Origin: an uncultured Elusimicrobiales bacterium
GTDB taxonomy: Bacteria; Elusimicrobiota; Elusimicrobia; Elusimicrobiales; Elusimicrobiaceae
NCBI GenBank assembly: GCA_944324675.1
Contig: CALUXE010000002.1
Coordinates: forward strand, 124,001 to 188,000
DNA: 64,000 nt
Direction of reading: 5' to 3'
Positions within the stretch are counted from its first letter, which is position 1. Every line of letters starts with the position of its first letter. Positions 1 to 64,000 of this stretch are shown here, in pieces. The notes under the pieces are model-generated. The model was not told the DNA's origin. It ran no database searches and saw only the letters and a list, made by a program, of their open reading frames with translations. Made by a program: the position numbers and the translations under genes.

Positions 1-1014
1 ATCCTCAAGCATCCAGGAAAGTTCGGCTTTATTCCAGCCTTTTCCTACGCCTTCGTCTACCACATGTTTGATTAGCAGAAGTTCCAATCCTCGTCCGCGG
101 TGGTCGGGGTGTACGCCGAGCATTATCATACGGCAGTCCCTTATTCTGCGCCAGGCGAGGAGGGCTTGGGGCAGTTTAAAAGGATTTAAATTGCCGTTGA
201 GGATTTTCAATACGTGGTTCATATTGGGTATTGAAATGGCAAATCCGGCTACTTCCCCTTTAATTTCTATCATACAGGTAAGCTCCGGCTTTACTATCAT
301 CTTTAGTTGTTTTGCCGTATCGTTTATTTCGGCTTCGGTTATGGGTACAAAGCCGTAGTTTTGGCTCCAGGCCGCATTGTATATTTCGCGCACGTATTTG
401 ACTTCATTGTCAAAATCGTTCATATTGATGGAACGTATGGTAAGTTCGGGGTTTCTCAATATGCGAAGGATAATCTTTTCCATACGCGGAGAGAAATTAT
501 CCTTATCCGTTCTTTCAAAAGCCAAAAGATCTTTTGCCTTCTCAAGTCCCGTGCTCTTAAGTAATTCGTCGTAATAAGGGAAATTGTAAGGCATCATTAT
601 GCAGGGCATGGAATCAAAATTATCTATAAGCGTGCCGCAGGTGTGGTTAGTGCTTGGGTTTACCGGGCCGCGTATGGCGTCTTTGCCTTTGGCTTTAAGC
701 CAATCGGCCGCGGCTTGGATTAAGGCTTTTGCCGTTTCGGGATTATTCTCGCACTCGAAAAACCCAAAGAAACCGATATTGTCGCCGGCGTGCTTGTTGT
801 GTTTTTCATTGATTATAGCCGCTATTCTGCCTACGGCCTTGCGTTCGCGCTTGGCCAAAAAGAGTTCCCTTTCGGCGTGGCGCCAAAAGGGATCTTTAGT
901 CAAAAGGTGCTTCGTTTCGGTTTTAAGTTCGGGCACGTAGAACTTGTTTCCCTTGTATAAATCAAGAGGGAAAGCAATAAACTCCTTAAGTTCGGCCTTT
1001 TCTACGCTAAGCAT
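1..1014 (-). CDS. GNAT-family acyltransferase-like protein, 3' end cut by window edge
   Basis: The minus frame is open from an ATG at 1014 to the window edge (338 codons, no stop), so the C terminus is missing. The sequence starts MLSVEKAELK and has a late segment with a GVHPDHRGRG motif, the typical acetyl-CoA (R/Q-x-x-G-x-G/A) loop of GNAT enzymes, followed by ELSWMLED. It belongs to a widespread family of about 370 aa usually annotated only as N-acetyltransferase. It begins one base after the stop of the serine palmitoyltransferase-like gene, so the two are almost certainly co-transcribed. Bacterial ceramide synthases have been described as GNAT-like proteins, so N-acylation of a sphingoid base is a possible role. 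That is inference from context; the substrate is not visible in the sequence. Confidence 0.75.
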   Translation of the reverse strand, partial: MLSVEKAELKEFIAFPLDLYKGNKFYVPELKTETKHLLTKDPFWRHAERELFLAKRERKAVGRIAAIINEKHNKHAGDNIGFFGFFECENNPETAKALIQAAADWLKAKGKDAIRGPVNPSTNHTCGTLIDNFDSMPCIMMPYNFPYYDELLKSTGLEKAKDLLAFERTDKDNFSPRMEKIILRILRNPELTIRSINMNDFDNEVKYVREIYNAAWSQNYGFVPITEAEINDTAKQLKMIVKPELTCMIEIKGEVAGFAISIPNMNHVLKILNGNLNPFKLPQALLAWRRIRDCRMIMLGVHPDHRGRGLELLLIKHVVDEGVGKGWNKAELSWMLED

Positions 1015-1015
1015 T

Positions 1016-2206
1016 TTATTTTATTATGCCCAAAGCCTTTCCCGCATTGCCGAATACTTCTATAATCTTATCGATTTGTTCGTCGGTATGGGTAGCCATG
1101 AGCGTAACCCTCATCATACATTTGTTTGGCGGCACGGCCGGCGGTATAACCGGGGTGGAGAAAACGCCGGCGTCCAAAGTGGCGCGCCACATCTTAAAGC
1201 AGTTTTCCATCGTGCCGATAAATACGGGCACTATCGGGGTCTGCGTGGCGCCGATGTCAAAACCGAGTTTCTTAAAACCTTCTTTTAAGCGTTTGGTATT
1301 GGCCCAGAGTTTGTCTTTGCGCGACATATCGTCCCAAATCAAATCCAAAGCTTTGCTTATGGAAGCTATAGAGGCCGGCGGCAAAGCGGCGGAGAATATT
1401 TGGCTCCTGGCATTGTGCCTTATATAGTGGATGATGTCCTCGTCGCCTACTACGAAGCCGCCTACCGTAGCGAAAGTCTTGGAGCAAGTACCCACGACCA
1501 AATCCACTTCGCCGTTTTCAAGGCCGAAGTGTTCGCAGGTTCCGCGCCCCTTCTTGCCGAGTATGCCGGTAGCGTGGGCATCGTCGACGATAATTCTGGC
1601 CCCGTATTTCTTTGCCAGTTTTACTATTTCCGGCAGATTGCAAATATCGCCTTCCATGCTGAATACGCCGTCGACTATTATAAGTTTGCCCTTGCTGTCG
1701 TCTATTTTTGAGAGTACGCGCTCCAAATCCTGCATGTCGTTGTGTTTAAAGCGCACCATTTCCGCTTCGGATAATTTCACTCCGTCAAGTATGCTGGCGT
1801 GGTCCAACTTGTCTACTATGGCGACGTCGCCTTTCTTAAGAAGGCTTGATATTACGCCCAAATTCATCTGATAGCCCGCCGAGAATATCAATCCCGCCTC
1901 TTTTCCTTTAAATTTGGCCAATTTGGCTTCAAGCTCGTCGGCGTATTTGGTGTTTCCGTTTAAAAATCTTGATCCGGCGGAACCGGTGCCTCTGGACATA
2001 GCGGCTTCCGCGGCGGCCTTCTTCATTTCAGGATCATTCGCCAACCCCAAATAATTGTTTGATCCGGCCATAATGTATTTCTTCCCGTTCAATTCTATTT
2101 CCGGCGCCTGAGCCGAAGATATCGGCTGGAAGTAGCCGTAAATCCCCATACGCATTAAAGCTTTAGCCTCTTTAAAGTTCCTGCATTTCTCAAAAATATC
2201 TGCCAT
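1016..2206 (-). CDS. Alpha-oxoamine synthase, probably serine palmitoyltransferase-like
   Basis: PLP-dependent fold-type I enzyme of the alpha-oxoamine synthase family (KBL, BioF, HemA, SPT), 396 aa, which is full length. Visible features are the glycine-rich GTGSAGSRFLNG region, DDAHATG (Asp/His contacts to PLP) and the PLP-lysine motif GTCSKTFATVGG. The segments IRHNARSQIFSAALPP and GVFSTPVIPPAVPPN resemble Bacteroidetes serine palmitoyltransferases more than 2-amino-3-ketobutyrate CoA ligase or BioF; this is from memory of those sequences. The reaction would be decarboxylating condensation of an amino acid with an acyl-CoA or acyl-ACP. A ribosome site (GAAGG) lies about 8 nt before the ATG. 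It is followed after 1 nt by a GNAT gene and preceded by rfaE2 and accBC, a lipid and envelope setting. No biotin-synthesis or threonine-degradation genes are adjacent. Confidence 0.75.
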   Translation of the reverse strand: MADIFEKCRNFKEAKALMRMGIYGYFQPISSAQAPEIELNGKKYIMAGSNNYLGLANDPEMKKAAAEAAMSRGTGSAGSRFLNGNTKYADELEAKLAKFKGKEAGLIFSAGYQMNLGVISSLLKKGDVAIVDKLDHASILDGVKLSEAEMVRFKHNDMQDLERVLSKIDDSKGKLIIVDGVFSMEGDICNLPEIVKLAKKYGARIIVDDAHATGILGKKGRGTCEHFGLENGEVDLVVGTCSKTFATVGGFVVGDEDIIHYIRHNARSQIFSAALPPASIASISKALDLIWDDMSRKDKLWANTKRLKEGFKKLGFDIGATQTPIVPVFIGTMENCFKMWRATLDAGVFSTPVIPPAVPPNKCMMRVTLMATHTDEQIDKIIEVFGNAGKALGIIK

Positions 2207-2264
2207 AGTATTTTACCTTCAATTTATTTAATATAGTTTTATCGTTTTAAAGATAAACTTAAAT

Positions 2265-2732
2265 CTATTTTTGCGCCGCTCTCTTTATGGTATTGCTGGT
2301 TGAGCGGCCTTCAAGCAGCGGAAACAGCGCCACTTTTTTGGCAAATTCCCGTCCGACCACTTGATCTTCCTTGTAATCGGCCCCTTTTATAAGTACGTCG
2401 GGCTTTATCAGTTTGATAAGCTCGTAAGGGGTATCCTGCTCGAAGAGAGCGACGGCGTCCACCGCCTGCAAAGAAGCGCAGACCAAGGCCCTGTCCTGCT
2501 CATTGTTAATGGGGCGGGAAGGCCCTTTTAAACGTTTTACAGAGGCGTCGCTGTTTATACCCAAAACAAGTATATCGGCCTGCTCTTTCGAAAATTCCAA
2601 TATGCTGACGTGCCCCGCGTGCAATATGTCAAAACAGCCGTTGGTAAAAGCGATGCTTTTGCCTTGCGCTCTTTGTTCTTTAAGGTAATCCTCAAGCTGC
2701 GGCCAGGTAAGGATTTTATTTTTTGCTTTCAT
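2265..2732 (-). CDS. rfaE2: D-glycero-beta-D-manno-heptose 1-phosphate adenylyltransferase domain protein
   Basis: Nucleotidyltransferase of the cytidylyltransferase-like family, 155 aa, matching the C-terminal half of HldE/RfaE as a separate protein. The signature is TNGCFDILHAGH near residues 30-41 (HxGH), with GINSDASVKRLKGPSRP and a late RSTSNTI that corresponds to the ISSTxxI-type motif. It would form ADP-heptose from heptose-1-phosphate and ATP for the LPS inner core. The HldE kinase half is not in this window. The start overlaps the accC end by 17 nt, which implies translational coupling. No strong ribosome site is visible. Confidence 0.88.
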   Translation of the reverse strand: MKAKNKILTWPQLEDYLKEQRAQGKSIAFTNGCFDILHAGHVSILEFSKEQADILVLGINSDASVKRLKGPSRPINNEQDRALVCASLQAVDAVALFEQDTPYELIKLIKPDVLIKGADYKEDQVVGREFAKKVALFPLLEGRSTSNTIKRAAQK

Positions 2733-4092
2733 TTTTCTTTATAATCCTTTCCACCAAGCCGGTATTCATATTGCCGTTTGCGAAGTCCTCGTCGTTTACC
2801 ATTATTTTATGGAAGTCCAAGGTTGTCTTTACGCCTTTGACGTAAAATTCGTTTAAGGCTCTTTTGCTGCGTTTTAAAGCGGTTTCTCTGTCCGGCGCGA
2901 AGACGATAAGCTTCGCTATAAGGCTGTCGTAAAAAGAGGGTATCGTATACCCTGCGTGTACGTGGCTGTCGAGCCTTACTCCCAAGCCGCCAGCGGGTAT
3001 CCATTCTTCTATGGTACCGGGGCAGGGCATAAAATTCTTTTTGTAGTCTTCGGCGTTAATGCGGTGCTCTATCGCGTGGCAGCGCACTTCAAGCGTGCGC
3101 TGGGCGCTGATGTCGAGTTTCTTGCCTTGCGCTATTTCTATTTGCAATTTTACTAAGTCCGTCCCGCTGACAAGTTCCGTTACCGGGTGCTCCACCTGCA
3201 GACGGGTGTTTACTTCCATAAAATAGAAGTTATGGTTTTCGTCCATTAAAAATTCCACCGTGCCCACTCCGCTGTAATTGGCGGCTTTGGCCAAGCGTAT
3301 TGCCGCGGAGCAAAGCTCCTTTCTGACTTTCTCGGTAACGAAAGGAGATGGCGATTCCTCGATAAGTTTCTGGTTCTTGCGCTGCATTGAACAATCCCTT
3401 TCAGGGAAAGCCACCACATTGCCGTAATTGTCGGCCGCTATTTGCACCTCTATGTGGCGCGGATTTAGGACCAATCTTTCAAAATATACTCTTCCGTCGC
3501 CGAAAGCGGCTTTCGCCTCGCTTTGCGCGGTATCAAGCGCCTTTTGGAAATCTTCTTGCCCAAAAGCGGGGCGCATGCCTCTGCCGCCGCCGCCCATAGT
3601 AGCTTTAATCATTATCGGAAAACCGACTTTTTTGGCCGCTTTAAGATAATCTTTTTCTACTATTGCGTCGGAACCGGGTATTACCGGCACTTTTGCCGAA
3701 ATGGCCAAAGCTCTGGCGTGTGCTTTCTCGCCCAGTTTTAAAATGGCTTGAGGCGTCGGCCCGACAAAAGTCATACCGTTGTCTATTACGGCCTGCGCGA
3801 AACGCGCGTTTTCAGATAAAAAACCATAACCCGGGTGCACCGCTTGCGCCCCGCTTATTTTACATGCCGCTATTACCGCGTCTATGTCCAAATAGCTGGA
3901 AGAAGACGGCCCCGCGCCTATGCAGACGGCTTCGTCGGCTTGGCTTACATGGGCGGAATATTTGTCCGCCTCGGAATATATAGCTACAGACTTTATGCCC
4001 ATCTCCTTTAAAGTGCGTATAATGCGCAGCGCTATCTCGCCCCTGTTGGCGATCAGAACTTTACTAAAAGGTTTTATAGTTTCTTTCGTCAT
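2716..4092 (-). CDS. accC: Acetyl-CoA carboxylase, biotin carboxylase subunit
   Basis: Biotin carboxylase, 458 aa, close to the usual 445-455. It has the ATP-grasp architecture: N-terminal KVLIANRGEIALRI, the glycine-rich ATP loop MIKATMGGGGRGMR, the carboxylase signatures YFERLVLNPRHIEVQ and FMEVNTRLQVEHPVTE, and the C-terminal HRINAEDYKKNFMPCPG. It carboxylates the biotin on AccB with bicarbonate and ATP, the first half reaction of malonyl-CoA formation. It starts 3 nt after the accB stop. AccA and AccD are not in the window. The order accB-accC-rfaE2-SPT-GNAT couples malonyl-CoA supply to envelope lipid genes. Confidence 0.97.
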   Translation of the reverse strand: MTKETIKPFSKVLIANRGEIALRIIRTLKEMGIKSVAIYSEADKYSAHVSQADEAVCIGAGPSSSSYLDIDAVIAACKISGAQAVHPGYGFLSENARFAQAVIDNGMTFVGPTPQAILKLGEKAHARALAISAKVPVIPGSDAIVEKDYLKAAKKVGFPIMIKATMGGGGRGMRPAFGQEDFQKALDTAQSEAKAAFGDGRVYFERLVLNPRHIEVQIAADNYGNVVAFPERDCSMQRKNQKLIEESPSPFVTEKVRKELCSAAIRLAKAANYSGVGTVEFLMDENHNFYFMEVNTRLQVEHPVTELVSGTDLVKLQIEIAQGKKLDISAQRTLEVRCHAIEHRINAEDYKKNFMPCPGTIEEWIPAGGLGVRLDSHVHAGYTIPSFYDSLIAKLIVFAPDRETALKRSKRALNEFYVKGVKTTLDFHKIMVNDEDFANGNMNTGLVERIIKKNESKK

Positions 4093-4095
4093 AGT

Positions 4096-4470
4096 TTATG
4101 GCTCTATAAAGAAAAGCGGCTGGCCGTATTCCACGGCGGAGCCTTCCGAAGCTAAAATGATTTTCAAAGTGCCTTTGACGGGTGCGGGAATCTCTTTAAA
4201 GGTTTTGTTCATCTCGACATAACCCAAAATATCGCCCTGTTTTACGGGCATATTTTCTTTCACGGTTACGGCTTTGCCTTTTTTGCCCAAGCCGTATATG
4301 CCTACCGCAGGCGCTTTTACCGCCGTAAGTTTGCAAGAAAAATCGGACGCTCGGGGATTTTTCGCCGCGGTGGATATTTCCACGCTGACGCCGTCTTTTT
4401 TAAACACTACTTCCTGTAAATCGGTGGTTTTGGACCACGCTATAAAATCCGAAAGGGTTTTCGTATCCAT
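4096..4470 (-). CDS. accB: Biotin carboxyl carrier protein of acetyl-CoA carboxylase, with divergent biotin site
   Basis: 124 aa, somewhat shorter than the usual 150-160. The N-terminal part is a short helix-rich domain, followed by an Ala/Lys linker around residues 33-50 and a biotinyl/lipoyl fold (AVTVKENMPVKQGDILGYV, then PAPVKGTLKII and VEYGQPLFFIEP). The lysine expected to carry biotin is K89 (bases 4204-4206). It sits in EMNKTFKEI, where AccB proteins normally have EAMKxxNEI, so the flanking A-M and the following hydrophobic residue are changed. The ATG has a strong ribosome site (AAGGAG). It is the first gene of its operon, with 221 nt of non-coding DNA upstream. The position next to accC makes the assignment firm despite the odd motif. 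Confidence 0.9.
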   Translation of the reverse strand: MDTKTLSDFIAWSKTTDLQEVVFKKDGVSVEISTAAKNPRASDFSCKLTAVKAPAVGIYGLGKKGKAVTVKENMPVKQGDILGYVEMNKTFKEIPAPVKGTLKIILASEGSAVEYGQPLFFIEP

Positions 4471-4691
4471 AAAATCTCCTTATGTATATATATTACCATT
4501 TATGTAATGACATTGGAAGTTTTGGGGAATAATCCAAATAGCTCTTTATAATCTGTTTCCGTTAGTTTTGCCCTTCTTTCGCTAAACAGAAAAGCGGGGC
4601 GATATACCCGTCCTTTTTTGTGTATCGTGAAAATCTCCGGCTATAGGCTTTGGTGTTTTTTTATTTTTGAGTATATAAAGCGGGTATTGTT
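4471..4691. other. Non-coding region upstream of accB
   Basis: 221 bp between the end of the pseudouridine synthase gene and accB, both on the minus strand. It is AT-rich and contains the accB ribosome site at its left end. I see no convincing hairpin with a T-tract for the upstream operon and no tRNA or known riboswitch. It probably holds the accB promoter, but no clear -35/-10 pair stands out. Confidence 0.5.
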
Positions 4692-5600
4692 TTAGATTTT
4701 CCCTTCCCTTATCTTTTTCCAGCAGTCCGCGAAATCTTGGGGCGGTTCCGTTTGAAAAGAAATTTTCTTGCCGGTAAAGGGGTGTATGAATTCAAGTTTC
4801 CTTGCGTGGAGCATCAACCTGGGCGCTTGCGCGCCTTTATAAAGCCAGTCGCCCAATACGGGGTAGCCCAGCCAGCTCATATGCACGCGCAGCTGATTTG
4901 TCCGCCCCGTCTTCGGGTGTAGCTCCATAAAGCAGAAGCCGTTGGCCCGTTCTTTAACTTTGTACTCGGTTATGGCCTCTCGGCCGAGGGGGGAGGCTTT
5001 TATTTTTCCGCCGCTTACCCTGCCGATAGGGACGTTTATTATCCCCTCGTCCTGCGGCAGATTCCCGCAGCAAATGGCGTTGTAGGTCTTTGACATTTCC
5101 CGCTCGGCAAACATCGCGCTTGCCGCCTGTTGGAAGTCCTCGTTTTTCGCTATAAGCATAATGCCGCTGGTTTCCCTGTCCAAGCGGTGCACGAGCCCCG
5201 CTCTGGGCGGATTTTCGAAGTTTTTTATCTTGCTTTTTAACAGTACGCTTGCCAAGGTTTCTTCCATATTGTCCAATACTTCTGGGTTTTCCTCCCAGGA
5301 AGAGCTTTGCGGGTGTACTAAAAGTCCGGCGGGTTTGTTGATGACCAAAAAGTCTTTGGTTTCCGCTACGGTTATGTCTTTTATATTCAAACTGACGGAG
5401 CTTTGCGGCCAAATTATTTCGACTATGTCGCCGTCTTCAAGCGGCCAGGAGGGTTTTCTCTCTTTCCCGTTGACCGATACCGCCCCGCTTTTTATCAGGT
5501 TCTGTATAAAATTCCTGGGATAATTTTCGCAATATTCCGTAACGAAAATATCCAAACGTTTGCTTTTGCCCTCAAATATTATCGTTTGTTTTTTTCGCAT
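4692..5600 (-). CDS. RluA/RluD-family 23S rRNA pseudouridine synthase
   Basis: 302 aa, typical for RluD-like enzymes. An N-terminal S4 RNA-binding domain (residues about 12-70, with IKSGAVSVNGKERKP) precedes the catalytic domain. Signatures are the INKPAGLLVHP entry motif, the catalytic aspartate in GLVHRLDRETSGIML and the late LHPKTGRTNQLRVHMSWLG. It isomerises uridines in large-subunit rRNA; the target position cannot be read from sequence. The start overlaps the 3' end of lgt by 29 nt. It is the last gene of the long operon that starts at 10650. Confidence 0.92.
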   Translation of the reverse strand: MRKKQTIIFEGKSKRLDIFVTEYCENYPRNFIQNLIKSGAVSVNGKERKPSWPLEDGDIVEIIWPQSSVSLNIKDITVAETKDFLVINKPAGLLVHPQSSSWEENPEVLDNMEETLASVLLKSKIKNFENPPRAGLVHRLDRETSGIMLIAKNEDFQQAASAMFAEREMSKTYNAICCGNLPQDEGIINVPIGRVSGGKIKASPLGREAITEYKVKERANGFCFMELHPKTGRTNQLRVHMSWLGYPVLGDWLYKGAQAPRLMLHARKLEFIHPFTGKKISFQTEPPQDFADCWKKIREGKI

Positions 5601-6351
5601 AGTTCCTCTTGGCCAAAAAGGCCGCGGTCGCCGCCGCCAAAATCAGCGCGATTATCTGCGAGGGCGAAAGCCCAAGGAAAAATCTGCCTCTGTCGTCGGC
5701 GCGCATAAATTCCGTAAAAAATCTTATCAGCGAATAACCCAACACGTACGCCGCGGTCAAATTACCTTCTTTTTGAGGTTTCTTCGCCATTTTGTTAAGC
5801 GCCAGAAAAAGTATGAATACCAAACCCGCCTCTATAATTTGTACGGGGTAAAGAGCGTGGCCGTGCAAATGGTCCGGCACCAGCGAATCGGGGCTGGTAA
5901 AACGGACTCCCAAATATTGCGGGGCTTCCTTGCCGTAGCAGCAGCCCGCCAGAAAACAGCCCACTCTGCCTATGGCGTGGCCCAGCGCGACCGCCGGCGC
6001 GAAGAAATCCGCCGCTTTAAAAAACGGAATTTTATTTTTTCTTACGGCCCATAATCCCGCCGCGCCAGCGCCGATAAGCCCGCCGAAAAACACAAAGCCG
6101 TAGCGAAGTTTTTCAATCAAAGTCGAAGCGGAAAAAGCGTCGTAGTTAAACAGTATAAAAAATAATTTTCCGCCTATCAGCGCGCCCAAAATAAGATAGA
6201 AAATAATGTCGAGCAGCTTATCTTTGTTTAAGCCCAGCCGCTCTCTGTATTGGAGGCAATAAAATATCGCCGCCAAATAGCCCAGCGCCGTCATTACGCC
6301 GTACATCGGTATGGCTTTGCCGAAGATCTCAGGCAGCAGATAAGGATACAT
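5572..6351 (-). CDS. lgt: Prolipoprotein diacylglyceryl transferase
   Basis: Inner-membrane enzyme that moves diacylglycerol from phosphatidylglycerol to the lipobox cysteine. The frame is open up to 6450, but I choose the ATG at 6351 (protein MYPYLLPEIF, 259 aa) because a GGAGGG ribosome site sits just upstream and Lgt proteins begin with such a short periplasmic segment. Several hydrophobic helices are visible. The Lgt signature region is HAIGRVGCFLAGCCYG, and another conserved block is FGGLIGAGAAG. It overlaps the phosphatase gene upstream by 23 nt and the pseudouridine synthase downstream by 29 nt. A matching substrate, a lipobox protein, lies at 21459-22307. Confidence 0.92.
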   Translation of the reverse strand: MYPYLLPEIFGKAIPMYGVMTALGYLAAIFYCLQYRERLGLNKDKLLDIIFYLILGALIGGKLFFILFNYDAFSASTLIEKLRYGFVFFGGLIGAGAAGLWAVRKNKIPFFKAADFFAPAVALGHAIGRVGCFLAGCCYGKEAPQYLGVRFTSPDSLVPDHLHGHALYPVQIIEAGLVFILFLALNKMAKKPQKEGNLTAAYVLGYSLIRFFTEFMRADDRGRFFLGLSPSQIIALILAAATAAFLAKRNYAKKTNDNI

Positions 6352-6982
6352 TTTCCCTCCGTAACAAGGCCAAAGCGGCGGTATAATCTTCAAAATGGTT
6401 ATACGGAATACCGTTCTCTTTGAGCAGGGCGGCAAGCCTAGACGTGGCAAATATCATATCCGCCGCTTTGGCCGCGTTGAAATCGCCCGGCCCATCGCCG
6501 AAGAATATTACTTTATAACCCAGTTCTTTATAATGTCTTACTCTAGATTCTTTAAATTCTTCCATACTAAGCCCGTTATAATTGGGGAAAGACACTTCTA
6601 TGCCTTCGGGTTTTATTACGCCCGTAACGCTGCCGATGTCTATCGGGCCGCAGTCAAAAGCCCTGAGTACGGGCTTGATGTAAATGTCTAGGCCGCCCGA
6701 GGCTATTTCAAAAGGGATATCGTTTTCTTTGGCGTAGCGGCACAGTTCCTTAAAGCCGCGGCGCACCAAAGCCTTTTTTAATATTATCGCCTCAAAATCC
6801 TCTTTAGTGGTTCTTACCGAACCGAAATGGCTTTTCATCCATTCGCGCGCGTCGGCCTTGCTGTTGTAGGCGCGTTCTATTTTTTGCGGGGTGGTAAGCC
6901 CGTAATGAAGGCACAAGGCATTGCCTATGTCCTCGGTGGTAATCGTTCCGTCAAAATCGGTGATGAGGGCATATTTCGTCAT
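6329..6982 (-). CDS. HAD-superfamily phosphatase, subclass IB (MtnX/SerB-like)
   Basis: 217 aa. The catalytic motif I is ITDFDGTIT, with nucleophile D9 and acid D11. Motif IV is FFGDGPGDFNAAK. The layout resembles the MtnX/phosphoserine-phosphatase branch (HAD-IB), which removes phosphate from small metabolites. No methionine-salvage genes are adjacent, so the substrate is open. The start overlaps the MBL gene by 4 nt (ATGA), and lgt begins inside its end. Confidence 0.8.
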   Translation of the reverse strand: MTKYALITDFDGTITTEDIGNALCLHYGLTTPQKIERAYNSKADAREWMKSHFGSVRTTKEDFEAIILKKALVRRGFKELCRYAKENDIPFEIASGGLDIYIKPVLRAFDCGPIDIGSVTGVIKPEGIEVSFPNYNGLSMEEFKESRVRHYKELGYKVIFFGDGPGDFNAAKAADMIFATSRLAALLKENGIPYNHFEDYTAALALLRRENVSLSAA

Positions 6983-7605
6983 ATAATGTCTTCGAAGTCG
7001 TCGGGCTCTCTTAAGGCCATTTTTATAAACGGATTGTTTTTTACTTCTTTCTCTATTGTGGTAATTCCCGTCCCGTCAGCTCCGTAAGAATGGCCCGCGT
7101 AAACTATGGTTTTGCCGGGCAGCTTGGCCAAGCGCTGAAGGCTTTTTGACATTTCCCTCGGATTGGAACCCGGCAAATCTGTCCTTCCGCAGGCATTGGG
7201 GAACAGCGTATCGCCGGTGAAAAGTATATCGCCTATTTTTATGCATACGGATCCTTTCGTATGGCCCGGCGTGCTTAAAAATTCTACCGTCAAACCCGCT
7301 ATTTTGGTCTTGTAATCGCCTTCATAAGTAATGAGGTCTTCCTCAGGCAGATTGCTGTTATAGGCGTCGGCCGCGTTGATGTATCCCTTTATTTTGTATT
7401 TTGTCATCAGTTCGTGCGAGCCGGTGACGTGGTCGTAATGGCCGTGCGTAAAGAGTACGGCTTCGGGCGTCAGTTTTTCTTCTTCTATAAGTTTATAGAT
7501 GGCTTTCATATCCCAAGTGGGGTCTATTATCAAAGCCTTGCCTTTGTGTTCTACTACATAGGTGCAGTTGGCCATTTCGCCAAGTTGGAGAATGTATACT
7601 TTCAT
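6979..7605 (-). CDS. Metallo-beta-lactamase fold hydrolase (glyoxalase II-like)
   Basis: 208 aa. The metal-binding motif THGHYDH gives H54, H56, D58 and H59. Other ligands are probably in STPGHTKGS, GDTLFPNACGRTDL and AGHSYG. This single-domain, glyoxalase II-like form is common in bacteria and often annotated as hydroxyacylglutathione hydrolase. Glutathione use is not shown here, so a thioester hydrolase of unknown substrate is the safer call. It overlaps neighbours on both sides by 4 nt, showing translational coupling within the eno-ftsB operon. Confidence 0.85.
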   Translation of the reverse strand: MKVYILQLGEMANCTYVVEHKGKALIIDPTWDMKAIYKLIEEEKLTPEAVLFTHGHYDHVTGSHELMTKYKIKGYINAADAYNSNLPEEDLITYEGDYKTKIAGLTVEFLSTPGHTKGSVCIKIGDILFTGDTLFPNACGRTDLPGSNPREMSKSLQRLAKLPGKTIVYAGHSYGADGTGITTIEKEVKNNPFIKMALREPDDFEDII

Positions 7606-7877
7606 TTTTCTATCCTAAATTCAATTTCGCCGGGCTTTACCATGTGGTATTTGACGCGCGCCGTCCTTTGCAGATAGGAGGTATCGCCGTCCAATATCTT
7701 TTGGTATTCCTCGGTAAGTTCTTTATATTCTTCATCAAGCGCGGCGGAATGGGCGTTGAGTTTTTTCAGCTCGAAGATATTGTGCATCAAACTAAAGAAA
7801 TTTCCGTTGAACAGAAGTATCGCCGCCATCGCCGCCGCTATTATCAAAAAAGTTTTCGCTTTCCTTATAAAACTCAT
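7602..7877 (-). CDS. ftsB: FtsB/DivIC-type septum formation protein
   Basis: 91 aa. A short basic N terminus is followed by one membrane helix (about residues 9-24), a periplasmic coiled coil (residues about 35-60, LKKLNAHSAALDEEYKELTE) and a C-terminal segment ending KVKPGE-like (YHMVKPGEIEF), as in FtsB/DivIC. These proteins join FtsL and FtsQ in the divisome. It overlaps the enolase stop by 4 nt. The eno-ftsB order is well known in proteobacteria and supports the call despite weak sequence conservation. Confidence 0.8.
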   Translation of the reverse strand: MSFIRKAKTFLIIAAAMAAILLFNGNFFSLMHNIFELKKLNAHSAALDEEYKELTEEYQKILDGDTSYLQRTARVKYHMVKPGEIEFRIEK

Positions 7878-9142
7878 TTCCCAAACACCGCATCTTTGGC
7901 GTAAAGCGCCTTTTTGCCCAGTTCTTCTTCTATCAGCAAAAGGCGATTGTATTTAGCCAAGCGTTCGCTTCTGGCGGGTGCGCCCGTTTTTATGGCGCCC
8001 GCGTTTACGGCCAGCGCCAAATCCGCTATAAAACTGTCTTCCGTTTCGCCCGAACGGTGCGAAATTATGCAGGAATAGCCCGCCGCCTTGGCCAAATATA
8101 TCACGTCTATCGTTTCGCTTACGCTGCCTATCTGATTTAATTTTATCAAAATTGAATTGGCCGCCTTTTCCGCTATACCCCGCTCCAGACGGATTTTATT
8201 GGTTACGAACAAATCGTCGCCCACTATATTTATCTTCTTGCCCAGCTTGGCCGTCAAATGGCGCCAGCCGTCCCAATCGTCTTCCTGAAGAGGGTCTTCT
8301 ATGGAGACAAGCGGATAGCGTTTAATCCAATCGCCGTAGATTTCCGTCATTTGGGCGGAAGTCTTGTTTTTTCCTTCAAATTTGTAAAAGCCGTTATGAT
8401 AAAACTCGCTCGCGGCAGCGTCCAGCGCGAGGCTCATTTTTGGGTATCCCGCCTTTTTAGCCGCTTCTATAATCGTTTTTAACACTTCGGAATGTTTGCT
8501 TATCTTGGGCGCGAAACCGCCTTCGTCTCCTACCGCGGTTACCATACCCTTTTTAGCCAAATCCTTTTTTAGAACGTGATATGTTTCCGCCGCCGCGCGC
8601 AGCGCTTCTTTGAAAGACGGCGCGAAAGCGGGCACTATCATAAATTCCTGTACGTCCAAGCCGCTGTCGGCGTGTTTGCCGCCGTTGATTATGTTGAGCA
8701 TCGGCGTAGGCATCAGCCACCCCTTTTCTTTAAGGCCGTACACTTCTCTTATATGGCGGTAGAGCGGCTTTTTCGCCGACGCGGCGCCCGCCCTCAAGGC
8801 GGCCATCGATACCGCCAATATCGCGTTCGCGCCCAAGCGGGATTTGTTATTTGTCCCGTCTAAGGCTATCATTATTTGGTCCAGCGCGCGTATGTCGTCG
8901 GCGTCTTTTCCTTTAAGAACTTTTTCTATCTTGGAAACATTCTTTACCGCTTTTAGTACGCCTTTGCCGTTGTAGCGAGAGTCATTGTCGCGCAGTTCCA
9001 AGGCCTCGTGGCTGCCTGTTGAAGCCCCGCTGGGTACGGCCGCGGAACCTGCCGTGCCGTCTTGCAAGACGATGTCGGCCTGCACGGTGGGAAAACCGCG
9101 CGAATCCAGAATTTCTCTCGCTTTTACCGCCTTTATCTTCAT
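7874..9142 (-). CDS. eno: Enolase
   Basis: Converts 2-phosphoglycerate to phosphoenolpyruvate. 422 aa, full length. Conserved blocks are AREILDSRGFPTV, PSGASTGSHEALELRD, the catalytic VGDEGGFAP, the Mg2+ ligand motifs SLALDAAASEF, IEDPLQEDDW and VGDDLFVTN, the lysine segment ILIKLNQIGS and the SHRSGETEDSF signature. The ATG has a GGGGG ribosome site. The gene lies 26 nt after the phosphohexomutase in the same direction. Confidence 0.98.
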   Translation of the reverse strand: MKIKAVKAREILDSRGFPTVQADIVLQDGTAGSAAVPSGASTGSHEALELRDNDSRYNGKGVLKAVKNVSKIEKVLKGKDADDIRALDQIMIALDGTNNKSRLGANAILAVSMAALRAGAASAKKPLYRHIREVYGLKEKGWLMPTPMLNIINGGKHADSGLDVQEFMIVPAFAPSFKEALRAAAETYHVLKKDLAKKGMVTAVGDEGGFAPKISKHSEVLKTIIEAAKKAGYPKMSLALDAAASEFYHNGFYKFEGKNKTSAQMTEIYGDWIKRYPLVSIEDPLQEDDWDGWRHLTAKLGKKINIVGDDLFVTNKIRLERGIAEKAANSILIKLNQIGSVSETIDVIYLAKAAGYSCIISHRSGETEDSFIADLALAVNAGAIKTGAPARSERLAKYNRLLLIEEELGKKALYAKDAVFGK

Positions 9143-9168
9143 ACTTATACCCCCTGTTAAGGACGGCT

Positions 9169-10650
9169 TTAATCTTCCGATAAAGACTGTATTATCTTTT
9201 GGGCTTCGGCTATCAATTTCGCGGGTGCCGCTTCTTCCTTAGCCTCGGCGTAGATCCTTATCAGATGTTCCGTGCCGGAAGGCCTTAAAGCCAGCCAGCT
9301 GCCGTTCCTTAAAATAAATTTAAATCCGTCTGTTTGGTCTATTCTCCAAACGGAAGTTTTGTTGATGGACAGCGGCGGACGGAGGTTCAACTTCTCCATA
9401 ATCTGGTTGATTTCAAGCTCGCGTTTGGGAATGCTGACTTTTTTATCGTAATACATATTGTATTTCTTGTAGAAATCCTTAAACAGCTGCTTTAGCGTTT
9501 TGCCGCTTACCGCCAGCATTTCCAACGTGAGCATACAAGCCGCCAAGCCGTCTTTGTCGGGCATATGGTTGGATATGGCTATGCCGCCCGATTCTTCCGC
9601 GCCGAAGATATATTGGCCTGTCATCATAAGCTCGTTTATGTATTTAAATCCGACAGGGGTTTCCCTTACCGGCAAACCGTGCGCTTTTGCCACTTCGTCT
9701 ATCAAATTGGTGGTGATTAAACTTCTGCATACTCTGCCTTTTTGGCCGCGGTATTCTATTATATGTTCCAGCAGTATCGGCGCGATTTGGTTCGGAGAGA
9801 TCCAATAACCATCGGGCCCGATTATGCCGAATTTATCGCAGTCGCTGTTGCAGGCGATGCCGACGTCGAGTTTCTTTTTGACCACCAATTTGCTTAGCTC
9901 CGAAAGGGCTATCGGCCCGGCATTGGGGACCTTGCCACCGAAAAGGACGTCCGTACCTTCGTGCAGGCCCTCCACTTCGCAGCCGCAGAGTTTCAAAAAT
10001 TCCCTGAAATAATTGTCAGCCGTTCCGAAAAGGGGGTCTATGCCCACTTTGGGCTTTGCTTTCTTTATCGCTTTTACGTTTATCAAAGAGGCTAAATGTT
10101 TGATATATTCGTCCCTGAAGTTAAATTCGCTTACCGCGGAATTTTTATAGCCGAACTCCGGCAGTTCTTTTACGGAACTAGCCGCGGGTGTATTGGCTTC
10201 AATGTCGGCGATAACCTCGTTATTGGCTATCCCGCCGTAATAAGAAATCCATTTAAGGCCGTTTTGGGTATAATCGGCTTCGCTTGCGGTAATTACCACG
10301 GCGCCTACGGCGCCTTCCTTAAGCACTGCCCATTCAGCTACCGGCGTAGGCAAAGGATAAAATGCCCTTTTGACGCTTATGCCCTTTGAGGCCAAAACGT
10401 CGCAGACTATATCGGCGAATTTATCCGACATAAATCTGGTATCGGTGCCCACTATCACAAGCGGCCTTTTGAATTTAAAACCTCTTTCGAGTATATGCTT
10501 TTGGTATCCTTCGCCTTCAAATCCGTAATATTCGTCCGTAAAAATATGCTCGGCTATGGCAACGGAGAGTCTGTAAATGGTTTGAGCGGTAACATTTTCC
10601 GCGATGGTGCCTCTGAACCCGGCGGTAGAAAACTTGATATCATTGGCCAT
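9169..10650 (-). CDS. Phosphohexomutase-family protein with altered catalytic loops
   Basis: 493 aa protein of the alpha-D-phosphohexomutase superfamily. The frame extends to 10776, but the ATG at 10650 (MANDIKFSTAGFRG) has a GAGG ribosome site and starts at the usual domain boundary. The serine loop is ITASEADYTQNG (S123 kept, but the usual His-Asn-Pro after it is Glu-Ala-Asp). The metal loop reads NSDCDK at 268-273 where DGDxDR is normal. The sugar loop GAEESGG and the phosphate loop RPSGTEHLIR are intact. It heads the operon with eno. A canonical paralogue is at 44667-46079. Activity as a mutase is therefore uncertain; it may have a shifted specificity. Confidence 0.85.
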   Translation of the reverse strand: MANDIKFSTAGFRGTIAENVTAQTIYRLSVAIAEHIFTDEYYGFEGEGYQKHILERGFKFKRPLVIVGTDTRFMSDKFADIVCDVLASKGISVKRAFYPLPTPVAEWAVLKEGAVGAVVITASEADYTQNGLKWISYYGGIANNEVIADIEANTPAASSVKELPEFGYKNSAVSEFNFRDEYIKHLASLINVKAIKKAKPKVGIDPLFGTADNYFREFLKLCGCEVEGLHEGTDVLFGGKVPNAGPIALSELSKLVVKKKLDVGIACNSDCDKFGIIGPDGYWISPNQIAPILLEHIIEYRGQKGRVCRSLITTNLIDEVAKAHGLPVRETPVGFKYINELMMTGQYIFGAEESGGIAISNHMPDKDGLAACMLTLEMLAVSGKTLKQLFKDFYKKYNMYYDKKVSIPKRELEINQIMEKLNLRPPLSINKTSVWRIDQTDGFKFILRNGSWLALRPSGTEHLIRIYAEAKEEAAPAKLIAEAQKIIQSLSED

Positions 10651-10808
10651 AAATACCTCATAAATATATAAATCTGTTAAAGCAATATACAAAAATTTAA
10701 GCCAAAAGGAAAGACGCGCCGCAAATATGGGGTTTGGCAAGAAGTTTCGCATCCGCCCTTTTCCGCGCCCGCGCAACGGGGCTTGTATATATTTGCTAAA
10801 ATAATTTT
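10651..10808. promoter_or_regulatory. Divergent promoter region between phosphohexomutase operon and lptF
   Basis: 158 bp between divergently transcribed genes, so it must carry promoters for both. On the plus side a -10-like TAAAAT (10797-10802) lies 6 nt before the GTG of lptF, and no ribosome site is present. On the minus side AT-rich DNA precedes the GAGG ribosome site of the mutase gene. No clear -35 hexamer is seen for either direction. Confidence 0.4.
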
Positions 10809-11918
10809 GTGCCGGGAATAATATTTAGATATATATCAAAAAACTTGGCGATATTCTTTTTGGGAATATTGTTCGTATTCGTTTTTGTCGTTTTTATGGG
10901 GCAGTTCTCCCAAATATTTACCTATGCCATGAACTACGGCGCCGACGTGTTTTGGGTGTTTTCCACTATGCTGTATATGGTGCCCGACATATTGGTGCTC
11001 AGCGTGCCTATGGCTTTGCAGATCGCCATTTTGATGACGCTTACCTCCATGGGCCAAACGGGCGAGATTATGGCGCTGCGCGCGGCGGGGTTTTCGTTTA
11101 TGGAAATAGCGCGCCCGGTACTTATATTCGCGCTTCTGCTCGTGGCCGTAATGACAGGCCTTAACGGCTGGCTCAGCCCTTTGGGGCGCCACCATGTAGA
11201 GCAAAGCAAAGAAGATATAGCATCCAAAATATCCAAGGTCAATATAGAGCCGCGCACTTTCATCGATTTGGGCGACTGGGATTTATTTGCAGAAGACGTG
11301 GATAAAGACAATAACATCATCTATCAGGTCCATCTCTCGCGCAAAAACGACGACAGCGCCCTAAGCACCAAGGTAAACGCTTCCAGAGGCAAGGTGGATA
11401 TAGGCTCGCAGGGAATAAGGCTCACTTTATTTAAGGGGCAGATGCAGAGAGTATATTCTTTGGAAAGCAGGAAGATAATCACCTCCGAATTTAATAAGTA
11501 CGAAGTTTATATTCCTCTAAGCCAAAAGAGTACTGACGATCGTCGTTTAAAAGCGGCCGAGCTTACAACACCGGCGCTTATTAAAGCGGTAAGGCAGGGC
11601 AAGGATTCAATGGAAGAAAAGGAATGGCGGGAATATCGCCCGGCAATTAGCTATCGTATTTCTATGGCTTTATGTCCTTTGATATTTTTCCTTTTAAGCT
11701 GTCCCGTAGCTTTTATCACCACCAAAAAAGCGGGCCGCGCCGGCGCGATGATATACAGCTTGGCGTTTATTTTTGCTTATTTCGGCCTGATAACCATAGG
11801 CAACAGCGTAGCGGAAAAGACCGATATTACATTTTTGGTATATAGCGCGCCGTTTTTGCCGGTAATAGCCGGTTTGGCGGCGGGTGTTTATTTGTGGAAG
11901 AAGAGGCTTTCGGACTGA
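10809..11918 (+). CDS. lptF: LptF/LptG-family LPS export permease (first of pair)
   Basis: 369 aa YjgP/YjgQ-family membrane protein. Three N-terminal helices (residues about 10-120) and three C-terminal helices (about 280-365) flank a periplasmic beta-jellyroll region, the LptF/LptG layout. The N-terminal FRYISKNLAIFFLG and the MALRAAGFSFMEIARP coupling segment are typical. With LptB it would extract LPS from the inner membrane. The start is GTG with no ribosome site and a -10-like hexamer 6 nt upstream. Its stop overlaps the next ATG by 1 nt. LptA, B and C are not in the window. Assigning F rather than G is by order only. Confidence 0.85.
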   Translation: MPGIIFRYISKNLAIFFLGILFVFVFVVFMGQFSQIFTYAMNYGADVFWVFSTMLYMVPDILVLSVPMALQIAILMTLTSMGQTGEIMALRAAGFSFMEIARPVLIFALLLVAVMTGLNGWLSPLGRHHVEQSKEDIASKISKVNIEPRTFIDLGDWDLFAEDVDKDNNIIYQVHLSRKNDDSALSTKVNASRGKVDIGSQGIRLTLFKGQMQRVYSLESRKIITSEFNKYEVYIPLSQKSTDDRRLKAAELTTPALIKAVRQGKDSMEEKEWREYRPAISYRISMALCPLIFFLLSCPVAFITTKKAGRAGAMIYSLAFIFAYFGLITIGNSVAEKTDITFLVYSAPFLPVIAGLAAGVYLWKKRLSD

Positions 11919-13003
11919 TGAAGATTATAGACAGATACATAGCCAAGAAATTTTGGGGCCCTTTTATATTTATAATCAGCATATTTGCCGTGCTGATATT
12001 CTTGGGCGACAGCTTGGAAAAAATGCGCTGGATAAACACCTACGGCACTACTTTGGCCTTGGTTGTGAAGTACAGCTTTTTGACAATGCCCTCTTGGCTG
12101 ATACAAGTATTGCCCGTGGCGTGCCTGCTAAGCGCTTTGTTTGTAATATCGGATATGATTTCCGGAGGGGAATGGACGGCGTGCTTGGCGGGCGGTTATT
12201 CGGTAAGGCAGATATTCAAGCCTTTGATTTTATGTATTTTCATAATAGCGGCGGCGGGCTTTTGCGTGCAGGAATTTTTCGTGCCGGATATGAGCAAGAA
12301 AGCCGAACTTACCCGCCAGCGTAAAATAAGGGGCGAAAAGGATTGGTACTTTAACGTGCAAAACGACGTTACTTTAAGGCTGGACGGCAAGAGAGTGCTT
12401 TTCGCGAAAACGGTCAAAGCCGACGAAGGGCTTATGGAAGGTATGTTTATAGACGTATATGACGATAAATGGGCGATAAGCTCTCAGATAAGCGCGCGGC
12501 GTTTTGTTTGGGACGAAGGCAAGGGCGTATGGGTGTTTGAGGACGGTTTTACCAGGTATTTCGGCAAGAACGCAAGCATAAAAGAGGAAAGTTTTGAGAT
12601 TATGGACTCCGATTTTTCCGTCCCGCCCGATCAAATAGCGGTGGGCAGCGCGAAGGCTTCTTATCTCAGCATAAGCGATTTGCTTAGACGGATAAAGTTT
12701 TTAAAGGCGAGCGGGCTGACCAGCTATCAGGAGGAAACCTTCCTAAACGCGAAACTGGCCGCGCCTTTTGCAACAGTGATAATGTGTCTTTTGGGTATGC
12801 CCTTCGCGATAGCTTTAAAGCGTTCGAGCAAATTGCTAAACATAGTGGCGGCTATAGCGATAGGCTTTACTTTTTGGTGGATAGTTTCCATGCTCACTTC
12901 CGCAGGCCAAAGCGGAATGATAAATCCGATAGTTGCCGGTTGGCTGCCGGTAGGACTTTTCGCCATAGTGGCTTACGTGGAGTTTAAAATTCTGAGAATA
13001 TAA
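11918..13003 (+). CDS. lptG: LptF/LptG-family LPS export permease (second of pair)
   Basis: 361 aa partner of the preceding permease, with the same helix-jellyroll-helix architecture. It opens MKIIDRYIAKKFWGPF and has the coupling segment LAGGYSVRQIFKPL. An in-frame ATG at 11894 exists, but the ATG at 11918 overlaps the previous stop by one base (TGATG), the usual translational coupling, and gives the family's normal N terminus. A terminator follows at 13038-13079. The F/G naming is tentative. Confidence 0.85.
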   Translation: MKIIDRYIAKKFWGPFIFIISIFAVLIFLGDSLEKMRWINTYGTTLALVVKYSFLTMPSWLIQVLPVACLLSALFVISDMISGGEWTACLAGGYSVRQIFKPLILCIFIIAAAGFCVQEFFVPDMSKKAELTRQRKIRGEKDWYFNVQNDVTLRLDGKRVLFAKTVKADEGLMEGMFIDVYDDKWAISSQISARRFVWDEGKGVWVFEDGFTRYFGKNASIKEESFEIMDSDFSVPPDQIAVGSAKASYLSISDLLRRIKFLKASGLTSYQEETFLNAKLAAPFATVIMCLLGMPFAIALKRSSKLLNIVAAIAIGFTFWWIVSMLTSAGQSGMINPIVAGWLPVGLFAIVAYVEFKILRI

Positions 13004-13018
13004 CCATTTAATATTAAA

Positions 13019-13091
13019 TATAAAATCTAAACATATAAATAAGCAAGCATATAAATGATACGCTTGCTTATTATTTTTTATAAAATCTAAA
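13019..13091. repeat. 13-bp direct repeat bracketing the terminator
   Basis: The sequence TATAAAATCTAAA occurs at 13019-13031 and again at 13079-13091, on either side of the rho-independent terminator after lptG. The second copy lies 4-16 nt before the GAGG ribosome site of the SprA-like gene. It could be part of two promoters or a small duplication. Confidence 0.6.
13038..13079 (+). terminator. Rho-independent terminator after lptFG
   Basis: An 11-bp stem (AATAAGCAAGC paired with GCTTGCTTATT) with a 13-nt loop, followed by ATTTTTT. It separates the Lpt permease unit from the SprA-like gene. Confidence 0.85.
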
Positions 13092-13103
13092 ATAGAGGAT
13101 TTT

Positions 13104-16100
13104 GTGCTTAAAAAAATATTAAGGCTGTTTCTTAGCTTTTGTTTGATGACTGAAGGGCTGGGCCTAAACGCTTATGGCGCGCAGGAGGCAGCCCCTTCCG
13201 CCGCGCAGGAACGCGAACAGGGCTTTGAAAACTCGGTCTTTAAAGATCCCAATCGTTTCGGCGACGGGATAAAACTTTTTGAGCCTTCCAAATACGGCTT
13301 TTTGGCCGAGGATAAACCGCTCCTTTTGCCTTACGAGGAAGACTCCTCCGAAGACGAGGACGAATATTACAAATATAACCGAGCCTATCTGGAAAAAGTG
13401 ATAAAGGATATGGACGGCGGCGTCCAAGTCAGAGAGCAGGCTACGGAATACATCGAGATATTAAACCCATCTCTGCTTTTGCCGATATACGGCACCACGA
13501 TATCGATGACCGGCCGCAAGACTTTCGGCATAAAATACGACGCCAAGAAATATAAAGAGAGCAAAAGCACCGTAACCGACCGCGATACCAGCAGCGTGGA
13601 GTTTGAGCAGGAAATGCAGCTTAAGGTGCAGGGCAAGATAAGCGACAGAATCTTTGTAGACATCGATTATGACGACCAGCGCGAAGACGCCCAAAACATA
13701 GGCGTATCCTACCGGGGCAAGCCGGGCGAAATAGTTCAAAGCGCGGACTTCGGCGATATAGAATTATCCCTGCCGGGCACGGAGTTTATATCTTACAGCA
13801 AACAGGTGTTCGGCGCGAAAATGCACCTTCAATACGGCGACGCGCATTTAAGGCTTATCGGCAGCCAAAACAAAGGCGAGAACAAAAGCAAACAGTTCAA
13901 AGGCGACAGCGTCTTTGAAACGGTAAACATCAAGGACTTGCAATATATAAGGCGCAAATATTACGATTTGACATTCGGCTACCAAACCGGCGCCAGCACC
14001 AGTACGCAGTGGACCTACTCCATAAAACAAGGTACGGAAAAGGTTTATATTGACGACCATACCAACGGCGGTTATCAGGTGGCGAGCAAGGCGGTGGACA
14101 TAAAAACCGGCGCCGTCTATCCCACCAACGGCGGAACGGCGGCCTTCAAATTGCTGACGCGCGGCGTGGACTACACGATAGACTATAACCAAAATATCCT
14201 CATATTTAACAACGGCCTCAGCGCGACGGATGTCGTAGCGATAGATTATCAAAACTCGCAGGGGGTTTGGGCCAGCTCCGCCCAGCCGGACGGTTATCCG
14301 ATACTAATAAAGACGAATAACGAACGCCCGCTTGTTTCAAACGACGAGCTTGATTATCAGTTGGAAATGAAGCGCTATTACAGCATAGGCGCCACTCAGA
14401 TTACGCGCGATGACGGCAGCGGCAATTTTATTTTGAAATTGCTTGAATCCGACGGCGCGGAAGTTTGCGCCGCGAACGACACCAGACCCTTTTGCCAGTT
14501 TACCGTAGATTACGATAAGGGCATATTTAAGATAGGCGGAAGATTCAGCGACGTCAGTTTGTATAACGCTACGCCCGCTTCCTCCACAAACAGATATTTC
14601 TTCGTGCAGTATACCTCCACGGTAAAAACGTACTTTTTGGAGCCGGATATAGTCGTCCAGTCCGAAACGGTAAAAGTAAACGGGGCGACTATGGAGCGCA
14701 ACAAGGACTATTACGTCGACTACGCTTCGGGCTTTATAACTTTTTACAATTCCGATTTGATAGGCTCAAACAGCGTAGTCGACGTTACCTACGACGTGGC
14801 CGGCGGCAGCGAGGATACGGCGCTTATGGGCGGGCGTTTTAATTATGATTTTACCGATAAAATATCCGTCGGCGCCAGCTTGTTGAATGAATCGGGCAGC
14901 GAGCCAAAACGCGTGCCCAATGTGGGCGCAACGACAAGCAGCTTGATGGCCATGGAAGCGGATTTTAAAGTCGACAATGTGGAAGTGGTCGACGGCGTGC
15001 ACGTAACTTTGGGCGCGGAGGCGGCGCAAAGCAGAAAGGACGAAAACCTTTTCGGCTACGCTATGATAGACAGTATGGAAGAAACCAAGGAATACGTAAA
15101 AGCTTCCACCATATACAGCGATTGGAAAATAGCTTCCAACCCTACGGCGGGCACCAACTTCTTTGACGCCATTAAATGGGACTCCCAAGACGTGCCTATG
15201 CTTCAGATAAACCCTTCGGCGATAGCCAACGGCGACGACAAGCAAAACGTACTGCTGATAGATTACGACTTCAGCATAGCTCAGGATAAGGGCTTTGGCG
15301 ACAGGGACGAAGTTTCCATAGTCTATCCGATAAGCAGTTCGGGCGTAGACTTTTCCAATAAGACCTTGTTCGAGCTGACTATGCAGGGCGAAGAAAACGG
15401 CCCGCTTATCAATATTTCGTTTGGTACGATAAACGAAATGTCTGATAATTACACCGATTACGGCGCACTTCTTGCCGACGGATTTTCGCTGGATCAGATT
15501 TTCCCGGTATGCAGTAAATACTATGTGGCGGGCATGAACACCGTCCCCAAAACGGAAGATTTAAGATGTACCGGCAAATTGACCAACTCCGAAGATATGG
15601 GCTGGCTTTACATCAACCCGGACGGCTCATATCAGAGATATAATCCTTTTGCCAATAACGTATATAACCCTTGGCCACAGCCTACGGGCGTGATAGAAAC
15701 GCAGGACTTAAACGGCAACGGTTTATTGGATTCGGAGGATTTGACTTCGGGCGGGAATTTCGGTTTCGCGGGACAGGAAATCAACGGCCTTCCGGGCGGG
15801 GAGATAAATTTCAGCGGCTGGAAAACTTTTAATCAGGAAGTGGATTTCGGATCCGCCACAAATGTTTGGGGTACGGACTGGACTTCCATACAGCAAATGC
15901 GTATTACCCTCAAAAGAAACCCCAACGGCGGGAAGCTAAAGGGGCAAATCAAGATAGCTTCTTTGGGTGTATCGGGCAGCGTGTGGCAGCCTCTCGACAC
16001 CGATGAGGAAGTCCTCTTAAGCTACGGAATAAACAATGTCGATAATATGAATTACAAACCTATTTTCAGCGATAACGGCGACGGCGGAGAGGTCTTCCGC

Positions 16101-18542
16101 ACTTTGTACGGCTCTGTAAACGACTTAAAAAAAGACGACGGCACCAACAATATAGAAGAGCAGTCCCTGGCTTTGCAGTACGACTTCAGCAAAAACCCGC
16201 TGCTTGATAAAGTTTCCGTGCAGAGGAATTTCAGCGCGATGGATTTTTCCAAGCACAAGCAATTTAGGTTTTTGCTTTACAATAACGGCGAAATAGACGA
16301 GGAAACTTATTTCTTCCTTCGTATAGCGGCCGACGAAAACAATTACAGCGAGGTGCGGGTCCCTCTTAACTTTAAAGACGCTTGGCATCTGTACAGTCTA
16401 AAACTTATCGACACCAACGGCGACAATATCCCAGACAGGTGGGAGAATGTTTCCGATTACGACGCCACTGTTACCAATGAGGGTATGTTAAATTACAAGA
16501 GGGTGGGCATAATAACTTCCGGTATTATGAAAAGCGACGGGACTACTCCGCAGGGCGAGGTATGGCTGGACGATATTTTCCTGGCGGAATCCATAGTAAC
16601 GGTCGGCAACGCTTATATGGCGCAGGCGCAGGTAAGCGTGGATAATTGGTTTGACGCGGGCGGCAAGGTCACCTATGTGGACGAGAACTTCCAAACGCCT
16701 GTGGCGGTGGCGGCCAATCAGAAAAATACGCAGGAAGATTATTACTTCAAATTTAAGAGATTTAAGAATTTGCCCATCAACGCAAAATATAACCGTTCCA
16801 ATATCGTGACGCCGGACGTTTTGGGCTATGACAGCAGCAATACGGTCAGCCTCTTGGATAAAGGCGAGGTAAACCGCGACAGCGGAAGCATAAACGCGGA
16901 ATACATCAATTCCAATTTCCCGCAGATAGGGGTAAATTATTCTTTTGAAAACGCCGAATATCAAATGTTGCAAAGAGCCGACGACAGCGACACTTACAGC
17001 GTCACCCTTAACCATACCGCCAAGAGCAAGGACAATATAATCAAAAGCCTTTCGGCGGGAACCTCTTTGGTAAAGAGCAAGATAGATTACAGCGATTCGC
17101 AGTTAATAGCGGCGCAGGGCACCAGCTATAACAGCGACACCACCACGCAAAACTATAATTTTAAGATGACGCTTTCGCCTTGGCAGGGTACTTCGATAGT
17201 ACCCAGTTACACTTTAAGCACCGCCGACGAAAAGAGAAGATATTATGACGCTTCCGTCGGAATAGAGGAATTTAGAAACAAAAAGTACAGCAAGGCGGCG
17301 GCGGAGACGGCTTCTATCAGTACGGCTTTTAGGATAGCGCCTTGGCTTACGCCTACCGCCAGTTACAGCGTCAGCATTAACGAGAACAACAACCTTACCA
17401 AGACTTCCTATAAAGTAAATGATAATACCTATACTTTCGACATCGGCGACGTAAAAAGCATTAACAGAAGCTCTGAGGGCAATGTGTCGCTCTCTTTAAA
17501 CGGGCGAGATATGCTGCCCAAATCTAAATTATTTTCCGCGTTTACGATATCGGGCTCTTACAGAATGCAGGACGGCGACGCTTGGGAAAACGTGCCGGAC
17601 TCTTTTGAAACTTTGGACAAACTTTGGCTCAGGAGTTCCATGGGCTTAAATTCGCCCTACAGTTACAGGAGCAGTATGACTTTGCGCGATACTTACAGCG
17701 CGGCTATGCGCTGGTCTCCTTTTAAGGAGTACGGCTTTAGCGGAATGGCCGCGCCGATAAAGACGATTTCTATCATCAACAATTTCGCGCAGAGTTATCA
17801 GACCAGCGAGGATTTGGGCTCGCAGTACGAAACGGTGACTTCCACTCTGCCCGACGTGGTTTTCTATATAGACGAGTTGGAAAAGCTGTTCGGCGCGTCG
17901 GACAAAATACTTTCCGGCACAAATTTGAAACTCAAATATGCCTTATCTACGAATGAAACTCTCGGCACGAGCTATAAGGAAGATGTAGCTTACGGCGGAG
18001 ATTTGCGCTTTGTGCTTTTTAATTATTTCGACACCACTTTAAGCTATACCCAACAGAAGCAAGACCAAACCGACTTGCTGGTCAATCAACCTTTGGCGAG
18101 CTATTTAAGGAAAGATTTTTCCGCGCAGACTTCCTTTTCGCACCGCGCTTTCCGCTTCACTCCCAAGATAACCTATATCTATGACCGCAGCGAGGAAGTG
18201 GGCGATGTCTTGGTAGACAGCGTGGAGGAAATCGTGCCAAGCCTTAATGTCAGGGTGGACTTCAATTTGCCCTTCAGCTTCCGCCTGCCGATTTTAGGCG
18301 CGCAGTATCTTATGACAAACCGCGTGATATGGAATACCACCGCCAGCTATTCGCGCAGGCGTTCTTTTACCGTGGAAGAAAACCGCGACCTTCTGGATAT
18401 CACCACTAGTTTGGATTATGAAATTTCCAAAAATATGCGCATAACGCTTTCCGGCGCTTTCCAGAATTTCAAACATCTTTATATAGCGGAGGATTCCTAT
18501 ACCGCCTATAATATCGGCACCGTCCTTACGATACAGTTCTAG
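13104..18542 (+). CDS. Giant SprA/Sov-like outer-membrane protein
   Basis: 1812 aa with a signal peptide (LKKILRLFLSFCLM, cleavage near AYG-AQE). After an acidic stretch (about residues 77-85), residues about 165-265 resemble the repeated SprA N-terminal domain: KVQGKISDRIFVDIDYDDQ, then a GEIVQSADFGDIELSLPG block and the KQVFGAKMHLQYGD block. Two Asp/Asn-rich calcium-type loops (DLNGNGLLD near 868, DTNGDNIPD near 1101) also fit SprA-like proteins. The second half alternates polar and aromatic residues as in a very large beta barrel and ends in a terminal Phe (TVLTIQF). SprA/Sov is the type IX secretion translocon of Bacteroidetes, usually about 2300-2500 aa, so this protein is shorter. No other T9SS genes are seen. 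Start is GTG with a GAGG ribosome site. Homology is inferred by eye. Confidence 0.6.
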   Translation: MLKKILRLFLSFCLMTEGLGLNAYGAQEAAPSAAQEREQGFENSVFKDPNRFGDGIKLFEPSKYGFLAEDKPLLLPYEEDSSEDEDEYYKYNRAYLEKVIKDMDGGVQVREQATEYIEILNPSLLLPIYGTTISMTGRKTFGIKYDAKKYKESKSTVTDRDTSSVEFEQEMQLKVQGKISDRIFVDIDYDDQREDAQNIGVSYRGKPGEIVQSADFGDIELSLPGTEFISYSKQVFGAKMHLQYGDAHLRLIGSQNKGENKSKQFKGDSVFETVNIKDLQYIRRKYYDLTFGYQTGASTSTQWTYSIKQGTEKVYIDDHTNGGYQVASKAVDIKTGAVYPTNGGTAAFKLLTRGVDYTIDYNQNILIFNNGLSATDVVAIDYQNSQGVWASSAQPDGYPILIKTNNERPLVSNDELDYQLEMKRYYSIGATQITRDDGSGNFILKLLESDGAEVCAANDTRPFCQFTVDYDKGIFKIGGRFSDVSLYNATPASSTNRYFFVQYTSTVKTYFLEPDIVVQSETVKVNGATMERNKDYYVDYASGFITFYNSDLIGSNSVVDVTYDVAGGSEDTALMGGRFNYDFTDKISVGASLLNESGSEPKRVPNVGATTSSLMAMEADFKVDNVEVVDGVHVTLGAEAAQSRKDENLFGYAMIDSMEETKEYVKASTIYSDWKIASNPTAGTNFFDAIKWDSQDVPMLQINPSAIANGDDKQNVLLIDYDFSIAQDKGFGDRDEVSIVYPISSSGVDFSNKTLFELTMQGEENGPLINISFGTINEMSDNYTDYGALLADGFSLDQIFPVCSKYYVAGMNTVPKTEDLRCTGKLTNSEDMGWLYINPDGSYQRYNPFANNVYNPWPQPTGVIETQDLNGNGLLDSEDLTSGGNFGFAGQEINGLPGGEINFSGWKTFNQEVDFGSATNVWGTDWTSIQQMRITLKRNPNGGKLKGQIKIASLGVSGSVWQPLDTDEEVLLSYGINNVDNMNYKPIFSDNGDGGEVFRTLYGSVNDLKKDDGTNNIEEQSLALQYDFSKNPLLDKVSVQRNFSAMDFSKHKQFRFLLYNNGEIDEETYFFLRIAADENNYSEVRVPLNFKDAWHLYSLKLIDTNGDNIPDRWENVSDYDATVTNEGMLNYKRVGIITSGIMKSDGTTPQGEVWLDDIFLAESIVTVGNAYMAQAQVSVDNWFDAGGKVTYVDENFQTPVAVAANQKNTQEDYYFKFKRFKNLPINAKYNRSNIVTPDVLGYDSSNTVSLLDKGEVNRDSGSINAEYINSNFPQIGVNYSFENAEYQMLQRADDSDTYSVTLNHTAKSKDNIIKSLSAGTSLVKSKIDYSDSQLIAAQGTSYNSDTTTQNYNFKMTLSPWQGTSIVPSYTLSTADEKRRYYDASVGIEEFRNKKYSKAAAETASISTAFRIAPWLTPTASYSVSINENNNLTKTSYKVNDNTYTFDIGDVKSINRSSEGNVSLSLNGRDMLPKSKLFSAFTISGSYRMQDGDAWENVPDSFETLDKLWLRSSMGLNSPYSYRSSMTLRDTYSAAMRWSPFKEYGFSGMAAPIKTISIINNFAQSYQTSEDLGSQYETVTSTLPDVVFYIDELEKLFGASDKILSGTNLKLKYALSTNETLGTSYKEDVAYGGDLRFVLFNYFDTTLSYTQQKQDQTDLLVNQPLASYLRKDFSAQTSFSHRAFRFTPKITYIYDRSEEVGDVLVDSVEEIVPSLNVRVDFNLPFSFRLPILGAQYLMTNRVIWNTTASYSRRRSFTVEENRDLLDITTSLDYEISKNMRITLSGAFQNFKHLYIAEDSYTAYNIGTVLTIQF

Positions 18543-18553
18543 CGGGGATATTT

Positions 18554-19285
18554 ATGATTCGTAAATTTTTTATAAAAGCGCGCGATTTGTTTTTGCATAT
18601 ATTTTTTCCGCGGACCTGTTTTTGCTGCGGGCGGGATATCCCGAAGTCAAATCCGGCTTTGCTGTGCAGGGAATGTTCGCTTAAACTAGAGCGCTGCGAC
18701 GGGCTTATCTGCCGCCGCTGCGGGCTGCCTTTAAAAAACGGCGGGGCTTATTGCTTTAACTGCCGAGGCGGCAAAGCCTCAAAATATAAATGTTCGTTTA
18801 TACGCTCTTCCTTGGTTTTCAATGAGCCTTCACGCTCTTTAATCCACTCGTTTAAATACGAAAAATATACCGACATAGCCAAATTCTTCGCCGCTTTAAT
18901 GTATAAAACATATAAGGAAAACCCGCCGTATTTTGAAGCTGATTTTTTAACGCCCGTGCCCATACACTCCAGACGTTTGAGGAAAAGGGGGTTTAATCAG
19001 GCCTTTCTGATGGTTAAAGAGCTTTCCAAATTAAACGGCGTGGAAGTAAAAGACATATTGATAAGAACGCGTAAAACAAAAAGCCAAACTTCGCTCGGCC
19101 GCGCCGAACGCAAAGAGAACATAAAAGAGGCTTTCTCCTTAAAGAAAGGCGCAGATGTCAAAGGCAAGGCTTTTATTTTGATTGACGACGTTTGCACTAC
19201 CGGCGCCACTTTGGAAGAATGCGCCCGCGTTTTAAAGGAAAACGGCGCGCGGGAAGTTTTGGCTTTGACCGCGCTTAGAGAATAG
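18554..19285 (+). CDS. comF: ComF-family phosphoribosyltransferase-like protein
   Basis: 243 aa. An N-terminal zinc ribbon has pairs CFCC, LLCREC, CRRCG and CFNCRG within residues about 17-70. The C-terminal PRTase domain has the PRPP-binding motif FILIDDVCTTGATLEEC. In naturally transformable bacteria ComF takes part in DNA uptake, but homologues are widespread without competence. The gene follows the SprA-like gene by 11 nt with a GGGGA ribosome site and is probably co-transcribed. Confidence 0.9.
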   Translation: MIRKFFIKARDLFLHIFFPRTCFCCGRDIPKSNPALLCRECSLKLERCDGLICRRCGLPLKNGGAYCFNCRGGKASKYKCSFIRSSLVFNEPSRSLIHSFKYEKYTDIAKFFAALMYKTYKENPPYFEADFLTPVPIHSRRLRKRGFNQAFLMVKELSKLNGVEVKDILIRTRKTKSQTSLGRAERKENIKEAFSLKKGADVKGKAFILIDDVCTTGATLEECARVLKENGAREVLALTALRE

Positions 19286-19313
19286 CATTAATTGTATTTT
19301 AGGTCTTTGCGTC

Positions 19314-20213
19314 TTATTTGGATAAGGCGTATTTTATGGCCGCCAGCATTGAAGATTCGTCGGCTTTGTTTTTGCCCGCTATGTCAAAAGCGGTGCCGTG
19401 CGTCGGCGACACTCTTAAAAATTTAAGGCCCGCGGTTATGTGGATTACGGGTTCTTTGGCGGCCAGTTTAAGGCCGAGCAAGGCCGCGTCGTGATAAGTT
19501 ATCAAAACGGCCCCGCTGAGTCCCTTTTTATGGCGCAGCCATATAGTGTCTATCGGATAAGGGCCTGATATGTTGAGGCCTTCTTTTTTTAATTCTTTTA
19601 CGGCGGGCATTATCGTTTCGATTTCCTCTTTGCCTATTTTGCCGCCGTCTCCGCAATGAGGATTAAGGGCGGAAACTTCAATGGGAGTGTTTCTCCCCGC
19701 GATATTTGCCAATATTCTGGCGGCGTCTTTAATGCGTTTTTTATTTAAGGCTTTGCTTAAATCTTTTAGGGCGTAATGCTCGGTTATCAAAGCGCAGAGC
19801 AGGCGTCCGCTTTTAAACGTCATAAGGGCGCCTTGTTTTGCGGCTTTTTCTCTGAGAAATTCGGTATGCCCCATATATTTTACGCCCGCTTTTTGCCAGG
19901 CTTCTTTTGATATTGGCGCGGTAACAAGAGCGTCGGCTTGTTTGGCGAGCATTAAATCCACCGCCTTTTTAAGAGCTTTAAAAGAAACATCTCCGCCCCG
20001 CTTTGAAGGCTTCGCCTCTTTGGGCGCGCGGAAGGGGGATTTTATGTCGATATGTTTTATATCGCCATTAAGCGGGCCGAATTTTTTAAAGTTTTCGATA
20101 TCGCCGATAAGCGTAAATTCCGCCGTAGCGGATTTGATTTTTTTTAAAGCCTTAAAAGTAGTTTCGGGCCCTATGCCGCAGGGATCGCCCAAGGTTATTA
20201 TTATTTTCTTCAT
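19314..20213 (-). CDS. pdxA: 4-hydroxythreonine-4-phosphate dehydrogenase
   Basis: Enzyme of the DXP-dependent pyridoxal-phosphate pathway, 299 aa. Conserved signs are the N-terminal TLGDPCGIGPE, the metal-binding histidines in YMGHTEF, TYHDAAL and SPTHGTAFDIAGK, and the SALNPHCGDGG motif. The start lies only about 4 nt after the T-tract of a terminator, and no ribosome site is present, which is odd. It ends convergently with comF, 28 nt away. Confidence 0.95.
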   Translation of the reverse strand: MKKIIITLGDPCGIGPETTFKALKKIKSATAEFTLIGDIENFKKFGPLNGDIKHIDIKSPFRAPKEAKPSKRGGDVSFKALKKAVDLMLAKQADALVTAPISKEAWQKAGVKYMGHTEFLREKAAKQGALMTFKSGRLLCALITEHYALKDLSKALNKKRIKDAARILANIAGRNTPIEVSALNPHCGDGGKIGKEEIETIMPAVKELKKEGLNISGPYPIDTIWLRHKKGLSGAVLITYHDAALLGLKLAAKEPVIHITAGLKFLRVSPTHGTAFDIAGKNKADESSMLAAIKYALSK

Positions 20214-20215
20214 AA

Positions 20216-20245
20216 ATTAAAAAGGGCGGGACTGCCCCGCCCTTT
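20216..20245 (-). terminator. Rho-independent terminator after the parvulin operon
   Basis: Read on the minus strand, AAAGGGCGGG pairs with CCCGCCCTTT around a short loop, followed by TTTTTAATTT. It follows the isomerase gene at 20261 and runs right up to the pdxA start codon. Confidence 0.85.
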
Positions 20246-20260
20246 GAAATAAGCCTAAAG

Positions 20261-21472
20261 CTATTTTTTCTTTTCGGTTTTGGCGGGCTCGGCTTTTGCT
20301 TTGTCGGTATCCGCTTTTGCGCCGTCTTTTTCCGATTGCGCTTTCTCGTCCGTATTGGCGGTTGCCGGCTGTGAATATTCAAACTTCACCATTACCTTGA
20401 TTTCCGCTTTGTCTTTGAGCGAGGCCAAGTAATCCAAATTGGCTTTTTGCATTTCTGTCGCCGCCAAGAACTGCGCCAATTCGGGTTCTATATCTTTGTA
20501 GGTAAAGTCTTTCTGAGCCTTTTTCTCGTTGACTTTGATTATATAGTAGCCGTCGTCCGTTTTGATAGGATCGCTAATCGCGCCTACTTTGATGTTAAAC
20601 ACTTTCTCGTCAAATTCTTTAGGCATAATGCCTTTAATCAAAATCATTTCGCCGCCGGTAGCCAAAGAGGCTTTATCGTCGGAGTATTTCTCTATCGCTT
20701 CAAGGAAAGTAACTTTGCCGGAAGTTATTTGCTTTTTAATGTCCTTGGCTTCCTTTTCTTTAAGTTTCCAGTTGGCCTGAGTAGCGTTTTTATCCACCTT
20801 TATGAATATGGGGGATAGTTTAATTTGCTCCGCCGTAAGCTGGGTAAGTTTGGCGGCCAAAGGGGCGGCCAAAGTCAGTCTTTCTCTGGAAAGTTTCTTT
20901 ATTTCCGTTTCGTTGCCCTTCATCAATACGCGTATATCGTCGTAGAGTTGTTCGGTCTGTTCTTTCGTGGGTGCTTTCGCTTTTTCCCTGGCGACGGCGT
21001 CAATCATTTTCTTTACCGCAAGCTGATCTTTTATGCGTTGTTCAAATTGCTTATAGCTAAGCCCTTCTTTTTTTAGTTCCGCGTTAAAGGCTTTTTGCGC
21101 TTCTTTTTCGGAGAGGGTTTTGCCGTTCTCGTCTTTTTCAAAACGTTTTTTTATTTCTATTACGTTTTCGTTGACTTCGCTGTCTTTTACTTTTATATTC
21201 TGTTCTTTGGCCGCTTGTAAAAGTAGCTGCTCTATTATCATTTGGTTTAAAACTTCTTCTTTTATGGCTGTTACGTTGTCTTGATTTTCCAGCAGGGCCG
21301 GGTTTTGCTTTTTGTATACTTCCATTGTGGTGTCTATTATTTTTTGATATTCGGAATTCATTATAGGAGTTCCGTTCACCGTCGCTACGGTTGAATCCAC
21401 CACTTTCGCGTTAAGCAGAGCCGTACCTAAAAACAAGGCCGCCATAATCACGGTTATTTTATTTGCTTTCAT
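20261..21472 (-). CDS. Exported peptidyl-prolyl isomerase, SurA/PrsA-like (parvulin)
   Basis: 403 aa with a signal peptide (KITVIMAALFLGTALLNAKV). The N-terminal SurA-like helical chaperone region starts VNGTPIMNSEYQKI. A parvulin rotamase domain lies at about residues 225-330 (KEAKDIKKQITSGKVTFLEA, then ATGGEM and YYIIKVNEK). The C terminus is a Lys/Glu/Ala-rich tail. It would assist folding of outer-membrane proteins in the periplasm. The start has a perfect GGAGGT ribosome site and overlaps the upstream isomerase gene by 14 nt. Confidence 0.88.
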   Translation of the reverse strand: MKANKITVIMAALFLGTALLNAKVVDSTVATVNGTPIMNSEYQKIIDTTMEVYKKQNPALLENQDNVTAIKEEVLNQMIIEQLLLQAAKEQNIKVKDSEVNENVIEIKKRFEKDENGKTLSEKEAQKAFNAELKKEGLSYKQFEQRIKDQLAVKKMIDAVAREKAKAPTKEQTEQLYDDIRVLMKGNETEIKKLSRERLTLAAPLAAKLTQLTAEQIKLSPIFIKVDKNATQANWKLKEKEAKDIKKQITSGKVTFLEAIEKYSDDKASLATGGEMILIKGIMPKEFDEKVFNIKVGAISDPIKTDDGYYIIKVNEKKAQKDFTYKDIEPELAQFLAATEMQKANLDYLASLKDKAEIKVMVKFEYSQPATANTDEKAQSEKDGAKADTDKAKAEPAKTEKKK

Positions 21473-22307
21473 TATTTGTTACCTCCACGCCGTACTTGCC
21501 TTTTAGGGAATTTAAGTAGGCGTCCATTTTTTGTCTTTCCAAAATTTCTTTTATACGGTCCTTAGCTTTATTGTAGCTAAGTTTTTCTTCGCCCGTTTTC
21601 ATTATTATATGAAATCCGCGCGGCGTTTTTATGAATCCCTGCACCTGATAGGCGGGCGTATTGGCCGCGGCCACTTCTATTTGCGGCAGATATTCGCCCG
21701 GAATGAAGGGCGGCAATTCGCCTTTATTTTTCTTGGAAACTGGATCTTTTGAAAATCTTTTTACCGCGTCTTGGAAGGTCTGCTTCGTCTTGGAGTTGCG
21801 TATGGCGCGGGTTACGTCGGCCGCTTCTTTCGCGTCTTGCAGCACTATTTCCATAAGATAAATCTGATAGGGATATTTGTCGTAGTAGGCTTTTATTTCC
21901 TCTTCGCTTACGGCTATGGTGCCGTCGTCATATAGCTTTTGCGCCATCAATCGGGAAAGAGAATAGTCTTTAGCTTTTTCCAAGCTTCGTTTTTGTTGGT
22001 CTTCTATGTCTTTTATTTCCTTAATATATTGGGGATCATTTTCCAAACCGCTGTCCTTGGCGGCTTTTATGATGAGTTTTTCGTTTATCAGATAATTAAG
22101 GAAGTTTTCCCTGCCGATATCCGTATCCAAATATTTTTGAAAGGAATCGTCCAAAGAAGACGCCTCCGTTTCGAAATCGGTTGTTGTTATAGGTTCGCCC
22201 GCCACGGTCGCCAGGACGTCCCCGTTTTGCGCGTTATTATTTAGCGGCGTTTTCTCGCAGGCGCACAGTATAAGCAGAGCCGCTGCCAAAAGAGTTAATT
22301 TCCTCAT
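21459..22307 (-). CDS. Lipoprotein peptidyl-prolyl isomerase (parvulin)
   Basis: 282 aa. The N terminus MRKLTLLAAALLILCACEK has a lipobox (LCAC), so it should be lipid-anchored after Lgt processing. A SurA-like N-terminal region (ATVAGEPITTTDFE) is followed by a PpiC domain at about 145-245 (YQIYLMEIVLQDAKEA, KNKGELPPFIPGE, PRGFHIIMKTGEE). The pair with the next gene suggests a lipoprotein/soluble chaperone team for envelope proteins. No ribosome site precedes the ATG. Confidence 0.87.
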   Translation of the reverse strand: MRKLTLLAAALLILCACEKTPLNNNAQNGDVLATVAGEPITTTDFETEASSLDDSFQKYLDTDIGRENFLNYLINEKLIIKAAKDSGLENDPQYIKEIKDIEDQQKRSLEKAKDYSLSRLMAQKLYDDGTIAVSEEEIKAYYDKYPYQIYLMEIVLQDAKEAADVTRAIRNSKTKQTFQDAVKRFSKDPVSKKNKGELPPFIPGEYLPQIEVAAANTPAYQVQGFIKTPRGFHIIMKTGEEKLSYNKAKDRIKEILERQKMDAYLNSLKGKYGVEVTNNESK

Positions 22308-22411
22308 ACATACAGTTTAGCAGTTTTAAGGCGGATAAGACAATAAAGGCGGACAAAAACGCTTTGTTTGTATACGGGGGCGGATCAAACGGCTATGTAT
22401 TGATTATGTCT

Positions 22412-25400
22412 TTATTTTACTTGAGCGGCGTCATTTGCGTTTTGTTCGCCCAGCATTACGGCGTTTAATACGGCCATAAGTTTTTTGGCTTGCGTGATAG
22501 GTTCGCCGCTTTTATGATATATTCTAAGGCCGTCGCCGTTGGGCGCGGGAAGGAACTTCAAATTTTGGCGGAAAACTTCCAGCAGTTTGCCGATTGAGTG
22601 TTCCGGTATTTTAAAGGTTCGGGTAAAGAAGAATTCCGTAAAATTCTCCCCGCTTTCTATGTGGCGGATATTTATTTTGCCCGCGTCCATGGACAGCTGC
22701 ATAATCTCTATCAGGTTAAGAAGTTCCTTAGGGGCTTTGCCCGCCATATTTTCCAATTTGGCCAACAGCAGTTTTTTGCCTTCGTAATCCGATACCATAA
22801 ACTCTTTATAATATCTAAGACGTTCGCTGTCGTTAGGCATATAATCGGGCGGGATATAGGCCGGAACTTTGAAGTTTGTGGTGGCGTATAAAGTTCTTGC
22901 CACCGGTATACCCTTTAGGCGTTTGACCTCGTTGGCGACCAAATCGCAGTATAAAGAAAGGCCGACCTCATTTACGTATCCGTGTTGGCGTACGCCGAGC
23001 AATTCGCCTCCGCCCCTTATTTCCAAATCGCGCAGGGCCAGTTTAAAGCCGCTGCCCAGTTCGCTAAACTCCATTATCGCGCTGAGGCGTTTGCGGGCTT
23101 CGTCGTTGACGTCTTTTTTCTTCTTGGCTATTTTCCCGAAGAAACTATCCACCGAGTATTCCACTTCTTCCTCTTTTCGCTTTAAAAGCCATTGTGGGTG
23201 CAGCAGGTAGCAGAACGCTTTGTTGGTAGATCGCCCTATTCTGCCGCGCAGCTGATATAATTGAGCCAGCCCAAAATCCTGCGCGTTTTCTATTATAAGA
23301 GTATTGGCATTGGTGACGTCCAAGCCTGATTCTATTATCGTGGAAGCCAAAAGCACGTCGTAGCGTTTATTGTAAAAATCCCAGAGGGTATTTTCCAGGG
23401 AGCGTTCATCCATTTGGCCGTGCGCGGCGCATATGCGGACTTCGGGCAGAAGTTTTTGCAGATAGGCCAGTTTTTCCTGCATAGTTTCGACTTTGTTGTA
23501 AAGATAAAACACTTGCCCGCCGCGGGCGATTTCCTCCCGTATGGCAGTGGTTACCAGCTCGTCGCTGTAAGGCAATACTCTGGTTTTTATCGACATTCTG
23601 CCCTGCGGCGGCGTTTGGATTATCGACATTTCCCTCAAGCTGGAAAGCGATTGGTTTAAAGTTCTTGGTATCGGGGTGGCCGAAAGCATTAAGGTGTGCA
23701 CCCCCAGGGACTTGGCTTTTATTTTCTCTTTCTGTTTTACGCCGAAGCGGTGTTCTTCGTCTATAATGCAAAGGCCGAGATTTTTAAAGTCCACGTCTTT
23801 TGAAAGCAGTCTGTGCGTGCCTATGGCTATATCGACAAGCCCCTTCTTTATCCTTCCGACGATGTCTTTTTGTTCCTTTTTCGTTTGGAAGCGGCATAGC
23901 ATTTCTATCGTTACGGGGAAGGCGGCCATTCTCTGCGTGAAGGTTTTGTAATGCTGGGCGGCCAAGACGGTGGTCGGCACCAATACCAGCACCTGCGTTC
24001 CGCTTAAGGCCGCGCGCAAAGCCGCGCGCATCGCCACTTCCGTCTTGCCGAAGCCTACGTCGCCTATAAGAACCCTGTCCATCGGGCGGGGCTGTATCAA
24101 ATCGGCCATAATTTCTTCTATGGCTTTGGTTTGGTCGGGCGTTTGTTCGTAGGGGAAGGAATCGGCGAATTCCCGCTCCAGCCTGTCGTCGCCGAAGAGT
24201 TCTTGGGCTTTATTGGCTCTGCGCAGAGCTTCAAGGCGTAAAATTTCCTTGGCGGTTTTCTGTGCGTCTTCTTTTACTCTTTTCTTAACCTCGCGCCAAG
24301 CATTTCCGCTGAGAGATGAAATCCTGGGCGCTTTGCCTTTCAAACCTATGTATTTTTGTATTTTCCTGAAGTCGCTTACGGGAATGTAAAGTTTCTCGCC
24401 GCGTTTATATTCGATAATAAGGCAGTCTACGGGAAGACCGTCGTTCATAAGGGTTTTCATTCCCTGGTAGCGGCCTATGCCGTGTTCCTGATGCACGATA
24501 TAATCACCAGTTTCCAGCTCCTTAAAACGGATATGCTTGGCTTGATTGCTGTCAAATTTTTTTATCAGAGAAGATCCCCTGTAAGTCCTGTTCAAAACTT
24601 GAGTGGAAGTATAAATTATAAACTTTTCTTTAGGGCTGTAAAAACCTTCTCTAAGCGGGGCTATCAACAGGGGTATCTTACGCAGGTTTTCATAATCGGC
24701 GAAGACTTCCTGCAGCCTTCTCAGCTCGCCCATATTAAGGCAGTATAGTTTTAGGGAGTAACCCTCTCTAAGTCGCTCGCCCGCCAAGGAATCGAAAAGT
24801 TTAAAATCTGCGTTAAGGGAAGTATTCTGTTTAAGTCCGCCGTCCTCAAAACCCTCTACGGGCAAATTGTAAAAAGCGGTTTGCGCCTGCGGCAATAGGG
24901 AGGAGGCTTGTTCGGGCGGATTGTAGAGAAAGACATCAAAATCTTTTGTCCAGTTCGCCAAATTGGAGGGTGTTTTTTCAAAAGCGAGCGGGGAAACGGC
25001 ATAGCTTTCCAAATTCTCCTTGGTGTTTTGCGTTTCTATGTCAAACAAAGAGAGCGTGCTGATCATATTACCGCTGAAGTATATTCTGCACGGGCTTTCG
25101 TAATTGGGGCTAAAGATATCCACTACGGAGCCCCTTACTGCGTATTGGGCGGATTTTTCGGTAAAGTCCGCCCGCTCGTAGCCGTATTTTTCCAATTTAA
25201 AGAGCAGGTCCCCCCTGGTTATGGTCTGGGCTATATTTAAGTTGATTATCCCGTCCGAGAAATCCTTTTTGCCGGGCAATTCTTTGGCGCAGGCGGAATA
25301 CAAAGCCGCCGCGGCGACGGGCTTGTCGGACGTAAAAATATCGTAAAGGCCCGCGCTTAGGGAGTATTTGTCTTCCCCTATTAAGGGAAAGATAAAATCT

Positions 25401-25561
25401 TTGTGAGGCGCGAAGGTTTGCAAAGCGAAGATAAAATCTTCCATCTCCTGCTCGTCTTGGCAGACAAAAAGGGTATTTGCGACGCCCTCTTTATTGAGTT
25501 TGTCAGCTATTAAAAAAGCCGCGGCCGAAATATTAGGCAGCAATATATTCTTTATCGACAT
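22412..25561 (-). CDS. mfd: Transcription-repair coupling factor Mfd
   Basis: 1049 aa, shorter than the usual ~1150. The order is an N-terminal UvrB-like module, the RNA-polymerase interaction domain (GDYIVHQEHGIGRYQGM, about residue 350), then the RecG-like translocase with Walker A GDVGFGKTE, DEEH box IIDEEHRFGVKQ, TATPIPRTL and QLRGRIGRS, and the TRCF C-terminal domain. It removes stalled RNA polymerase and recruits UvrA. No ribosome site precedes the ATG. A terminator for the upstream gene lies 14 nt before it. Confidence 0.97.
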   Translation of the reverse strand: MSIKNILLPNISAAAFLIADKLNKEGVANTLFVCQDEQEMEDFIFALQTFAPHKDFIFPLIGEDKYSLSAGLYDIFTSDKPVAAAALYSACAKELPGKKDFSDGIINLNIAQTITRGDLLFKLEKYGYERADFTEKSAQYAVRGSVVDIFSPNYESPCRIYFSGNMISTLSLFDIETQNTKENLESYAVSPLAFEKTPSNLANWTKDFDVFLYNPPEQASSLLPQAQTAFYNLPVEGFEDGGLKQNTSLNADFKLFDSLAGERLREGYSLKLYCLNMGELRRLQEVFADYENLRKIPLLIAPLREGFYSPKEKFIIYTSTQVLNRTYRGSSLIKKFDSNQAKHIRFKELETGDYIVHQEHGIGRYQGMKTLMNDGLPVDCLIIEYKRGEKLYIPVSDFRKIQKYIGLKGKAPRISSLSGNAWREVKKRVKEDAQKTAKEILRLEALRRANKAQELFGDDRLEREFADSFPYEQTPDQTKAIEEIMADLIQPRPMDRVLIGDVGFGKTEVAMRAALRAALSGTQVLVLVPTTVLAAQHYKTFTQRMAAFPVTIEMLCRFQTKKEQKDIVGRIKKGLVDIAIGTHRLLSKDVDFKNLGLCIIDEEHRFGVKQKEKIKAKSLGVHTLMLSATPIPRTLNQSLSSLREMSIIQTPPQGRMSIKTRVLPYSDELVTTAIREEIARGGQVFYLYNKVETMQEKLAYLQKLLPEVRICAAHGQMDERSLENTLWDFYNKRYDVLLASTIIESGLDVTNANTLIIENAQDFGLAQLYQLRGRIGRSTNKAFCYLLHPQWLLKRKEEEVEYSVDSFFGKIAKKKKDVNDEARKRLSAIMEFSELGSGFKLALRDLEIRGGGELLGVRQHGYVNEVGLSLYCDLVANEVKRLKGIPVARTLYATTNFKVPAYIPPDYMPNDSERLRYYKEFMVSDYEGKKLLLAKLENMAGKAPKELLNLIEIMQLSMDAGKINIRHIESGENFTEFFFTRTFKIPEHSIGKLLEVFRQNLKFLPAPNGDGLRIYHKSGEPITQAKKLMAVLNAVMLGEQNANDAAQVK

Positions 25562-25574
25562 ATATTATAAAGAT

Positions 25575-25612
25575 AAAAAAACGCCCTTCCTTTCGGGATA
25601 AGGGCGCTTTTT
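25575..25612 (-). terminator. Rho-independent terminator after the PBP1A gene
   Basis: On the minus strand AAAAAGCGCCCTT pairs with AAGGGCG around CCCGAAAGG, followed by TTTTTTT. It lies between the PBP1A gene and mfd, so mfd needs its own promoter. Confidence 0.88.
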
Positions 25613-25623
25613 GAAATCTTTCC

Positions 25624-27744
25624 TTAGAAAGAGCTCGGTTCCGTCCCTTTCTTAAAGGCTTCCAGGAATTTGTTTTTGTCGCCCGGCAAAGCCAGCTTGC
25701 CAGTATCGGGATTGATAAAAGCAAAGGATATGCCGTCTGGTACCGGGAAGTCGTCCGCGGGTTCGTCTTTCAACACTTCCTGCATTATGGCCGTCCACCA
25801 CGGGGCTACCGCGCCTCCGCCGGTCCAGCGTCCGCTTTCCTGGGAGGTATCGTCATCGTATCCCATCCACGCGCCCGCCGCTATATTGGGCGTCATTCCT
25901 ATAAACCAGGTATCCCTGTGGCTTTGCGAGGTGCCCGTCTTGCCCGCCAAAGGTTTCTTTAGCACTCTGGCCGCGCCACCGGTGCCGCGCTGGACTACGC
26001 CTTTCATCATATTTATGAGTATAAAGGAATCCTGCGGGGAGAAGGCTTCTCTTTCATTCGGAATATGTTGCTCAAGCACGCGTCCGTTTTGGTCCTCCAC
26101 CCGCTCTATGGCGTATTCTTCCACGTAAATGCCGTTATTGGCGAAGGTGCTTAGCGCGCTTACAAGTTCGTCAAGGCTCATCACGGATACGCCCAAAGCC
26201 AAAGCGGGAGCGTTGGGCAAGGCGGATTTCACGCCCGCCCTTCTTGCCACGTTTATCGTGTTTCTTACGCCTACGGCGTCAATCAGGTTTACCGCCACGA
26301 GATTTTTGGAAAGCTCCAAAGCTCTCCTTAAAGTGGAAAATCCGGAAGATCCGCCGCCAAAGTTCCTCGGCGCCCAAACGTCAAAATCTTTGCTGTACAT
26401 AAAAGGCTGCGCCGCCAGCTGCAGAGAATATTGGTCTTTGGCTTCGTCAAATACGCGCCAGTTGGAGCCGTCGTAATAAAATACCATTTCCAAATCTTTT
26501 ACCATTGAAGAAGGCGTGTAACCTTTCTCTAAAGCGGCCATCCAGACAAAGGGTTTGAAAGCCGAGCCCGGCTGCCTTTTGGCTTGAGTCGCTCTGTTAA
26601 AGCGGGATTCTTCATAGTTCCTCCCGCCTACCATTATTCTTATGGCGCCCGTTTTGACGTCCCTGGCGAAAAAGGCTCCTTGCAGTTGGGGATATTCTTC
26701 CTGTTCCGGTTTTTCTTCGGAGGTTTGTTCCTCCTCGTTTTCGAGGTTTTCTTCCGAGGGGATATCTTCGTCTATAATTTCTATACCCAAATTCTTGGCT
26801 ATTTTTAAATCGTATTCGTGCAGGCGCTCGTTCATTATCTGCTCGGCGAGGGCCTGTTTTTCTATGTCTATGGTGGTATAGATGTTAAGGCCGCCTTTCC
26901 AGAAAGTATCCATTCCGTACTTGGGCTCCAGTATGCGCCTTACGTATTCGATAAAGTAGAGGCCTGGCTTTTCGTCGGCTTGTTTCTTTTCCGGCAAAGG
27001 TTCTTCTTTGGCGGCTTTGGCTTCATCTTCGGTTATAAAGCCCATTTCCAGCATGGAGTTTAACACCAAGGCCCTTCTTTGTTTCGCCATTTCCGGGTGC
27101 GCGAAAGGATTGTATCTGCTTGGCAGGGGAATTACTCCGACCAGCATTGCGCTTTCGCCCAGAGTCAATTCGCTCAAGTCTTTATTGAAATATTTTTTCG
27201 CGGCCGCTTTAACGCCGTAGGCTCCCTCGCCCAAATAAATTTCGTTAAGGTACATTTGCAGGATTTCCTGCTTGCTGAAAGCGCGTTCTATTTGTACGGA
27301 AAGGAAGATTTCCCTTATTTTCCTTATGATTTTCTTCTCTTTGGTTAAGAATACGCCCCTGGAAAGCTGCTGCGTCACCGTAGATCCGCCCTGTGCCGCT
27401 TTCCCTATCAAAAGATCGTTTATCAAAGCCCTCAGAATGCCTTTGAGAGAAAAACCGGCGTGTTTAAAGAAATTTCTATCCTCCATAGCTATTACGGCGT
27501 TTTGAATGTCTACGGGTATTTCGTCAAGCGGGACGAGTTGGCGTTTCTCTACGGAAAATTCGTAAATAAGATTATTGTTTTTGTCAAAAACTTTGGTGGT
27601 TAAAGAAGGGGAATATTCCTCAAGCTCATAAACGGGGGGGATACCCGATACGATATAGTATGTAACCGCCGCGGAAACAAATATGACGAACAGCGCCGCG
27701 CAGATAAAGGAAAGTATAAAAAACTTAGACTTGAATATATTCAT
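25624..27744 (-). CDS. Class A penicillin-binding protein (PBP1A-like)
   Basis: 706 aa bifunctional peptidoglycan synthase. It has one N-terminal membrane helix (residues about 7-33). The GT51 transglycosylase domain carries VIAMEDRNFFKHAG and GGSTVTQQLSRGVF. The transpeptidase domain carries the SxxK motif in QPGSAFKPF, an SKN motif (ELSKNLVAVN) and KTGTSQSHRDTW. Residues about 318-351, between the domains, form a strongly acidic Glu-rich insertion. No ribosome site precedes the ATG; a TATAAT lies 6 nt upstream. A terminator follows. Confidence 0.95.
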   Translation of the reverse strand: MNIFKSKFFILSFICAALFVIFVSAAVTYYIVSGIPPVYELEEYSPSLTTKVFDKNNNLIYEFSVEKRQLVPLDEIPVDIQNAVIAMEDRNFFKHAGFSLKGILRALINDLLIGKAAQGGSTVTQQLSRGVFLTKEKKIIRKIREIFLSVQIERAFSKQEILQMYLNEIYLGEGAYGVKAAAKKYFNKDLSELTLGESAMLVGVIPLPSRYNPFAHPEMAKQRRALVLNSMLEMGFITEDEAKAAKEEPLPEKKQADEKPGLYFIEYVRRILEPKYGMDTFWKGGLNIYTTIDIEKQALAEQIMNERLHEYDLKIAKNLGIEIIDEDIPSEENLENEEEQTSEEKPEQEEYPQLQGAFFARDVKTGAIRIMVGGRNYEESRFNRATQAKRQPGSAFKPFVWMAALEKGYTPSSMVKDLEMVFYYDGSNWRVFDEAKDQYSLQLAAQPFMYSKDFDVWAPRNFGGGSSGFSTLRRALELSKNLVAVNLIDAVGVRNTINVARRAGVKSALPNAPALALGVSVMSLDELVSALSTFANNGIYVEEYAIERVEDQNGRVLEQHIPNEREAFSPQDSFILINMMKGVVQRGTGGAARVLKKPLAGKTGTSQSHRDTWFIGMTPNIAAGAWMGYDDDTSQESGRWTGGGAVAPWWTAIMQEVLKDEPADDFPVPDGISFAFINPDTGKLALPGDKNKFLEAFKKGTEPSSF

Positions 27745-27805
27745 TATTTAATTATATCAATTTATGTAACTATAAAACATAATTGAAAATTAGTACAATA
27801 AAATT
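27745..27805. promoter_or_regulatory. Compact divergent promoter region between PBP1A and kinase genes
   Basis: Only 61 bp separate two divergent start codons. On the minus strand TATAAT (27751-27756) is 6 nt before the PBP1A ATG. On the plus strand TACAAT (27794-27799) is 6 nt before the kinase ATG. Neither gene has a ribosome site, which fits leaderless transcripts. No good -35 hexamer is visible. Confidence 0.5.
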
Positions 27806-28909
27806 ATGGATATTTGTAAGAAAAAAAATTCGCTCTGCTGCCGCGTGGGCAAGAAGGAGTTGGATTTTTCCTGCGCGCCGCAAAAGGAATTGCAGGAGGC
27901 TAGCCAATCCTCCGCTTCCAAATACACCTGCCTATATCTTTTGGACAGGAGCAACAAATGCGCTTTTATTTACGGCTGCGGCAATGAATTTCCTAAAAAT
28001 TTTAAGGATCAGGTAAAAAAAAGCGCCCTGCACGTGGATTCCCACAAGAAGGCTTTCGATAATCAAAAAATATCTTATGAATGGTTTTTGGACTCTTCGG
28101 ACAAAAAGCCCGAGTTGTACAGAACGATGCTAGTCCCCTTTGCGGAGGAAAACGGAGAAGTGGACAAGATTTTGGGCATAGTCAGAAAGGTTAATAAAAA
28201 ACCGGAAACGCAAAATTTGTCCTATTTGGTGGCGGAAGGCGAGGCGCCGAGCATGGTCCGGCTTTTGATGAATAATCGGGAAGCGGAAAAGAAGAAAATA
28301 GCCTCTCTTTTACACGACGAAATCGGCTCGGCCGCGGTAGTGATAAATTCTCTTCTGTCTATCCTTAAGGAAGACATAAAAGACGGCAAAAAGGCTCAAG
28401 CTCTTAAAGACGCGGGCAAGCTGCAAAAAGCGGTGGCAAGCTCCATGGAGAGAATGAAAAGAGCGATAATCAATTTAAGGCCGCCCCAGCTTGACGACGT
28501 CGGGCTGGACGCCGCCCTCAGGCATTTGGTCGACGGCGTTGCGGAAAGATCTTCTATTAAAATAGACTATAAATATGGAATAGAAGACGACGTAAATCTT
28601 TCCGACGGCGTCAAGACCGTATTGTTTAGAACGGTTCAAGAGGCTTTAAACAATGTGGTTAAGCATTCCAAAGCCGACAAGGTAAAAATAAGAGTCGACC
28701 GGGAAGGCGACAAAATTTTGCTGTCGGTTGAGGACAACGGTATCGGCTACGAGGAAGAGGGTAGCAAATCCGCCGACAAACTGGGGATACTGGGAATGAA
28801 AGAAAATATATCCTATATCGGCGGCAGTATGGCTATAGAAGGCAAACGCGGAAAGGGAACAAAAATAAAGGTTGTTTGCCCGATAATTTCATATAAGAGG
28901 TTTCTATGA
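27806..28909 (+). CDS. Soluble NarL-type sensor histidine kinase with cysteine-rich N terminus
   Basis: 367 aa, with no membrane segment, so cytoplasmic. The first 58 residues hold seven cysteines (4, 11, 12, 23, 42, 52, 58) and only one other is seen near the C terminus. The middle region may be a small PAS/GAF-like sensor. The kinase part is of the HisKA_3 type: phospho-acceptor H170 in LLHDEIGSAA, N-box EALNNVVKHSKA, G-box VEDNGIGYEE and LGILGMKENI. The known parallel is NreB, a soluble kinase that senses oxygen through an Fe-S cluster bound by four cysteines; the spacing here differs. The end overlaps the response regulator by 4 nt, so they form a pair. Confidence 0.9.
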   Translation: MDICKKKNSLCCRVGKKELDFSCAPQKELQEASQSSASKYTCLYLLDRSNKCAFIYGCGNEFPKNFKDQVKKSALHVDSHKKAFDNQKISYEWFLDSSDKKPELYRTMLVPFAEENGEVDKILGIVRKVNKKPETQNLSYLVAEGEAPSMVRLLMNNREAEKKKIASLLHDEIGSAAVVINSLLSILKEDIKDGKKAQALKDAGKLQKAVASSMERMKRAIINLRPPQLDDVGLDAALRHLVDGVAERSSIKIDYKYGIEDDVNLSDGVKTVLFRTVQEALNNVVKHSKADKVKIRVDREGDKILLSVEDNGIGYEEEGSKSADKLGILGMKENISYIGGSMAIEGKRGKGTKIKVVCPIISYKRFL

Positions 28910-29550
28910 TAAAAATAGCGATGGCTGATGATCACGTAATAGTACGCGATGGCATAAAAGCCGTAGTGGAGCGCAAAGGAAAGGATATGCGCCTTGTAGC
29001 GGATTTTTCAAACGGGAAGGACCTGCTTGAATTTGCCAAGAAGGAAGGCGCGGACGTATATTTGGTAGATGTTTCAATGCCTGTTTTAAACGGTATAGAA
29101 ACTGCTTACAAACTTCAGAAGGCGCAGCCTTCGTCCAAGGTTATAATGCTTAGCATGTACGATGACAGAATTACGGTGGAAAAATCGTTAAAAGCGGGAG
29201 CCAAAGGCTTTGTGGTAAAAGTAAGCGAAGCAGACGAGATTTTGGAAGCGATAAAAGCCGTGACGGAAGACAAGGTGTTTTTGTCTTCTTCCGTAAGAAG
29301 CTATTTTGAGAACGGGCTTCCCAGCGGCAAAATAAGCAGGGCGCGCCGCAGAAAACAGCTTACCCCAAAGGAAAAAGAGATTTTACAGCTGATAGCCGAG
29401 GGATACAGCAGCAAGCGCATGGCCGACGAATACGGTCTTTCCGTCAATACTATACATGTGCACCGCAACAATATAATGAGGAAGCTCAACATACACAAGC
29501 AGGCCGATCTTATAAGATACGCCATAAAAGAAGGCATAGCGCACATATAG
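28906..29550 (+). CDS. LuxR/NarL-family response regulator
   Basis: 214 aa. An N-terminal receiver has acidic pocket D8/D9, phospho-acceptor D55 (YLVDVSMPVLNG) and a lysine in FVVKVSEAD. A C-terminal LuxR helix-turn-helix (about residues 145-205) has LTPKEKEILQLIAEG and NTIHVHRNNIMRKL. It overlaps the kinase gene by 4 nt and is its cognate partner. DNA targets are unknown. rsmD follows directly. Confidence 0.95.
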   Translation: MIKIAMADDHVIVRDGIKAVVERKGKDMRLVADFSNGKDLLEFAKKEGADVYLVDVSMPVLNGIETAYKLQKAQPSSKVIMLSMYDDRITVEKSLKAGAKGFVVKVSEADEILEAIKAVTEDKVFLSSSVRSYFENGLPSGKISRARRRKQLTPKEKEILQLIAEGYSSKRMADEYGLSVNTIHVHRNNIMRKLNIHKQADLIRYAIKEGIAHI

Positions 29551-29551
29551 T

Positions 29552-30148
29552 ATGAGGATAATCGCCGGTACGGCCAGGGGCCGCAAAATATTTTCGGTAT
29601 CGAAGAACTTGCCCGTTAAACCGATATCGGACAGGATAAAGCAGTCGGTTTTTGACATAATCCGTCCGCGCATAACCGGCGCTATTATGCTGGATTTATT
29701 CGCGGGTACGGGTAATGTGTCGCTGGAGGCTTTGTCGCGAGGCGCGCTTAAGGCGGTTATGGTGGATAAGGAGCCGGCCTGCCTTAAAGCGCAAAGGCGT
29801 AATTTGGAGCATTTGGGCTTTGAAGACAGGGGTAAATCCCTAAAGGGCGATTTGCTCGCCAAAGATTTGGCTTGGCTCTACGCTTACAGCGAGGGCGAAG
29901 GCTACGACATTATTTTTATGGGTCCGCCGTACAGGGACATAAACAACAAGCCGCTAAAGTTTTCCGCCCCCGTTCTGGAAAAAGTGGCGCGGGCCAAACT
30001 TTTGGCCGATAACGGCATAATAATTTTGCAGCATCACAAGACGGAAGACTTTGCCGTACCGCCCTCGCTGGAAGTATACAGGGAAGAAAAATACGGCGAT
30101 ACTTTAGTGCACTTTCTGAGAAATAAAAATGATACCCAACAACCCTAA
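29552..30148 (+). CDS. rsmD: 16S rRNA guanine-N2 methyltransferase RsmD-like, altered motif IV
   Basis: 198 aa class I methyltransferase of the RsmD family. It shows the N-terminal RIIAGTARGRKI, the PISDRIKQSVFDII block, SAM-binding LDLFAGTGNVSLEALSRGA and the acidic VDKEP. RsmD methylates G966 of 16S rRNA. Motif IV, normally DPPY or DPPF, reads GPPY with G124 (codon GGT; a single base from GAT). The aspartate normally positions the guanine amino group, so activity may be lost or altered. It starts one base after the regulator stop and overlaps the next gene by 20 nt. Confidence 0.87.
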   Translation: MRIIAGTARGRKIFSVSKNLPVKPISDRIKQSVFDIIRPRITGAIMLDLFAGTGNVSLEALSRGALKAVMVDKEPACLKAQRRNLEHLGFEDRGKSLKGDLLAKDLAWLYAYSEGEGYDIIFMGPPYRDINNKPLKFSAPVLEKVARAKLLADNGIIILQHHKTEDFAVPPSLEVYREEKYGDTLVHFLRNKNDTQQP

Positions 30149-30866
30149 AGAATTAAATTATTCCAAAGTAAAGACATACAGGGATTGCCCGTACCTTTTC
30201 AAGCTAAAATATATAGACGGTAAAAGGGAGGGGCTTATCCCCGCGACGTCGCTCGGCGTTTCGATACACCGTACATTGGAAGCCTACCACGCGCAAAGCA
30301 ACGACCCGAGCGAACTGCTTAAATATTATAACCGCTATTGGCTGGGCGCGGGATATGGCAGCGCGGGCGAGCAGATGGAATATTATCTCAAGGGCAAGCG
30401 AATGTTGGAAATTTATGAGCAGAACGAATATGCCCGCGACACAACGATAGACGCTACGGAACGGGAATTTGTCTTCGAATATGAAGGGTGGCGTTTCCGC
30501 GGCAAGATAGACAGAATTGACCGTTTGCCGGACGGAGGCTGGGAAGTGATAGATTATAAAACGGATGCCGTAATGGACGATAACTTCGACATAAAAAATT
30601 CGCTCCAGCTGGGTATATACAGCATAGGCGCGCGGCGCGCGTGGAATATGCAAAAGGGCAAGGCGACGATATATTTTGTCGCCTTGGACAAGAAAATATC
30701 TGCCGATTTTTCCATTTTTGACGAGAAATTGATACTGGATACTTTTATTTTGGCGGGCGAAAGCATAGAAGCGGGCGAATTTGAGCCCGATACCCGCCAT
30801 TGTGGAAATTGTCTTATGAACAAGCGCTGTCCTTTCAGTATGAAAAAGGGGGAGGAGCAACAATGA
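30129..30866 (+). CDS. Stand-alone RecB/Cas4-like PD-(D/E)XK nuclease
   Basis: 245 aa. The order fits the RecB-type exonuclease domain: LNYSKVKTYRDCPYLFKLKY (first cysteine), GVSIHRTLEAYH, FRGKIDRID (catalytic Asp), WEVIDYKTD (D-x-K), the LQLGIYSIGA Q-motif and the C-terminal CGNCLMNKRC. The four cysteines (one N-terminal, three C-terminal) match the Fe-S cluster ligands of Cas4/AddB. There is no helicase domain and no CRISPR array or cas gene in the window. A housekeeping 5'-end processing or repair role is possible. It overlaps rsmD and the TPR gene. Confidence 0.85.
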   Translation: MIPNNPKELNYSKVKTYRDCPYLFKLKYIDGKREGLIPATSLGVSIHRTLEAYHAQSNDPSELLKYYNRYWLGAGYGSAGEQMEYYLKGKRMLEIYEQNEYARDTTIDATEREFVFEYEGWRFRGKIDRIDRLPDGGWEVIDYKTDAVMDDNFDIKNSLQLGIYSIGARRAWNMQKGKATIYFVALDKKISADFSIFDEKLILDTFILAGESIEAGEFEPDTRHCGNCLMNKRCPFSMKKGEEQQ

Positions 30867-32809
30867 AATTTTTTGCGGGTCTTATCATCGGGATATTGCT
30901 GTGCTTGGCTTTGATCGGGTTCGGCGGATATTATCTGCTTGGCGAATTGAAGAATATGGGGCAGACGCAGAAGGCTGCTTACGCGCAGAATACCGCGGCG
31001 GCGGATCCCGCGCAGGAGGCGCTTAGACAGGCTTTGGAATCTTTCAACGCCGCTTCCGATCCGCGGGATATGATTGCGGGATTGGATAGGATAATAAGCC
31101 TCCGCCCCGATGAGCCGCAAGCCTATGCGGCCAAGGCGGCCCTGCTGATGAACCAAGGCGATTATCAAGGCGCGCTTTACAACTATAACAAGGCTTTGTC
31201 TTTGAATCCCAATTCGGCCGATTTATATTTGGGCAGAGCCACCGCTTTAATGATGAACGGCGATTATGAACGCGCCAATATGGACTTGAGTACGGCTTTG
31301 AATTTAAATCCCAACTTGGCGCAGGCCTATTATAACAGGGGCGTGAGCAATATCAATTTAGCCAGAATAAGGCCCGCGATGGCAGATTTTGCGCAGGCAC
31401 AAAAACTGTTTGCCTCCGCGGGCGACAGGGCAAATTATATGCAGGCCGCCCAAGCGTTGAACTTAATCAAGACTCAAAGCGCGGCTTTAAATAAAAATTC
31501 GGCCGCGGCAAAGGCGGATATGGCTAAAGCGGCGAAGGAACTGAGGGTTTCTTCTTCCCCCGCGGCAGACCGAAATACGGCGGCTAAACTAAAAAGCGAA
31601 CTTACCCGCAGCTTGAGCGGCATATCCGCGGGGCTGAAAAACAGCGACAATAAAAATATGCTGCAAAAATTCAAACAAGTGTCGGCGGGCTTGAATTCGG
31701 GGGAAGTCGACCCGGGCGATTTTAATTCCTTCCTTAATTCCGCTTCCCGTAAAATGGCGCAGGAACAAAGCGGAGGCAAGAAAAATCTTTTGGATTATAC
31801 CGCCGCCGCCAAAGAAAAGATGGCAAAGGGCGATTATCAGGGCGCGGCGGCGGATTTGGATAAGGCGATAGAAATGTCTTCAAATCCGTCAAGTTTATAC
31901 GCGCAGCGCGCGGCGCTCAATATGCAAAATAAAAACTATAAAGCCGCGTATGAGGATTATTCCAAAGCGATAGAGTCCGATAAAAATAACGCTTCGGCTT
32001 TGTTGAACAGAGCGAAATTGCTTTCGTCAATGGGCAACAACAAAGCCGCCGCCGCGGACGCGGACGCGGCAAAAGCTTTGTACGAACAACAGGGCAATAA
32101 AGAGGGCGCCATACAGGCGGAAAATATTTCCAATTTGGCGCGCGGGGTAAACACACAGAAAAGGAGCGTCAGGGACGGCATATCGGAGGCTCTTTTCAAA
32201 GACGCTTCCAACGCCTACGCCAGCGGGAACTACCAAGAATCTTTAAATAAATTCAACGAGCTGGCCCAGCGCCAACCAGATGTGCCTGAGGTCTATTATA
32301 ACAGAGCGATAGTCAATGCGGCGGCGGGTAATAAAGAGGCGGCATTAAAAGATTACAGACAAGCTTCGGCGATGAACCCGAACTTGCCCGACGCGCGCAT
32401 CGGCGCGGCTTCCATACTTATGGAGCAGGGCAAAGGCGAGGAAGCTATTAAGGAAATAAACGCCGCGCTTGAAATCAATCCGAACATGCCTTCGGCTTAC
32501 AGAATGAGAGGTATACAGACGCTTCAAGGCGGCGAGGCTCAAAAAGCGGTGGAGGATTTCTCAAAAGCCATAGAGTTGGATAATAAAGATGGGGCAAGCT
32601 ACTTCTCCAGAGCGTTGGGCTATGCCCAACAGGGAAATTTCGATAGGGCTAGGGCGGATTTCGTCAAGGCCAATTCACTTGCGGCCGAGCAGGGTAACCA
32701 AGAGCTGCTAAATGAAGTCGCCAAATACCAGAAAATACTTGAAGATGCTGTACAACAACAGGCCCGGCAGACGCAGCAGCAGGCCCAACAGCAAGTTCCT
32801 AGGCAGTGA
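30863..32809 (+). CDS. Membrane-anchored TPR protein
   Basis: 648 aa. The frame is open from 30800, but the ATG at 30863 has a strong GGAGGAG ribosome site and overlaps the nuclease stop (ATGA), and it gives an N-terminal membrane anchor (FFAGLIIGILLCLALIGFGG). Two blocks of tetratricopeptide repeats, about residues 70-205 and 310-620, flank an Ala/Lys/Ser-rich region (about 210-300). Typical repeat text is AYYNRGVSNINLA and YFSRALGYAQQGNFDRA. The end is Gln-rich. It is probably a periplasmic or membrane scaffold; the partner is not known. A terminator follows. Confidence 0.85.
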   Translation: MKFFAGLIIGILLCLALIGFGGYYLLGELKNMGQTQKAAYAQNTAAADPAQEALRQALESFNAASDPRDMIAGLDRIISLRPDEPQAYAAKAALLMNQGDYQGALYNYNKALSLNPNSADLYLGRATALMMNGDYERANMDLSTALNLNPNLAQAYYNRGVSNINLARIRPAMADFAQAQKLFASAGDRANYMQAAQALNLIKTQSAALNKNSAAAKADMAKAAKELRVSSSPAADRNTAAKLKSELTRSLSGISAGLKNSDNKNMLQKFKQVSAGLNSGEVDPGDFNSFLNSASRKMAQEQSGGKKNLLDYTAAAKEKMAKGDYQGAAADLDKAIEMSSNPSSLYAQRAALNMQNKNYKAAYEDYSKAIESDKNNASALLNRAKLLSSMGNNKAAAADADAAKALYEQQGNKEGAIQAENISNLARGVNTQKRSVRDGISEALFKDASNAYASGNYQESLNKFNELAQRQPDVPEVYYNRAIVNAAAGNKEAALKDYRQASAMNPNLPDARIGAASILMEQGKGEEAIKEINAALEINPNMPSAYRMRGIQTLQGGEAQKAVEDFSKAIELDNKDGASYFSRALGYAQQGNFDRARADFVKANSLAAEQGNQELLNEVAKYQKILEDAVQQQARQTQQQAQQQVPRQ

Positions 32810-32836
32810 CAAGAGAAGCGGTTGAATTTCAAAAAT

Positions 32837-32873
32837 ATCGGGCAAGTTTTTGGCTTGCCCGATTTGTTTTTTT
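32837..32873 (+). terminator. Rho-independent terminator after the TPR gene
   Basis: A 10-bp stem (ATCGGGCAAG with CTTGCCCGAT) followed by TTGTTTTTTT. It ends the operon that starts with the kinase gene. Confidence 0.9.
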
Positions 32874-32964
32874 CTAAGTTGTGGGAAAGCAGTATCTTCA
32901 GTAAAGAATCGTTTCGCGGCCGTTTTATTGTCCGCTGCGCTTAGTGTTAAGCAGTGGAAGGCAT

Positions 32965-32993
32965 TTGGCTAAATAACATTAAAAATATAAAAT
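32965..32993 (+). promoter_or_regulatory. Promoter of the TM0106-family gene
   Basis: TTGGCT (32965-32970), a 17-nt spacer, then TAAAAT (32988-32993) 7 nt before the ATG at 33001. No ribosome site is present, so the mRNA is probably leaderless. The rest of the 191-bp gap (32810-33000) holds the terminator and nothing else I can identify. Confidence 0.55.
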
Positions 32994-33000
32994 ATATTAA

Positions 33001-34491
33001 ATGACAGAGGAACTATTCGCAGAATTTTCCGCTTCCAGAACGCCCGGGCCGCAAGATTTCCCGGCGGGCAGAATGTTTATCCTTTTGCAGGACCCTTTTG
33101 GCTTGTGGTGTAATTTTCACGCCCCCAAAGAAGCGGCGGTGGAAGAACCCAATTTATACGAACATCTCCGCGGCAAAACGGACAAGAGCAACCGCGACGC
33201 GTGGATATACGCGCATTGTCCAAAAGTTACCGTTATAAACGGCTCGAGTGAGAGCGAAAAATTTAAGCGTACGCTTGAAGCTATGGCTAGAGGAGAGGAC
33301 GGAATTATAGGCGGCGTTCTTTGGGATTTAAGACGGCCCCGGGGCTTATACGGCAGCGTGAATTTGCTTTTCAAAGTAAATGAGGGCAAAAGCGTTTTCG
33401 GCGAATATCATTACAAAATAGTTCAGCTTAAGCGCGCGGGCGAACTTAAAGAGCATTATTCCATGCAGACCGCTTTAATGAACAATATCCTTGCCGAGAT
33501 ACAAAATTACAATCACGGTTCAGCCCTTTTTATTCTTAAGGAGAAAGAACAAATTTTAGATTGCGTTAGAGTTTTACCCCGCGCTTTGGAATATGTCGCG
33601 CAATGGCACGACATCAGGGAAAACAAACTTAGGCCCGAAGCGAAGAAGCCGCCGAAGGCCGCCCTCCCTCCTTGGCGGGTATACGCCAACGAATATGTTT
33701 TCAAGAACAAGGATTTGGTTCTCTTCCCTCATTTAAACGCGCAAATGCGCAATGTCTTAAGGGAAAACGGCCTTGCAAATTACGAGGAAGTATATAAAGC
33801 CGGCTTGGAAAAAATAAAGGATATTTTAAAAGAACCCGTCGCCGACGAGTCTTTGGCCGTGGAAACTTACGCGCACGCTTTGGCCTATCACAAAAATATG
33901 CCGGTTAGGCGCGACTTGTCTCATTGGCCGCCTGCCGTAAAAAAACGCAATTTGTATTTCGATTTTGAGGCGACGGAAACTTTCACCGCACGCAGTACAT
34001 CTTTTGTCTATCTTATAGGAATATGGGATAAGGAAGCGGATAAGTTCGTGTATTTTGTGGCTAGAAACGAGAGCGAGGAAGAAGTTATATTCAAGCAGTT
34101 TGCCGACTATGTCGGCCAAGACGAGGCGGCCTTGTACCATTGGACGGAGTACGAAGTTAAAAAGATGCGCTCTTTATGCGAAAAATATCCAAACATAAAA
34201 TCGGATTTGGAAAAACTTGTGTCTCTCTGCGTGGATCTGAAGATAGAGGTTGAAAAAGCCTTTTATCTGCCCGCGCCCAGCTTGTCTTTAAAAGCGGCCG
34301 CTCCCGCTTTCGGTTTTAGGTGGCGCCAAGACGACTGCGGCGCCATGGATAGTATGGTGTATTTTACAAATTGGCTTAAAACGGGCGATAAGGAGCGGCT
34401 GGAAAAGGTGCTGATGTACAATGAGGACGATTGCAAAGCCATGCTTTTTGTGGAGAATTATCTAAACGATAAAGAGGCTCTTTCTCTATGA
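33001..34491 (+). CDS. TM0106-family RecB-like protein with DEDD exonuclease-like C terminus
   Basis: 496 aa. The C-terminal third is an RNase H-fold, YprB-type 3'-5' exonuclease-like domain: NLYFDFEAT (D-x-E), a middle HWTEYEVKKM, SLCVDLKIEVEKAFY, LSLKAAAPAFGFRW and YNEDDCKAM. The N-terminal RecB-like nuclease region is recognisable but its catalytic residues seem lost: GSVNLLFKV where GxxDLL is usual and KIVQLKRAG where D-x-K is expected. A helix-hairpin-helix-like piece follows (NYEEVYKAGLEKIKDIL). Function is unknown; a nucleic-acid processing role is likely. It overlaps the next gene by 4 nt. Confidence 0.8.
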   Translation: MTEELFAEFSASRTPGPQDFPAGRMFILLQDPFGLWCNFHAPKEAAVEEPNLYEHLRGKTDKSNRDAWIYAHCPKVTVINGSSESEKFKRTLEAMARGEDGIIGGVLWDLRRPRGLYGSVNLLFKVNEGKSVFGEYHYKIVQLKRAGELKEHYSMQTALMNNILAEIQNYNHGSALFILKEKEQILDCVRVLPRALEYVAQWHDIRENKLRPEAKKPPKAALPPWRVYANEYVFKNKDLVLFPHLNAQMRNVLRENGLANYEEVYKAGLEKIKDILKEPVADESLAVETYAHALAYHKNMPVRRDLSHWPPAVKKRNLYFDFEATETFTARSTSFVYLIGIWDKEADKFVYFVARNESEEEVIFKQFADYVGQDEAALYHWTEYEVKKMRSLCEKYPNIKSDLEKLVSLCVDLKIEVEKAFYLPAPSLSLKAAAPAFGFRWRQDDCGAMDSMVYFTNWLKTGDKERLEKVLMYNEDDCKAMLFVENYLNDKEALSL

Positions 34492-35282
34492 AGAAAGAAT
34501 ACGAAATAATGATAAAAGCCGTAAAGCGTGCGGCGGCTTTGGCCAAACGTCGTATAGGCAAAGTGGGCTATGAGCTTAAAGGCAGTAGCAATTTGGTGAC
34601 GGCGGCGGATATAGCCTGCCAAAAAGAGATTGTAAAGATAATATCGAAAGCCTTTCCCGAGCACGCTTTTTTGGCTGAAGAAAAACAATCCGGCCTAAAA
34701 AAGGAAGGCCGCTATGTCTGGGTAATAGATCCGATAGACGGTACAACAAATTACGCGCATACTTTCGCGCATAGTGCGGTGTCGGTGGCCCTGACCGATA
34801 ACGGCGTGCCTATTATGGGTGCGGTTATGGACATTTTTAAAGGAGAGCTTTTTACCGCGGTTAAAGGCAAGGGCGCCAAACTCAACGGCAAAAAAATAAA
34901 AGTGTCTTCCGTAAGCAAGTTGAAAGACAGCCTTTTGATAACTGGTTTCCCGTATGATCGCGGGCCGATAAGGAAAATACATATCCCTATATTTACCGAT
35001 TTCCTTTTTGAAAGCCATGACGTTCGCCGCAGCGGCTCGGCAGCTTTGGACTGCTGCTGGATAGCCTGCGGCCGCGCCGACGGATATTGGGAATTTTCGA
35101 TAAATCCTTGGGACTGCTGCGCCGGTACTTTGATAATAAAAGAGGCCGGCGGCAAAGTGACAGACTTTAAGGGAAAGGATTTTGCCAAGCTGGAGCGATA
35201 CGGCGCGGAATTTTTGGGTACCAATGGAAAAATCCATAAAGAAATGCTAAAAATAATAAATAAAACTTTGGGGTGTTTATGA
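34488..35282 (+). CDS. suhB: Inositol monophosphatase family protein
   Basis: 264 aa Mg2+-dependent phosphatase. Metal ligands are visible in FLAEEKQSG, WVIDPIDGTTNYAH and the late NPWDCCAGTLIIKEAGG. The family dephosphorylates inositol-1-phosphate or related sugar phosphates; SuhB also has a role in rRNA transcription in E. coli. The substrate is not settled here. It overlaps its neighbours by 4 nt on both sides. Confidence 0.9.
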   Translation: MKKEYEIMIKAVKRAAALAKRRIGKVGYELKGSSNLVTAADIACQKEIVKIISKAFPEHAFLAEEKQSGLKKEGRYVWVIDPIDGTTNYAHTFAHSAVSVALTDNGVPIMGAVMDIFKGELFTAVKGKGAKLNGKKIKVSSVSKLKDSLLITGFPYDRGPIRKIHIPIFTDFLFESHDVRRSGSAALDCCWIACGRADGYWEFSINPWDCCAGTLIIKEAGGKVTDFKGKDFAKLERYGAEFLGTNGKIHKEMLKIINKTLGCL

Positions 35283-35731
35283 AAGTATCAAAGGTAAATC
35301 AATACAGCGTTTTTTTGATAAATGAGCCGGGCGCTTTAGAAAAATTCGCCGATTTGTTATGCTCGGCGGGGTTGGATATTTCCGGTTTATCTTCAGAGGT
35401 GCGCTATGAGGCGGCGGTGGTCAAATTCGTCTTAAGCGACGGCGAGTGCGGCAAACATGAAGTTCTTAACCTTATGACGCGCGGCGGTTACACCGCGGTA
35501 AAGACGGAAGCCATCAGCCTTGAAGTCGACAGCCGCCCCGGCATAATGGCGGAATTGGGCAGAGTTCTGAGCCGCAACAATATAAATATCAATACGATAT
35601 TCGGCAGTTCTTTCGCCGGTTCGCCCAGCAGAATATATTTGGTGGTTGACCAAATAGACAAAGCCCTGAAAGTGCTGGAAGGGGAATTTGCCTCCGAAGG
35701 CAATAAAACTCTTTTAAACGGAAAAAAGTAA
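35279..35731 (+). CDS. Tandem ACT-domain protein
   Basis: 150 aa with two ACT-like domains: QYSVFLINEPGALEKFADLL (residues about 7-70) and SLEVDSRPGIMAELGRVLSRNNI (about 76-140). Such small proteins are amino-acid-binding regulators. The ATG at 35279 overlaps the preceding stop (ATGA); a GTG 6 nt upstream is possible but less likely. The ligand is not known. Confidence 0.85.
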   Translation: MKVSKVNQYSVFLINEPGALEKFADLLCSAGLDISGLSSEVRYEAAVVKFVLSDGECGKHEVLNLMTRGGYTAVKTEAISLEVDSRPGIMAELGRVLSRNNININTIFGSSFAGSPSRIYLVVDQIDKALKVLEGEFASEGNKTLLNGKK

Positions 35732-35766
35732 AGTAAAAATATTCGCGAATATGGTAATATATCTAT

Positions 35767-36186
35767 ATGCCTACAATAATTATTAGCTTAGCGGGTTTCC
35801 TTCTGTGTTTGGTGCTCTTGTTTTATTTCGTGGCCAAGTACAGAGCTTGCGGCCCGAGAGAACAGGATAACGATTTGGACATTTTGGAGGAAGCTCCCTC
35901 CGCGGCGACGACAGCGGCTTTGGACGCGAGGCGCCTTTTCGCCAAAGGCGGAGCGGTAAACGCGCGCGAAGCGGCGGAAATTAAAGAGAAACTTAAAGAG
36001 CTGCACTATCGCATTGAAGAAATAAAACTGATAGAGGAAAAGCGCAATCTTGAGTTTTCCAAAGCGCTTGCCAAAATAGAGCAGCGTATAAATACCTTTG
36101 AAAACGAATACGTAAACAAGCTCCAGCCGACTCTTTACAGTCTTATCAACGAGCTTGAGAATATTCCGCGCCCCAAATCACAATAA
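35767..36186 (+). CDS. Small membrane-anchored coiled-coil protein
   Basis: 139 aa; I do not recognise the family. One N-terminal membrane helix (TIIISLAGFLLCLVLLFYFV) is followed by an acidic, Ala-rich linker and a long charged helix at about residues 60-125 with heptad spacing. A C-in topology is likely. There is no ribosome site; TAATAT lies 6 nt before the ATG, and the 35-nt gap upstream contains the palindrome AATATTCGCGAATAT. A terminator follows. Confidence 0.75.
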   Translation: MPTIIISLAGFLLCLVLLFYFVAKYRACGPREQDNDLDILEEAPSAATTAALDARRLFAKGGAVNAREAAEIKEKLKELHYRIEEIKLIEEKRNLEFSKALAKIEQRINTFENEYVNKLQPTLYSLINELENIPRPKSQ

Positions 36187-36200
36187 ATACCATTCTGCCG

Positions 36201-36233
36201 AAAAAAGAAGCGCTTTTTTAGCGCTTCTTTTTT
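36201..36233 (+). terminator. Rho-independent terminator after the coiled-coil gene
   Basis: Stem AAAAGAAGCGCT / AGCGCTTCTTTT with a T-rich loop and a T tail. The A-rich left arm means it could also work for the opposite strand, where def ends at 36311. Confidence 0.85.
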
Positions 36234-36310
36234 GTATGTTGTGCCCCCAGCGAGGCTGGGGGATGTTTATTTTTGTTTCTGAAAATATTGGCAGCCGACG
36301 CGGAGTTCTT

Positions 36311-36829
36311 TTACCATTTTCCCGCCAGAAGTTCTAGTTTCTTTCTGGCTTCGGCCTTTTCTGCGGGCGGGAGCAAATCTATAAACACCCGTCCGTTAAG
36401 ATGGTCTATTTCGTGCTGCATGATTATAGCCAAAAAACCGTCGGCTTTTATCTCTACAGGCATACCTTTTTCGTTAAGGTATTTTACGTTTATTTTCTGT
36501 GATCTCTTCACTTTTATATTCAACCCCGGAAACGATAAACAACCCTCGTTGCTCAGCACGCCGCCTTCCTGGCGTGATATTTCCGGATTGATTAAAACAA
36601 ATCTTTTGTATTTTTCGCCTTCCTCGTCAAGCGGATACATTATCACGGCTATTGACAAATCCAGCCCCACCTGCGGCGCGGCAAGCCCTACTCCGTTCAT
36701 CGCAAGGCAGGTTTGCGTCATATCGCTGATTATTTTTGGCAGCTTCTTTTCCATAAGATTAAAGTTTACGCGCTGCGTCTTTTTGTTTAAAATATCTTCG
36801 CCGTATTTATATATTTTCAATATAGCCAT
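36311..36829 (-). CDS. def: Peptide deformylase
   Basis: 172 aa. All three motifs are intact: GVGLAAPQVG, EGCLSFPG and QHEIDHLNG, giving the metal ligands Cys and two His and the catalytic Glu. It removes the formyl group from new proteins. The start follows the stop of the permease gene by 2 nt in the same direction, so it is the last gene of the EIIA-permease-def unit. Confidence 0.97.
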   Translation of the reverse strand: MAILKIYKYGEDILNKKTQRVNFNLMEKKLPKIISDMTQTCLAMNGVGLAAPQVGLDLSIAVIMYPLDEEGEKYKRFVLINPEISRQEGGVLSNEGCLSFPGLNIKVKRSQKINVKYLNEKGMPVEIKADGFLAIIMQHEIDHLNGRVFIDLLPPAEKAEARKKLELLAGKW

Positions 36830-36831
36830 AG

Positions 36832-38859
36832 TTAAAATTTATAGGAAACTTCCCTGCCCTCCCAAAGTATTCTGGCCGTCATGGGGACATGCGGCCGTCC
36901 GTTTTGCAGTACGCCCCAAGCCATGGCCAAACGTTCCATTTGGTCATGCGCGCCATATGAGCCGGAAACACCCATAATTATTTCCTTGGCTTTGGCCGCG
37001 AGCGCCACTTGGCTGATGGCGTAAAAAACCTCGTTGCTGTTGATTTCTATGGGGAAAACTTCGCGTCCGTATTTTTCCGCCGTTAGAATAATATTGGTAA
37101 AGAGTTCGTTTTCGTCTACGGGCTTTGCCATTTCCCTTTTGCCTATACGCCAATGTTCAACAGGTTTGACATAGAGTACTATTATATCCGTTTCATCGTC
37201 TTTTAAATCTTTTAGCACCGCGTCGAGCGGATACATGTTTTCCGGATCGCGCATCGCCACCAGTATTCGGTTCTCGCTGTTTAGGGCGGACAAAGCCTTT
37301 TCCAAGGTATCCGTTTCCGTATGATTTAGTTTCTCGCGGTGCCCTTCCTCAAAAATATCGTTGGCTTTTTGCGCGTTTAATCTTTCCGATACGCTGAATA
37401 TCAAAAAGAAAAACGCCGCAAAAGATATGCCCGTAACCGCCGCCACCTGCTTGGTAATCAAATTGGTAAGCGCCAATAATACTACCACTAGCACAACCAA
37501 GATGCCCCCTACGGGTATCAAGTAATGGTCGAACTTTATGTTGAAGGGCATAAGGAAAAGGCGCTTTCTTTCCCGCTCCTTAAAGCGCAGAACCACTATG
37601 GAGGCCAATTCGAATACGAAACTCCACAGAACCCCGAAGGCGTAAGCCTGGCCTATCAGATATAAATTGCCTCTGGAAAACAATATTACCATAATCTGCA
37701 TTACGCAGATCATGTTAATCATGTGATAGGTAGTGCCGTATTGGGGGTGTATTTTACGGAACCAATCGGTTAATATGCCTGTTTCGGCCATTCTGTTCAT
37801 AATGCCGTTCGCGCCTATTATAGAAGTGTTTACCGCGCCGGAAAGCATTACCGCGCCCGCCGCCACTATACAGGCCTGTAATATCAATTTGAACACCGTC
37901 GGCCCGCTTAAATTCATCGCCAAGCCCGCAAGTAGATTGTTTTGATATTTCGTAACCATAAGCTCGGGGGGGATGATCAGAGCGGCCAAAAAAGTCAGCC
38001 CTCCGGTAAATACCAAGGCGAATACAAATATTATAAGGGCCGCCTTCTTTAGATTTTCTATCTTGGGATACTCTATTTCCCTAAATACTTGCGCTAATGT
38101 TTCTATCCCGCTTAAGGCCAATACGGAATGGCCCAGAGCCATCAGTACGCCGAATATCCCTATATGCTTCAGAAACGGAATATCCGCGGCCCAGCCCAAA
38201 GAATGCTCGTTAAAATGCGGTTTTAGAGGGGGAATGGATATATTGTCTTTTATAAACAAAGTGATAAGCGCCCATACCACCACTATCGCGCATACCATTA
38301 CCGAAAATTTTATGATGCGAGAACTCTTCTCGCTGGAGTCTTCTATGCCTTTGATGTTTTGATACCAAAAGTATACGGTTACCGCTATAGCGAATAATAT
38401 GGAGAAGCCATCTCCCCGCAAAGTCATGTCCGCGTTTATAAACTCCAGTATCGAGTTTATAAAGCCCACTATATACTGCCCCGCGGATATGCCGCTGATA
38501 GGCCCCGTGAGAAGAAAATCAAATAATATGGCCGCCGTAGCCAGCTTCGCGGCGTTTTCTCCAAGCCCTGCTTTGACTACGGGAAATATGCCGCCCCGGG
38601 TAAACATGGAGCAGGCTTCCATATACATAAGCAAAATAGGCCCAGCGAAGATCATTATCGCCAATATGTACCAGGGGAAGGCGGGGCCTATGGCGTTCAT
38701 TGCTATGCTGCCGGCATAAAACGCGCTTGATCCGAAATCGCACAGCACTATAGCCGCCGCTTTCCAAAAGGTTATAAAAGTCAGCATGGCGGTCGTCATT
38801 ACGACTACGCCTTTAAGTTTAAATCTGCTTGTTTTTTCCGCTGGCGGTTCTTGGGTCAT
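36832..38859 (-). CDS. APC-family amino-acid permease with USP-like C-terminal domain
   Basis: 675 aa. About 12-14 membrane helices fill residues about 15-480, in the style of APC-superfamily amino-acid transporters (AMNAIGPAFPWYILAIMIFAGP, ALSGIETLAQVFREIEYPK). The cytoplasmic tail (about 520-675) resembles a universal stress protein fold: ENRILVAMRDPENMY, DIIVLYVKP and AKEIIMGVSGSYG. The tail probably regulates transport. Which amino acid is carried is not readable. The gene follows the EIIA-like gene by 6 nt, which suggests that the pair works together. Confidence 0.87.
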   Translation of the reverse strand: MTQEPPAEKTSRFKLKGVVVMTTAMLTFITFWKAAAIVLCDFGSSAFYAGSIAMNAIGPAFPWYILAIMIFAGPILLMYMEACSMFTRGGIFPVVKAGLGENAAKLATAAILFDFLLTGPISGISAGQYIVGFINSILEFINADMTLRGDGFSILFAIAVTVYFWYQNIKGIEDSSEKSSRIIKFSVMVCAIVVVWALITLFIKDNISIPPLKPHFNEHSLGWAADIPFLKHIGIFGVLMALGHSVLALSGIETLAQVFREIEYPKIENLKKAALIIFVFALVFTGGLTFLAALIIPPELMVTKYQNNLLAGLAMNLSGPTVFKLILQACIVAAGAVMLSGAVNTSIIGANGIMNRMAETGILTDWFRKIHPQYGTTYHMINMICVMQIMVILFSRGNLYLIGQAYAFGVLWSFVFELASIVVLRFKERERKRLFLMPFNIKFDHYLIPVGGILVVLVVVLLALTNLITKQVAAVTGISFAAFFFLIFSVSERLNAQKANDIFEEGHREKLNHTETDTLEKALSALNSENRILVAMRDPENMYPLDAVLKDLKDDETDIIVLYVKPVEHWRIGKREMAKPVDENELFTNIILTAEKYGREVFPIEINSNEVFYAISQVALAAKAKEIIMGVSGSYGAHDQMERLAMAWGVLQNGRPHVPMTARILWEGREVSYKF

Positions 38860-38865
38860 AATGGG

Positions 38866-39324
38866 TTAGAGCGAAACTTTCTTTAAAAGACTGCTTTTAT
38901 CGGTCGTTTCCGATAAGTCTTTTATAAAAGAGGAGCTAAATTTTTCGGCCAAAGCGGCCAAAAGTTTTAGGTGGTTGGGAAAGTAAGCCTGCCCCGCGGG
39001 CGAAAAGAAAAGAAACATTGCCTTTACCTCAAGTCCGTAGTCGTCTTTTATTGGGGTCGGCAATACCGCCAAAGCCGCTTGAAAAGCGTCCAAGTCTTCA
39101 ACTCTGGCATGGGGAATGCTTAATCCGGTATCCAGCGTAGTGCTGATACCTTGCTCCCTCTTTAACACGGAAGACAGCACTTCGTCTTCGTTTAAACTGG
39201 GCAGGTCGGAGCAAATCGAACGCACCAACTTGGAAACCAAGTCCGCCTTGGTTATGTCTTCCCTTATGATGAATATTCTGTTTTCGTTAAGTATCAAAGG
39301 GATATTGTTGTTTTGCTTATCCAT
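38866..39324 (-). CDS. PTS EIIA (PtsN/fructose-type) domain protein
   Basis: 152 aa, a single EIIA domain of the nitrogen/fructose type. The phospho-acceptor is H72 in SIPHARVED, and a FFSPAGQAYFPNHLKLLAALA segment matches the family. No EIIB or EIIC gene is adjacent; instead an amino-acid permease with a USP tail follows 6 nt later. A regulatory role on that permease is likely. The promoter lies just upstream and the leader is very short. Confidence 0.88.
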   Translation of the reverse strand: MDKQNNNIPLILNENRIFIIREDITKADLVSKLVRSICSDLPSLNEDEVLSSVLKREQGISTTLDTGLSIPHARVEDLDAFQAALAVLPTPIKDDYGLEVKAMFLFFSPAGQAYFPNHLKLLAALAEKFSSSFIKDLSETTDKSSLLKKVSL

Positions 39325-39336
39325 ACTTAAAAATAT

Positions 39337-39365
39337 ATAGTAACAAAACGATTTCTCATAGTCAA
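39337..39365 (-). promoter_or_regulatory. Promoter of the EIIA-permease-def unit
   Basis: On the minus strand TTGACT (39360-39365), 17 nt, TACTAT (39337-39342), then 12 nt to the ATG at 39324. A TATATT also lies 7 nt before the ATG. There is no ribosome site, so the leader would be 0-5 nt. Confidence 0.6.
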
Positions 39366-39426
39366 GGCCGGCCGCCCCTTGGGAAGCCCCCGGATTTACC
39401 CGCTTTGAAAGTTTTTATACTGAGAA

Positions 39427-39466
39427 TAATAAAGGCCGCCTTTCTAAGGGGCAGCCTTTATCAGAT
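39427..39466 (-). terminator. Probable terminator after the TldD/TldE-like pair
   Basis: ATAAAGGC-GCC type inverted repeat (39429-39441 with 39451-39461) with one mismatch, read on the minus strand and followed by a weak TTTATTATT tract. It lies directly after the stop at 39470. Confidence 0.5.
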
Positions 39467-39469
39467 CGT

Positions 39470-41098
39470 TTAGTCCATGGGAGGCTTTTCCAGCTTAGGC
39501 GGCTTTTTGTTTTCCGTTTGGCTTTCTTTGAGTTCCATTTCGCTTAAGAGTACCGAAGGCGATATTATGGAATAAGGCGGCTCTAGGGTGGAGATAAAGT
39601 TGAAGACGTTTAAATCGTCTCCCGCGGCGATTATGTCCCTTAAAGTTCTTGTCGAAAGGGAGGGCATTTCCAAGCCGTGGGTTAAGGTTTCTTCGCCGGT
39701 CTTGGCGTTCACTTTATAGGCTATTATATTTGGGGTGTCAAAACGGCGGATTATATAGCAATAATCCAAATTCTCTTTGCGGCAGCTTTTCATCAGTTCT
39801 TCCTTAAGTTCCTTCTTTGAATAGGTTTTTTGCGCTAGGAAAAATAAATTGCCGACCGAGGCTTGCGCGAAAAGCTTTTCGTCGTTGAAACCAAGGCGGG
39901 CGTGGCCGTTTGTTTCGCCGGAGCTTCTTGTCGCGGGCAGTTCCGTCAGCTTTCCGTTCTTGACTATTTGCAGTTTTTTCGGCGCTACTCCCTCGTCATC
40001 CACTTTGTAAGCGCCCGCGAGTTTTCTCCCGTTAAAAGATTTCGCTTGAGGATCATCTATAACATGGAAGTTGGAGGGCATAATTCTAAGGCCTTTTTTC
40101 TGGGCGAAGTCGCCCATATTATAGTCTATATCGCGGTTAAGGGAAAGAACTTTCTTGGTTTTTTGGGCATTTTTGGCGAAAACCTTATTAAACAAAGCCG
40201 CCGCGGCTTCTTCTTCAAGCAGTACGGGGCCTATATAGGCGCCGCCTTTCGGAGAATTAACCGCGTTTTGTATTTCCAAAGAGAAATCCTTCGCTATTTT
40301 TATCAGGTTTTCTTTTGAAGGCAGTTCCGACAGGTCCTTAAATGTCATTGATTTTGATAAAATCAAAGGAAAACCCTCAGGGGTATCGGCTTGCGCGCTT
40401 AAATATATGTTTATGCCGGAGTCGTCTTTTATGTATTCTGATCCCTCACTGGATAGGTAGAATGTCGGTTCCTGCCAGATGCGTATGCGGGTATAAAACC
40501 TTTTGATCTCTTTAACATTGCCTTGGGCGGACATTTCTTCAGCCAGGGAAACAAGATAGTCTTTATCGAAAGGTTTAAAGTCCAATAAAGGTTTGTCGGA
40601 GGATATTTCCGCTTTTGAGAAGTCAGGATTTTCCTGTTTTAAATCCTTCTTCTTTAGGTAGGCCAATTTCTTCGCGTATTGGTCTAGAGCTTTTTTATAG
40701 GCTTGGTCGCTTTTTAGCCATAAGGCTCTTCTTAAGCTGCCGTAAGATAAGCTGGGGAGCTGACCGCCGGCCGTTGTTAAGACAGTGTTCTCAAAAAAGC
40801 TGCTGTCTGTTTTTTCGTCGCCTACCCTCATCATTACGCTTACGCCGATATCGCCTTGCGAAGAAACGTCAACCAATTCCTCTCCCATAAAAGCATTGAC
40901 CGAGAATAATTCCTGTATCTTGACTTTATAAGTCGCGAAATAAGGTTGGGGCATTCCTTTTGTTTGAAGACTTTTCATCGTGCGGGCCATCTCGTCGCGC
41001 ATGGCTTTAAAAACGGTTTCTTGCGCGCTTTTTAAGTCTAATCCGTTTAAAGGGACGATAAAAAATAATGCGATTATTAAAATTAAAATTTTCTTCAT
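39470..41098 (-). CDS. Exported TldE/PmbA-like protein without metal motif
   Basis: 542 aa with an N-terminal signal peptide (KKILILIIALFFIVPLNGLD). The overall layout matches the TldD/PmbA fold: GVSVMMRVGD near 90, a conserved GPVLLEEEAAAALFNKVFAK segment near 295 and a late AGDDLNVFNFISTLEPPYS. The position of the zinc motif HExxxH in its neighbour is FNKVFAK here, so it is metal-free like TldE/PmbA. It starts 2 nt after the TldD-like gene with a GGGAGG ribosome site. A heterodimer with that protein is likely, outside the cytoplasm. Confidence 0.82.
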   Translation of the reverse strand: MKKILILIIALFFIVPLNGLDLKSAQETVFKAMRDEMARTMKSLQTKGMPQPYFATYKVKIQELFSVNAFMGEELVDVSSQGDIGVSVMMRVGDEKTDSSFFENTVLTTAGGQLPSLSYGSLRRALWLKSDQAYKKALDQYAKKLAYLKKKDLKQENPDFSKAEISSDKPLLDFKPFDKDYLVSLAEEMSAQGNVKEIKRFYTRIRIWQEPTFYLSSEGSEYIKDDSGINIYLSAQADTPEGFPLILSKSMTFKDLSELPSKENLIKIAKDFSLEIQNAVNSPKGGAYIGPVLLEEEAAAALFNKVFAKNAQKTKKVLSLNRDIDYNMGDFAQKKGLRIMPSNFHVIDDPQAKSFNGRKLAGAYKVDDEGVAPKKLQIVKNGKLTELPATRSSGETNGHARLGFNDEKLFAQASVGNLFFLAQKTYSKKELKEELMKSCRKENLDYCYIIRRFDTPNIIAYKVNAKTGEETLTHGLEMPSLSTRTLRDIIAAGDDLNVFNFISTLEPPYSIISPSVLLSEMELKESQTENKKPPKLEKPPMD

Positions 41099-41099
41099 T

Positions 41100-42824
41100 T
41101 TATTTGCCTCCCTTTAGGGGTTCTTCGGCCGGCGGAGGGGGAAGTATAGGGAGATTGTCATAAGAACGCTGCACCCTTTCGACCTCAAGTTCCGATATCA
41201 ATACGCTTGGCGCTATCGCCGATACCGGCACCCAGCCCGATTCGGCCCCGCAGGACCCGTTGAAAACGGCATAATCGTCCGCCGCCGCTATTATTTTATT
41301 AAAACTTGTTAAGGGCGTGCCCACTATATCGGCGCCGCGGATTATTTCGTCGGGCCTGTCATCGGGGTAAACCTTGTATACCAAAAGCGGATTGACTTTA
41401 AAGGCCTGAGGGCTGGAAGTGTCTATCATTGTAAATCCGCCGGAAATATCGTCTATTATCAGGCCGTAGGGTTTGTTTTGCTTCTTTATTTCCTCTTTCA
41501 GCATTTGCTTTAAAGTGTCAAAAGGTACGGTTTGGGCGGCTTCGACCATAGTTACGCCCATTCGGGATACGGGGCGGTAACCTGCTTGTTTCCTGCCGTG
41601 TCCGTTAGAGGAGTCAAAACCTTTTATGGGGGAGCGGCTCATAAGAAAATTCTTTAAAACGCCGTTCTCGATTACCGTTACGTTTTGGGAGGCTATCCCT
41701 TCATCGTCGTAGGCGTAATATCCGCGCAGCGGAACGGTGTTAAAATACTTCATTGTGGGGTTGTCGTATACGCTTATTAAGGGCGATATTACCTGCTTGT
41801 TGATTTTATTGGTAAAAGTTTGCCCGAAGTCATCGTCCTTTTGGCGGTGGCCTTCAACTCGGTGCCCCAAAATTTCGTGGAAGAATACGCCCGTAGCTTT
41901 ATTCTTCAGTATTACCGGCCCGTGGAACGGCTCGGCCGCGGGCGCGTTTTGCAGCGCTTTTAGTTCGGCGATGGAGCGGTTTATGTCGCTGATCACTTTT
42001 TCGGAGGAGGGGATTTCGTCCGGCGTGGTAAAATCGTAATAATTGCCTCTTTCTAAAATCATGCCGTCTTTGTTGCGGGAAGTTATATTATAAGACAGCC
42101 TGGCCAAGACTTGCCCTTGCACTATTTTTGTTCCTTCGGAATTGACGAAATACTTATTTTTCAAAGCCGCGGAATAGGATACCGCCGAGGAAAGTATAAA
42201 ATCCTGATCTTTGAATATGGCGGAATACTGCTCCGTACGCTTTGTCATGTCCTCCAGCATTTGCTGTGATATTAAGGGGGAATCCTCTATCGGAGCGTAA
42301 TACGAGGCGGCCTTGCCTTTTTTGGAAAAGTCATCGGAATTGTCTTCCCTTTTAGAGGAAGTCAGCGCATTGGTTTTTACCTTGAGATAATCTTCCTGAG
42401 CCGCGGTTAGCGCCTCTTCCGTTAGGAGCCAAAGCATGTTCCTTATTTGTTTTGGGGAAGGCATATAACCGCTTGTAAGAATATTGGGATTGCGCCTGCC
42501 GTAATCTATGGATTTAAGTTTACGGGTGTTGTCCAGTTCTCTGCCGCCGGCTCTGGCGTCTATGTCGGCGGTATAATGGCTGCTTGTATAGGAATAGGCT
42601 TTTTCGCCGAGGGTGGCCGCCACGGATACGCTTCGCTCCGAATCAATCTGATAGGACAGAAAATAAATCGGAGGATCCAACCTCGACAGCTTTTTCATTG
42701 AGCGTTTAAGCTCCGTATCCATAGCTTTTATTATAGGGTCTTTGCCAAGGGCTTTTACCTCATTGGCGGCAAAGAGATTAGAGAATAGAAACAACGAGAA
42801 AAAAATCGCCGATAATCTTTTCAT
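41100..42824 (-). CDS. Exported TldD-like metalloprotease
   Basis: 574 aa from the ATG at 42824, which has an AGGGGA ribosome site; a TTG 18 nt upstream is less likely. The signal peptide is KRLSAIFFSLFLFSNLFAA. The zinc motif HEILGH is at residues 316-321, in the TldD context GVFFHEILGHRVEGHR. Later TldD-like blocks include YDDEGIASQNVTVIENG, DDISGGFTMID and the Pro-rich end. Cytoplasmic TldD/TldE cut unfolded peptides such as microcin and CcdA; this one is exported, so the substrate must be periplasmic or on the surface. It is paired with the metal-free homologue downstream. Confidence 0.87.
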   Translation of the reverse strand: MKRLSAIFFSLFLFSNLFAANEVKALGKDPIIKAMDTELKRSMKKLSRLDPPIYFLSYQIDSERSVSVAATLGEKAYSYTSSHYTADIDARAGGRELDNTRKLKSIDYGRRNPNILTSGYMPSPKQIRNMLWLLTEEALTAAQEDYLKVKTNALTSSKREDNSDDFSKKGKAASYYAPIEDSPLISQQMLEDMTKRTEQYSAIFKDQDFILSSAVSYSAALKNKYFVNSEGTKIVQGQVLARLSYNITSRNKDGMILERGNYYDFTTPDEIPSSEKVISDINRSIAELKALQNAPAAEPFHGPVILKNKATGVFFHEILGHRVEGHRQKDDDFGQTFTNKINKQVISPLISVYDNPTMKYFNTVPLRGYYAYDDEGIASQNVTVIENGVLKNFLMSRSPIKGFDSSNGHGRKQAGYRPVSRMGVTMVEAAQTVPFDTLKQMLKEEIKKQNKPYGLIIDDISGGFTMIDTSSPQAFKVNPLLVYKVYPDDRPDEIIRGADIVGTPLTSFNKIIAAADDYAVFNGSCGAESGWVPVSAIAPSVLISELEVERVQRSYDNLPILPPPPAEEPLKGGK

Positions 42825-42908
42825 AACAATCCCCTTTTTCAAAGATTTCCCCCAATTATATCATTTATCGGGGCCGTTAGCGATTATGTAGCCAAGCGAT
42901 AATAATGT

Positions 42909-42914
42909 TATAAT
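42909..42914 (+). promoter_or_regulatory. Likely -10 element of greA
   Basis: A perfect TATAAT lies 47 nt before the GTG start in the divergent gap between the TldD-like gene and greA. No convincing -35 is found at 16-18 nt spacing. Unlike many other genes here, this one has a leader and a strong ribosome site. Confidence 0.4.
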
Positions 42915-42961
42915 TAAAGATAGCTTTAGGCCTTATGGTTTAAAGCGTGGGAGGACAGACA

Positions 42962-43435
42962 GTGAGCGAAATTTTTTATCTAAGCCGCAAAAACTATGAG
43001 AAAATGAGGGAGGAACTTGAAGACCTGAAGAAGATAAAAGCGCAGCTCTCCGAGGAAATAGGCGAGGCGGCAAGACAGGGCGATCTTAAGGAAAACGCGG
43101 AGTATGTCGCCGCGAAAGAGAAACAAGCGGAGACCCTGTCAAAAATAAACGATTTGGAAATACGGCTTCGCAATACGCAGATTACCGACGATTTAGACGT
43201 TGACCGCACGGAAGCCAGAATAGGCGCCACCGTTACGATAGAGGATATGTCCGACGGCGAGCGGACCACGTACACTTTGGTAGGATCGATGGAGTCTAAT
43301 CCCGATGAGGGCCGTCTTTCGGTAAAGACGCCTTTGGCTTCCGGGATATTGGGCTGCAAAGAGGGCGATACCTTTGAGGTTTCTCTGCCCAAGAGCAAAC
43401 GCAAATACAAATTGGTGAAATTAGAATATAAATAA
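42962..43435 (+). CDS. greA: Transcription elongation factor GreA
   Basis: 157 aa. The N-terminal coiled coil carries the acidic tip GDLKENAEY, which acts with RNA polymerase to cleave backtracked RNA. The C-terminal FKBP-like domain follows (IEDMSDGERTTYTLVGSMESNPDEGRLSV). The frame is open from 42947, but the GTG at 42962 follows a GGGAGGA ribosome site at good spacing and yields the normal GreA N terminus (SEIFYLSRKNYEKM). Confidence 0.95.
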   Translation: MSEIFYLSRKNYEKMREELEDLKKIKAQLSEEIGEAARQGDLKENAEYVAAKEKQAETLSKINDLEIRLRNTQITDDLDVDRTEARIGATVTIEDMSDGERTTYTLVGSMESNPDEGRLSVKTPLASGILGCKEGDTFEVSLPKSKRKYKLVKLEYK

Positions 43436-43446
43436 GGAGATTTAAA

Positions 43447-44139
43447 ATGAGTTCCGAATTGGAAACTATTGCCAACCGTACGATAGAACCGTTTGTTGTT
43501 CTTTTCAACAAGTCGGTGGAGTTGATCCCCGGCATAATAGTGGCGCTCGTGATGCTGTTTTTGGGATTATTTTTATCCCGCTGGACCAGCACTATAGTGC
43601 GCAAACTTTTAAACGCGATAAAACTTGACACGTGGACCTCCAAAGTAGGCGTAAACGAGATACTTACCAGAATAGGCTTCGGCAAAAGCCCCACTTATGT
43701 AATAGCTTTTGTGCTCTCGTGGGCTGTAATGATAACTTTCATTATGATAGCGGCCGATTCTTTGGGCTTGGGGACGATAAAAACTTTGCTTTATAATCTG
43801 CTCGCGTTCATTCCGAAATTGTTTGCCTGTATAGTCATACTTTTCGCGGGTTTGATTTTCGGCCGTTTTGTGGAAAAGGTGGTGCATAACTCGGCCAAGG
43901 CCAACAATATAAAAGGGGGGGTCTTCTTCTCCAAGATAATAAATGTCGTGGTGGTGGTGTTTGCTATACTTTTGGCTTTGGAACAGGTAAATATTAACTT
44001 CGCCTTGATTAACGACGTTATATTGATATTGCTCGCCTCTATGGGATTGGGCCTTGCGATAGCGTTCGGCTTGGGCGCGCGCGACATCGTGGCGGAATTT
44101 TTGAGGGAAACCCTTAAAAAGGAAGAGGACGACAAGTAA
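43447..44139 (+). CDS. Mechanosensitive-channel-like membrane protein
   Basis: 230 aa with about five hydrophobic helices. Two repeats of the conserved TM-helix type are visible (IPGIIVALVMLFLGLFLSRW and IPKLFACIVILFAGLIFGRF), followed by a Gly/Ala-rich MscS pore-like helix (LASMGLGLAIAFGLGARDIV). It lacks the MscS C-terminal vestibule and ends in a charged tail. It may be a small mechanosensitive channel or a related stress protein. It follows greA by 11 nt with a strong AAGGAG site. Confidence 0.82.
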   Translation: MSSELETIANRTIEPFVVLFNKSVELIPGIIVALVMLFLGLFLSRWTSTIVRKLLNAIKLDTWTSKVGVNEILTRIGFGKSPTYVIAFVLSWAVMITFIMIAADSLGLGTIKTLLYNLLAFIPKLFACIVILFAGLIFGRFVEKVVHNSAKANNIKGGVFFSKIINVVVVVFAILLALEQVNINFALINDVILILLASMGLGLAIAFGLGARDIVAEFLRETLKKEEDDK

Positions 44140-44152
44140 GTTTTTCTTATCG

Positions 44153-44186
44153 ACAAAATCCCCCGTTTCTTCGGGGGATTTTTTGT
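44153..44186 (+). terminator. Rho-independent terminator after the greA unit
   Basis: AAAATCCCCCG pairs with CGGGGGATTTT around TTTCTT, followed by TTTTTG. The remaining DNA to 44288 shows nothing I can assign. Confidence 0.92.
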
Positions 44187-44288
44187 TTCACGCAAAAACC
44201 ATTGTTATTTGCCGTTAAAAACAGATGCTTGGCGATAGAAAAACCGTTTGCGGGGCTCAGCATCCAGCATTGTGGCGGGCGTTTTATT

Positions 44289-44651
44289 CTATATCGCCAG
44301 CTTTTGTATGGCCAAAGTCAAATCGTCCATATCAAAGGGTTTATAGAGAATGTCGTCCGCGCCCGCCGCTTTGACTTCTTTATTCAGACTTTCCCTATGC
44401 ATGGCGGTTATTACCAATACTTTAATATCGGGATAAGCTTCCTTTAAACTTTTAAGTATATCCATGCCGGATTCGTCCGGGAAAAACATATCCAGCAGTA
44501 TTAAATCGGGGATGAAGCCGTCATTTAAGGATTTAAACAGCTCCTGCGAGCCTTGCGCCGTGGCCATAACGTCATAGCCTTCGCTGTTTAGAGCGTTCTG
44601 TATGGTAGTTCTTAGTACGGCGGAATCGTCGACGATAATGATTTTTTTCAT
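44289..44651 (-). CDS. Single-domain response regulator (CheY-like)
   Basis: 120 aa receiver only. Acidic pocket D8/D9, phospho-acceptor D54 (LILLDMFFPDESG), T in LVITAMHRE and K in ILYKPFDMDD are all present. There is no output domain. It is downstream of the phosphohexomutase gene, 15 nt away in the same direction. The kinase partner is not known. Confidence 0.93.
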   Translation of the reverse strand: MKKIIIVDDSAVLRTTIQNALNSEGYDVMATAQGSQELFKSLNDGFIPDLILLDMFFPDESGMDILKSLKEAYPDIKVLVITAMHRESLNKEVKAAGADDILYKPFDMDDLTLAIQKLAI

Positions 44652-44666
44652 ATTTATTGTTAAAAA

Positions 44667-46079
44667 TTATTTAAAAGCGGAGGCCAGTTTCTCTCCGAAG
44701 TCCAAGAAGGCCTCGGTCTGTTTTTTGTCGCCCGTTTCGCTGTAAAGCCTGAGTACGGGTTCCGTGCCCGAAGGACGGATAAGCAGCCATTCGTCATTGT
44801 CTAAAATTATTTTTAAGCCGTCAAAGGTGTAGATTCCGGCAATGTGACGGCCCAATATTTTCTTGGGGAGTTTCTTTTTTAGTTTTTCGGCCATGGCCGT
44901 TTTATCTACTGCCTTTGAAAGTTTGAAATCCCTTCTCTGATAACAGCTGGCGCCGTATTCCTTTTCTATTTCTTTGGCCAATTCGCTTAAAGCCATTTTT
45001 CTTGAGGCCATAATATCCATAATGAACATTGTTAAAGTCAGGCCGTCTCGCTCGGACATGAGGCCTTTCCAGCAATAACCGCCGGATTCTTCCGCCCCAA
45101 AGGCGATTTCTTCAAGGGCGGTGCGTTCGGATATATATTTAAAGCCTACGGGCACTTCTTCAAATTCCAAGCCGGCGGCTCTGGCTACGCGTTTATTCAA
45201 ATAGCCCATAGAGAGACACTGAAGCACCTTTCCTTTCGCTTTTTTCGTTTTTACCAAGTGGTTTAGCACTATGGCCGATACCATGCAGGGGCTTAAATAT
45301 TTCCCTTTTTCGTCTATGAGGGCGGTTCTGTCGCCGTCGCCGTCAAAGGCCGCGCCGAGAAGGCATTTGTTTTTGATAACAGTCTTTTTAAGTTCGCCCA
45401 AGCTGCTTTCTTTGGGTTCCGGTTTAATTCCGCCGAAGCAGGGATCGCGGCTGTCGTTTAAGGCCAAGACTCGTTTTTCGCCCAGCAGCTGCTCCATATA
45501 TCCGGCGGCGCTGCCGTGCATATAGTCCACCGCTACTTTGCCTTTCAAAGAGGCGGCCTTTTTTATGTTGACTTTTGAGGCTATATATTTAAAATACAGT
45601 TTTTCCAGCCCCGAGGTGGCATCCACCTGATGGCCTGGAATATACAAAATCGATTTCTGGTCCAGCATTTCCTCTATTTCTTTTGTCAGTCTGCCGGAAA
45701 TAGAACCGCCGTCCACCTTTATTTTTATGCCGTTGTATTGCGAGGGATTGTGGCTGGCGGTTACCATAATGGCAATCCAAAATTTTGTATAAGACAACGC
45801 GCTCATCAAAGGGGTGGTTACCGGTTTGTCCAGAAGGATTACGTCTATTTTGTTCAGTTTTAGAATGCTGGCGATATCCGCGGCGAATTTATCGGATAGA
45901 AATCTTCTGTCGTAGCCTACCGCGGCGATATGTGTTTTATCGCCCAAATCCGAAGGGGCGTTGAGATTGATAAAATCTGCCAAAGCCTGCGCCATTCTCC
46001 TTACGTTTTCGAAAGTGAAATCCCAGGCTATGATTCCGCGCCAGCCGTCGGTCCCGAATTTTATGTCTGATATCGCCAT
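44667..46079 (-). CDS. Phosphoglucomutase/phosphomannomutase
   Basis: 470 aa, with canonical loops: catalytic serine in VTASHNPSQYNGIK, metal loop FDGDGDRTALID, sugar loop FGAEESGGY and phosphate loop RPSGTEPVLRLY. It interconverts hexose 1- and 6-phosphates for glycogen and LPS precursors. I take the ATG at 46079 (MAISDIKFGTDGWRG), with ribosome site AGGAG, over a TTG 18 nt upstream. It is the normal counterpart of the altered paralogue at 9169-10650. Confidence 0.93.
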   Translation of the reverse strand: MAISDIKFGTDGWRGIIAWDFTFENVRRMAQALADFINLNAPSDLGDKTHIAAVGYDRRFLSDKFAADIASILKLNKIDVILLDKPVTTPLMSALSYTKFWIAIMVTASHNPSQYNGIKIKVDGGSISGRLTKEIEEMLDQKSILYIPGHQVDATSGLEKLYFKYIASKVNIKKAASLKGKVAVDYMHGSAAGYMEQLLGEKRVLALNDSRDPCFGGIKPEPKESSLGELKKTVIKNKCLLGAAFDGDGDRTALIDEKGKYLSPCMVSAIVLNHLVKTKKAKGKVLQCLSMGYLNKRVARAAGLEFEEVPVGFKYISERTALEEIAFGAEESGGYCWKGLMSERDGLTLTMFIMDIMASRKMALSELAKEIEKEYGASCYQRRDFKLSKAVDKTAMAEKLKKKLPKKILGRHIAGIYTFDGLKIILDNDEWLLIRPSGTEPVLRLYSETGDKKQTEAFLDFGEKLASAFK

Positions 46080-46175
46080 ACAATGCTCCTGTGCCAAAGA
46101 GTATTTGGTAATCGGCGGATAATACCGAAAACAAGTCGGGCTTTTGCTTTAACTGAAAAACGCCCTTATATCAAG

Positions 46176-46521
46176 TGGAGGCGGCGGGATTCGCACCCGC
46201 GTCCAAACATCCATACAGCACGGTTCCTACAGGTTTAGCTTCGGCATAAAAACGCGCCCGCTTGCCCGAAGCCGCTGCTTGCGCGCTTGTTTAGTTTGTC
46301 TTAAGGCGGATTAGGCTAAACGAACCTTTCCGCCCGCATCCGGCTGATTTGACCATTATGCTCCGCCCGCCGGCGAAGAAGAGCAAACGGGTTTAGGCCG
46401 TAGCCCAAACGTTGTTGTTGTAGTTGTTGCCAACTAATTGTTTTGGCCCTATTTTAACCGGCCTGGCCAACCGGTACCTGCAACCGAACCTCAGAGACAT
46501 CTGTCGAAACTGGTCGCCCCC
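46176..46521 (-). ncRNA. ssrA: Transfer-messenger RNA (tmRNA)
   Basis: 346 nt on the minus strand. The 5' end GGGGGCGACC pairs with the 3' CGCCTCC to form the tRNA-like acceptor stem, with discriminator A. The T arm (GGACGCGGGTGCGAATCCCG) is clear. CCA is not encoded and must be added. The resume codon is GGC at 46429-46431, after the usual TAGTT context, and the tag reads GNNYNNNVWATA then TAA at 46393-46395. It frees stalled ribosomes with SmpB, which is not in this window. The tag is Asn-rich and ends -WATA instead of the common -LAA. Confidence 0.95.
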
Positions 46522-46540
46522 TAAAGCCGATTGTTTAACA

Positions 46541-46570
46541 AGGATAGCAAATTTGCTTACCCGCTTGCAA
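46541..46570 (-). promoter_or_regulatory. Probable tmRNA promoter
   Basis: On the minus strand TTGCAA (46565-46570), 18-nt spacer, TATCCT (46541-46546), about 20 nt before the mature 5' end. A short 5' leader for RNase P cleavage fits tmRNA precursors. Confidence 0.5.
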
Positions 46571-46675
46571 TATTCTTAAAAATATATTCGCGCGTATAAC
46601 GCTTACGCATTTCAAGTTGTTGTTTTGAGGTGGCGGGGATTGTATCGCGGCGGGATTATCTTTTATCCGTTGAAT

Positions 46676-46704
46676 TAAAAAGCCCCGTTTTGAGGGGCTT
46701 TTGA
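46676..46704 (-). terminator. Rho-independent terminator after the TerC gene
   Basis: On the minus strand AAAAGCCCC pairs with GGGGCTTTT around TCAAAAC, followed by a T run. It lies 7 nt after the TerC stop. Confidence 0.9.
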
Positions 46705-46710
46705 ATACTG

Positions 46711-47652
46711 TTAACTTTGTTTTGCTTCCACTCGCTTTTTGCGTACTACGGAGGCCGCTATGGCTATGGCCAATATTATAACTATCACCAAAAGCGATAG
46801 AGCCGTGGGGAAGTGGTAGAAATGCGAAATAAGCATTTTTATGCCCACAAACACCAATACGGCCGCTATGCCGTATTTAAGATACTCAAATTTGCCCGCC
46901 ATGCCCGCCAGCAGGAAGTAGAGCGATCTTAAGCCTATTATGGCGAAGATGTTTGAAGTATAAACGATAAAGGTGTCGTGGGTTATGGAAAGAACCGCGG
47001 GAATGGAATCTATCGCGAAGATTAAATCGGAAGTTTCTATAACCAATACGGTGGCGAAAAGCGGAGTGGCGAATAATTTGCCCGCGTCTTTTATAAAGAA
47101 ATTTTCCCCGTGGTAATTGTCTTTCATAGGCATAATTTTCTTTAAAGCTTTAAGCACGGGCATTTTGGAGGGGTCAAATTCCTCCTCTTTATGCGCCAGC
47201 ATTTTAACGGCGGTGTAGATTAACAAAGCGCCGAAGATGTAAATCATAAATTTAAATTGGGTTATCAGCTGCACTCCTATAAAGATGAAGATAAACCTCA
47301 TAATAACGGCGCCCAGAATACCCCAAATCAACACTTTGGGCTGATGCTCTGGCGGTACGGCGAAATAGGCGAAGATCATGATAAAAACGAACATATTGTC
47401 AATGGATAGCGAATATTCTATCACATAGCCTGTAAAGAACTCCAAGGCTTTAGTCTGCCCTAAAGTAAGCCAAACGGCCGCGCCGAATAAAGCCGCGAGG
47501 GCGATCCAAGCCGCCACCATGAGAGAAGCCTCTTTAATGCTAACCTTGCCGTGATGATGCTTCACCACTACAAGATCTACGAACAGGGCGATGGCTATCA
47601 CCACCCAAAAAATAACCCACATGAGGGAATGTATATCCATATGTATACCCAT
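46711..47652 (-). CDS. TerC-family membrane protein
   Basis: 313 aa from the ATG at 47652; a second ATG at 47640 is just as likely and neither has a ribosome site. The frame extends to 47712. About eight membrane helices are visible, with the TerC family blocks LALFVDLVVVKHH, YSLSIDNMFVFIMIFAYF and LVIETSDLIFAIDSIPAVL, whose acidic residues are thought to bind metal ions. TerC proteins have been linked to tellurite resistance and manganese export. No ter operon is adjacent. A terminator follows. Confidence 0.88.
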   Translation of the reverse strand: MGIHMDIHSLMWVIFWVVIAIALFVDLVVVKHHHGKVSIKEASLMVAAWIALAALFGAAVWLTLGQTKALEFFTGYVIEYSLSIDNMFVFIMIFAYFAVPPEHQPKVLIWGILGAVIMRFIFIFIGVQLITQFKFMIYIFGALLIYTAVKMLAHKEEEFDPSKMPVLKALKKIMPMKDNYHGENFFIKDAGKLFATPLFATVLVIETSDLIFAIDSIPAVLSITHDTFIVYTSNIFAIIGLRSLYFLLAGMAGKFEYLKYGIAAVLVFVGIKMLISHFYHFPTALSLLVIVIILAIAIAASVVRKKRVEAKQS

Positions 47653-47743
47653 ATAAACAATTATATAAAATTGGCGGGCGGGCCTTCTCCGCGTGGGGGA
47701 ACGGTGCCCCAAAAGGCTCGCAATTTGATAAAATAATTAAAAG

Positions 47744-48448
47744 ATGGCGATAATTTTCTTGGACAGCGTTACGTCAACAAATACATATTGCGGACGCAAT
47801 ATTGACAATCTTAAGCACTTTGATATAGTGCGCGCGCGCCGCCAGAACGAGGGGCGCGGGCGCAAACTGAGGAAATGGTCCTCCGAAGAGGGGGGGCTGT
47901 ATTTCTCTTTGGTGTTAAAGGACGGCTTGGATAAGATAAAATCGCTTGGCCTGCTGACTCAGCTTATGGCGCTGGCGGTATGCAAGAGCGCGCGGGCGCA
48001 TGGCGTTGAGGCGTATATTAAATGGCCCAACGACGTTTTGGCGAAGGGGCTGAAGTTTTGCGGAATATTGAGCGAGGCTATCTTCGACGGTGAAAAGCTG
48101 AAGGCGGTAATTATAGGCACGGGCGTAAACCTAAGCCAAGATAAGATAAATTCCGAAAAGCCGTCTATTACTCTTAAGAGCCTCGGCGTGGATAAAAGCG
48201 CCGAAGAACTGCTTAAAGAGATAGTTGCAAACTTTACGGCGGATTTCGCCCTTTTAAAGGATTCGGGATTTGAGCCTTTAAGAGAGCGGTATAAGAAGAG
48301 TTTTTTGTATTTGGGCAAAGCCGTTACGATGCGGGTATTTGACGAGGAACTGCACGGCATCGCCGAAGACATAGACGAAGCCGGCCGATTGGTATTAAAC
48401 GAAGGCGGCAAACGCCGCCTGATAGAAATCGGCGATATGGATTTTTAA
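47744..48448 (+). CDS. birA: Biotin-[biotin-carboxyl carrier] ligase
   Basis: 234 aa, a BirA of the short type without the N-terminal DNA-binding domain, so probably not a repressor. The biotinyl-AMP loop is NEGRGRKLRKWSSEEGGLYFS, followed by KWPNDVLAKGLKFCGILSE. It loads biotin on AccB and OadA. It is 19 nt before oadG in the same direction, which ties biotin transfer to the sodium pump. No ribosome site; TAAAAT lies 9 nt before the ATG. Confidence 0.93.
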   Translation: MAIIFLDSVTSTNTYCGRNIDNLKHFDIVRARRQNEGRGRKLRKWSSEEGGLYFSLVLKDGLDKIKSLGLLTQLMALAVCKSARAHGVEAYIKWPNDVLAKGLKFCGILSEAIFDGEKLKAVIIGTGVNLSQDKINSEKPSITLKSLGVDKSAEELLKEIVANFTADFALLKDSGFEPLRERYKKSFLYLGKAVTMRVFDEELHGIAEDIDEAGRLVLNEGGKRRLIEIGDMDF

Positions 48449-48467
48449 TTAGCAAAGGAGAATATTT

Positions 48468-48710
48468 ATGGAAGGAAGCGTATTTGCCAAAAGCGTGGAG
48501 CTAATGGTAGTGGGAATGGGAATGACTTTCATGTTCCTGATAATACTGGTATTTATAATGAAAGTGCTGGAATTTGCGGTAGAAGGGGTTTTAAACAAGT
48601 GGTTTCCGGTTAAGGAAACGGCGAGTTCGGCGCCTGCGTCAGTTAGCGTATCGGACGATAAAGTAAAGATAGCGATAGCCTTGGCCGCGGCCAAGAGCAT
48701 GATGAAATAG
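48468..48710 (+). CDS. oadG: Oxaloacetate decarboxylase gamma chain
   Basis: 80 aa, typical for the small subunit: one membrane helix (residues about 12-36, MVVGMGMTFMFLIILVFIM), then a Ser/Ala-rich cytoplasmic tail. It links the alpha and beta subunits. A GGAG ribosome site is present. Position between birA and oadA supports the call. Confidence 0.88.
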   Translation: MEGSVFAKSVELMVVGMGMTFMFLIILVFIMKVLEFAVEGVLNKWFPVKETASSAPASVSVSDDKVKIAIALAAAKSMMK

Positions 48711-48745
48711 CAAGATTTTAAAGAATAAAGGAGAAAAGATAAAGT

Positions 48746-50545
48746 ATGAAGAAGATTAAGTTTATGATTACCGCCTTTAGGGACGGTTTTCAATCGGTAT
48801 ACGGGGCGAGAGTTCTCTCAAAAGATTTTTTGCCCGCGGTGGAAGCCGCGAGAGAGGCGGGCATAAGACATATAGAATCGGGCGGCGGGGCTACTTTCCA
48901 ATCTGCTTTTTTCTACAATAACGAGAACGCCTATGATGTAATGGACGCGTTCCGCAAAGCCGCGGGCCCGGAAGCCAATCTTCAAACTTTAGCGCGCGGC
49001 GTGAATGTGGTGGGGTTGGATTCCCAGCCCAGCGATATAATCAAGCTGCATGCGGAAACCTTTAAAAAACACGGCGTTACCACAATAAGAAACTTTGACG
49101 CTTTAAACGATGTAAATAACTTAATATACAGCGGCAAATGCATCAAAGAGGCCGGGCTTAAACACGAAGTGACGGTAACAATGATGTCTTTGGCGCCGGG
49201 TTGGGATAAACACGGGAATGTCCATACTCCGGAATTTTACGCCAAGACTTTGCAGAAAATTATAGATTCCGGCATTCCCTTTGACAGCGTAGCTTTCAAA
49301 GACGCTTCCGGTACAGCCACCCCTTCCACGGTAAGGGAAACGATAAAGCTCGCCAAAAAGATTTTGCCGCCTGAAGTTGAGGTCTGTTTCCACACCCACG
49401 AAACGGGCGGAAACGGCGCTACCTGCTGCTTGGCGGCCTTAGACGGCGGCGCGGACAGATTGGACCTTTCCATGGCGCCTGTATCGGGAGGCACCTGCCA
49501 AACCGATATTATAACGATGTGGCACGCGCTTAGAGGATCGGACTACACTTTGGATATCGATATAGAAAAGATAAAGAAAGTGGAAGATGTCTTTAAAGAC
49601 TGCATGAAAGATTATTTCTTGCCGCCGGAGGCTATGAAAGTAGAGCCGACGATACCGTTCTCGCCTTTACCGGGCGGCGCGCTTACGGCCAATACGCAGA
49701 TGCTCAGAGACAATGGCATAATGGATAAATATGACGAAATTTTCCAAGCGATGGGCGAAGCGGTAAGAAAAGGCGGCTTCGGCACTTCGGTAACTCCCGT
49801 AAGCCAATTTTACTTCCAACAGGCTTTCAACAATGTAATGTTTGGGCCTTGGAAGAAATTCGCCGAAGGCTACGGCAAGATGGTGCTTGGCTATTTCGGC
49901 AAGACGCCGGAACCGGCCGATCCGGAAGTGGTAAAATTGGCCAGCGAGCAGCTCGGTCTTGAGCCTACTAAGAAAACCGTCCTTGAAATCAATGACGCCA
50001 ACCCCAAGAAAGGCGTCGCCCCCGCTAAGGCTTTGCTCGAGCAGAACAATTTGCCCATTACGGACGAAAATATCTTTATCGCCGCGGCTTGCGGACAGAA
50101 AGGCATAACCTTCCTTAAAGGCGAGGCTAAACTCGGCATCAGGAAAGTAGCTCCCAAGAAAGAAGGCTCATCTGCCGGCGCTTATACGGTAAGCGTAGGA
50201 GGGGAGAAGTTCGCGGTGGAACTTTCCGGCGGCAAAGCGATAGTCAACGGTACTTCCTATGATATAGACATTAAGGAAGGCATAGACGCTTCGGCCAAGA
50301 GCGAAAATAAAGCGGCGGCGGCATCTTCGGGCGCTAGCGTAGAGATAAAGGCCCCGCTTCCGGGCGCGGTGATGAGATTTTCCGCCCAAGAAGGCGCAGC
50401 CGTAAAGAAAGGGCAGACCATATTGGTTATGGAAGCCATGAAGATGGAAACGGAAATCAAAGCGCCCGCTGACGGTAAAATATCCTATAAGGTAAAAACC
50501 GGCGACCAAGTGCAAACGGGCACTTTGTTGGCGGTGTTAGGTTAA
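48746..50545 (+). CDS. oadA: Oxaloacetate decarboxylase alpha chain, biotin-containing
   Basis: 599 aa. The carboxyltransferase domain (about 1-290) begins [18 protein letters not shown] and contains HTHETGGN; the middle conserved domain follows, then an Ala/Ser linker and a biotinyl domain with [12 protein letters not shown]566 being the biotin site. It transfers CO2 from oxaloacetate to biotin and leaves pyruvate. The related pyruvate carboxylase B and methylmalonyl-CoA enzymes share this layout, but oadG and oadB next to it settle the role. Good AAGGAG site. Confidence 0.95.
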
Positions 50546-50555
50546 GGAGAAGACA

Positions 50556-51749
50556 ATGGCAGAGATATTACAGTCTTTTTCGAACTTATGGCTGACGACG
50601 GGCCTTTACAATATAACATTAGGCCAAGGCATAATGATAGCGATATGTCTGTTCATACTTTGGCTTGGCATCGTAAAGCAGTTTGAGCCTTTGCTTTTGA
50701 TACCTATCGGTTTTGGCGGACTTTTGTCCAATATACCGGTAGCGGGCATAGCGGCTTTATCGGTAAGCACGGTTGACCCGAGCGGCGTAGTGACCACGGC
50801 CTTCGGCGGCTTTTTGGGGCAGGTATACGGGTTCGGCATAGAATCCGGCCTTTTCCCGCTGCTGATATTTATGGGGGTGGGCGCTATGACGGACTTTGGG
50901 CCGCTTATCGCCAACCCGAGGACGGCTTTATTGGGCGCGGCGGCGCAGTTCGGCATATTCTTTACGATATTCGGCGCTTTGATGCTGGGCAACTTTATAC
51001 CGGATTTGACCTTCTCGGTAAAAGAGGCGGCCTCAATCGGCATAATCGGCGGAGCCGACGGCCCTACGGCGATATTCTTGACGTCTAAATTGGCGCCGGA
51101 ACTTTTGGGCGCGATAGCGGTGGCGGCCTATTCCTATATGGCTTTGGTGCCGATAATACAGCCGCCGATAATGAAGCTTCTCACTACGGAAAAGGAAAGA
51201 AAGATAGAGATGAAGCAGCTCCGCCACGTATCTAAGAGGGAAAAGATACTTTTCCCGTTGGTGGTGCTTTTGCTTTGCGTCTGTTTTATACCCGACGCGA
51301 CCCCGCTTATCGGTATGTTGATGTTCGGCAACCTGATAAAGGAATGCGGCGTAACGGAAAGACTGAGCAAGACGGCCCAGAACGAGCTTATCAATATCGT
51401 TACGATACTTTTGGGTTTGGCGGTAGGTTCCAAATTGGCTTCGGAAAAGTTCCTGCAGTTTAAGACTATCGCCATAGTAATTTTGGGTTTGATAGCTTTC
51501 TGCGTGGGTACGGCTTCGGGCGTAATTTTGGCCAAGATAATGAATTTGTTCTCCAAGAACAAAATCAATCCGCTTATCGGTTCTGCCGGCGTATCGGCTG
51601 TGCCTATGGCGGCGCGCGTATCCAACAAAGTCGGGCAGGAATATAATCCCAGCAACTATCTGTTGATGCACGCGATGGGCCCCAACGTAGCGGGCGTAAT
51701 AGGCTCTGCGGTAGTGGCAGGCATATTGCTGGCGATGCTGGGGAAATAA
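50556..51749 (+). CDS. oadB: Sodium-pumping decarboxylase beta chain
   Basis: 397 aa with about nine membrane helices. The conserved sodium-site blocks are visible: [20 protein letters not shown] and [21 protein letters not shown]. It decarboxylates carboxybiotin and exports Na+ ions. It completes the pump, so this cell can build a sodium gradient from oxaloacetate decarboxylation, common in anaerobes. Ribosome site AAGGAG is 8 nt before the ATG. A terminator follows. Confidence 0.96.
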
Positions 51750-51771
51750 AAGTTTATTTTTAATGCTTTTG

Positions 51772-51799
51772 GCCCCCGTGAAAACGGGGGCTTTTTATT
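51772..51799 (+). terminator. Rho-independent terminator after oadB
   Basis: GCCCCCGT pairs with ACGGGGGC around a GAAA loop, followed by TTTTTATTT. The rest of the gap to 51928 holds a weaker hairpin (AAAACTCC/GGGGTTTT, about 51864-51889) and the thrC promoter. Confidence 0.92.
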
Positions 51800-51910
51800 T
51801 GCGTGTGGGCTATAAGCGCGGCTTTTGGGGGCGCGGGCGGATAATTTAAAGCCTTTTTTAAAGAAAACTCCTAAAAAACGGGGGTTTTAATATAAAAAAG
51901 TCTCCAAAAA

Positions 51911-51919
51911 TGCTATCAT
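51911..51919 (+). promoter_or_regulatory. Extended -10 element of thrC
   Basis: TGCTATCAT has the TGN extension before a TATCAT hexamer, 9 nt before the ATG of thrC. No ribosome site is present, so the leader would be about 3 nt. Confidence 0.45.
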
Positions 51920-51928
51920 TTTATAGAT

Positions 51929-53170
51929 ATGAAAAAGATATTAAACTTACAGTGCGTCAACTGCGGAAAAGAATATAAGACGAGGGATTCGGACTATGTT
52001 TGCAATTCCTGCGGCGGCACGCTGGAAGTCAATTACGATTATAAGTTAATTAACAAACGTTTAGATTACGAGGTTTTGGAAAATAATACCTCGTACAATA
52101 TGTGGCGCTATATAGATCTTCTGCCGATAGACGATCACGATGATATACCGCCCGTGCAGCTGGGCTGGACTCCGCTTTATAAGGCAGATGAGCTTGCCGA
52201 GCGTTTGGGAATATCACAGCTTTTTATCAAGGACGAAGGGCGCAACCCGACGGGCTCTATAAAGGACAGAGGCAGTGCCGTAGCCGTAGCCAGAGCTCTG
52301 GAAGTTGGGGCCAAGGTAATTACGGACGCTTCAAGCGGGAACGCGAGCGACTCTTTGGCCTGTTTGACTTCAAACCTAAAAATAAAGACGGTAATATTTG
52401 CGCCAAAGAATACTCCGGAACCGAAACTTGTACAGCTTTATATTTACGGTGCGGAAGTAATCAGGGTAGATGGTACTTATGACGAGGCTTTTGAGTTGTG
52501 CCGCAGCGCGAGCGAGAAGTTCGGTTGGTATAATCGCGCGGCGGGCTATAACCCGTACGCCCGTGAAGGGAAAAAAACTTGCGCCTTTGAAATTTGCGAG
52601 CAACTCCAGTGGGAAGCGCCGGACAAGGTAATAGTGGCCGCCGGAGACGGGACGATAGTCGCTGGAATGTGGCGCGGTTTTAAAGATTTTAACAAGCTGG
52701 GCATAATAGAAAAGATGCCCCAGATGATAGCCGTTCAAGCGGAAGGGAGCGCGGCGATTACCAACGCTTGGAAGAACGGAACGGATTTAACGCCGGTGCA
52801 GGCCAATACGGTAGCCGACAGCATATCGGTAAATTATCCTAGGGACGGCTACTTGGCTTTACAGGCTTTAAAAGAATCAAACGGTATAGCTATAACGGTG
52901 AGCGACGCGGAAATACTTACCGCTATACCCGAATTGGCCCGGGAAACGGGCGTATTCGCCGAGCCGGGCGGCGCGGCGACATATGCCGGCTTAAAGAAAA
53001 TGGTGGCGCAGGGTTTGATCCACAAAGACGAATCGGTGGCTATTGTGGTTGGCGGAAACGGACTTAAAGACATTAGCGCCGCCGCCAAATCCATAGAGAT
53101 TTCCCACGAATTGGTTAAGCCGTCATTAGAGGAAGTAATAAAATTGGGGATTTTAAAACCGGAAAATTAA
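51929..53170 (+). CDS. thrC: Threonine synthase
   Basis: 413 aa PLP enzyme (fold-type II) that turns O-phosphohomoserine into threonine. An N-terminal zinc ribbon (C9, C12, C25, C28) is followed by the PLP-lysine in PTGSIKDRGSAVA, the phosphate-binding SSGNASDSLA and the GGNGLKDIS end. The zinc ribbon is present in many bacterial and archaeal ThrC proteins. It precedes two glucan-related genes, 14 nt away, with no obvious pathway link. Confidence 0.93.
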   Translation: MKKILNLQCVNCGKEYKTRDSDYVCNSCGGTLEVNYDYKLINKRLDYEVLENNTSYNMWRYIDLLPIDDHDDIPPVQLGWTPLYKADELAERLGISQLFIKDEGRNPTGSIKDRGSAVAVARALEVGAKVITDASSGNASDSLACLTSNLKIKTVIFAPKNTPEPKLVQLYIYGAEVIRVDGTYDEAFELCRSASEKFGWYNRAAGYNPYAREGKKTCAFEICEQLQWEAPDKVIVAAGDGTIVAGMWRGFKDFNKLGIIEKMPQMIAVQAEGSAAITNAWKNGTDLTPVQANTVADSISVNYPRDGYLALQALKESNGIAITVSDAEILTAIPELARETGVFAEPGGAATYAGLKKMVAQGLIHKDESVAIVVGGNGLKDISAAAKSIEISHELVKPSLEEVIKLGILKPEN

Positions 53171-53184
53171 GGGGAGAAAGACGT

Positions 53185-54087
53185 ATGGAAGAGAAACTTT
53201 CATCAACAGCAGCAATAAAAATAGATCATGACTCCGTAAAAGAGGTGCAATACGATTTGCCGCAGAGTTACGGAAAGACGGAATCATTCCTTTTGCCCAA
53301 GGACCCGGGCTGGATATTCCTTTTTTGGGATATAATAAAGGATACTTACGAATATATTATGGGCGAACGCGGACGCGATATCTTTGATAAATCAAGAAGC
53401 GTAATCCGCGTACACGACATTACCGGGGTGGAAGGATTTAACGGCAATAATTCCAATTCTTATTTTGACATACCCGTCGTTTTGGACGCGAGAAGTTGGT
53501 ATATTAACATACCGGTAGGCGCGCGCAAATACATCTGCGATATAGGCATCATAACGCCGGAAGGGGAATTTGTGCTGCTTACAAGAAGCAACAGCACGAC
53601 TACGCCTCCGGGCAAGATGTCCGACGTGATAGACGACAAATGGATGATGGTCGAAGGCGAGTACGAGAAATTGGTAAAAATGTCTGGAGTGGAGTTGTTC
53701 GGCTCTCTTAGCGGCGCGAGCGAGAAACTGCATAATATACTGCAGCAGCGCTGGAAAATGTTCGGGCTGGACGTCAACACCATGCCGACTTCCAATATGT
53801 CTTCTTGGGGTTCTGCCCGCTTGGCCGCACCCGCTCCGACGCAAGAAACCGACGAGGACATTTGGCTTAAAGCCGATTGCGAACTTATCGTATACGGCCA
53901 GGCCAGCAAAAACGCAAAAGTTTTGATAGGCGATAAGGAAATACAGCTCGGCCCGGACGGGACATTCTCTTTGAGATATTCCCTTCAAGACGGGCAGGTA
54001 GTAATACCGATAAAAGCGCATCACCACACCAAGACGGAAAAGAGAAGAGCCATAACCATTAAAGCCGAAAGACAAAAGGAGGCCTAA
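53185..54087 (+). CDS. DUF4912-domain protein
   Basis: 300 aa. The DUF4912 core is at about residues 20-165: LPQSYGKTESFLLPKDPGW, FLFWDIIKDTYEYI, FDIPVVLDARSWYINIPVG and YICDIGIITPEGEFVLLTRS. The C-terminal part has a starch-binding-like or Ig-like strand region (DIWLKADCELIVYGQASK). The family often sits beside GH57 glucan genes and may bind glucan or modulate the branching enzyme; the function is unknown. It is 2 nt before the branching enzyme gene with a good ribosome site. Confidence 0.82.
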   Translation: MEEKLSSTAAIKIDHDSVKEVQYDLPQSYGKTESFLLPKDPGWIFLFWDIIKDTYEYIMGERGRDIFDKSRSVIRVHDITGVEGFNGNNSNSYFDIPVVLDARSWYINIPVGARKYICDIGIITPEGEFVLLTRSNSTTTPPGKMSDVIDDKWMMVEGEYEKLVKMSGVELFGSLSGASEKLHNILQQRWKMFGLDVNTMPTSNMSSWGSARLAAPAPTQETDEDIWLKADCELIVYGQASKNAKVLIGDKEIQLGPDGTFSLRYSLQDGQVVIPIKAHHHTKTEKRRAITIKAERQKEA

Positions 54088-54089
54088 TA

Positions 54090-55718
54090 ATGCAGCAGGA
54101 AAAAGGATACCTTTCTTTAGTATTACACGCCCATTTGCCTTTTATAAGGCATCCGGAATATCCGGACTTCTTGGAGGAAGACTGGTTCTATGAGGCTATG
54201 GTAGAGACCTATCTGCCCCTTTTGGATGTATATGAAAAGCTTACGGCCGAAGGCGTGGATTTTAGGATAACGATGTCGCTCACGCCGCCTTTGTGCGCCA
54301 TGATGTCCGACGAGCTTTTGATAAGCAGATTCAGACATTATTTAAATCAGAGGATTGAACTTTCGGAAAAAGAACTCAACCGTACGGCCAATACGGAATT
54401 TTACCACGTGGCGTTGATGTACAATCAGAAATTCAAGCGCTACCGCGAGCTTTTTGAAGATTATTATCACGGCCAAATTTTACAGGGCTTTAAAAAATTC
54501 CAGGATATGGGCAAGCTGGAAATAATTACCTGCTGCGCCACGCACGGCTATTTGCCTTTGCAGGTGCACAGGGAAAGCGTCCGCGCGCAAATTAAAATAG
54601 CGGCGGAAGATTACAGAAGAAGATTTGACAGAAACCCGCGCGGCATTTGGCTGGCGGAATGCGCCTATAATCCGGGCGACGATATCTTCCTTAAAGAGCA
54701 GGGCATAAGATTCTTCTTTATGGAATCGCACGGCATAATGCACGGCACGCCCAGGCCGAAATACGGCATATACGCGCCCGTATACACGCCTAACGGCGTG
54801 GCGGCGTTCTCCAGAGATATGGAATCGGCCCAGCAGGTATGGAGCGCGGAAAGCGGATATCCCGGCGACCCACGTTACAGAGAATTCTACCGAGATTTGG
54901 GATACGATTTGGATTACGACTATATCAAACCGTATCTTCACTCCGACGGCGTAAGACGCAATATCGGTATGAAGTATCACAAAATTACCGGTAAAGTTTC
55001 TTTAAATCAGAAGCAGCCGTATTATCCAAATGACGCTAAAGAAGTGGCGGCGACTCACGCGGGCAATTTCATGTTTAACCGCCAGAAACAGCTGGAATAT
55101 CTCGCCTCGGTAATTACCGATAGGAAACCTTTGATAGTTTCCATGTACGACGCCGAACTTTACGGCCATTGGTGGTATGAGGGTATAGATTTCCTCTATT
55201 TCCTTTTCAAGAAAATCCACTACGACCAGAAAGACATAAAGCTTATAACTCCGCTTGAATATCTTGAAAAATATCCCGTCAATCAGGTTGTACAGCCTTC
55301 GATGTCGTCTTGGGGCGATAAGGGCTATCACGACGTATGGCTCAACAGCGGCAACGATTGGATATACAGGCATCTTATCAAGGCGGCAGAGCGTATGGTG
55401 GAATTGGCCAACAGATTCCCCAACGCCGAGGGCGTTTTGAGAAGGGCCTTAAATCAGGCGGCGCGCGAACTGGTGCTTATGCAGTCTTCCGATTGGGCTT
55501 TCCTTATGACTGTAGGCACTGCCAAGGAATATTCCACCAAACGCACTAAAGATCACGTAAAGCGCTTTATAGCCATTTACGATATGATTATGGGCAACCG
55601 CATAGACGAGGGTTTTATTTGGGATTTGGAACAGAAGGACAATATCTTTCCGAATATAGATTACAGAGTCTATTGCTCCGAGGAGGCGCAAGCCGTAGAA
55701 CGGGGCAAAACCGTTTAA
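54090..55718 (+). CDS. GH57 1,4-alpha-glucan branching enzyme
   Basis: 542 aa, GH57 with a C-terminal DUF1957-type helical region, the form of GH57 branching enzymes. Motifs: LVLHAHLPFIRHPE (N-terminal HAHxP), the nucleophile E190 in GIWLAECAYNPG and the acid D354 in MYDAELYGHWWYEG. It adds alpha-1,6 branches to glycogen or a similar glucan. A canonical phosphohexomutase elsewhere in the window supports glucan metabolism. Ribosome site AAAGGAGG. A terminator follows. Confidence 0.92.
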   Translation: MQQEKGYLSLVLHAHLPFIRHPEYPDFLEEDWFYEAMVETYLPLLDVYEKLTAEGVDFRITMSLTPPLCAMMSDELLISRFRHYLNQRIELSEKELNRTANTEFYHVALMYNQKFKRYRELFEDYYHGQILQGFKKFQDMGKLEIITCCATHGYLPLQVHRESVRAQIKIAAEDYRRRFDRNPRGIWLAECAYNPGDDIFLKEQGIRFFFMESHGIMHGTPRPKYGIYAPVYTPNGVAAFSRDMESAQQVWSAESGYPGDPRYREFYRDLGYDLDYDYIKPYLHSDGVRRNIGMKYHKITGKVSLNQKQPYYPNDAKEVAATHAGNFMFNRQKQLEYLASVITDRKPLIVSMYDAELYGHWWYEGIDFLYFLFKKIHYDQKDIKLITPLEYLEKYPVNQVVQPSMSSWGDKGYHDVWLNSGNDWIYRHLIKAAERMVELANRFPNAEGVLRRALNQAARELVLMQSSDWAFLMTVGTAKEYSTKRTKDHVKRFIAIYDMIMGNRIDEGFIWDLEQKDNIFPNIDYRVYCSEEAQAVERGKTV

Positions 55719-55740
55719 AGCGGCGTGTTTTTGTATTGCG

Positions 55741-55774
55741 AAACGGCGGGCGCATTAAAGCCCCGCCGTTTTTG
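55741..55774 (+). terminator. Rho-independent terminator after the branching enzyme gene
   Basis: AAACGGCGGG pairs with CCCGCCGTTT around an 11-nt loop, followed by TTT. Confidence 0.88.
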
Positions 55775-55865
55775 CGGTTTATAGCTGTTTAGGGAGCAAG
55801 TATTTTCCCGTAATTTGGGCCAAACGGGTTTTGGGTTCAACGGTTCGTTTTTGTGGCTTTAGGGG

Positions 55866-56138
55866 TTATTTTTCAGCGGGGTAAAAGTAAATGTCCAAAT
55901 TTCTGAATGTTATGCCCGCCGCTTCTATTTTAGCTTTAGTTATATCCCAATATTTTGTGTTTATCATTCTGGCTAATTCTTCTTTGGTAATTTTCAAAGC
56001 CAGGCATACTATATCCGAAGAATAATCTTTTTGCTTAGCGACTTTTGTGTTTGCTGTATCCCCTAGATAGGCCCCAAAAGATCTAAATGTTTGGCCGTTA
56101 CAAATAAATTCGTAATTACATAATATTTTCTTTAACAT
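55866..56138 (-). CDS. Small protein of unknown function
   Basis: 90 aa; I do not recognise it. No signal peptide or membrane helix is seen. The composition is normal for a protein with alternating secondary structure (ITKEELARMINTKYWDITKA looks like a helix pair). It has no ribosome site and is in a locally AT-rich stretch between two well-defined units, so it may be a recent or lineage-specific gene, or not coding. Confidence 0.5.
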   Translation of the reverse strand: MLKKILCNYEFICNGQTFRSFGAYLGDTANTKVAKQKDYSSDIVCLALKITKEELARMINTKYWDITKAKIEAAGITFRNLDIYFYPAEK

Positions 56139-56193
56139 ATTAAGATTATTTTAATAAAAAAATAGTAGCGAGTATAGCGCGATATTGAATTTT

Positions 56194-58269
56194 CTAGCCC
56201 AAATCTATAATATCCCAATATTTTTGATACAAATCGATAAGGCGCTGTTTAAAGGGGGCGTTTTCCGGTTTTCGCAGCATAGGGTCATAGTTTATTAAAA
56301 AATCTCTGTCTTCCACGGCCCAGCGCAAGACGTCTTTATCTTTTATTATATCGCCCGCTTTAAATTCCAATTCGCCCGATTGGCGGGTGCCGAGTATTTC
56401 GCCGGGCCCTCTTAGTTCCAAATCCTTTTCCCCTATTTTAAAACCGTCGTTGGTTTGGCAAACGGCGTTTATCCTTTCGGAAGAAACGGAGGAAGTATTT
56501 TGAGTTACCAGTACGCAATAAGATTTGTCGCTTCCTCTTCCTACTCGCCCTCTTAATTGGTGAAGGCTCGCCAAACCAAAACGTTCCGCGTTTTGTATTA
56601 CCATTATTGTGGCGTTTTTTATGTCGATACCTACTTCTATTACGGGCGTGGCTACCAAAATATCGGTTTTTTTGTTAAGGAAATCTTCCATTATTTTTTG
56701 TTTTTCCGCGCTTTTCATCGCGCCGTGTATCATGGCGACTTTATATTGCGGCATAAGGGTTTTTATTCTTTCGAATTCCTGCGTTGCCGCTTTAAGTTGG
56801 AGTTTATCGCTTTCGTCTATCAGCGGATAGACGATATAAGCCTGTCTTCCTTTAGAGACTTCTTCTCTTACCATATCAAACGCTTTGCTCTCGCTTAAAT
56901 GGCTTGTAAGTATCGGCTGGCGGCCGGGCGGAAGCTGATCTATGGTGGAAACGTCCAAATCCCCGTAAAAAGCCAAGGCGAAAGTCCGGGGTATGGGGGT
57001 GGCCGTCATTGAAAGCATATCAATATCGCGCGCTTTAGCCCTGAGTTTGGCGCGTTGTTTTACGCCGAAACGGTGTTGCTCGTCTATCACTATAAGTTTT
57101 AAATCCTTGAATTTTACATTGTCTTCTATTAGGGAGTGCGTACCGATAATAATGTCCAAATCGCCTTGGGCAAGAGATTTTAGGATTTTATCCTTATCTC
57201 TTTTGGGGGTTTTGGAAGTCAACAGGTCTATTTTTACGCCCAAACCGTTAAGGTATCGCTTTAGGGTTATAAAGTGCTGAGTGGCCAAGATTTCCGTCGG
57301 GGCCATAAAGGCGCATTGATATTTGTTTTCCGCGACCAGAAGCATGGCGCAAAGCGCCACGACCGTTTTCCCGGAACCTACGTCGCCTTGTACCAGGCGG
57401 GTCATTGGGAACGGGTTTTGCATATCCGCGAAGATCTCGTTTATCACTCGCGACTGGGCTTTTGTAAAAGTATAATCCAAATTGTTCTTGAAAGGGGTAA
57501 GCAAAGTCCTTTTTATTTGATAGGAATGTTCCTTTTTTTGGCGTACGCTTTGGCGCTTCTTTATGGACCAAGCCATTGTCATCAGCAAAAATTCCTCATA
57601 TACCATACGCCTTCTGGCGTTTTCCAGCTCCGCGAAAGATTTGGGGAAATGTATCGCGTATAGCGCTTGGCGAATATTTAGCAAATTTCGTTTTTGTATC
57701 AGCCGCTGAGGCAGGGCTTCCCCTTCCTCTGACAAATATTTGTTTAAAGCGTCAAAGACCGCCGCGCGGAAGAATTTATTGCTCAGCCCCTGCGTCAAGG
57801 CGTAAACGGGGATAATGGCGCCGGCGTTTATTTTGGCGTCGGGCGAGTTGACGGGATAATATTCCTCTACGGTTATTTTGTTGGAGAAGAAAGAATTTCT
57901 ATCCTCTCTTTTGCCAATAATCCAAAGTTTAGCGTCGACTTTAAAATCCTTTCGCATTTGCATAAAAGGGTCAAAGCGGCGCATTTTCTTTTTAAACCAG
58001 ACTGCCTCTATCACATTGCCTTTATCGTCGCGCATGAAGGCTTTAAATATAAGCAAAGCCCTAGTTGGGATAGTTTGCGCTTTTATGACAGTGTATATCC
58101 CCGCTACATTTTCCGTCCGTTTAAATTGAGATAATTTGGCATCGAGGCGTCTGTCTTGATAAGTTCTCGGGTAATAATGCAGCAAATCGCTTGCCGAGCT
58201 TAAATCAAGCTGGGCGAACAATTTCGCTTTTGCCGGGCCGATACCTTTCAGAGCTGTTATTGAAGGCAT
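56194..58269 (-). CDS. recG: ATP-dependent DNA helicase RecG
   Basis: 691 aa. An N-terminal wedge/OB domain (TRALLIFKAFMRDDKGN) is followed by the SF2 helicase core: Walker A VQGDVGSGKTVVAL, DEQH box VIDEQHRFGVKQRAKL, TATPIPRTF and QLRGRVGRGSDKSYC. It remodels stalled replication forks. No ribosome site; TATAAT lies 5 nt before the ATG. Confidence 0.97.
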   Translation of the reverse strand: MPSITALKGIGPAKAKLFAQLDLSSASDLLHYYPRTYQDRRLDAKLSQFKRTENVAGIYTVIKAQTIPTRALLIFKAFMRDDKGNVIEAVWFKKKMRRFDPFMQMRKDFKVDAKLWIIGKREDRNSFFSNKITVEEYYPVNSPDAKINAGAIIPVYALTQGLSNKFFRAAVFDALNKYLSEEGEALPQRLIQKRNLLNIRQALYAIHFPKSFAELENARRRMVYEEFLLMTMAWSIKKRQSVRQKKEHSYQIKRTLLTPFKNNLDYTFTKAQSRVINEIFADMQNPFPMTRLVQGDVGSGKTVVALCAMLLVAENKYQCAFMAPTEILATQHFITLKRYLNGLGVKIDLLTSKTPKRDKDKILKSLAQGDLDIIIGTHSLIEDNVKFKDLKLIVIDEQHRFGVKQRAKLRAKARDIDMLSMTATPIPRTFALAFYGDLDVSTIDQLPPGRQPILTSHLSESKAFDMVREEVSKGRQAYIVYPLIDESDKLQLKAATQEFERIKTLMPQYKVAMIHGAMKSAEKQKIMEDFLNKKTDILVATPVIEVGIDIKNATIMVIQNAERFGLASLHQLRGRVGRGSDKSYCVLVTQNTSSVSSERINAVCQTNDGFKIGEKDLELRGPGEILGTRQSGELEFKAGDIIKDKDVLRWAVEDRDFLINYDPMLRKPENAPFKQRLIDLYQKYWDIIDLG

Positions 58270-58415
58270 AATATATTATAGATTTTTCTTTTGTAATAAA
58301 TGGGTATATCTGAAAAATGGGATAAAAGGCCCATGTTCTTTTGGGTCTAATTTCCCTGGCGGAAATGGAGAGTATTTATTAAAATTAAAATATCTTAAAT
58401 ACTGCGGATAAGCGA

Positions 58416-59705
58416 ATGTTTAAAAAATTTTTATCTTTAGCATTGATATTCATTCTAGCCGGAGGAAGCGTTCTCCGCGCCGGCGGAGAGATGCCTTTGG
58501 AAGACATAAAGATGATGCTATACAAGTCTAAGGGTTACGCTAAGGATCGGGGGGATCTGCTTGCGATGTCGGTATTGGCGGGTATGGCGCACTATGATAA
58601 GATAATACGGGAATATATCGCTTTGGAAGCGGAAATAGCCGCGAAAGAAGCCCTTCTGGCCAATGAGCAAAACGCCCGCATACTAAAATCAGGCAAGAGT
58701 ATGCTGATAGAGGTGGAAAAAGATTTTTCCATGAATTTCCCCGCGCTTGACAATCATTATAAACAGGAGAAGGCGAGAGTGTACGAACCCGCCTTGGAGG
58801 AAGTAAGGAAACACCGTTTGGCGTATTTTGAATATTATAGATCTGCGGAAATAAAATCCCAGTGGCAGGAGGCGGAAAAGAAATTCGCGGCGATAGAAAG
58901 GGAATTCCATAATTTGGAACGAAAATGGAATTCTGCCCGCAATATACTTTTGAAAACGAATGTTCCAGCGGAAGAAGCGGCTCTGAAAAAGGAAATAGCT
59001 GTTTTGAAAAGGAATTTGACGGCCAAGAGGGATATTTTTGCTAACGTGCAATATAAGGTTTTCAAAGAGGAATACAACTCTCTTATGACGAAATTAAGGG
59101 GAAAGGCGGGTTTATTTTTGCCGGATAAGCTGGATGGATTCGTTAAAACAATGGAGGCGGATTTGCTTCGATTTGAGCGGGCCGCGAGCGCAGAGGATAT
59201 AGCTTTTGTCCGCCGCACTCTAAAGCAGTCCTTGGATAAATTTAGCGGGATGTCTGCGGGCGTTGGCAGCAGGGAGATTAAATTTTATAGGGAGAATTTG
59301 AACAGATTTTTCAAGAATTTATCCAAGCGTTTGAGTTTTAAATCTTCTATTCCGATGATAGTTGCGGGCGGGGTGGTGTTGTATATGCTTTCGGCGCAGA
59401 GTGCTCAGGCGGAGTCTTTCCTTTCCAACAAAAGGGTTTTAGTGCTTAGAGCTTTAGACTATTCTTACAGAGAAACGCCGGAGCTTATGCTGGCAAATAC
59501 GATGGTTTTGCAAGATATGTACGGCGGCGAACTTGTGGCCGACGTCATCTGCGAGAATCAAGAATACATACCCCTTTTGACGAAACAATCCGAAGCGTTA
59601 AAAGCCATTAGCGAAAACGCTTACAAAGAATCCGCCATGATATCAGATATAGTGGTAAGTTCTTCGGATTTTAAACTGCCGACAAATTTTGATTTCGGTT
59701 TTTAG
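58416..59705 (+). CDS. Exported coiled-coil protein of unknown function
   Basis: 429 aa; I do not recognise the family. It has a signal peptide (KKFLSLALIFILAGGSVLRAGG). Residues about 60-290 are highly charged and helical, fitting a long coiled coil. A second hydrophobic stretch with a signal-like end lies at about 309-331 (IPMIVAGGVVLYMLSAQSAQAES), after a basic segment. The last 100 residues look globular. The upstream gap (146 bp) carries two small hairpins but no clear promoter. The 3' end overlaps the convergent Xer gene by 4 nt. Confidence 0.7.
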   Translation: MFKKFLSLALIFILAGGSVLRAGGEMPLEDIKMMLYKSKGYAKDRGDLLAMSVLAGMAHYDKIIREYIALEAEIAAKEALLANEQNARILKSGKSMLIEVEKDFSMNFPALDNHYKQEKARVYEPALEEVRKHRLAYFEYYRSAEIKSQWQEAEKKFAAIEREFHNLERKWNSARNILLKTNVPAEEAALKKEIAVLKRNLTAKRDIFANVQYKVFKEEYNSLMTKLRGKAGLFLPDKLDGFVKTMEADLLRFERAASAEDIAFVRRTLKQSLDKFSGMSAGVGSREIKFYRENLNRFFKNLSKRLSFKSSIPMIVAGGVVLYMLSAQSAQAESFLSNKRVLVLRALDYSYRETPELMLANTMVLQDMYGGELVADVICENQEYIPLLTKQSEALKAISENAYKESAMISDIVVSSSDFKLPTNFDFGF

Positions 59706-60580
59706 CCGCGCGGGTGCAGTTTGCGATGTTTTTCTTTTATATCCCTAACGTTTACGTGTGTATAGATTTGGGTGGTGTTAAGGCTTTCGTGTCCGAGCAT
59801 TTCCTGCAGGCTTCTTAAATCCGCGCCGCCTTTTAGCAGGTGCGAGGCGAAAGTATGTCTGAACAGATGAGGGTATACCCGTCTTGTTATGCCGGCGGCT
59901 TTGGCTAAAGCGGCGATGTCTTTCCAAACGGAAATTCTGCTTATTTTCTTGCCGTTTTTGTTTAGGAAAAGTTCGCTGTCGGTATCTTTGCCCGCGAAGC
60001 GCGCTTGCCTTTGGGATAGATAGTCTTCCACCACTTTGCAGGCGTGCTCGTGGATTGGGACGAAGCGTTGTTTGCGTCCTTTGCCGAAGGCCAAAACCCA
60101 GCCTTCTTTGGTGTTTACGTTTTCGATATGAAGGTTTGTCAATTCCGATACGCGTATTCCGCTGGCGTAAAAGAGCGTTATTATGCATAAAGTACGCCAT
60201 TGGGCGAAGTTCTCGGGGGTGAAAGCGAGTATTTTATGCACTTCTTCCACCGAAAGCTGCTGCGGAATTTTACGTATAAGCCTTGGCGAAAGGAGAAATC
60301 TTGTCGGGTCCTCTTTTATTATTCCCTCCACCATTAGGAATTTATAGAAGCTTTTGACCGCTTCAGTCTTTCTGAAAACGCTTGAGGGCGCCAAATTGGC
60401 CTCCGACTTCAAGTGGTAGATATAAGTATCCAACAATTCGGGAGAAGCGCTTGAGGGTTCAACGGCGTTAAGTTCGCAAAACTCCAAATATTGTTTTAAA
60501 TCGCGCATATAGGCCGCGATGGTATTGGGGGAGAGCTGCCGCTCGAACGTTAGGTGGTTTTTAAATTCTTCTATCGGCAT
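59702..60580 (-). CDS. XerC/XerD-like tyrosine recombinase
   Basis: 292 aa. N-terminal SAM-like domain (FKNHLTFERQLSPNTIAAYMRDL), then the catalytic domain with R in YASGIRVSELTNLH, K near FGKGRKQRFVPI, the HLFRHTFASHLLKGG box, the LGHESLNTTQIYTH box with His and the nucleophile Tyr. Length and style match XerC/XerD, which resolve chromosome dimers at dif. No dif site or integrative element is seen nearby. Start is ATG with no ribosome site; TAGAAT is 6 nt upstream. Confidence 0.92.
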   Translation of the reverse strand: MPIEEFKNHLTFERQLSPNTIAAYMRDLKQYLEFCELNAVEPSSASPELLDTYIYHLKSEANLAPSSVFRKTEAVKSFYKFLMVEGIIKEDPTRFLLSPRLIRKIPQQLSVEEVHKILAFTPENFAQWRTLCIITLFYASGIRVSELTNLHIENVNTKEGWVLAFGKGRKQRFVPIHEHACKVVEDYLSQRQARFAGKDTDSELFLNKNGKKISRISVWKDIAALAKAAGITRRVYPHLFRHTFASHLLKGGADLRSLQEMLGHESLNTTQIYTHVNVRDIKEKHRKLHPRG

Positions 60581-60707
60581 AAAAATATTCTATAAAATTT
60601 GTTTTTGTTTAAGAGTATCCCTGTTTTCGTTCTTGACAATCTGGGATTTAAACTCCTTTTTGATTGTTATGTTTTATCCGATGGTAAAACGTCTTTTTTC
60701 ATAAAAA

Positions 60708-60732
60708 ATAACCCCCGAATTAACGGGGGTTT
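60708..60732 (-). terminator. Rho-independent terminator after recA
   Basis: On the minus strand AACCCCCG pairs with CGGGGGTT around TTAATT, followed by ATTTTTTATG. It lies 7 nt after the recA stop. Confidence 0.92.
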
Positions 60733-60738
60733 AAATAT

Positions 60739-61773
60739 TTATTTTTTCTTTTTGTCTTCTTTTTTCGGGATAGGCCCAACGCCTAAGTAAATTTCCTTTA
60801 GTTTCTCTTCTATTTGGGAAGCGACTTCGGGATTGTCCTTAAGGTATTGCCTGGCGTTTTCCGCGCCTTGGCCTAGCTTTTCGCCGTTATATATAAACCA
60901 GCTGCCGCTCTTTTCCACCACATTGCTTTCCACGCCCATGGAGATAAGGCAGGCTTCTCTGGAAATGCCTTCGCCGTGCAGCATGGTAAATTCGGCCTGT
61001 CTGTAAGGCGGGGCGACCTTGTTCTTTACAACTTTTACTCTTACTCTGGTGCCGATAATATGTTCGCCCGCTTTAAGGTTCTCGATTTTACGTACGTCCA
61101 AGCGGACGGAGGAGTAGAATTTAAGCGCCAGACCGCCAGGGGTAGTTTCGGGATTGCCGAACATAACGCCTATTTTCTGTCTTAGCTGATTGATGAAAAT
61201 GATGCTTGTCTTGGTTTTTGCGAGCAAGCTGGTAAGTTTTCTTAAGGCCTGGCTCATCAATCTGGCTTGCAGACCGACGTGCGCGTCGCCCATATCGCCC
61301 TCGATTTCAGCTTTGGGGACAAGGGCCGCTACGGAGTCTATAATAATCAAATCCAAAGCGCCGGAGCGCACAAGTTTTTCCGCAATTTCCAAGGCTTGTT
61401 CGCCGCTGTCGGGTTGGGATATCAAGAGCTCGTCTATATTTACGCCTATCGCCGCGGCGTAGACGGGGTCAAGAGCGTGTTCCGCGTCTATAAAAGCGAC
61501 GGTCCCGCCCGATTTCTGCGCTTGCGCGGCTATATGCAGGCTGAGCGTGGTTTTACCGCCCGCCTCCGGCCCGAAAATCTCTATAACTCTTCCGCGCGGT
61601 ATTCCGCCTATACCCAACGCCAAATCCAAGGATAAAGCGCCGGTGGGAATGGCTTCCACTTTCTTTATGGTATTATCGCCCAATTTGCAGATTGCCTCTT
61701 TGCCGAAAGATTTCTCTATTTGGCTTAAAGCCAGCTGCAAGGCTTTGGCTTTGTCTAAATTAGCTTCGCTCAT
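60739..61773 (-). CDS. recA: Recombinase RecA
   Basis: 344 aa. Conserved blocks are [18 protein letters not shown], the P-loop GPEAGGKTT (usually GPESSGKTT), the ALDPVYA region, [14 protein letters not shown] and the [23 protein letters not shown]2 segment. The C terminus is short and Lys/Glu-rich. It forms filaments on single-stranded DNA and drives strand exchange. Strong GGAGGAG ribosome site. No LexA box is identified upstream. Confidence 0.98.
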
Positions 61774-61799
61774 GTACTCCTCCTTAAATTCTAAAAATT

Positions 61800-64000
61800 C
61801 TAGTGTAGCGCCGCCGTTTGTTTGGGGGCGCGCGCTTTGGCCGCCTTAAAGGAAATTCTGTTCTTTTCCTTATCAAAGTCGGCCGTTATTTCCGTTTTTG
61901 GCGGATATTGGTTTTTCAAAATAAACTCCGCCAGCGGATCTTCCAACTCGCGCTGCAAAGTCCTGAGCAGAGGTCTGGCGCCGTACTTGGGGTCAAACCC
62001 GCTGTCCAGAAGATGCTGCTTTGCGTTTACCGTGAATTTTATCTTAAGCTGCTGTTCGGCCAATTTGGCTTGTATGTCGGCGAGGTTAAGCTCCAATATC
62101 TTAAGCATATGGTCTTTATTTAAAGGGTGGAAGACTATCAGCTCGTCTATTCTGTTGATAAATTCGGGATTGAAAGTCTTTTTTACCTCTTCCATAACAT
62201 TTGTTTTTATCTCGCCGTATTGTTCTTCCTCCGACTCCTGGGGCGTAAAGCCCAGGCGGCTGCCTTTATTGGTTATCTCTCTTGCTCCGACGTTCGAGGT
62301 CATTATGATAACGGTATTTTTAAAGTTTACTTTATGGCCCAAATTATCGGTAAGCTGGCCTTCGTCCAACACTTGCAGAAGGATATTGTAAATATCTGGG
62401 TGCGCCTTTTCTATTTCATCTAATACTACGACGCTGTAAGGGCGTCTTCTTACCGCTTCGGTAAGCTGTCCGCCTTCTTCGTAGCCGACATATCCCGGCG
62501 GCGCGCCTATAAGCCTGGAAACGGCGAATTTTTCCATATATTCCGACATATCTATGCGTATCATCGCGTTTTCATCGCCAAATAAGAAAGTGGCCAAAGT
62601 CTTTGCCAACGCTGTTTTACCCACGCCCGTGGGGCCCAGGAACAGAAACCCGCCTATCGGGCGTTTGGGATTGCCAAGGCCGGTGCGGCTTCTTCTTATG
62701 GCTTGTGATATGGCTTTTACGCCTTCGTCTTGCCCGACGATACGTTCATGCAGATATTCTTCCATCTTCAAAATCTTGTCCGTTTCGCTCTGGGTAAGTT
62801 TGGTTACGGGTATGCCCGTCCATTTAGAGGCTACAACGGCGATGTCTTCTTCGGTGACGGCGGTTTTGTTTTCGGAACGTTTTTTGTCCCAATCGCCGCG
62901 CAGTTGCGAAAGCTCGTTTTTAAGTTTTTCTTCTTCTTCCTTTAAAGCTGCCGCCTGTTCGTATTCCTGTTTGTTTATGGCTTCTTCTTTTTGAGAAGCT
63001 AAGGCTTTTAATTGTTTTTCCTTTTCCTTAATTTCCGGCGGGAGCATGGCCGCTTTAAGGCGCGCTCTGGAGCCGGCCTCGTCTACAAGGTCTATGGCTT
63101 TGTCGGGCATGGCCCTGTCGGTTATGTATCTATCGGCGATGTTTGCGGCGGCTTCCAAGGCTTCCAGGGTAAAGATGACGTTATGGTGTTTTTCGTAATT
63201 GCTTTTGAGGCCTTTAAGTATTTCTATGGTTTCCTCAACGCTGTTGGGCTCGGCCGTTACGGGTTGGAAACGGCGTTCCAAGGCGGGGTCGGCCTCTACG
63301 TATTTTCTATATTCGTCGAAGGTAGTCGCCCCGATTACTTGCAGCTGGCCTCTGGCGAGGGCTGGTTTAAGCATATTGGAAGCGTCCATCGATCCTTCCG
63401 CCGCGCCCGCGCCCACTATGGTGTGGAACTCGTCTATAAATAGAATGATGTCGCCGGCTTTTTCCACTTCCTCTATAATGTCTTTAAGGCGCTGTTCAAA
63501 TTCGCCGCGGTATTTTGTACCCGCGACTAAAGAACCCAAGTCCAAGGTTATCAGTCTTTTATTGTGTAGAATATCGGATATTTCTCCGCTTGCCATACGT
63601 TGGGCCAAACCCTCTACTATGGCCGTTTTGCCCACGCCCGGCTCCCCTATTAAAACGGGATTGTTTTTCGTTCTTCTGGCGAGTATTTGAGTAAGGCGCT
63701 CCATTTCGTCTTCTCGTCCGATGACCGGGTCCAGCTTGCCTTGCATGGCCAGTTCGGTCAAATCGCGGGAATGTTCGTCAAGGGTTGGCGTTTTGCTCTT
63801 TTGGCTAAAGTCCGGCTTGCCCTGCTGGAATTGACCATTGGTCCTCCCCTTGTCTTGAGGTGCAGAGTGTTCTTTGATCGCTTTTAATATTACCGCTTTT
63901 ATTATCTCGCCGTTAAGGCCGAGATTTGCAAGTATTTTCGCCGCCACCCCTTCTTCCTCGGCGGTTATGCCCAGGAGGATGTGTTCGGTATTTATAAATT
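61800..64000 (-). CDS. clpC: ATP-dependent Clp protease ATP-binding subunit ClpC, 5' end cut
   Basis: The frame is open to the window edge (through 63998), so the N terminus is missing. The right edge still shows the Clp N-domain text [17 protein letters not shown]. The two AAA+ modules have Walker [16 protein letters not shown] and [15 protein letters not shown], with Walker [10 protein letters not shown] and [12 protein letters not shown]. Between them lies a short UVR-type coiled coil ([19 protein letters not shown]), which marks ClpC rather than ClpB. It unfolds proteins for ClpP. The gene lies 26 nt upstream of recA in the same direction. Confidence 0.93.

What the first reader, a model, noticed from the sequence alone, without database searches (positions are those of the whole stretch)
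13104..18542. SprA/Sov-like giant outer-membrane protein outside the usual type IX secretion setting
An 1812-aa exported protein carries blocks resembling the SprA N-terminal domain (about residues 165-265), two calcium-type Asp/Asn loops and a long barrel-like C-terminal half with a terminal Phe. SprA is the T9SS translocon in Bacteroidetes. Here it stands beside lptFG and comF with no gld or por genes in the window, and it is about 600 aa shorter. It could be a simpler translocon or a different very large channel.
Basis: partly seen in the sequence, partly recalled or inferred. Interest (0 to 1): 0.72.

Follow-up and report, generated by a model that had tools for sequence, protein, structure and literature searches.

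The report
SprA-type protein exporter in Elusimicrobiota
The gene encodes a relative of SprA, the giant outer-membrane pore that Bacteroidota use to export proteins (type IX secretion), and nearly every member of the distant phylum Elusimicrobiota carries it with matching carrier proteins and export tags, but with no recognisable form of the motor that drives the system in Bacteroidota.

Summary
The 1812-aa exported protein at 13104-18542(+) is a true SprA homologue. It matches NCBIfam SprA at E 8.5e-37, below that model's cut-off. A phylum-wide profile finds solved SprA (6H3I) at E 2e-35. Two overlapping AlphaFold2 fragments (pLDDT 85 and 80) have the four solved SprA chains as their top Foldseek hits, about 20 or more orders of magnitude ahead of any other protein. 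The predicted strands add up to about 36.

The genome is an Elusimicrobiota (gut Elusimicrobiaceae). The gene is single-copy in 185 of 199 sampled genomes of the phylum, between lptFG and comF.

PorV-family carriers occur in 187/199 genomes and type-A-like C-terminal export domains in 181/199. Carrier and cargo are usually adjacent genes, cargo first. In one genome-reduced genus, SprA and PorV are kept or lost together (11 with both, 11 with neither intact), while BamA is always kept.

GldM was found in 0/199 genomes, GldN in none above cut-off, and GldL not in this genome. No positive control could be run for these three.

Best reading: the translocon of a type IX-like system in Elusimicrobiota without a recognisable motor or ring. 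The literature I could search restricts type IX secretion to Bacteroidota or the FCB group.

The parts
13104..18542 (+). gene of the SprA-family outer-membrane translocon, 1812 aa, GTG start
13094..13099 (+). ribosome-binding-site-like AGAGGA, 4 nt before the GTG
   Evidence: read from the sequence
13104..13181 (+). signal peptide, about residues 1-26
   Evidence: read from the translation; inference
13485..13973 (+). SprA N-terminal homology block, about residues 128-290; strongest match to TIGR04189 positions 91-257 and to SprA residues 148-286
14580..15161 (+). second SprA homology block ('N-DYY-DY-SG-ITFY' motif and following), TIGR04189 positions 578-796
15705..15740 (+). calcium-type loop 1, residues 868-879 (DLNGNGLLDSED)
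   Evidence: invariant Asp/Gly
16410..16439 (+). calcium-type loop 2, residues 1103-1112 (DTNGDNIPDR)
   Evidence: D1103 and D1107 nearly invariant
15042..16601 (+). region of about residues 647-1166 whose model contains a jelly-roll like family 11 carbohydrate-binding modules (discontinuous; also covered by the SprA match)
   Evidence: Z 13.5, rmsd 2.7, 153 residues
16551..18533 (+). C-terminal barrel part, residues 1150-1810: 28 predicted strands of 9-20 residues
13038..13079 (+). inverted repeat followed by T-run between lptG and the SprA gene; could end the lptFG transcript
10809..13003 (+). lptF and lptG, conserved neighbours (not shown to act with SprA)
18554..19285 (+). comF, conserved neighbour starting 12 bases after the SprA stop codon

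Best explanation
The protein is the outer-membrane translocon of a type IX-like secretion system in Elusimicrobiota. Shown: it is homologous to SprA over most of its length, has the SprA fold, and sits in genomes that encode PorV-family carriers and large exported proteins ending in a type-A-like C-terminal domain (CTD), the carrier gene usually lying directly after the cargo gene. Inferred, by analogy with F. johnsoniae: cargo crosses the inner membrane by Sec, its CTD enters the SprA pore and binds the loops of a PorV-family carrier docked at the side opening, and the cargo-carrier pair leaves sideways onto the cell surface. Two points differ from Bacteroidota. First, the genomes have several to many PorV-type carriers, often paired with a type-A-like cargo gene, where Bacteroidota use one PorV for all type A cargo. 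Second, no recognisable GldL, GldM or GldN was found, so the energy for release must come from another or a very diverged motor, or release needs none.
For: Homology: TIGR04189 E 8.5e-37; phylum profile to PDB SprA E 2.3e-35; profile to Parabacteroides SprA, collinear over 975 columns, E 2e-33. Fold: top Foldseek hits of both fragments are the four SprA chains, E 6e-32 and 8e-43, next unrelated hits 8e-6 and 7.5e-8; VIA aligns 971 and 629 residues; strands 28 + 8 = 36 (SprA has 36, PMC10994853). Carriers: PorV profile finds SprA-bound PorV (6H3I chain F) E 1.5e-36, then FadL-type proteins at 2.6e-6; 187/199 genomes. Cargo: CTD profile finds the P. gingivalis PorZ CTD first in PDB (E 5e-10), and CTDs solved inside the translocon, 8glk and 8glj; 15/19 match TIGR04183; invariant Lys near the end; 181/199 genomes. 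Pairing: CTD in 11/16 same-strand genes directly upstream of PorV against 1/13 downstream, Fisher p 0.002. Co-loss: in genus g38, 11 genomes keep SprA and PorV and 11 have no PorV and no or only a weak SprA match, p 3e-6, BamA kept in all 22.
Against: The curated SprA cut-off is not reached and PF14349 does not match. No secretion was measured. Genomes G065, G127, G139, G153 and G203 have PorV but no SprA match; some are fragmented assemblies. The co-loss is confined to one reduced lineage and the genomes are not independent. The gene is tied by position to lptFG, not to PorV or CTD genes. Absence of GldM, GldN and GldL rests on profile searches without a positive-control genome. PorU, SprE/PorW, GldK and Plug were not tested.
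Confidence: 0.85

Rival explanations
1. A complete ordinary type IX system: GldK/L/M/N are present but have diverged too far for the Bacteroidota profiles, so the only new thing is the phylum.
For: SprA itself falls below its curated cut-off, so partners could too; the motor is required in F. johnsoniae (PMC10994853); no positive-control genome could be searched and the tool warned that its GldM answer does not show absence.
Against: SprA, PorV and CTD are all easily seen in over 90% of the genomes, whereas GldM gives 0/199 even at E 0.001 and GldN one 15.8-bit fragment; GldL gives nothing better than E 1.7 in the own genome.
Confidence: 0.35
2. A SprA-family barrel that has been re-used for another outer-membrane job, for example together with LptF/LptG in lipopolysaccharide or lipid traffic, and does not export proteins.
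For: lptFG adjacency is conserved across the phylum (order; 18 of 20 distant genomes).
Against: Orientation is usually divergent and here a terminator-like repeat separates them, so it is not one operon; SprA and PorV are kept or lost together while BamA stays; PorV and CTD proteins would be left without a translocon.
Confidence: 0.08
3. An ordinary large barrel (TonB-dependent receptor or LptD type) that looks like SprA by composition.
For: TonB-dependent receptor barrels also align to part of the C-terminal model (residues 527-1041 of the model, Z up to 18.6).
Against: They cover about 400 residues, SprA covers up to 971 including the N-terminal part; Foldseek separates SprA from all others by 20 orders of magnitude or more; no plug or TonB-dependent receptor family matches.
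Confidence: 0.01

Closest known systems
SprA/Sov, translocon of the Bacteroidota type IX secretion system (TIGR04189, PF14349, PDB 6H3I)
   Same: Collinear homology in at least three blocks, same predicted fold, about 36 strands, conserved C-terminal Phe-ending strand, PorV-family and CTD partners in the genome.
   Different: About 590 aa shorter, below the TIGR04189 cut-off, no PF14349 match, lies between lptFG and comF (in the Parabacteroides record sprA follows ruvA).
Type IX secretion system, type A cargo branch (SprA + PorV + type A CTD, GldKLMN, PorU)
   Same: Translocon, carrier family and CTD, including a near-terminal invariant Lys.
   Different: Several PorV-family carriers per genome, often directly downstream of a cargo gene; GldM, GldN and GldL not found; PorU not tested.
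Type B cargo with cognate PorP/SprF shuttles in Flavobacterium (PMC12618676)
   Same: Cargo gene followed directly by the gene of its own shuttle.
   Different: Here the shuttle is of the PorV family and the CTD is type-A-like.

Membership tests
SprA (translocon) | Sequence homology to SprA over most of the length | tested here: met
SprA (translocon) | Score over the curated equivalog cut-off of TIGR04189 | tested here: not met
   126 bits, cut-off 200; so it is filed as a diverged branch of the SprA family, not as a TIGR04189 equivalog
SprA (translocon) | Pfam SprA_N (PF14349) domain | tested here: not met
   no hit in the protein or genome; no control genome rang with this model, so the genome search alone would be inconclusive
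SprA (translocon) | SprA fold | tested here: met
   on two overlapping fragments
SprA (translocon) | 36-strand closed barrel with lateral opening | tested here: inconclusive
   28 + 8 long strands predicted, but the whole 1812-aa barrel exceeds the 1200-aa limit and was not modelled closed
Type IX secretion system | PorV-family carrier | tested here: met
   the two in the own genome score 88-89 and about 67-78 bits against a family cut-off of 90, while 133 of 199 genomes of the phylum have one over the cut-off
Type IX secretion system | Cargo with C-terminal sorting domain | tested here: met
Type IX secretion system | GldL/GldM motor | tested here: inconclusive
   GldM 0/199 genomes, GldL not in own genome; no positive control available
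Type IX secretion system | GldK/GldN ring | tested here: inconclusive
   GldN: one 15.8-bit match in 199 genomes, none over cut-off, no control rang; GldK not tested
Type IX secretion system | PorU sortase / attachment complex | not tested
   the T9SS_sortase model matched only through its CTD
Type IX secretion system | SprE/PorW, SkpA, PPI, Plug subunits of the translocon | not tested
Type IX secretion system | Secretion of CTD proteins that depends on SprA | not testable with these tools
   needs an experiment

The most novel reading that the evidence does not exclude
Elusimicrobiota run a type IX secretion translocon without the GldLM proton-driven motor and GldKN ring. Many cargoes bring their own PorV-type carrier, and release from the pore is either unpowered or driven by a different inner-membrane machine. 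This would be an older or simpler form of the system.
Probability: 0.5. Interest if true: 0.85.

Novelty: new variant of a known kind. Interest (0 to 1): 0.7.

Why it matters
Type IX secretion is described in the papers read here as specific to Bacteroidota or the Fibrobacteres-Chlorobi-Bacteroidetes group (PMC4793230, PMC8754138, PMC11205867), and current work holds that motor input is needed to pull the carrier-cargo complex out of SprA (PMC10994853). A phylum-wide translocon-carrier-tag set without a recognisable motor gives a natural test of what the motor is for. It also extends the system to a distant phylum and predicts the surface proteome of a group known mostly from metagenomes. Only three papers in the library mention both Elusimicrobia and T9SS; in the two that were opened, the passages found do not report such a system, and the third was not opened.

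Tried and rejected
Pfam and PF14349 searches gave no SprA hit; phmmer of the single protein against PDB gave nothing useful, so family profiles were needed. tblastn in plasmids gave one weak Parabacteroides sprA, used as a reference. The viral-contig scan found no relative. Considered and dropped: SprA in the lptFG operon (terminator-like repeat between them here, mostly divergent orientation elsewhere); a TonB-dependent receptor or LptD barrel. The single weak GldN match in G122 (15.8 bits over 40 positions) and the weak GldL matches in a 1706-aa frame (E 1.8) were judged chance. The promoter and terminator scans found no more sites than shuffles.

Full report
What was checked. The ORF is real and correctly placed: 13104-18542(+), 1812 aa, GTG start after AGAGGA, signal peptide at the N terminus. 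The genome is 1.4 Mb, 17 contigs, 99.7% complete. The 80 closest named contigs holding a relative are labelled Elusimicrobia or Elusimicrobiota, apart from a few titled only 'bacterium', and the nearest belong to gut Elusimicrobiaceae.

Is it SprA? NCBIfam TIGR04189 matches at E 8.5e-37 with 126 bits over five stretches, below its cut-off of 200; PF14349 does not match. An order-level profile (24 sequences) finds F. johnsoniae SprA first in the PDB (E 8e-21), in three collinear blocks. A phylum-wide profile (25 sequences) raises this to 2.3e-35 and aligns collinearly with Parabacteroides SprA over 975 columns at E 2e-33.

Fold. The protein is too long for one prediction, so residues 100-1180 and 640-1812 were modelled with 66-sequence alignments: mean pLDDT 80 and 85, pTM 0.56 and 0.53. 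In both, the four SprA chains are the first four Foldseek hits: E 8e-43 to 1e-29 for the N part, next hit 7.5e-8; and 6e-32 to 1.4e-26 for the C part, next hit 8e-6. TM-scores are modest (0.42-0.48) because partial barrels are compared with a full one; VIA aligns 629 residues at rmsd 6.1 and 971 at rmsd 15.1. Strands of 9 or more residues number 28 from residue 1150 on, and 8 of 11 or more residues lie before residue 660. This equals the 36 of SprA (PMC10994853), but it is a count on predicted secondary structure with a length threshold I chose, not a closed model.

Distribution and context. 59 of 60 relatives have it and 185 of 199 sampled genomes of the phylum (157 of 166 good ones), as a rule as one match per genome. 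lptF/lptG on one side and comF on the other are conserved in the order and in 18 and 15 of 20 distant genomes. Orientation to lptFG is usually divergent, and in this window a terminator-like repeat at 13038-13079 separates lptG from the gene.

Partners. PorV-family proteins (NF033709) occur at two places in this genome, 1 and 18 bases after large exported proteins with FlgD-Ig or sorting-domain C termini, one of them an M4-type peptidase. Over the phylum, 187 of 199 genomes have them, often ten or more. A profile of 16 finds the PorV of the solved SprA complex at E 1.5e-36, far ahead of FadL proteins. For PorV loci drawn from up to 20 genomes, the directly upstream same-strand gene ends in a CTD in 11 of 16 cases, against 1 of 13 downstream genes (Fisher p 0.002). 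Nineteen CTDs align with an invariant Lys near the end, like the near-invariant Lys of type A CTDs (PMC10994853); 15 of 19 match TIGR04183. Their best PDB match is the PorZ CTD of P. gingivalis, and CTDs solved in the translocon also match. The CTD profile finds members in 181 of 199 genomes.

Kept and lost together. In genus g38 (family f12) 11 genomes have both strong SprA and PorV. The other 11 have no PorV and either no SprA match (8) or a weak one (G071, G134, G159). All 22 keep BamA, so the outer membrane assembly machinery is not lost. Fisher p is 3e-6 in the genus and 4e-10 over 199 genomes, but the genomes are related, so the p-values overstate the evidence.

Missing parts. GldM: 0 of 199. 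GldN: none over cut-off in 199. GldL: none in this genome. None of the 14 control genomes rang above cut-off with these models, so absence is likely, not proven. GldK, PorU, SprE/PorW and Plug were not tested.

How it most likely works. By analogy with F. johnsoniae (PMC10994853), the CTD of a Sec-exported cargo binds a PorV-family carrier docked on the side opening of the SprA-like barrel, and the pair leaves sideways. In Bacteroidota type A cargo shares one PorV, while type B cargo has its own downstream PorP/SprF shuttle (PMC12618676). Elusimicrobiota combine the two: type-A-like CTDs with PorV-family carriers encoded next to them. How release is powered is open.

Verdict. A real, phylum-wide and previously unreported (within the library searched) branch of type IX secretion. 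It is filed as a new variant and not as an ordinary member, because curated SprA criteria were tested and not met and the motor was not found. Preprints and most subscription journals were not searchable. NCBI's own family names (PorV/PorQ family, T9SS sorting domain) mean that single components are probably already annotated in public genomes.

Noticed in passing
control genome Thermus composti: The SprA model TIGR04189 gives a sub-cut-off match in a Thermus genome, so SprA-like proteins may exist in Deinococcota too.
   Followed up: no
G000 contig 4, L054:4764-8867 and 9068-13210: Two giant CTD proteins (1367 and 1380 aa) with the same C-terminal end in tandem, followed by one PorV-family gene and then by genes that look like a Flp/Tad-type pilus set.
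   Followed up: partly
L144, L150, L152, L145: CTD-PorV clusters recur with further exported proteins: one of about 410-550 aa ending in a Y-rich barrel-like 'YNY-T-NYF-G--WEY' and, in some, one of about 500 aa. These may be an unnamed accessory module of the system.
   Followed up: no
L152:6513-6872 and L153:7985-8368: A 23S rRNA intervening-sequence-type four-helix protein (PF05635) gene sits between the CTD gene and the PorV gene in two different genomes.
   Followed up: no
G071, G134, G159 (genus g38): Genomes with weak remnant SprA matches and no PorV, which looks like recent decay of the system in reduced, probably symbiotic lineages.
   Followed up: partly
window 20261-22307 (-): Two adjacent SurA-like PpiC-type prolyl isomerases close to the translocon gene; the Flavobacterium translocon also carries a prolyl isomerase subunit, but no link was tested.
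   Followed up: partly
window 39470-42842 (-): Two adjacent genes both matching the PmbA/TldD C-terminal domain, a TldD/TldE-type protease pair.
   Followed up: no
window 30800-32809 (+): A 669-aa protein of tetratricopeptide repeats, with a weak match to the TPR part of Slam surface-lipoprotein exporters.
   Followed up: no
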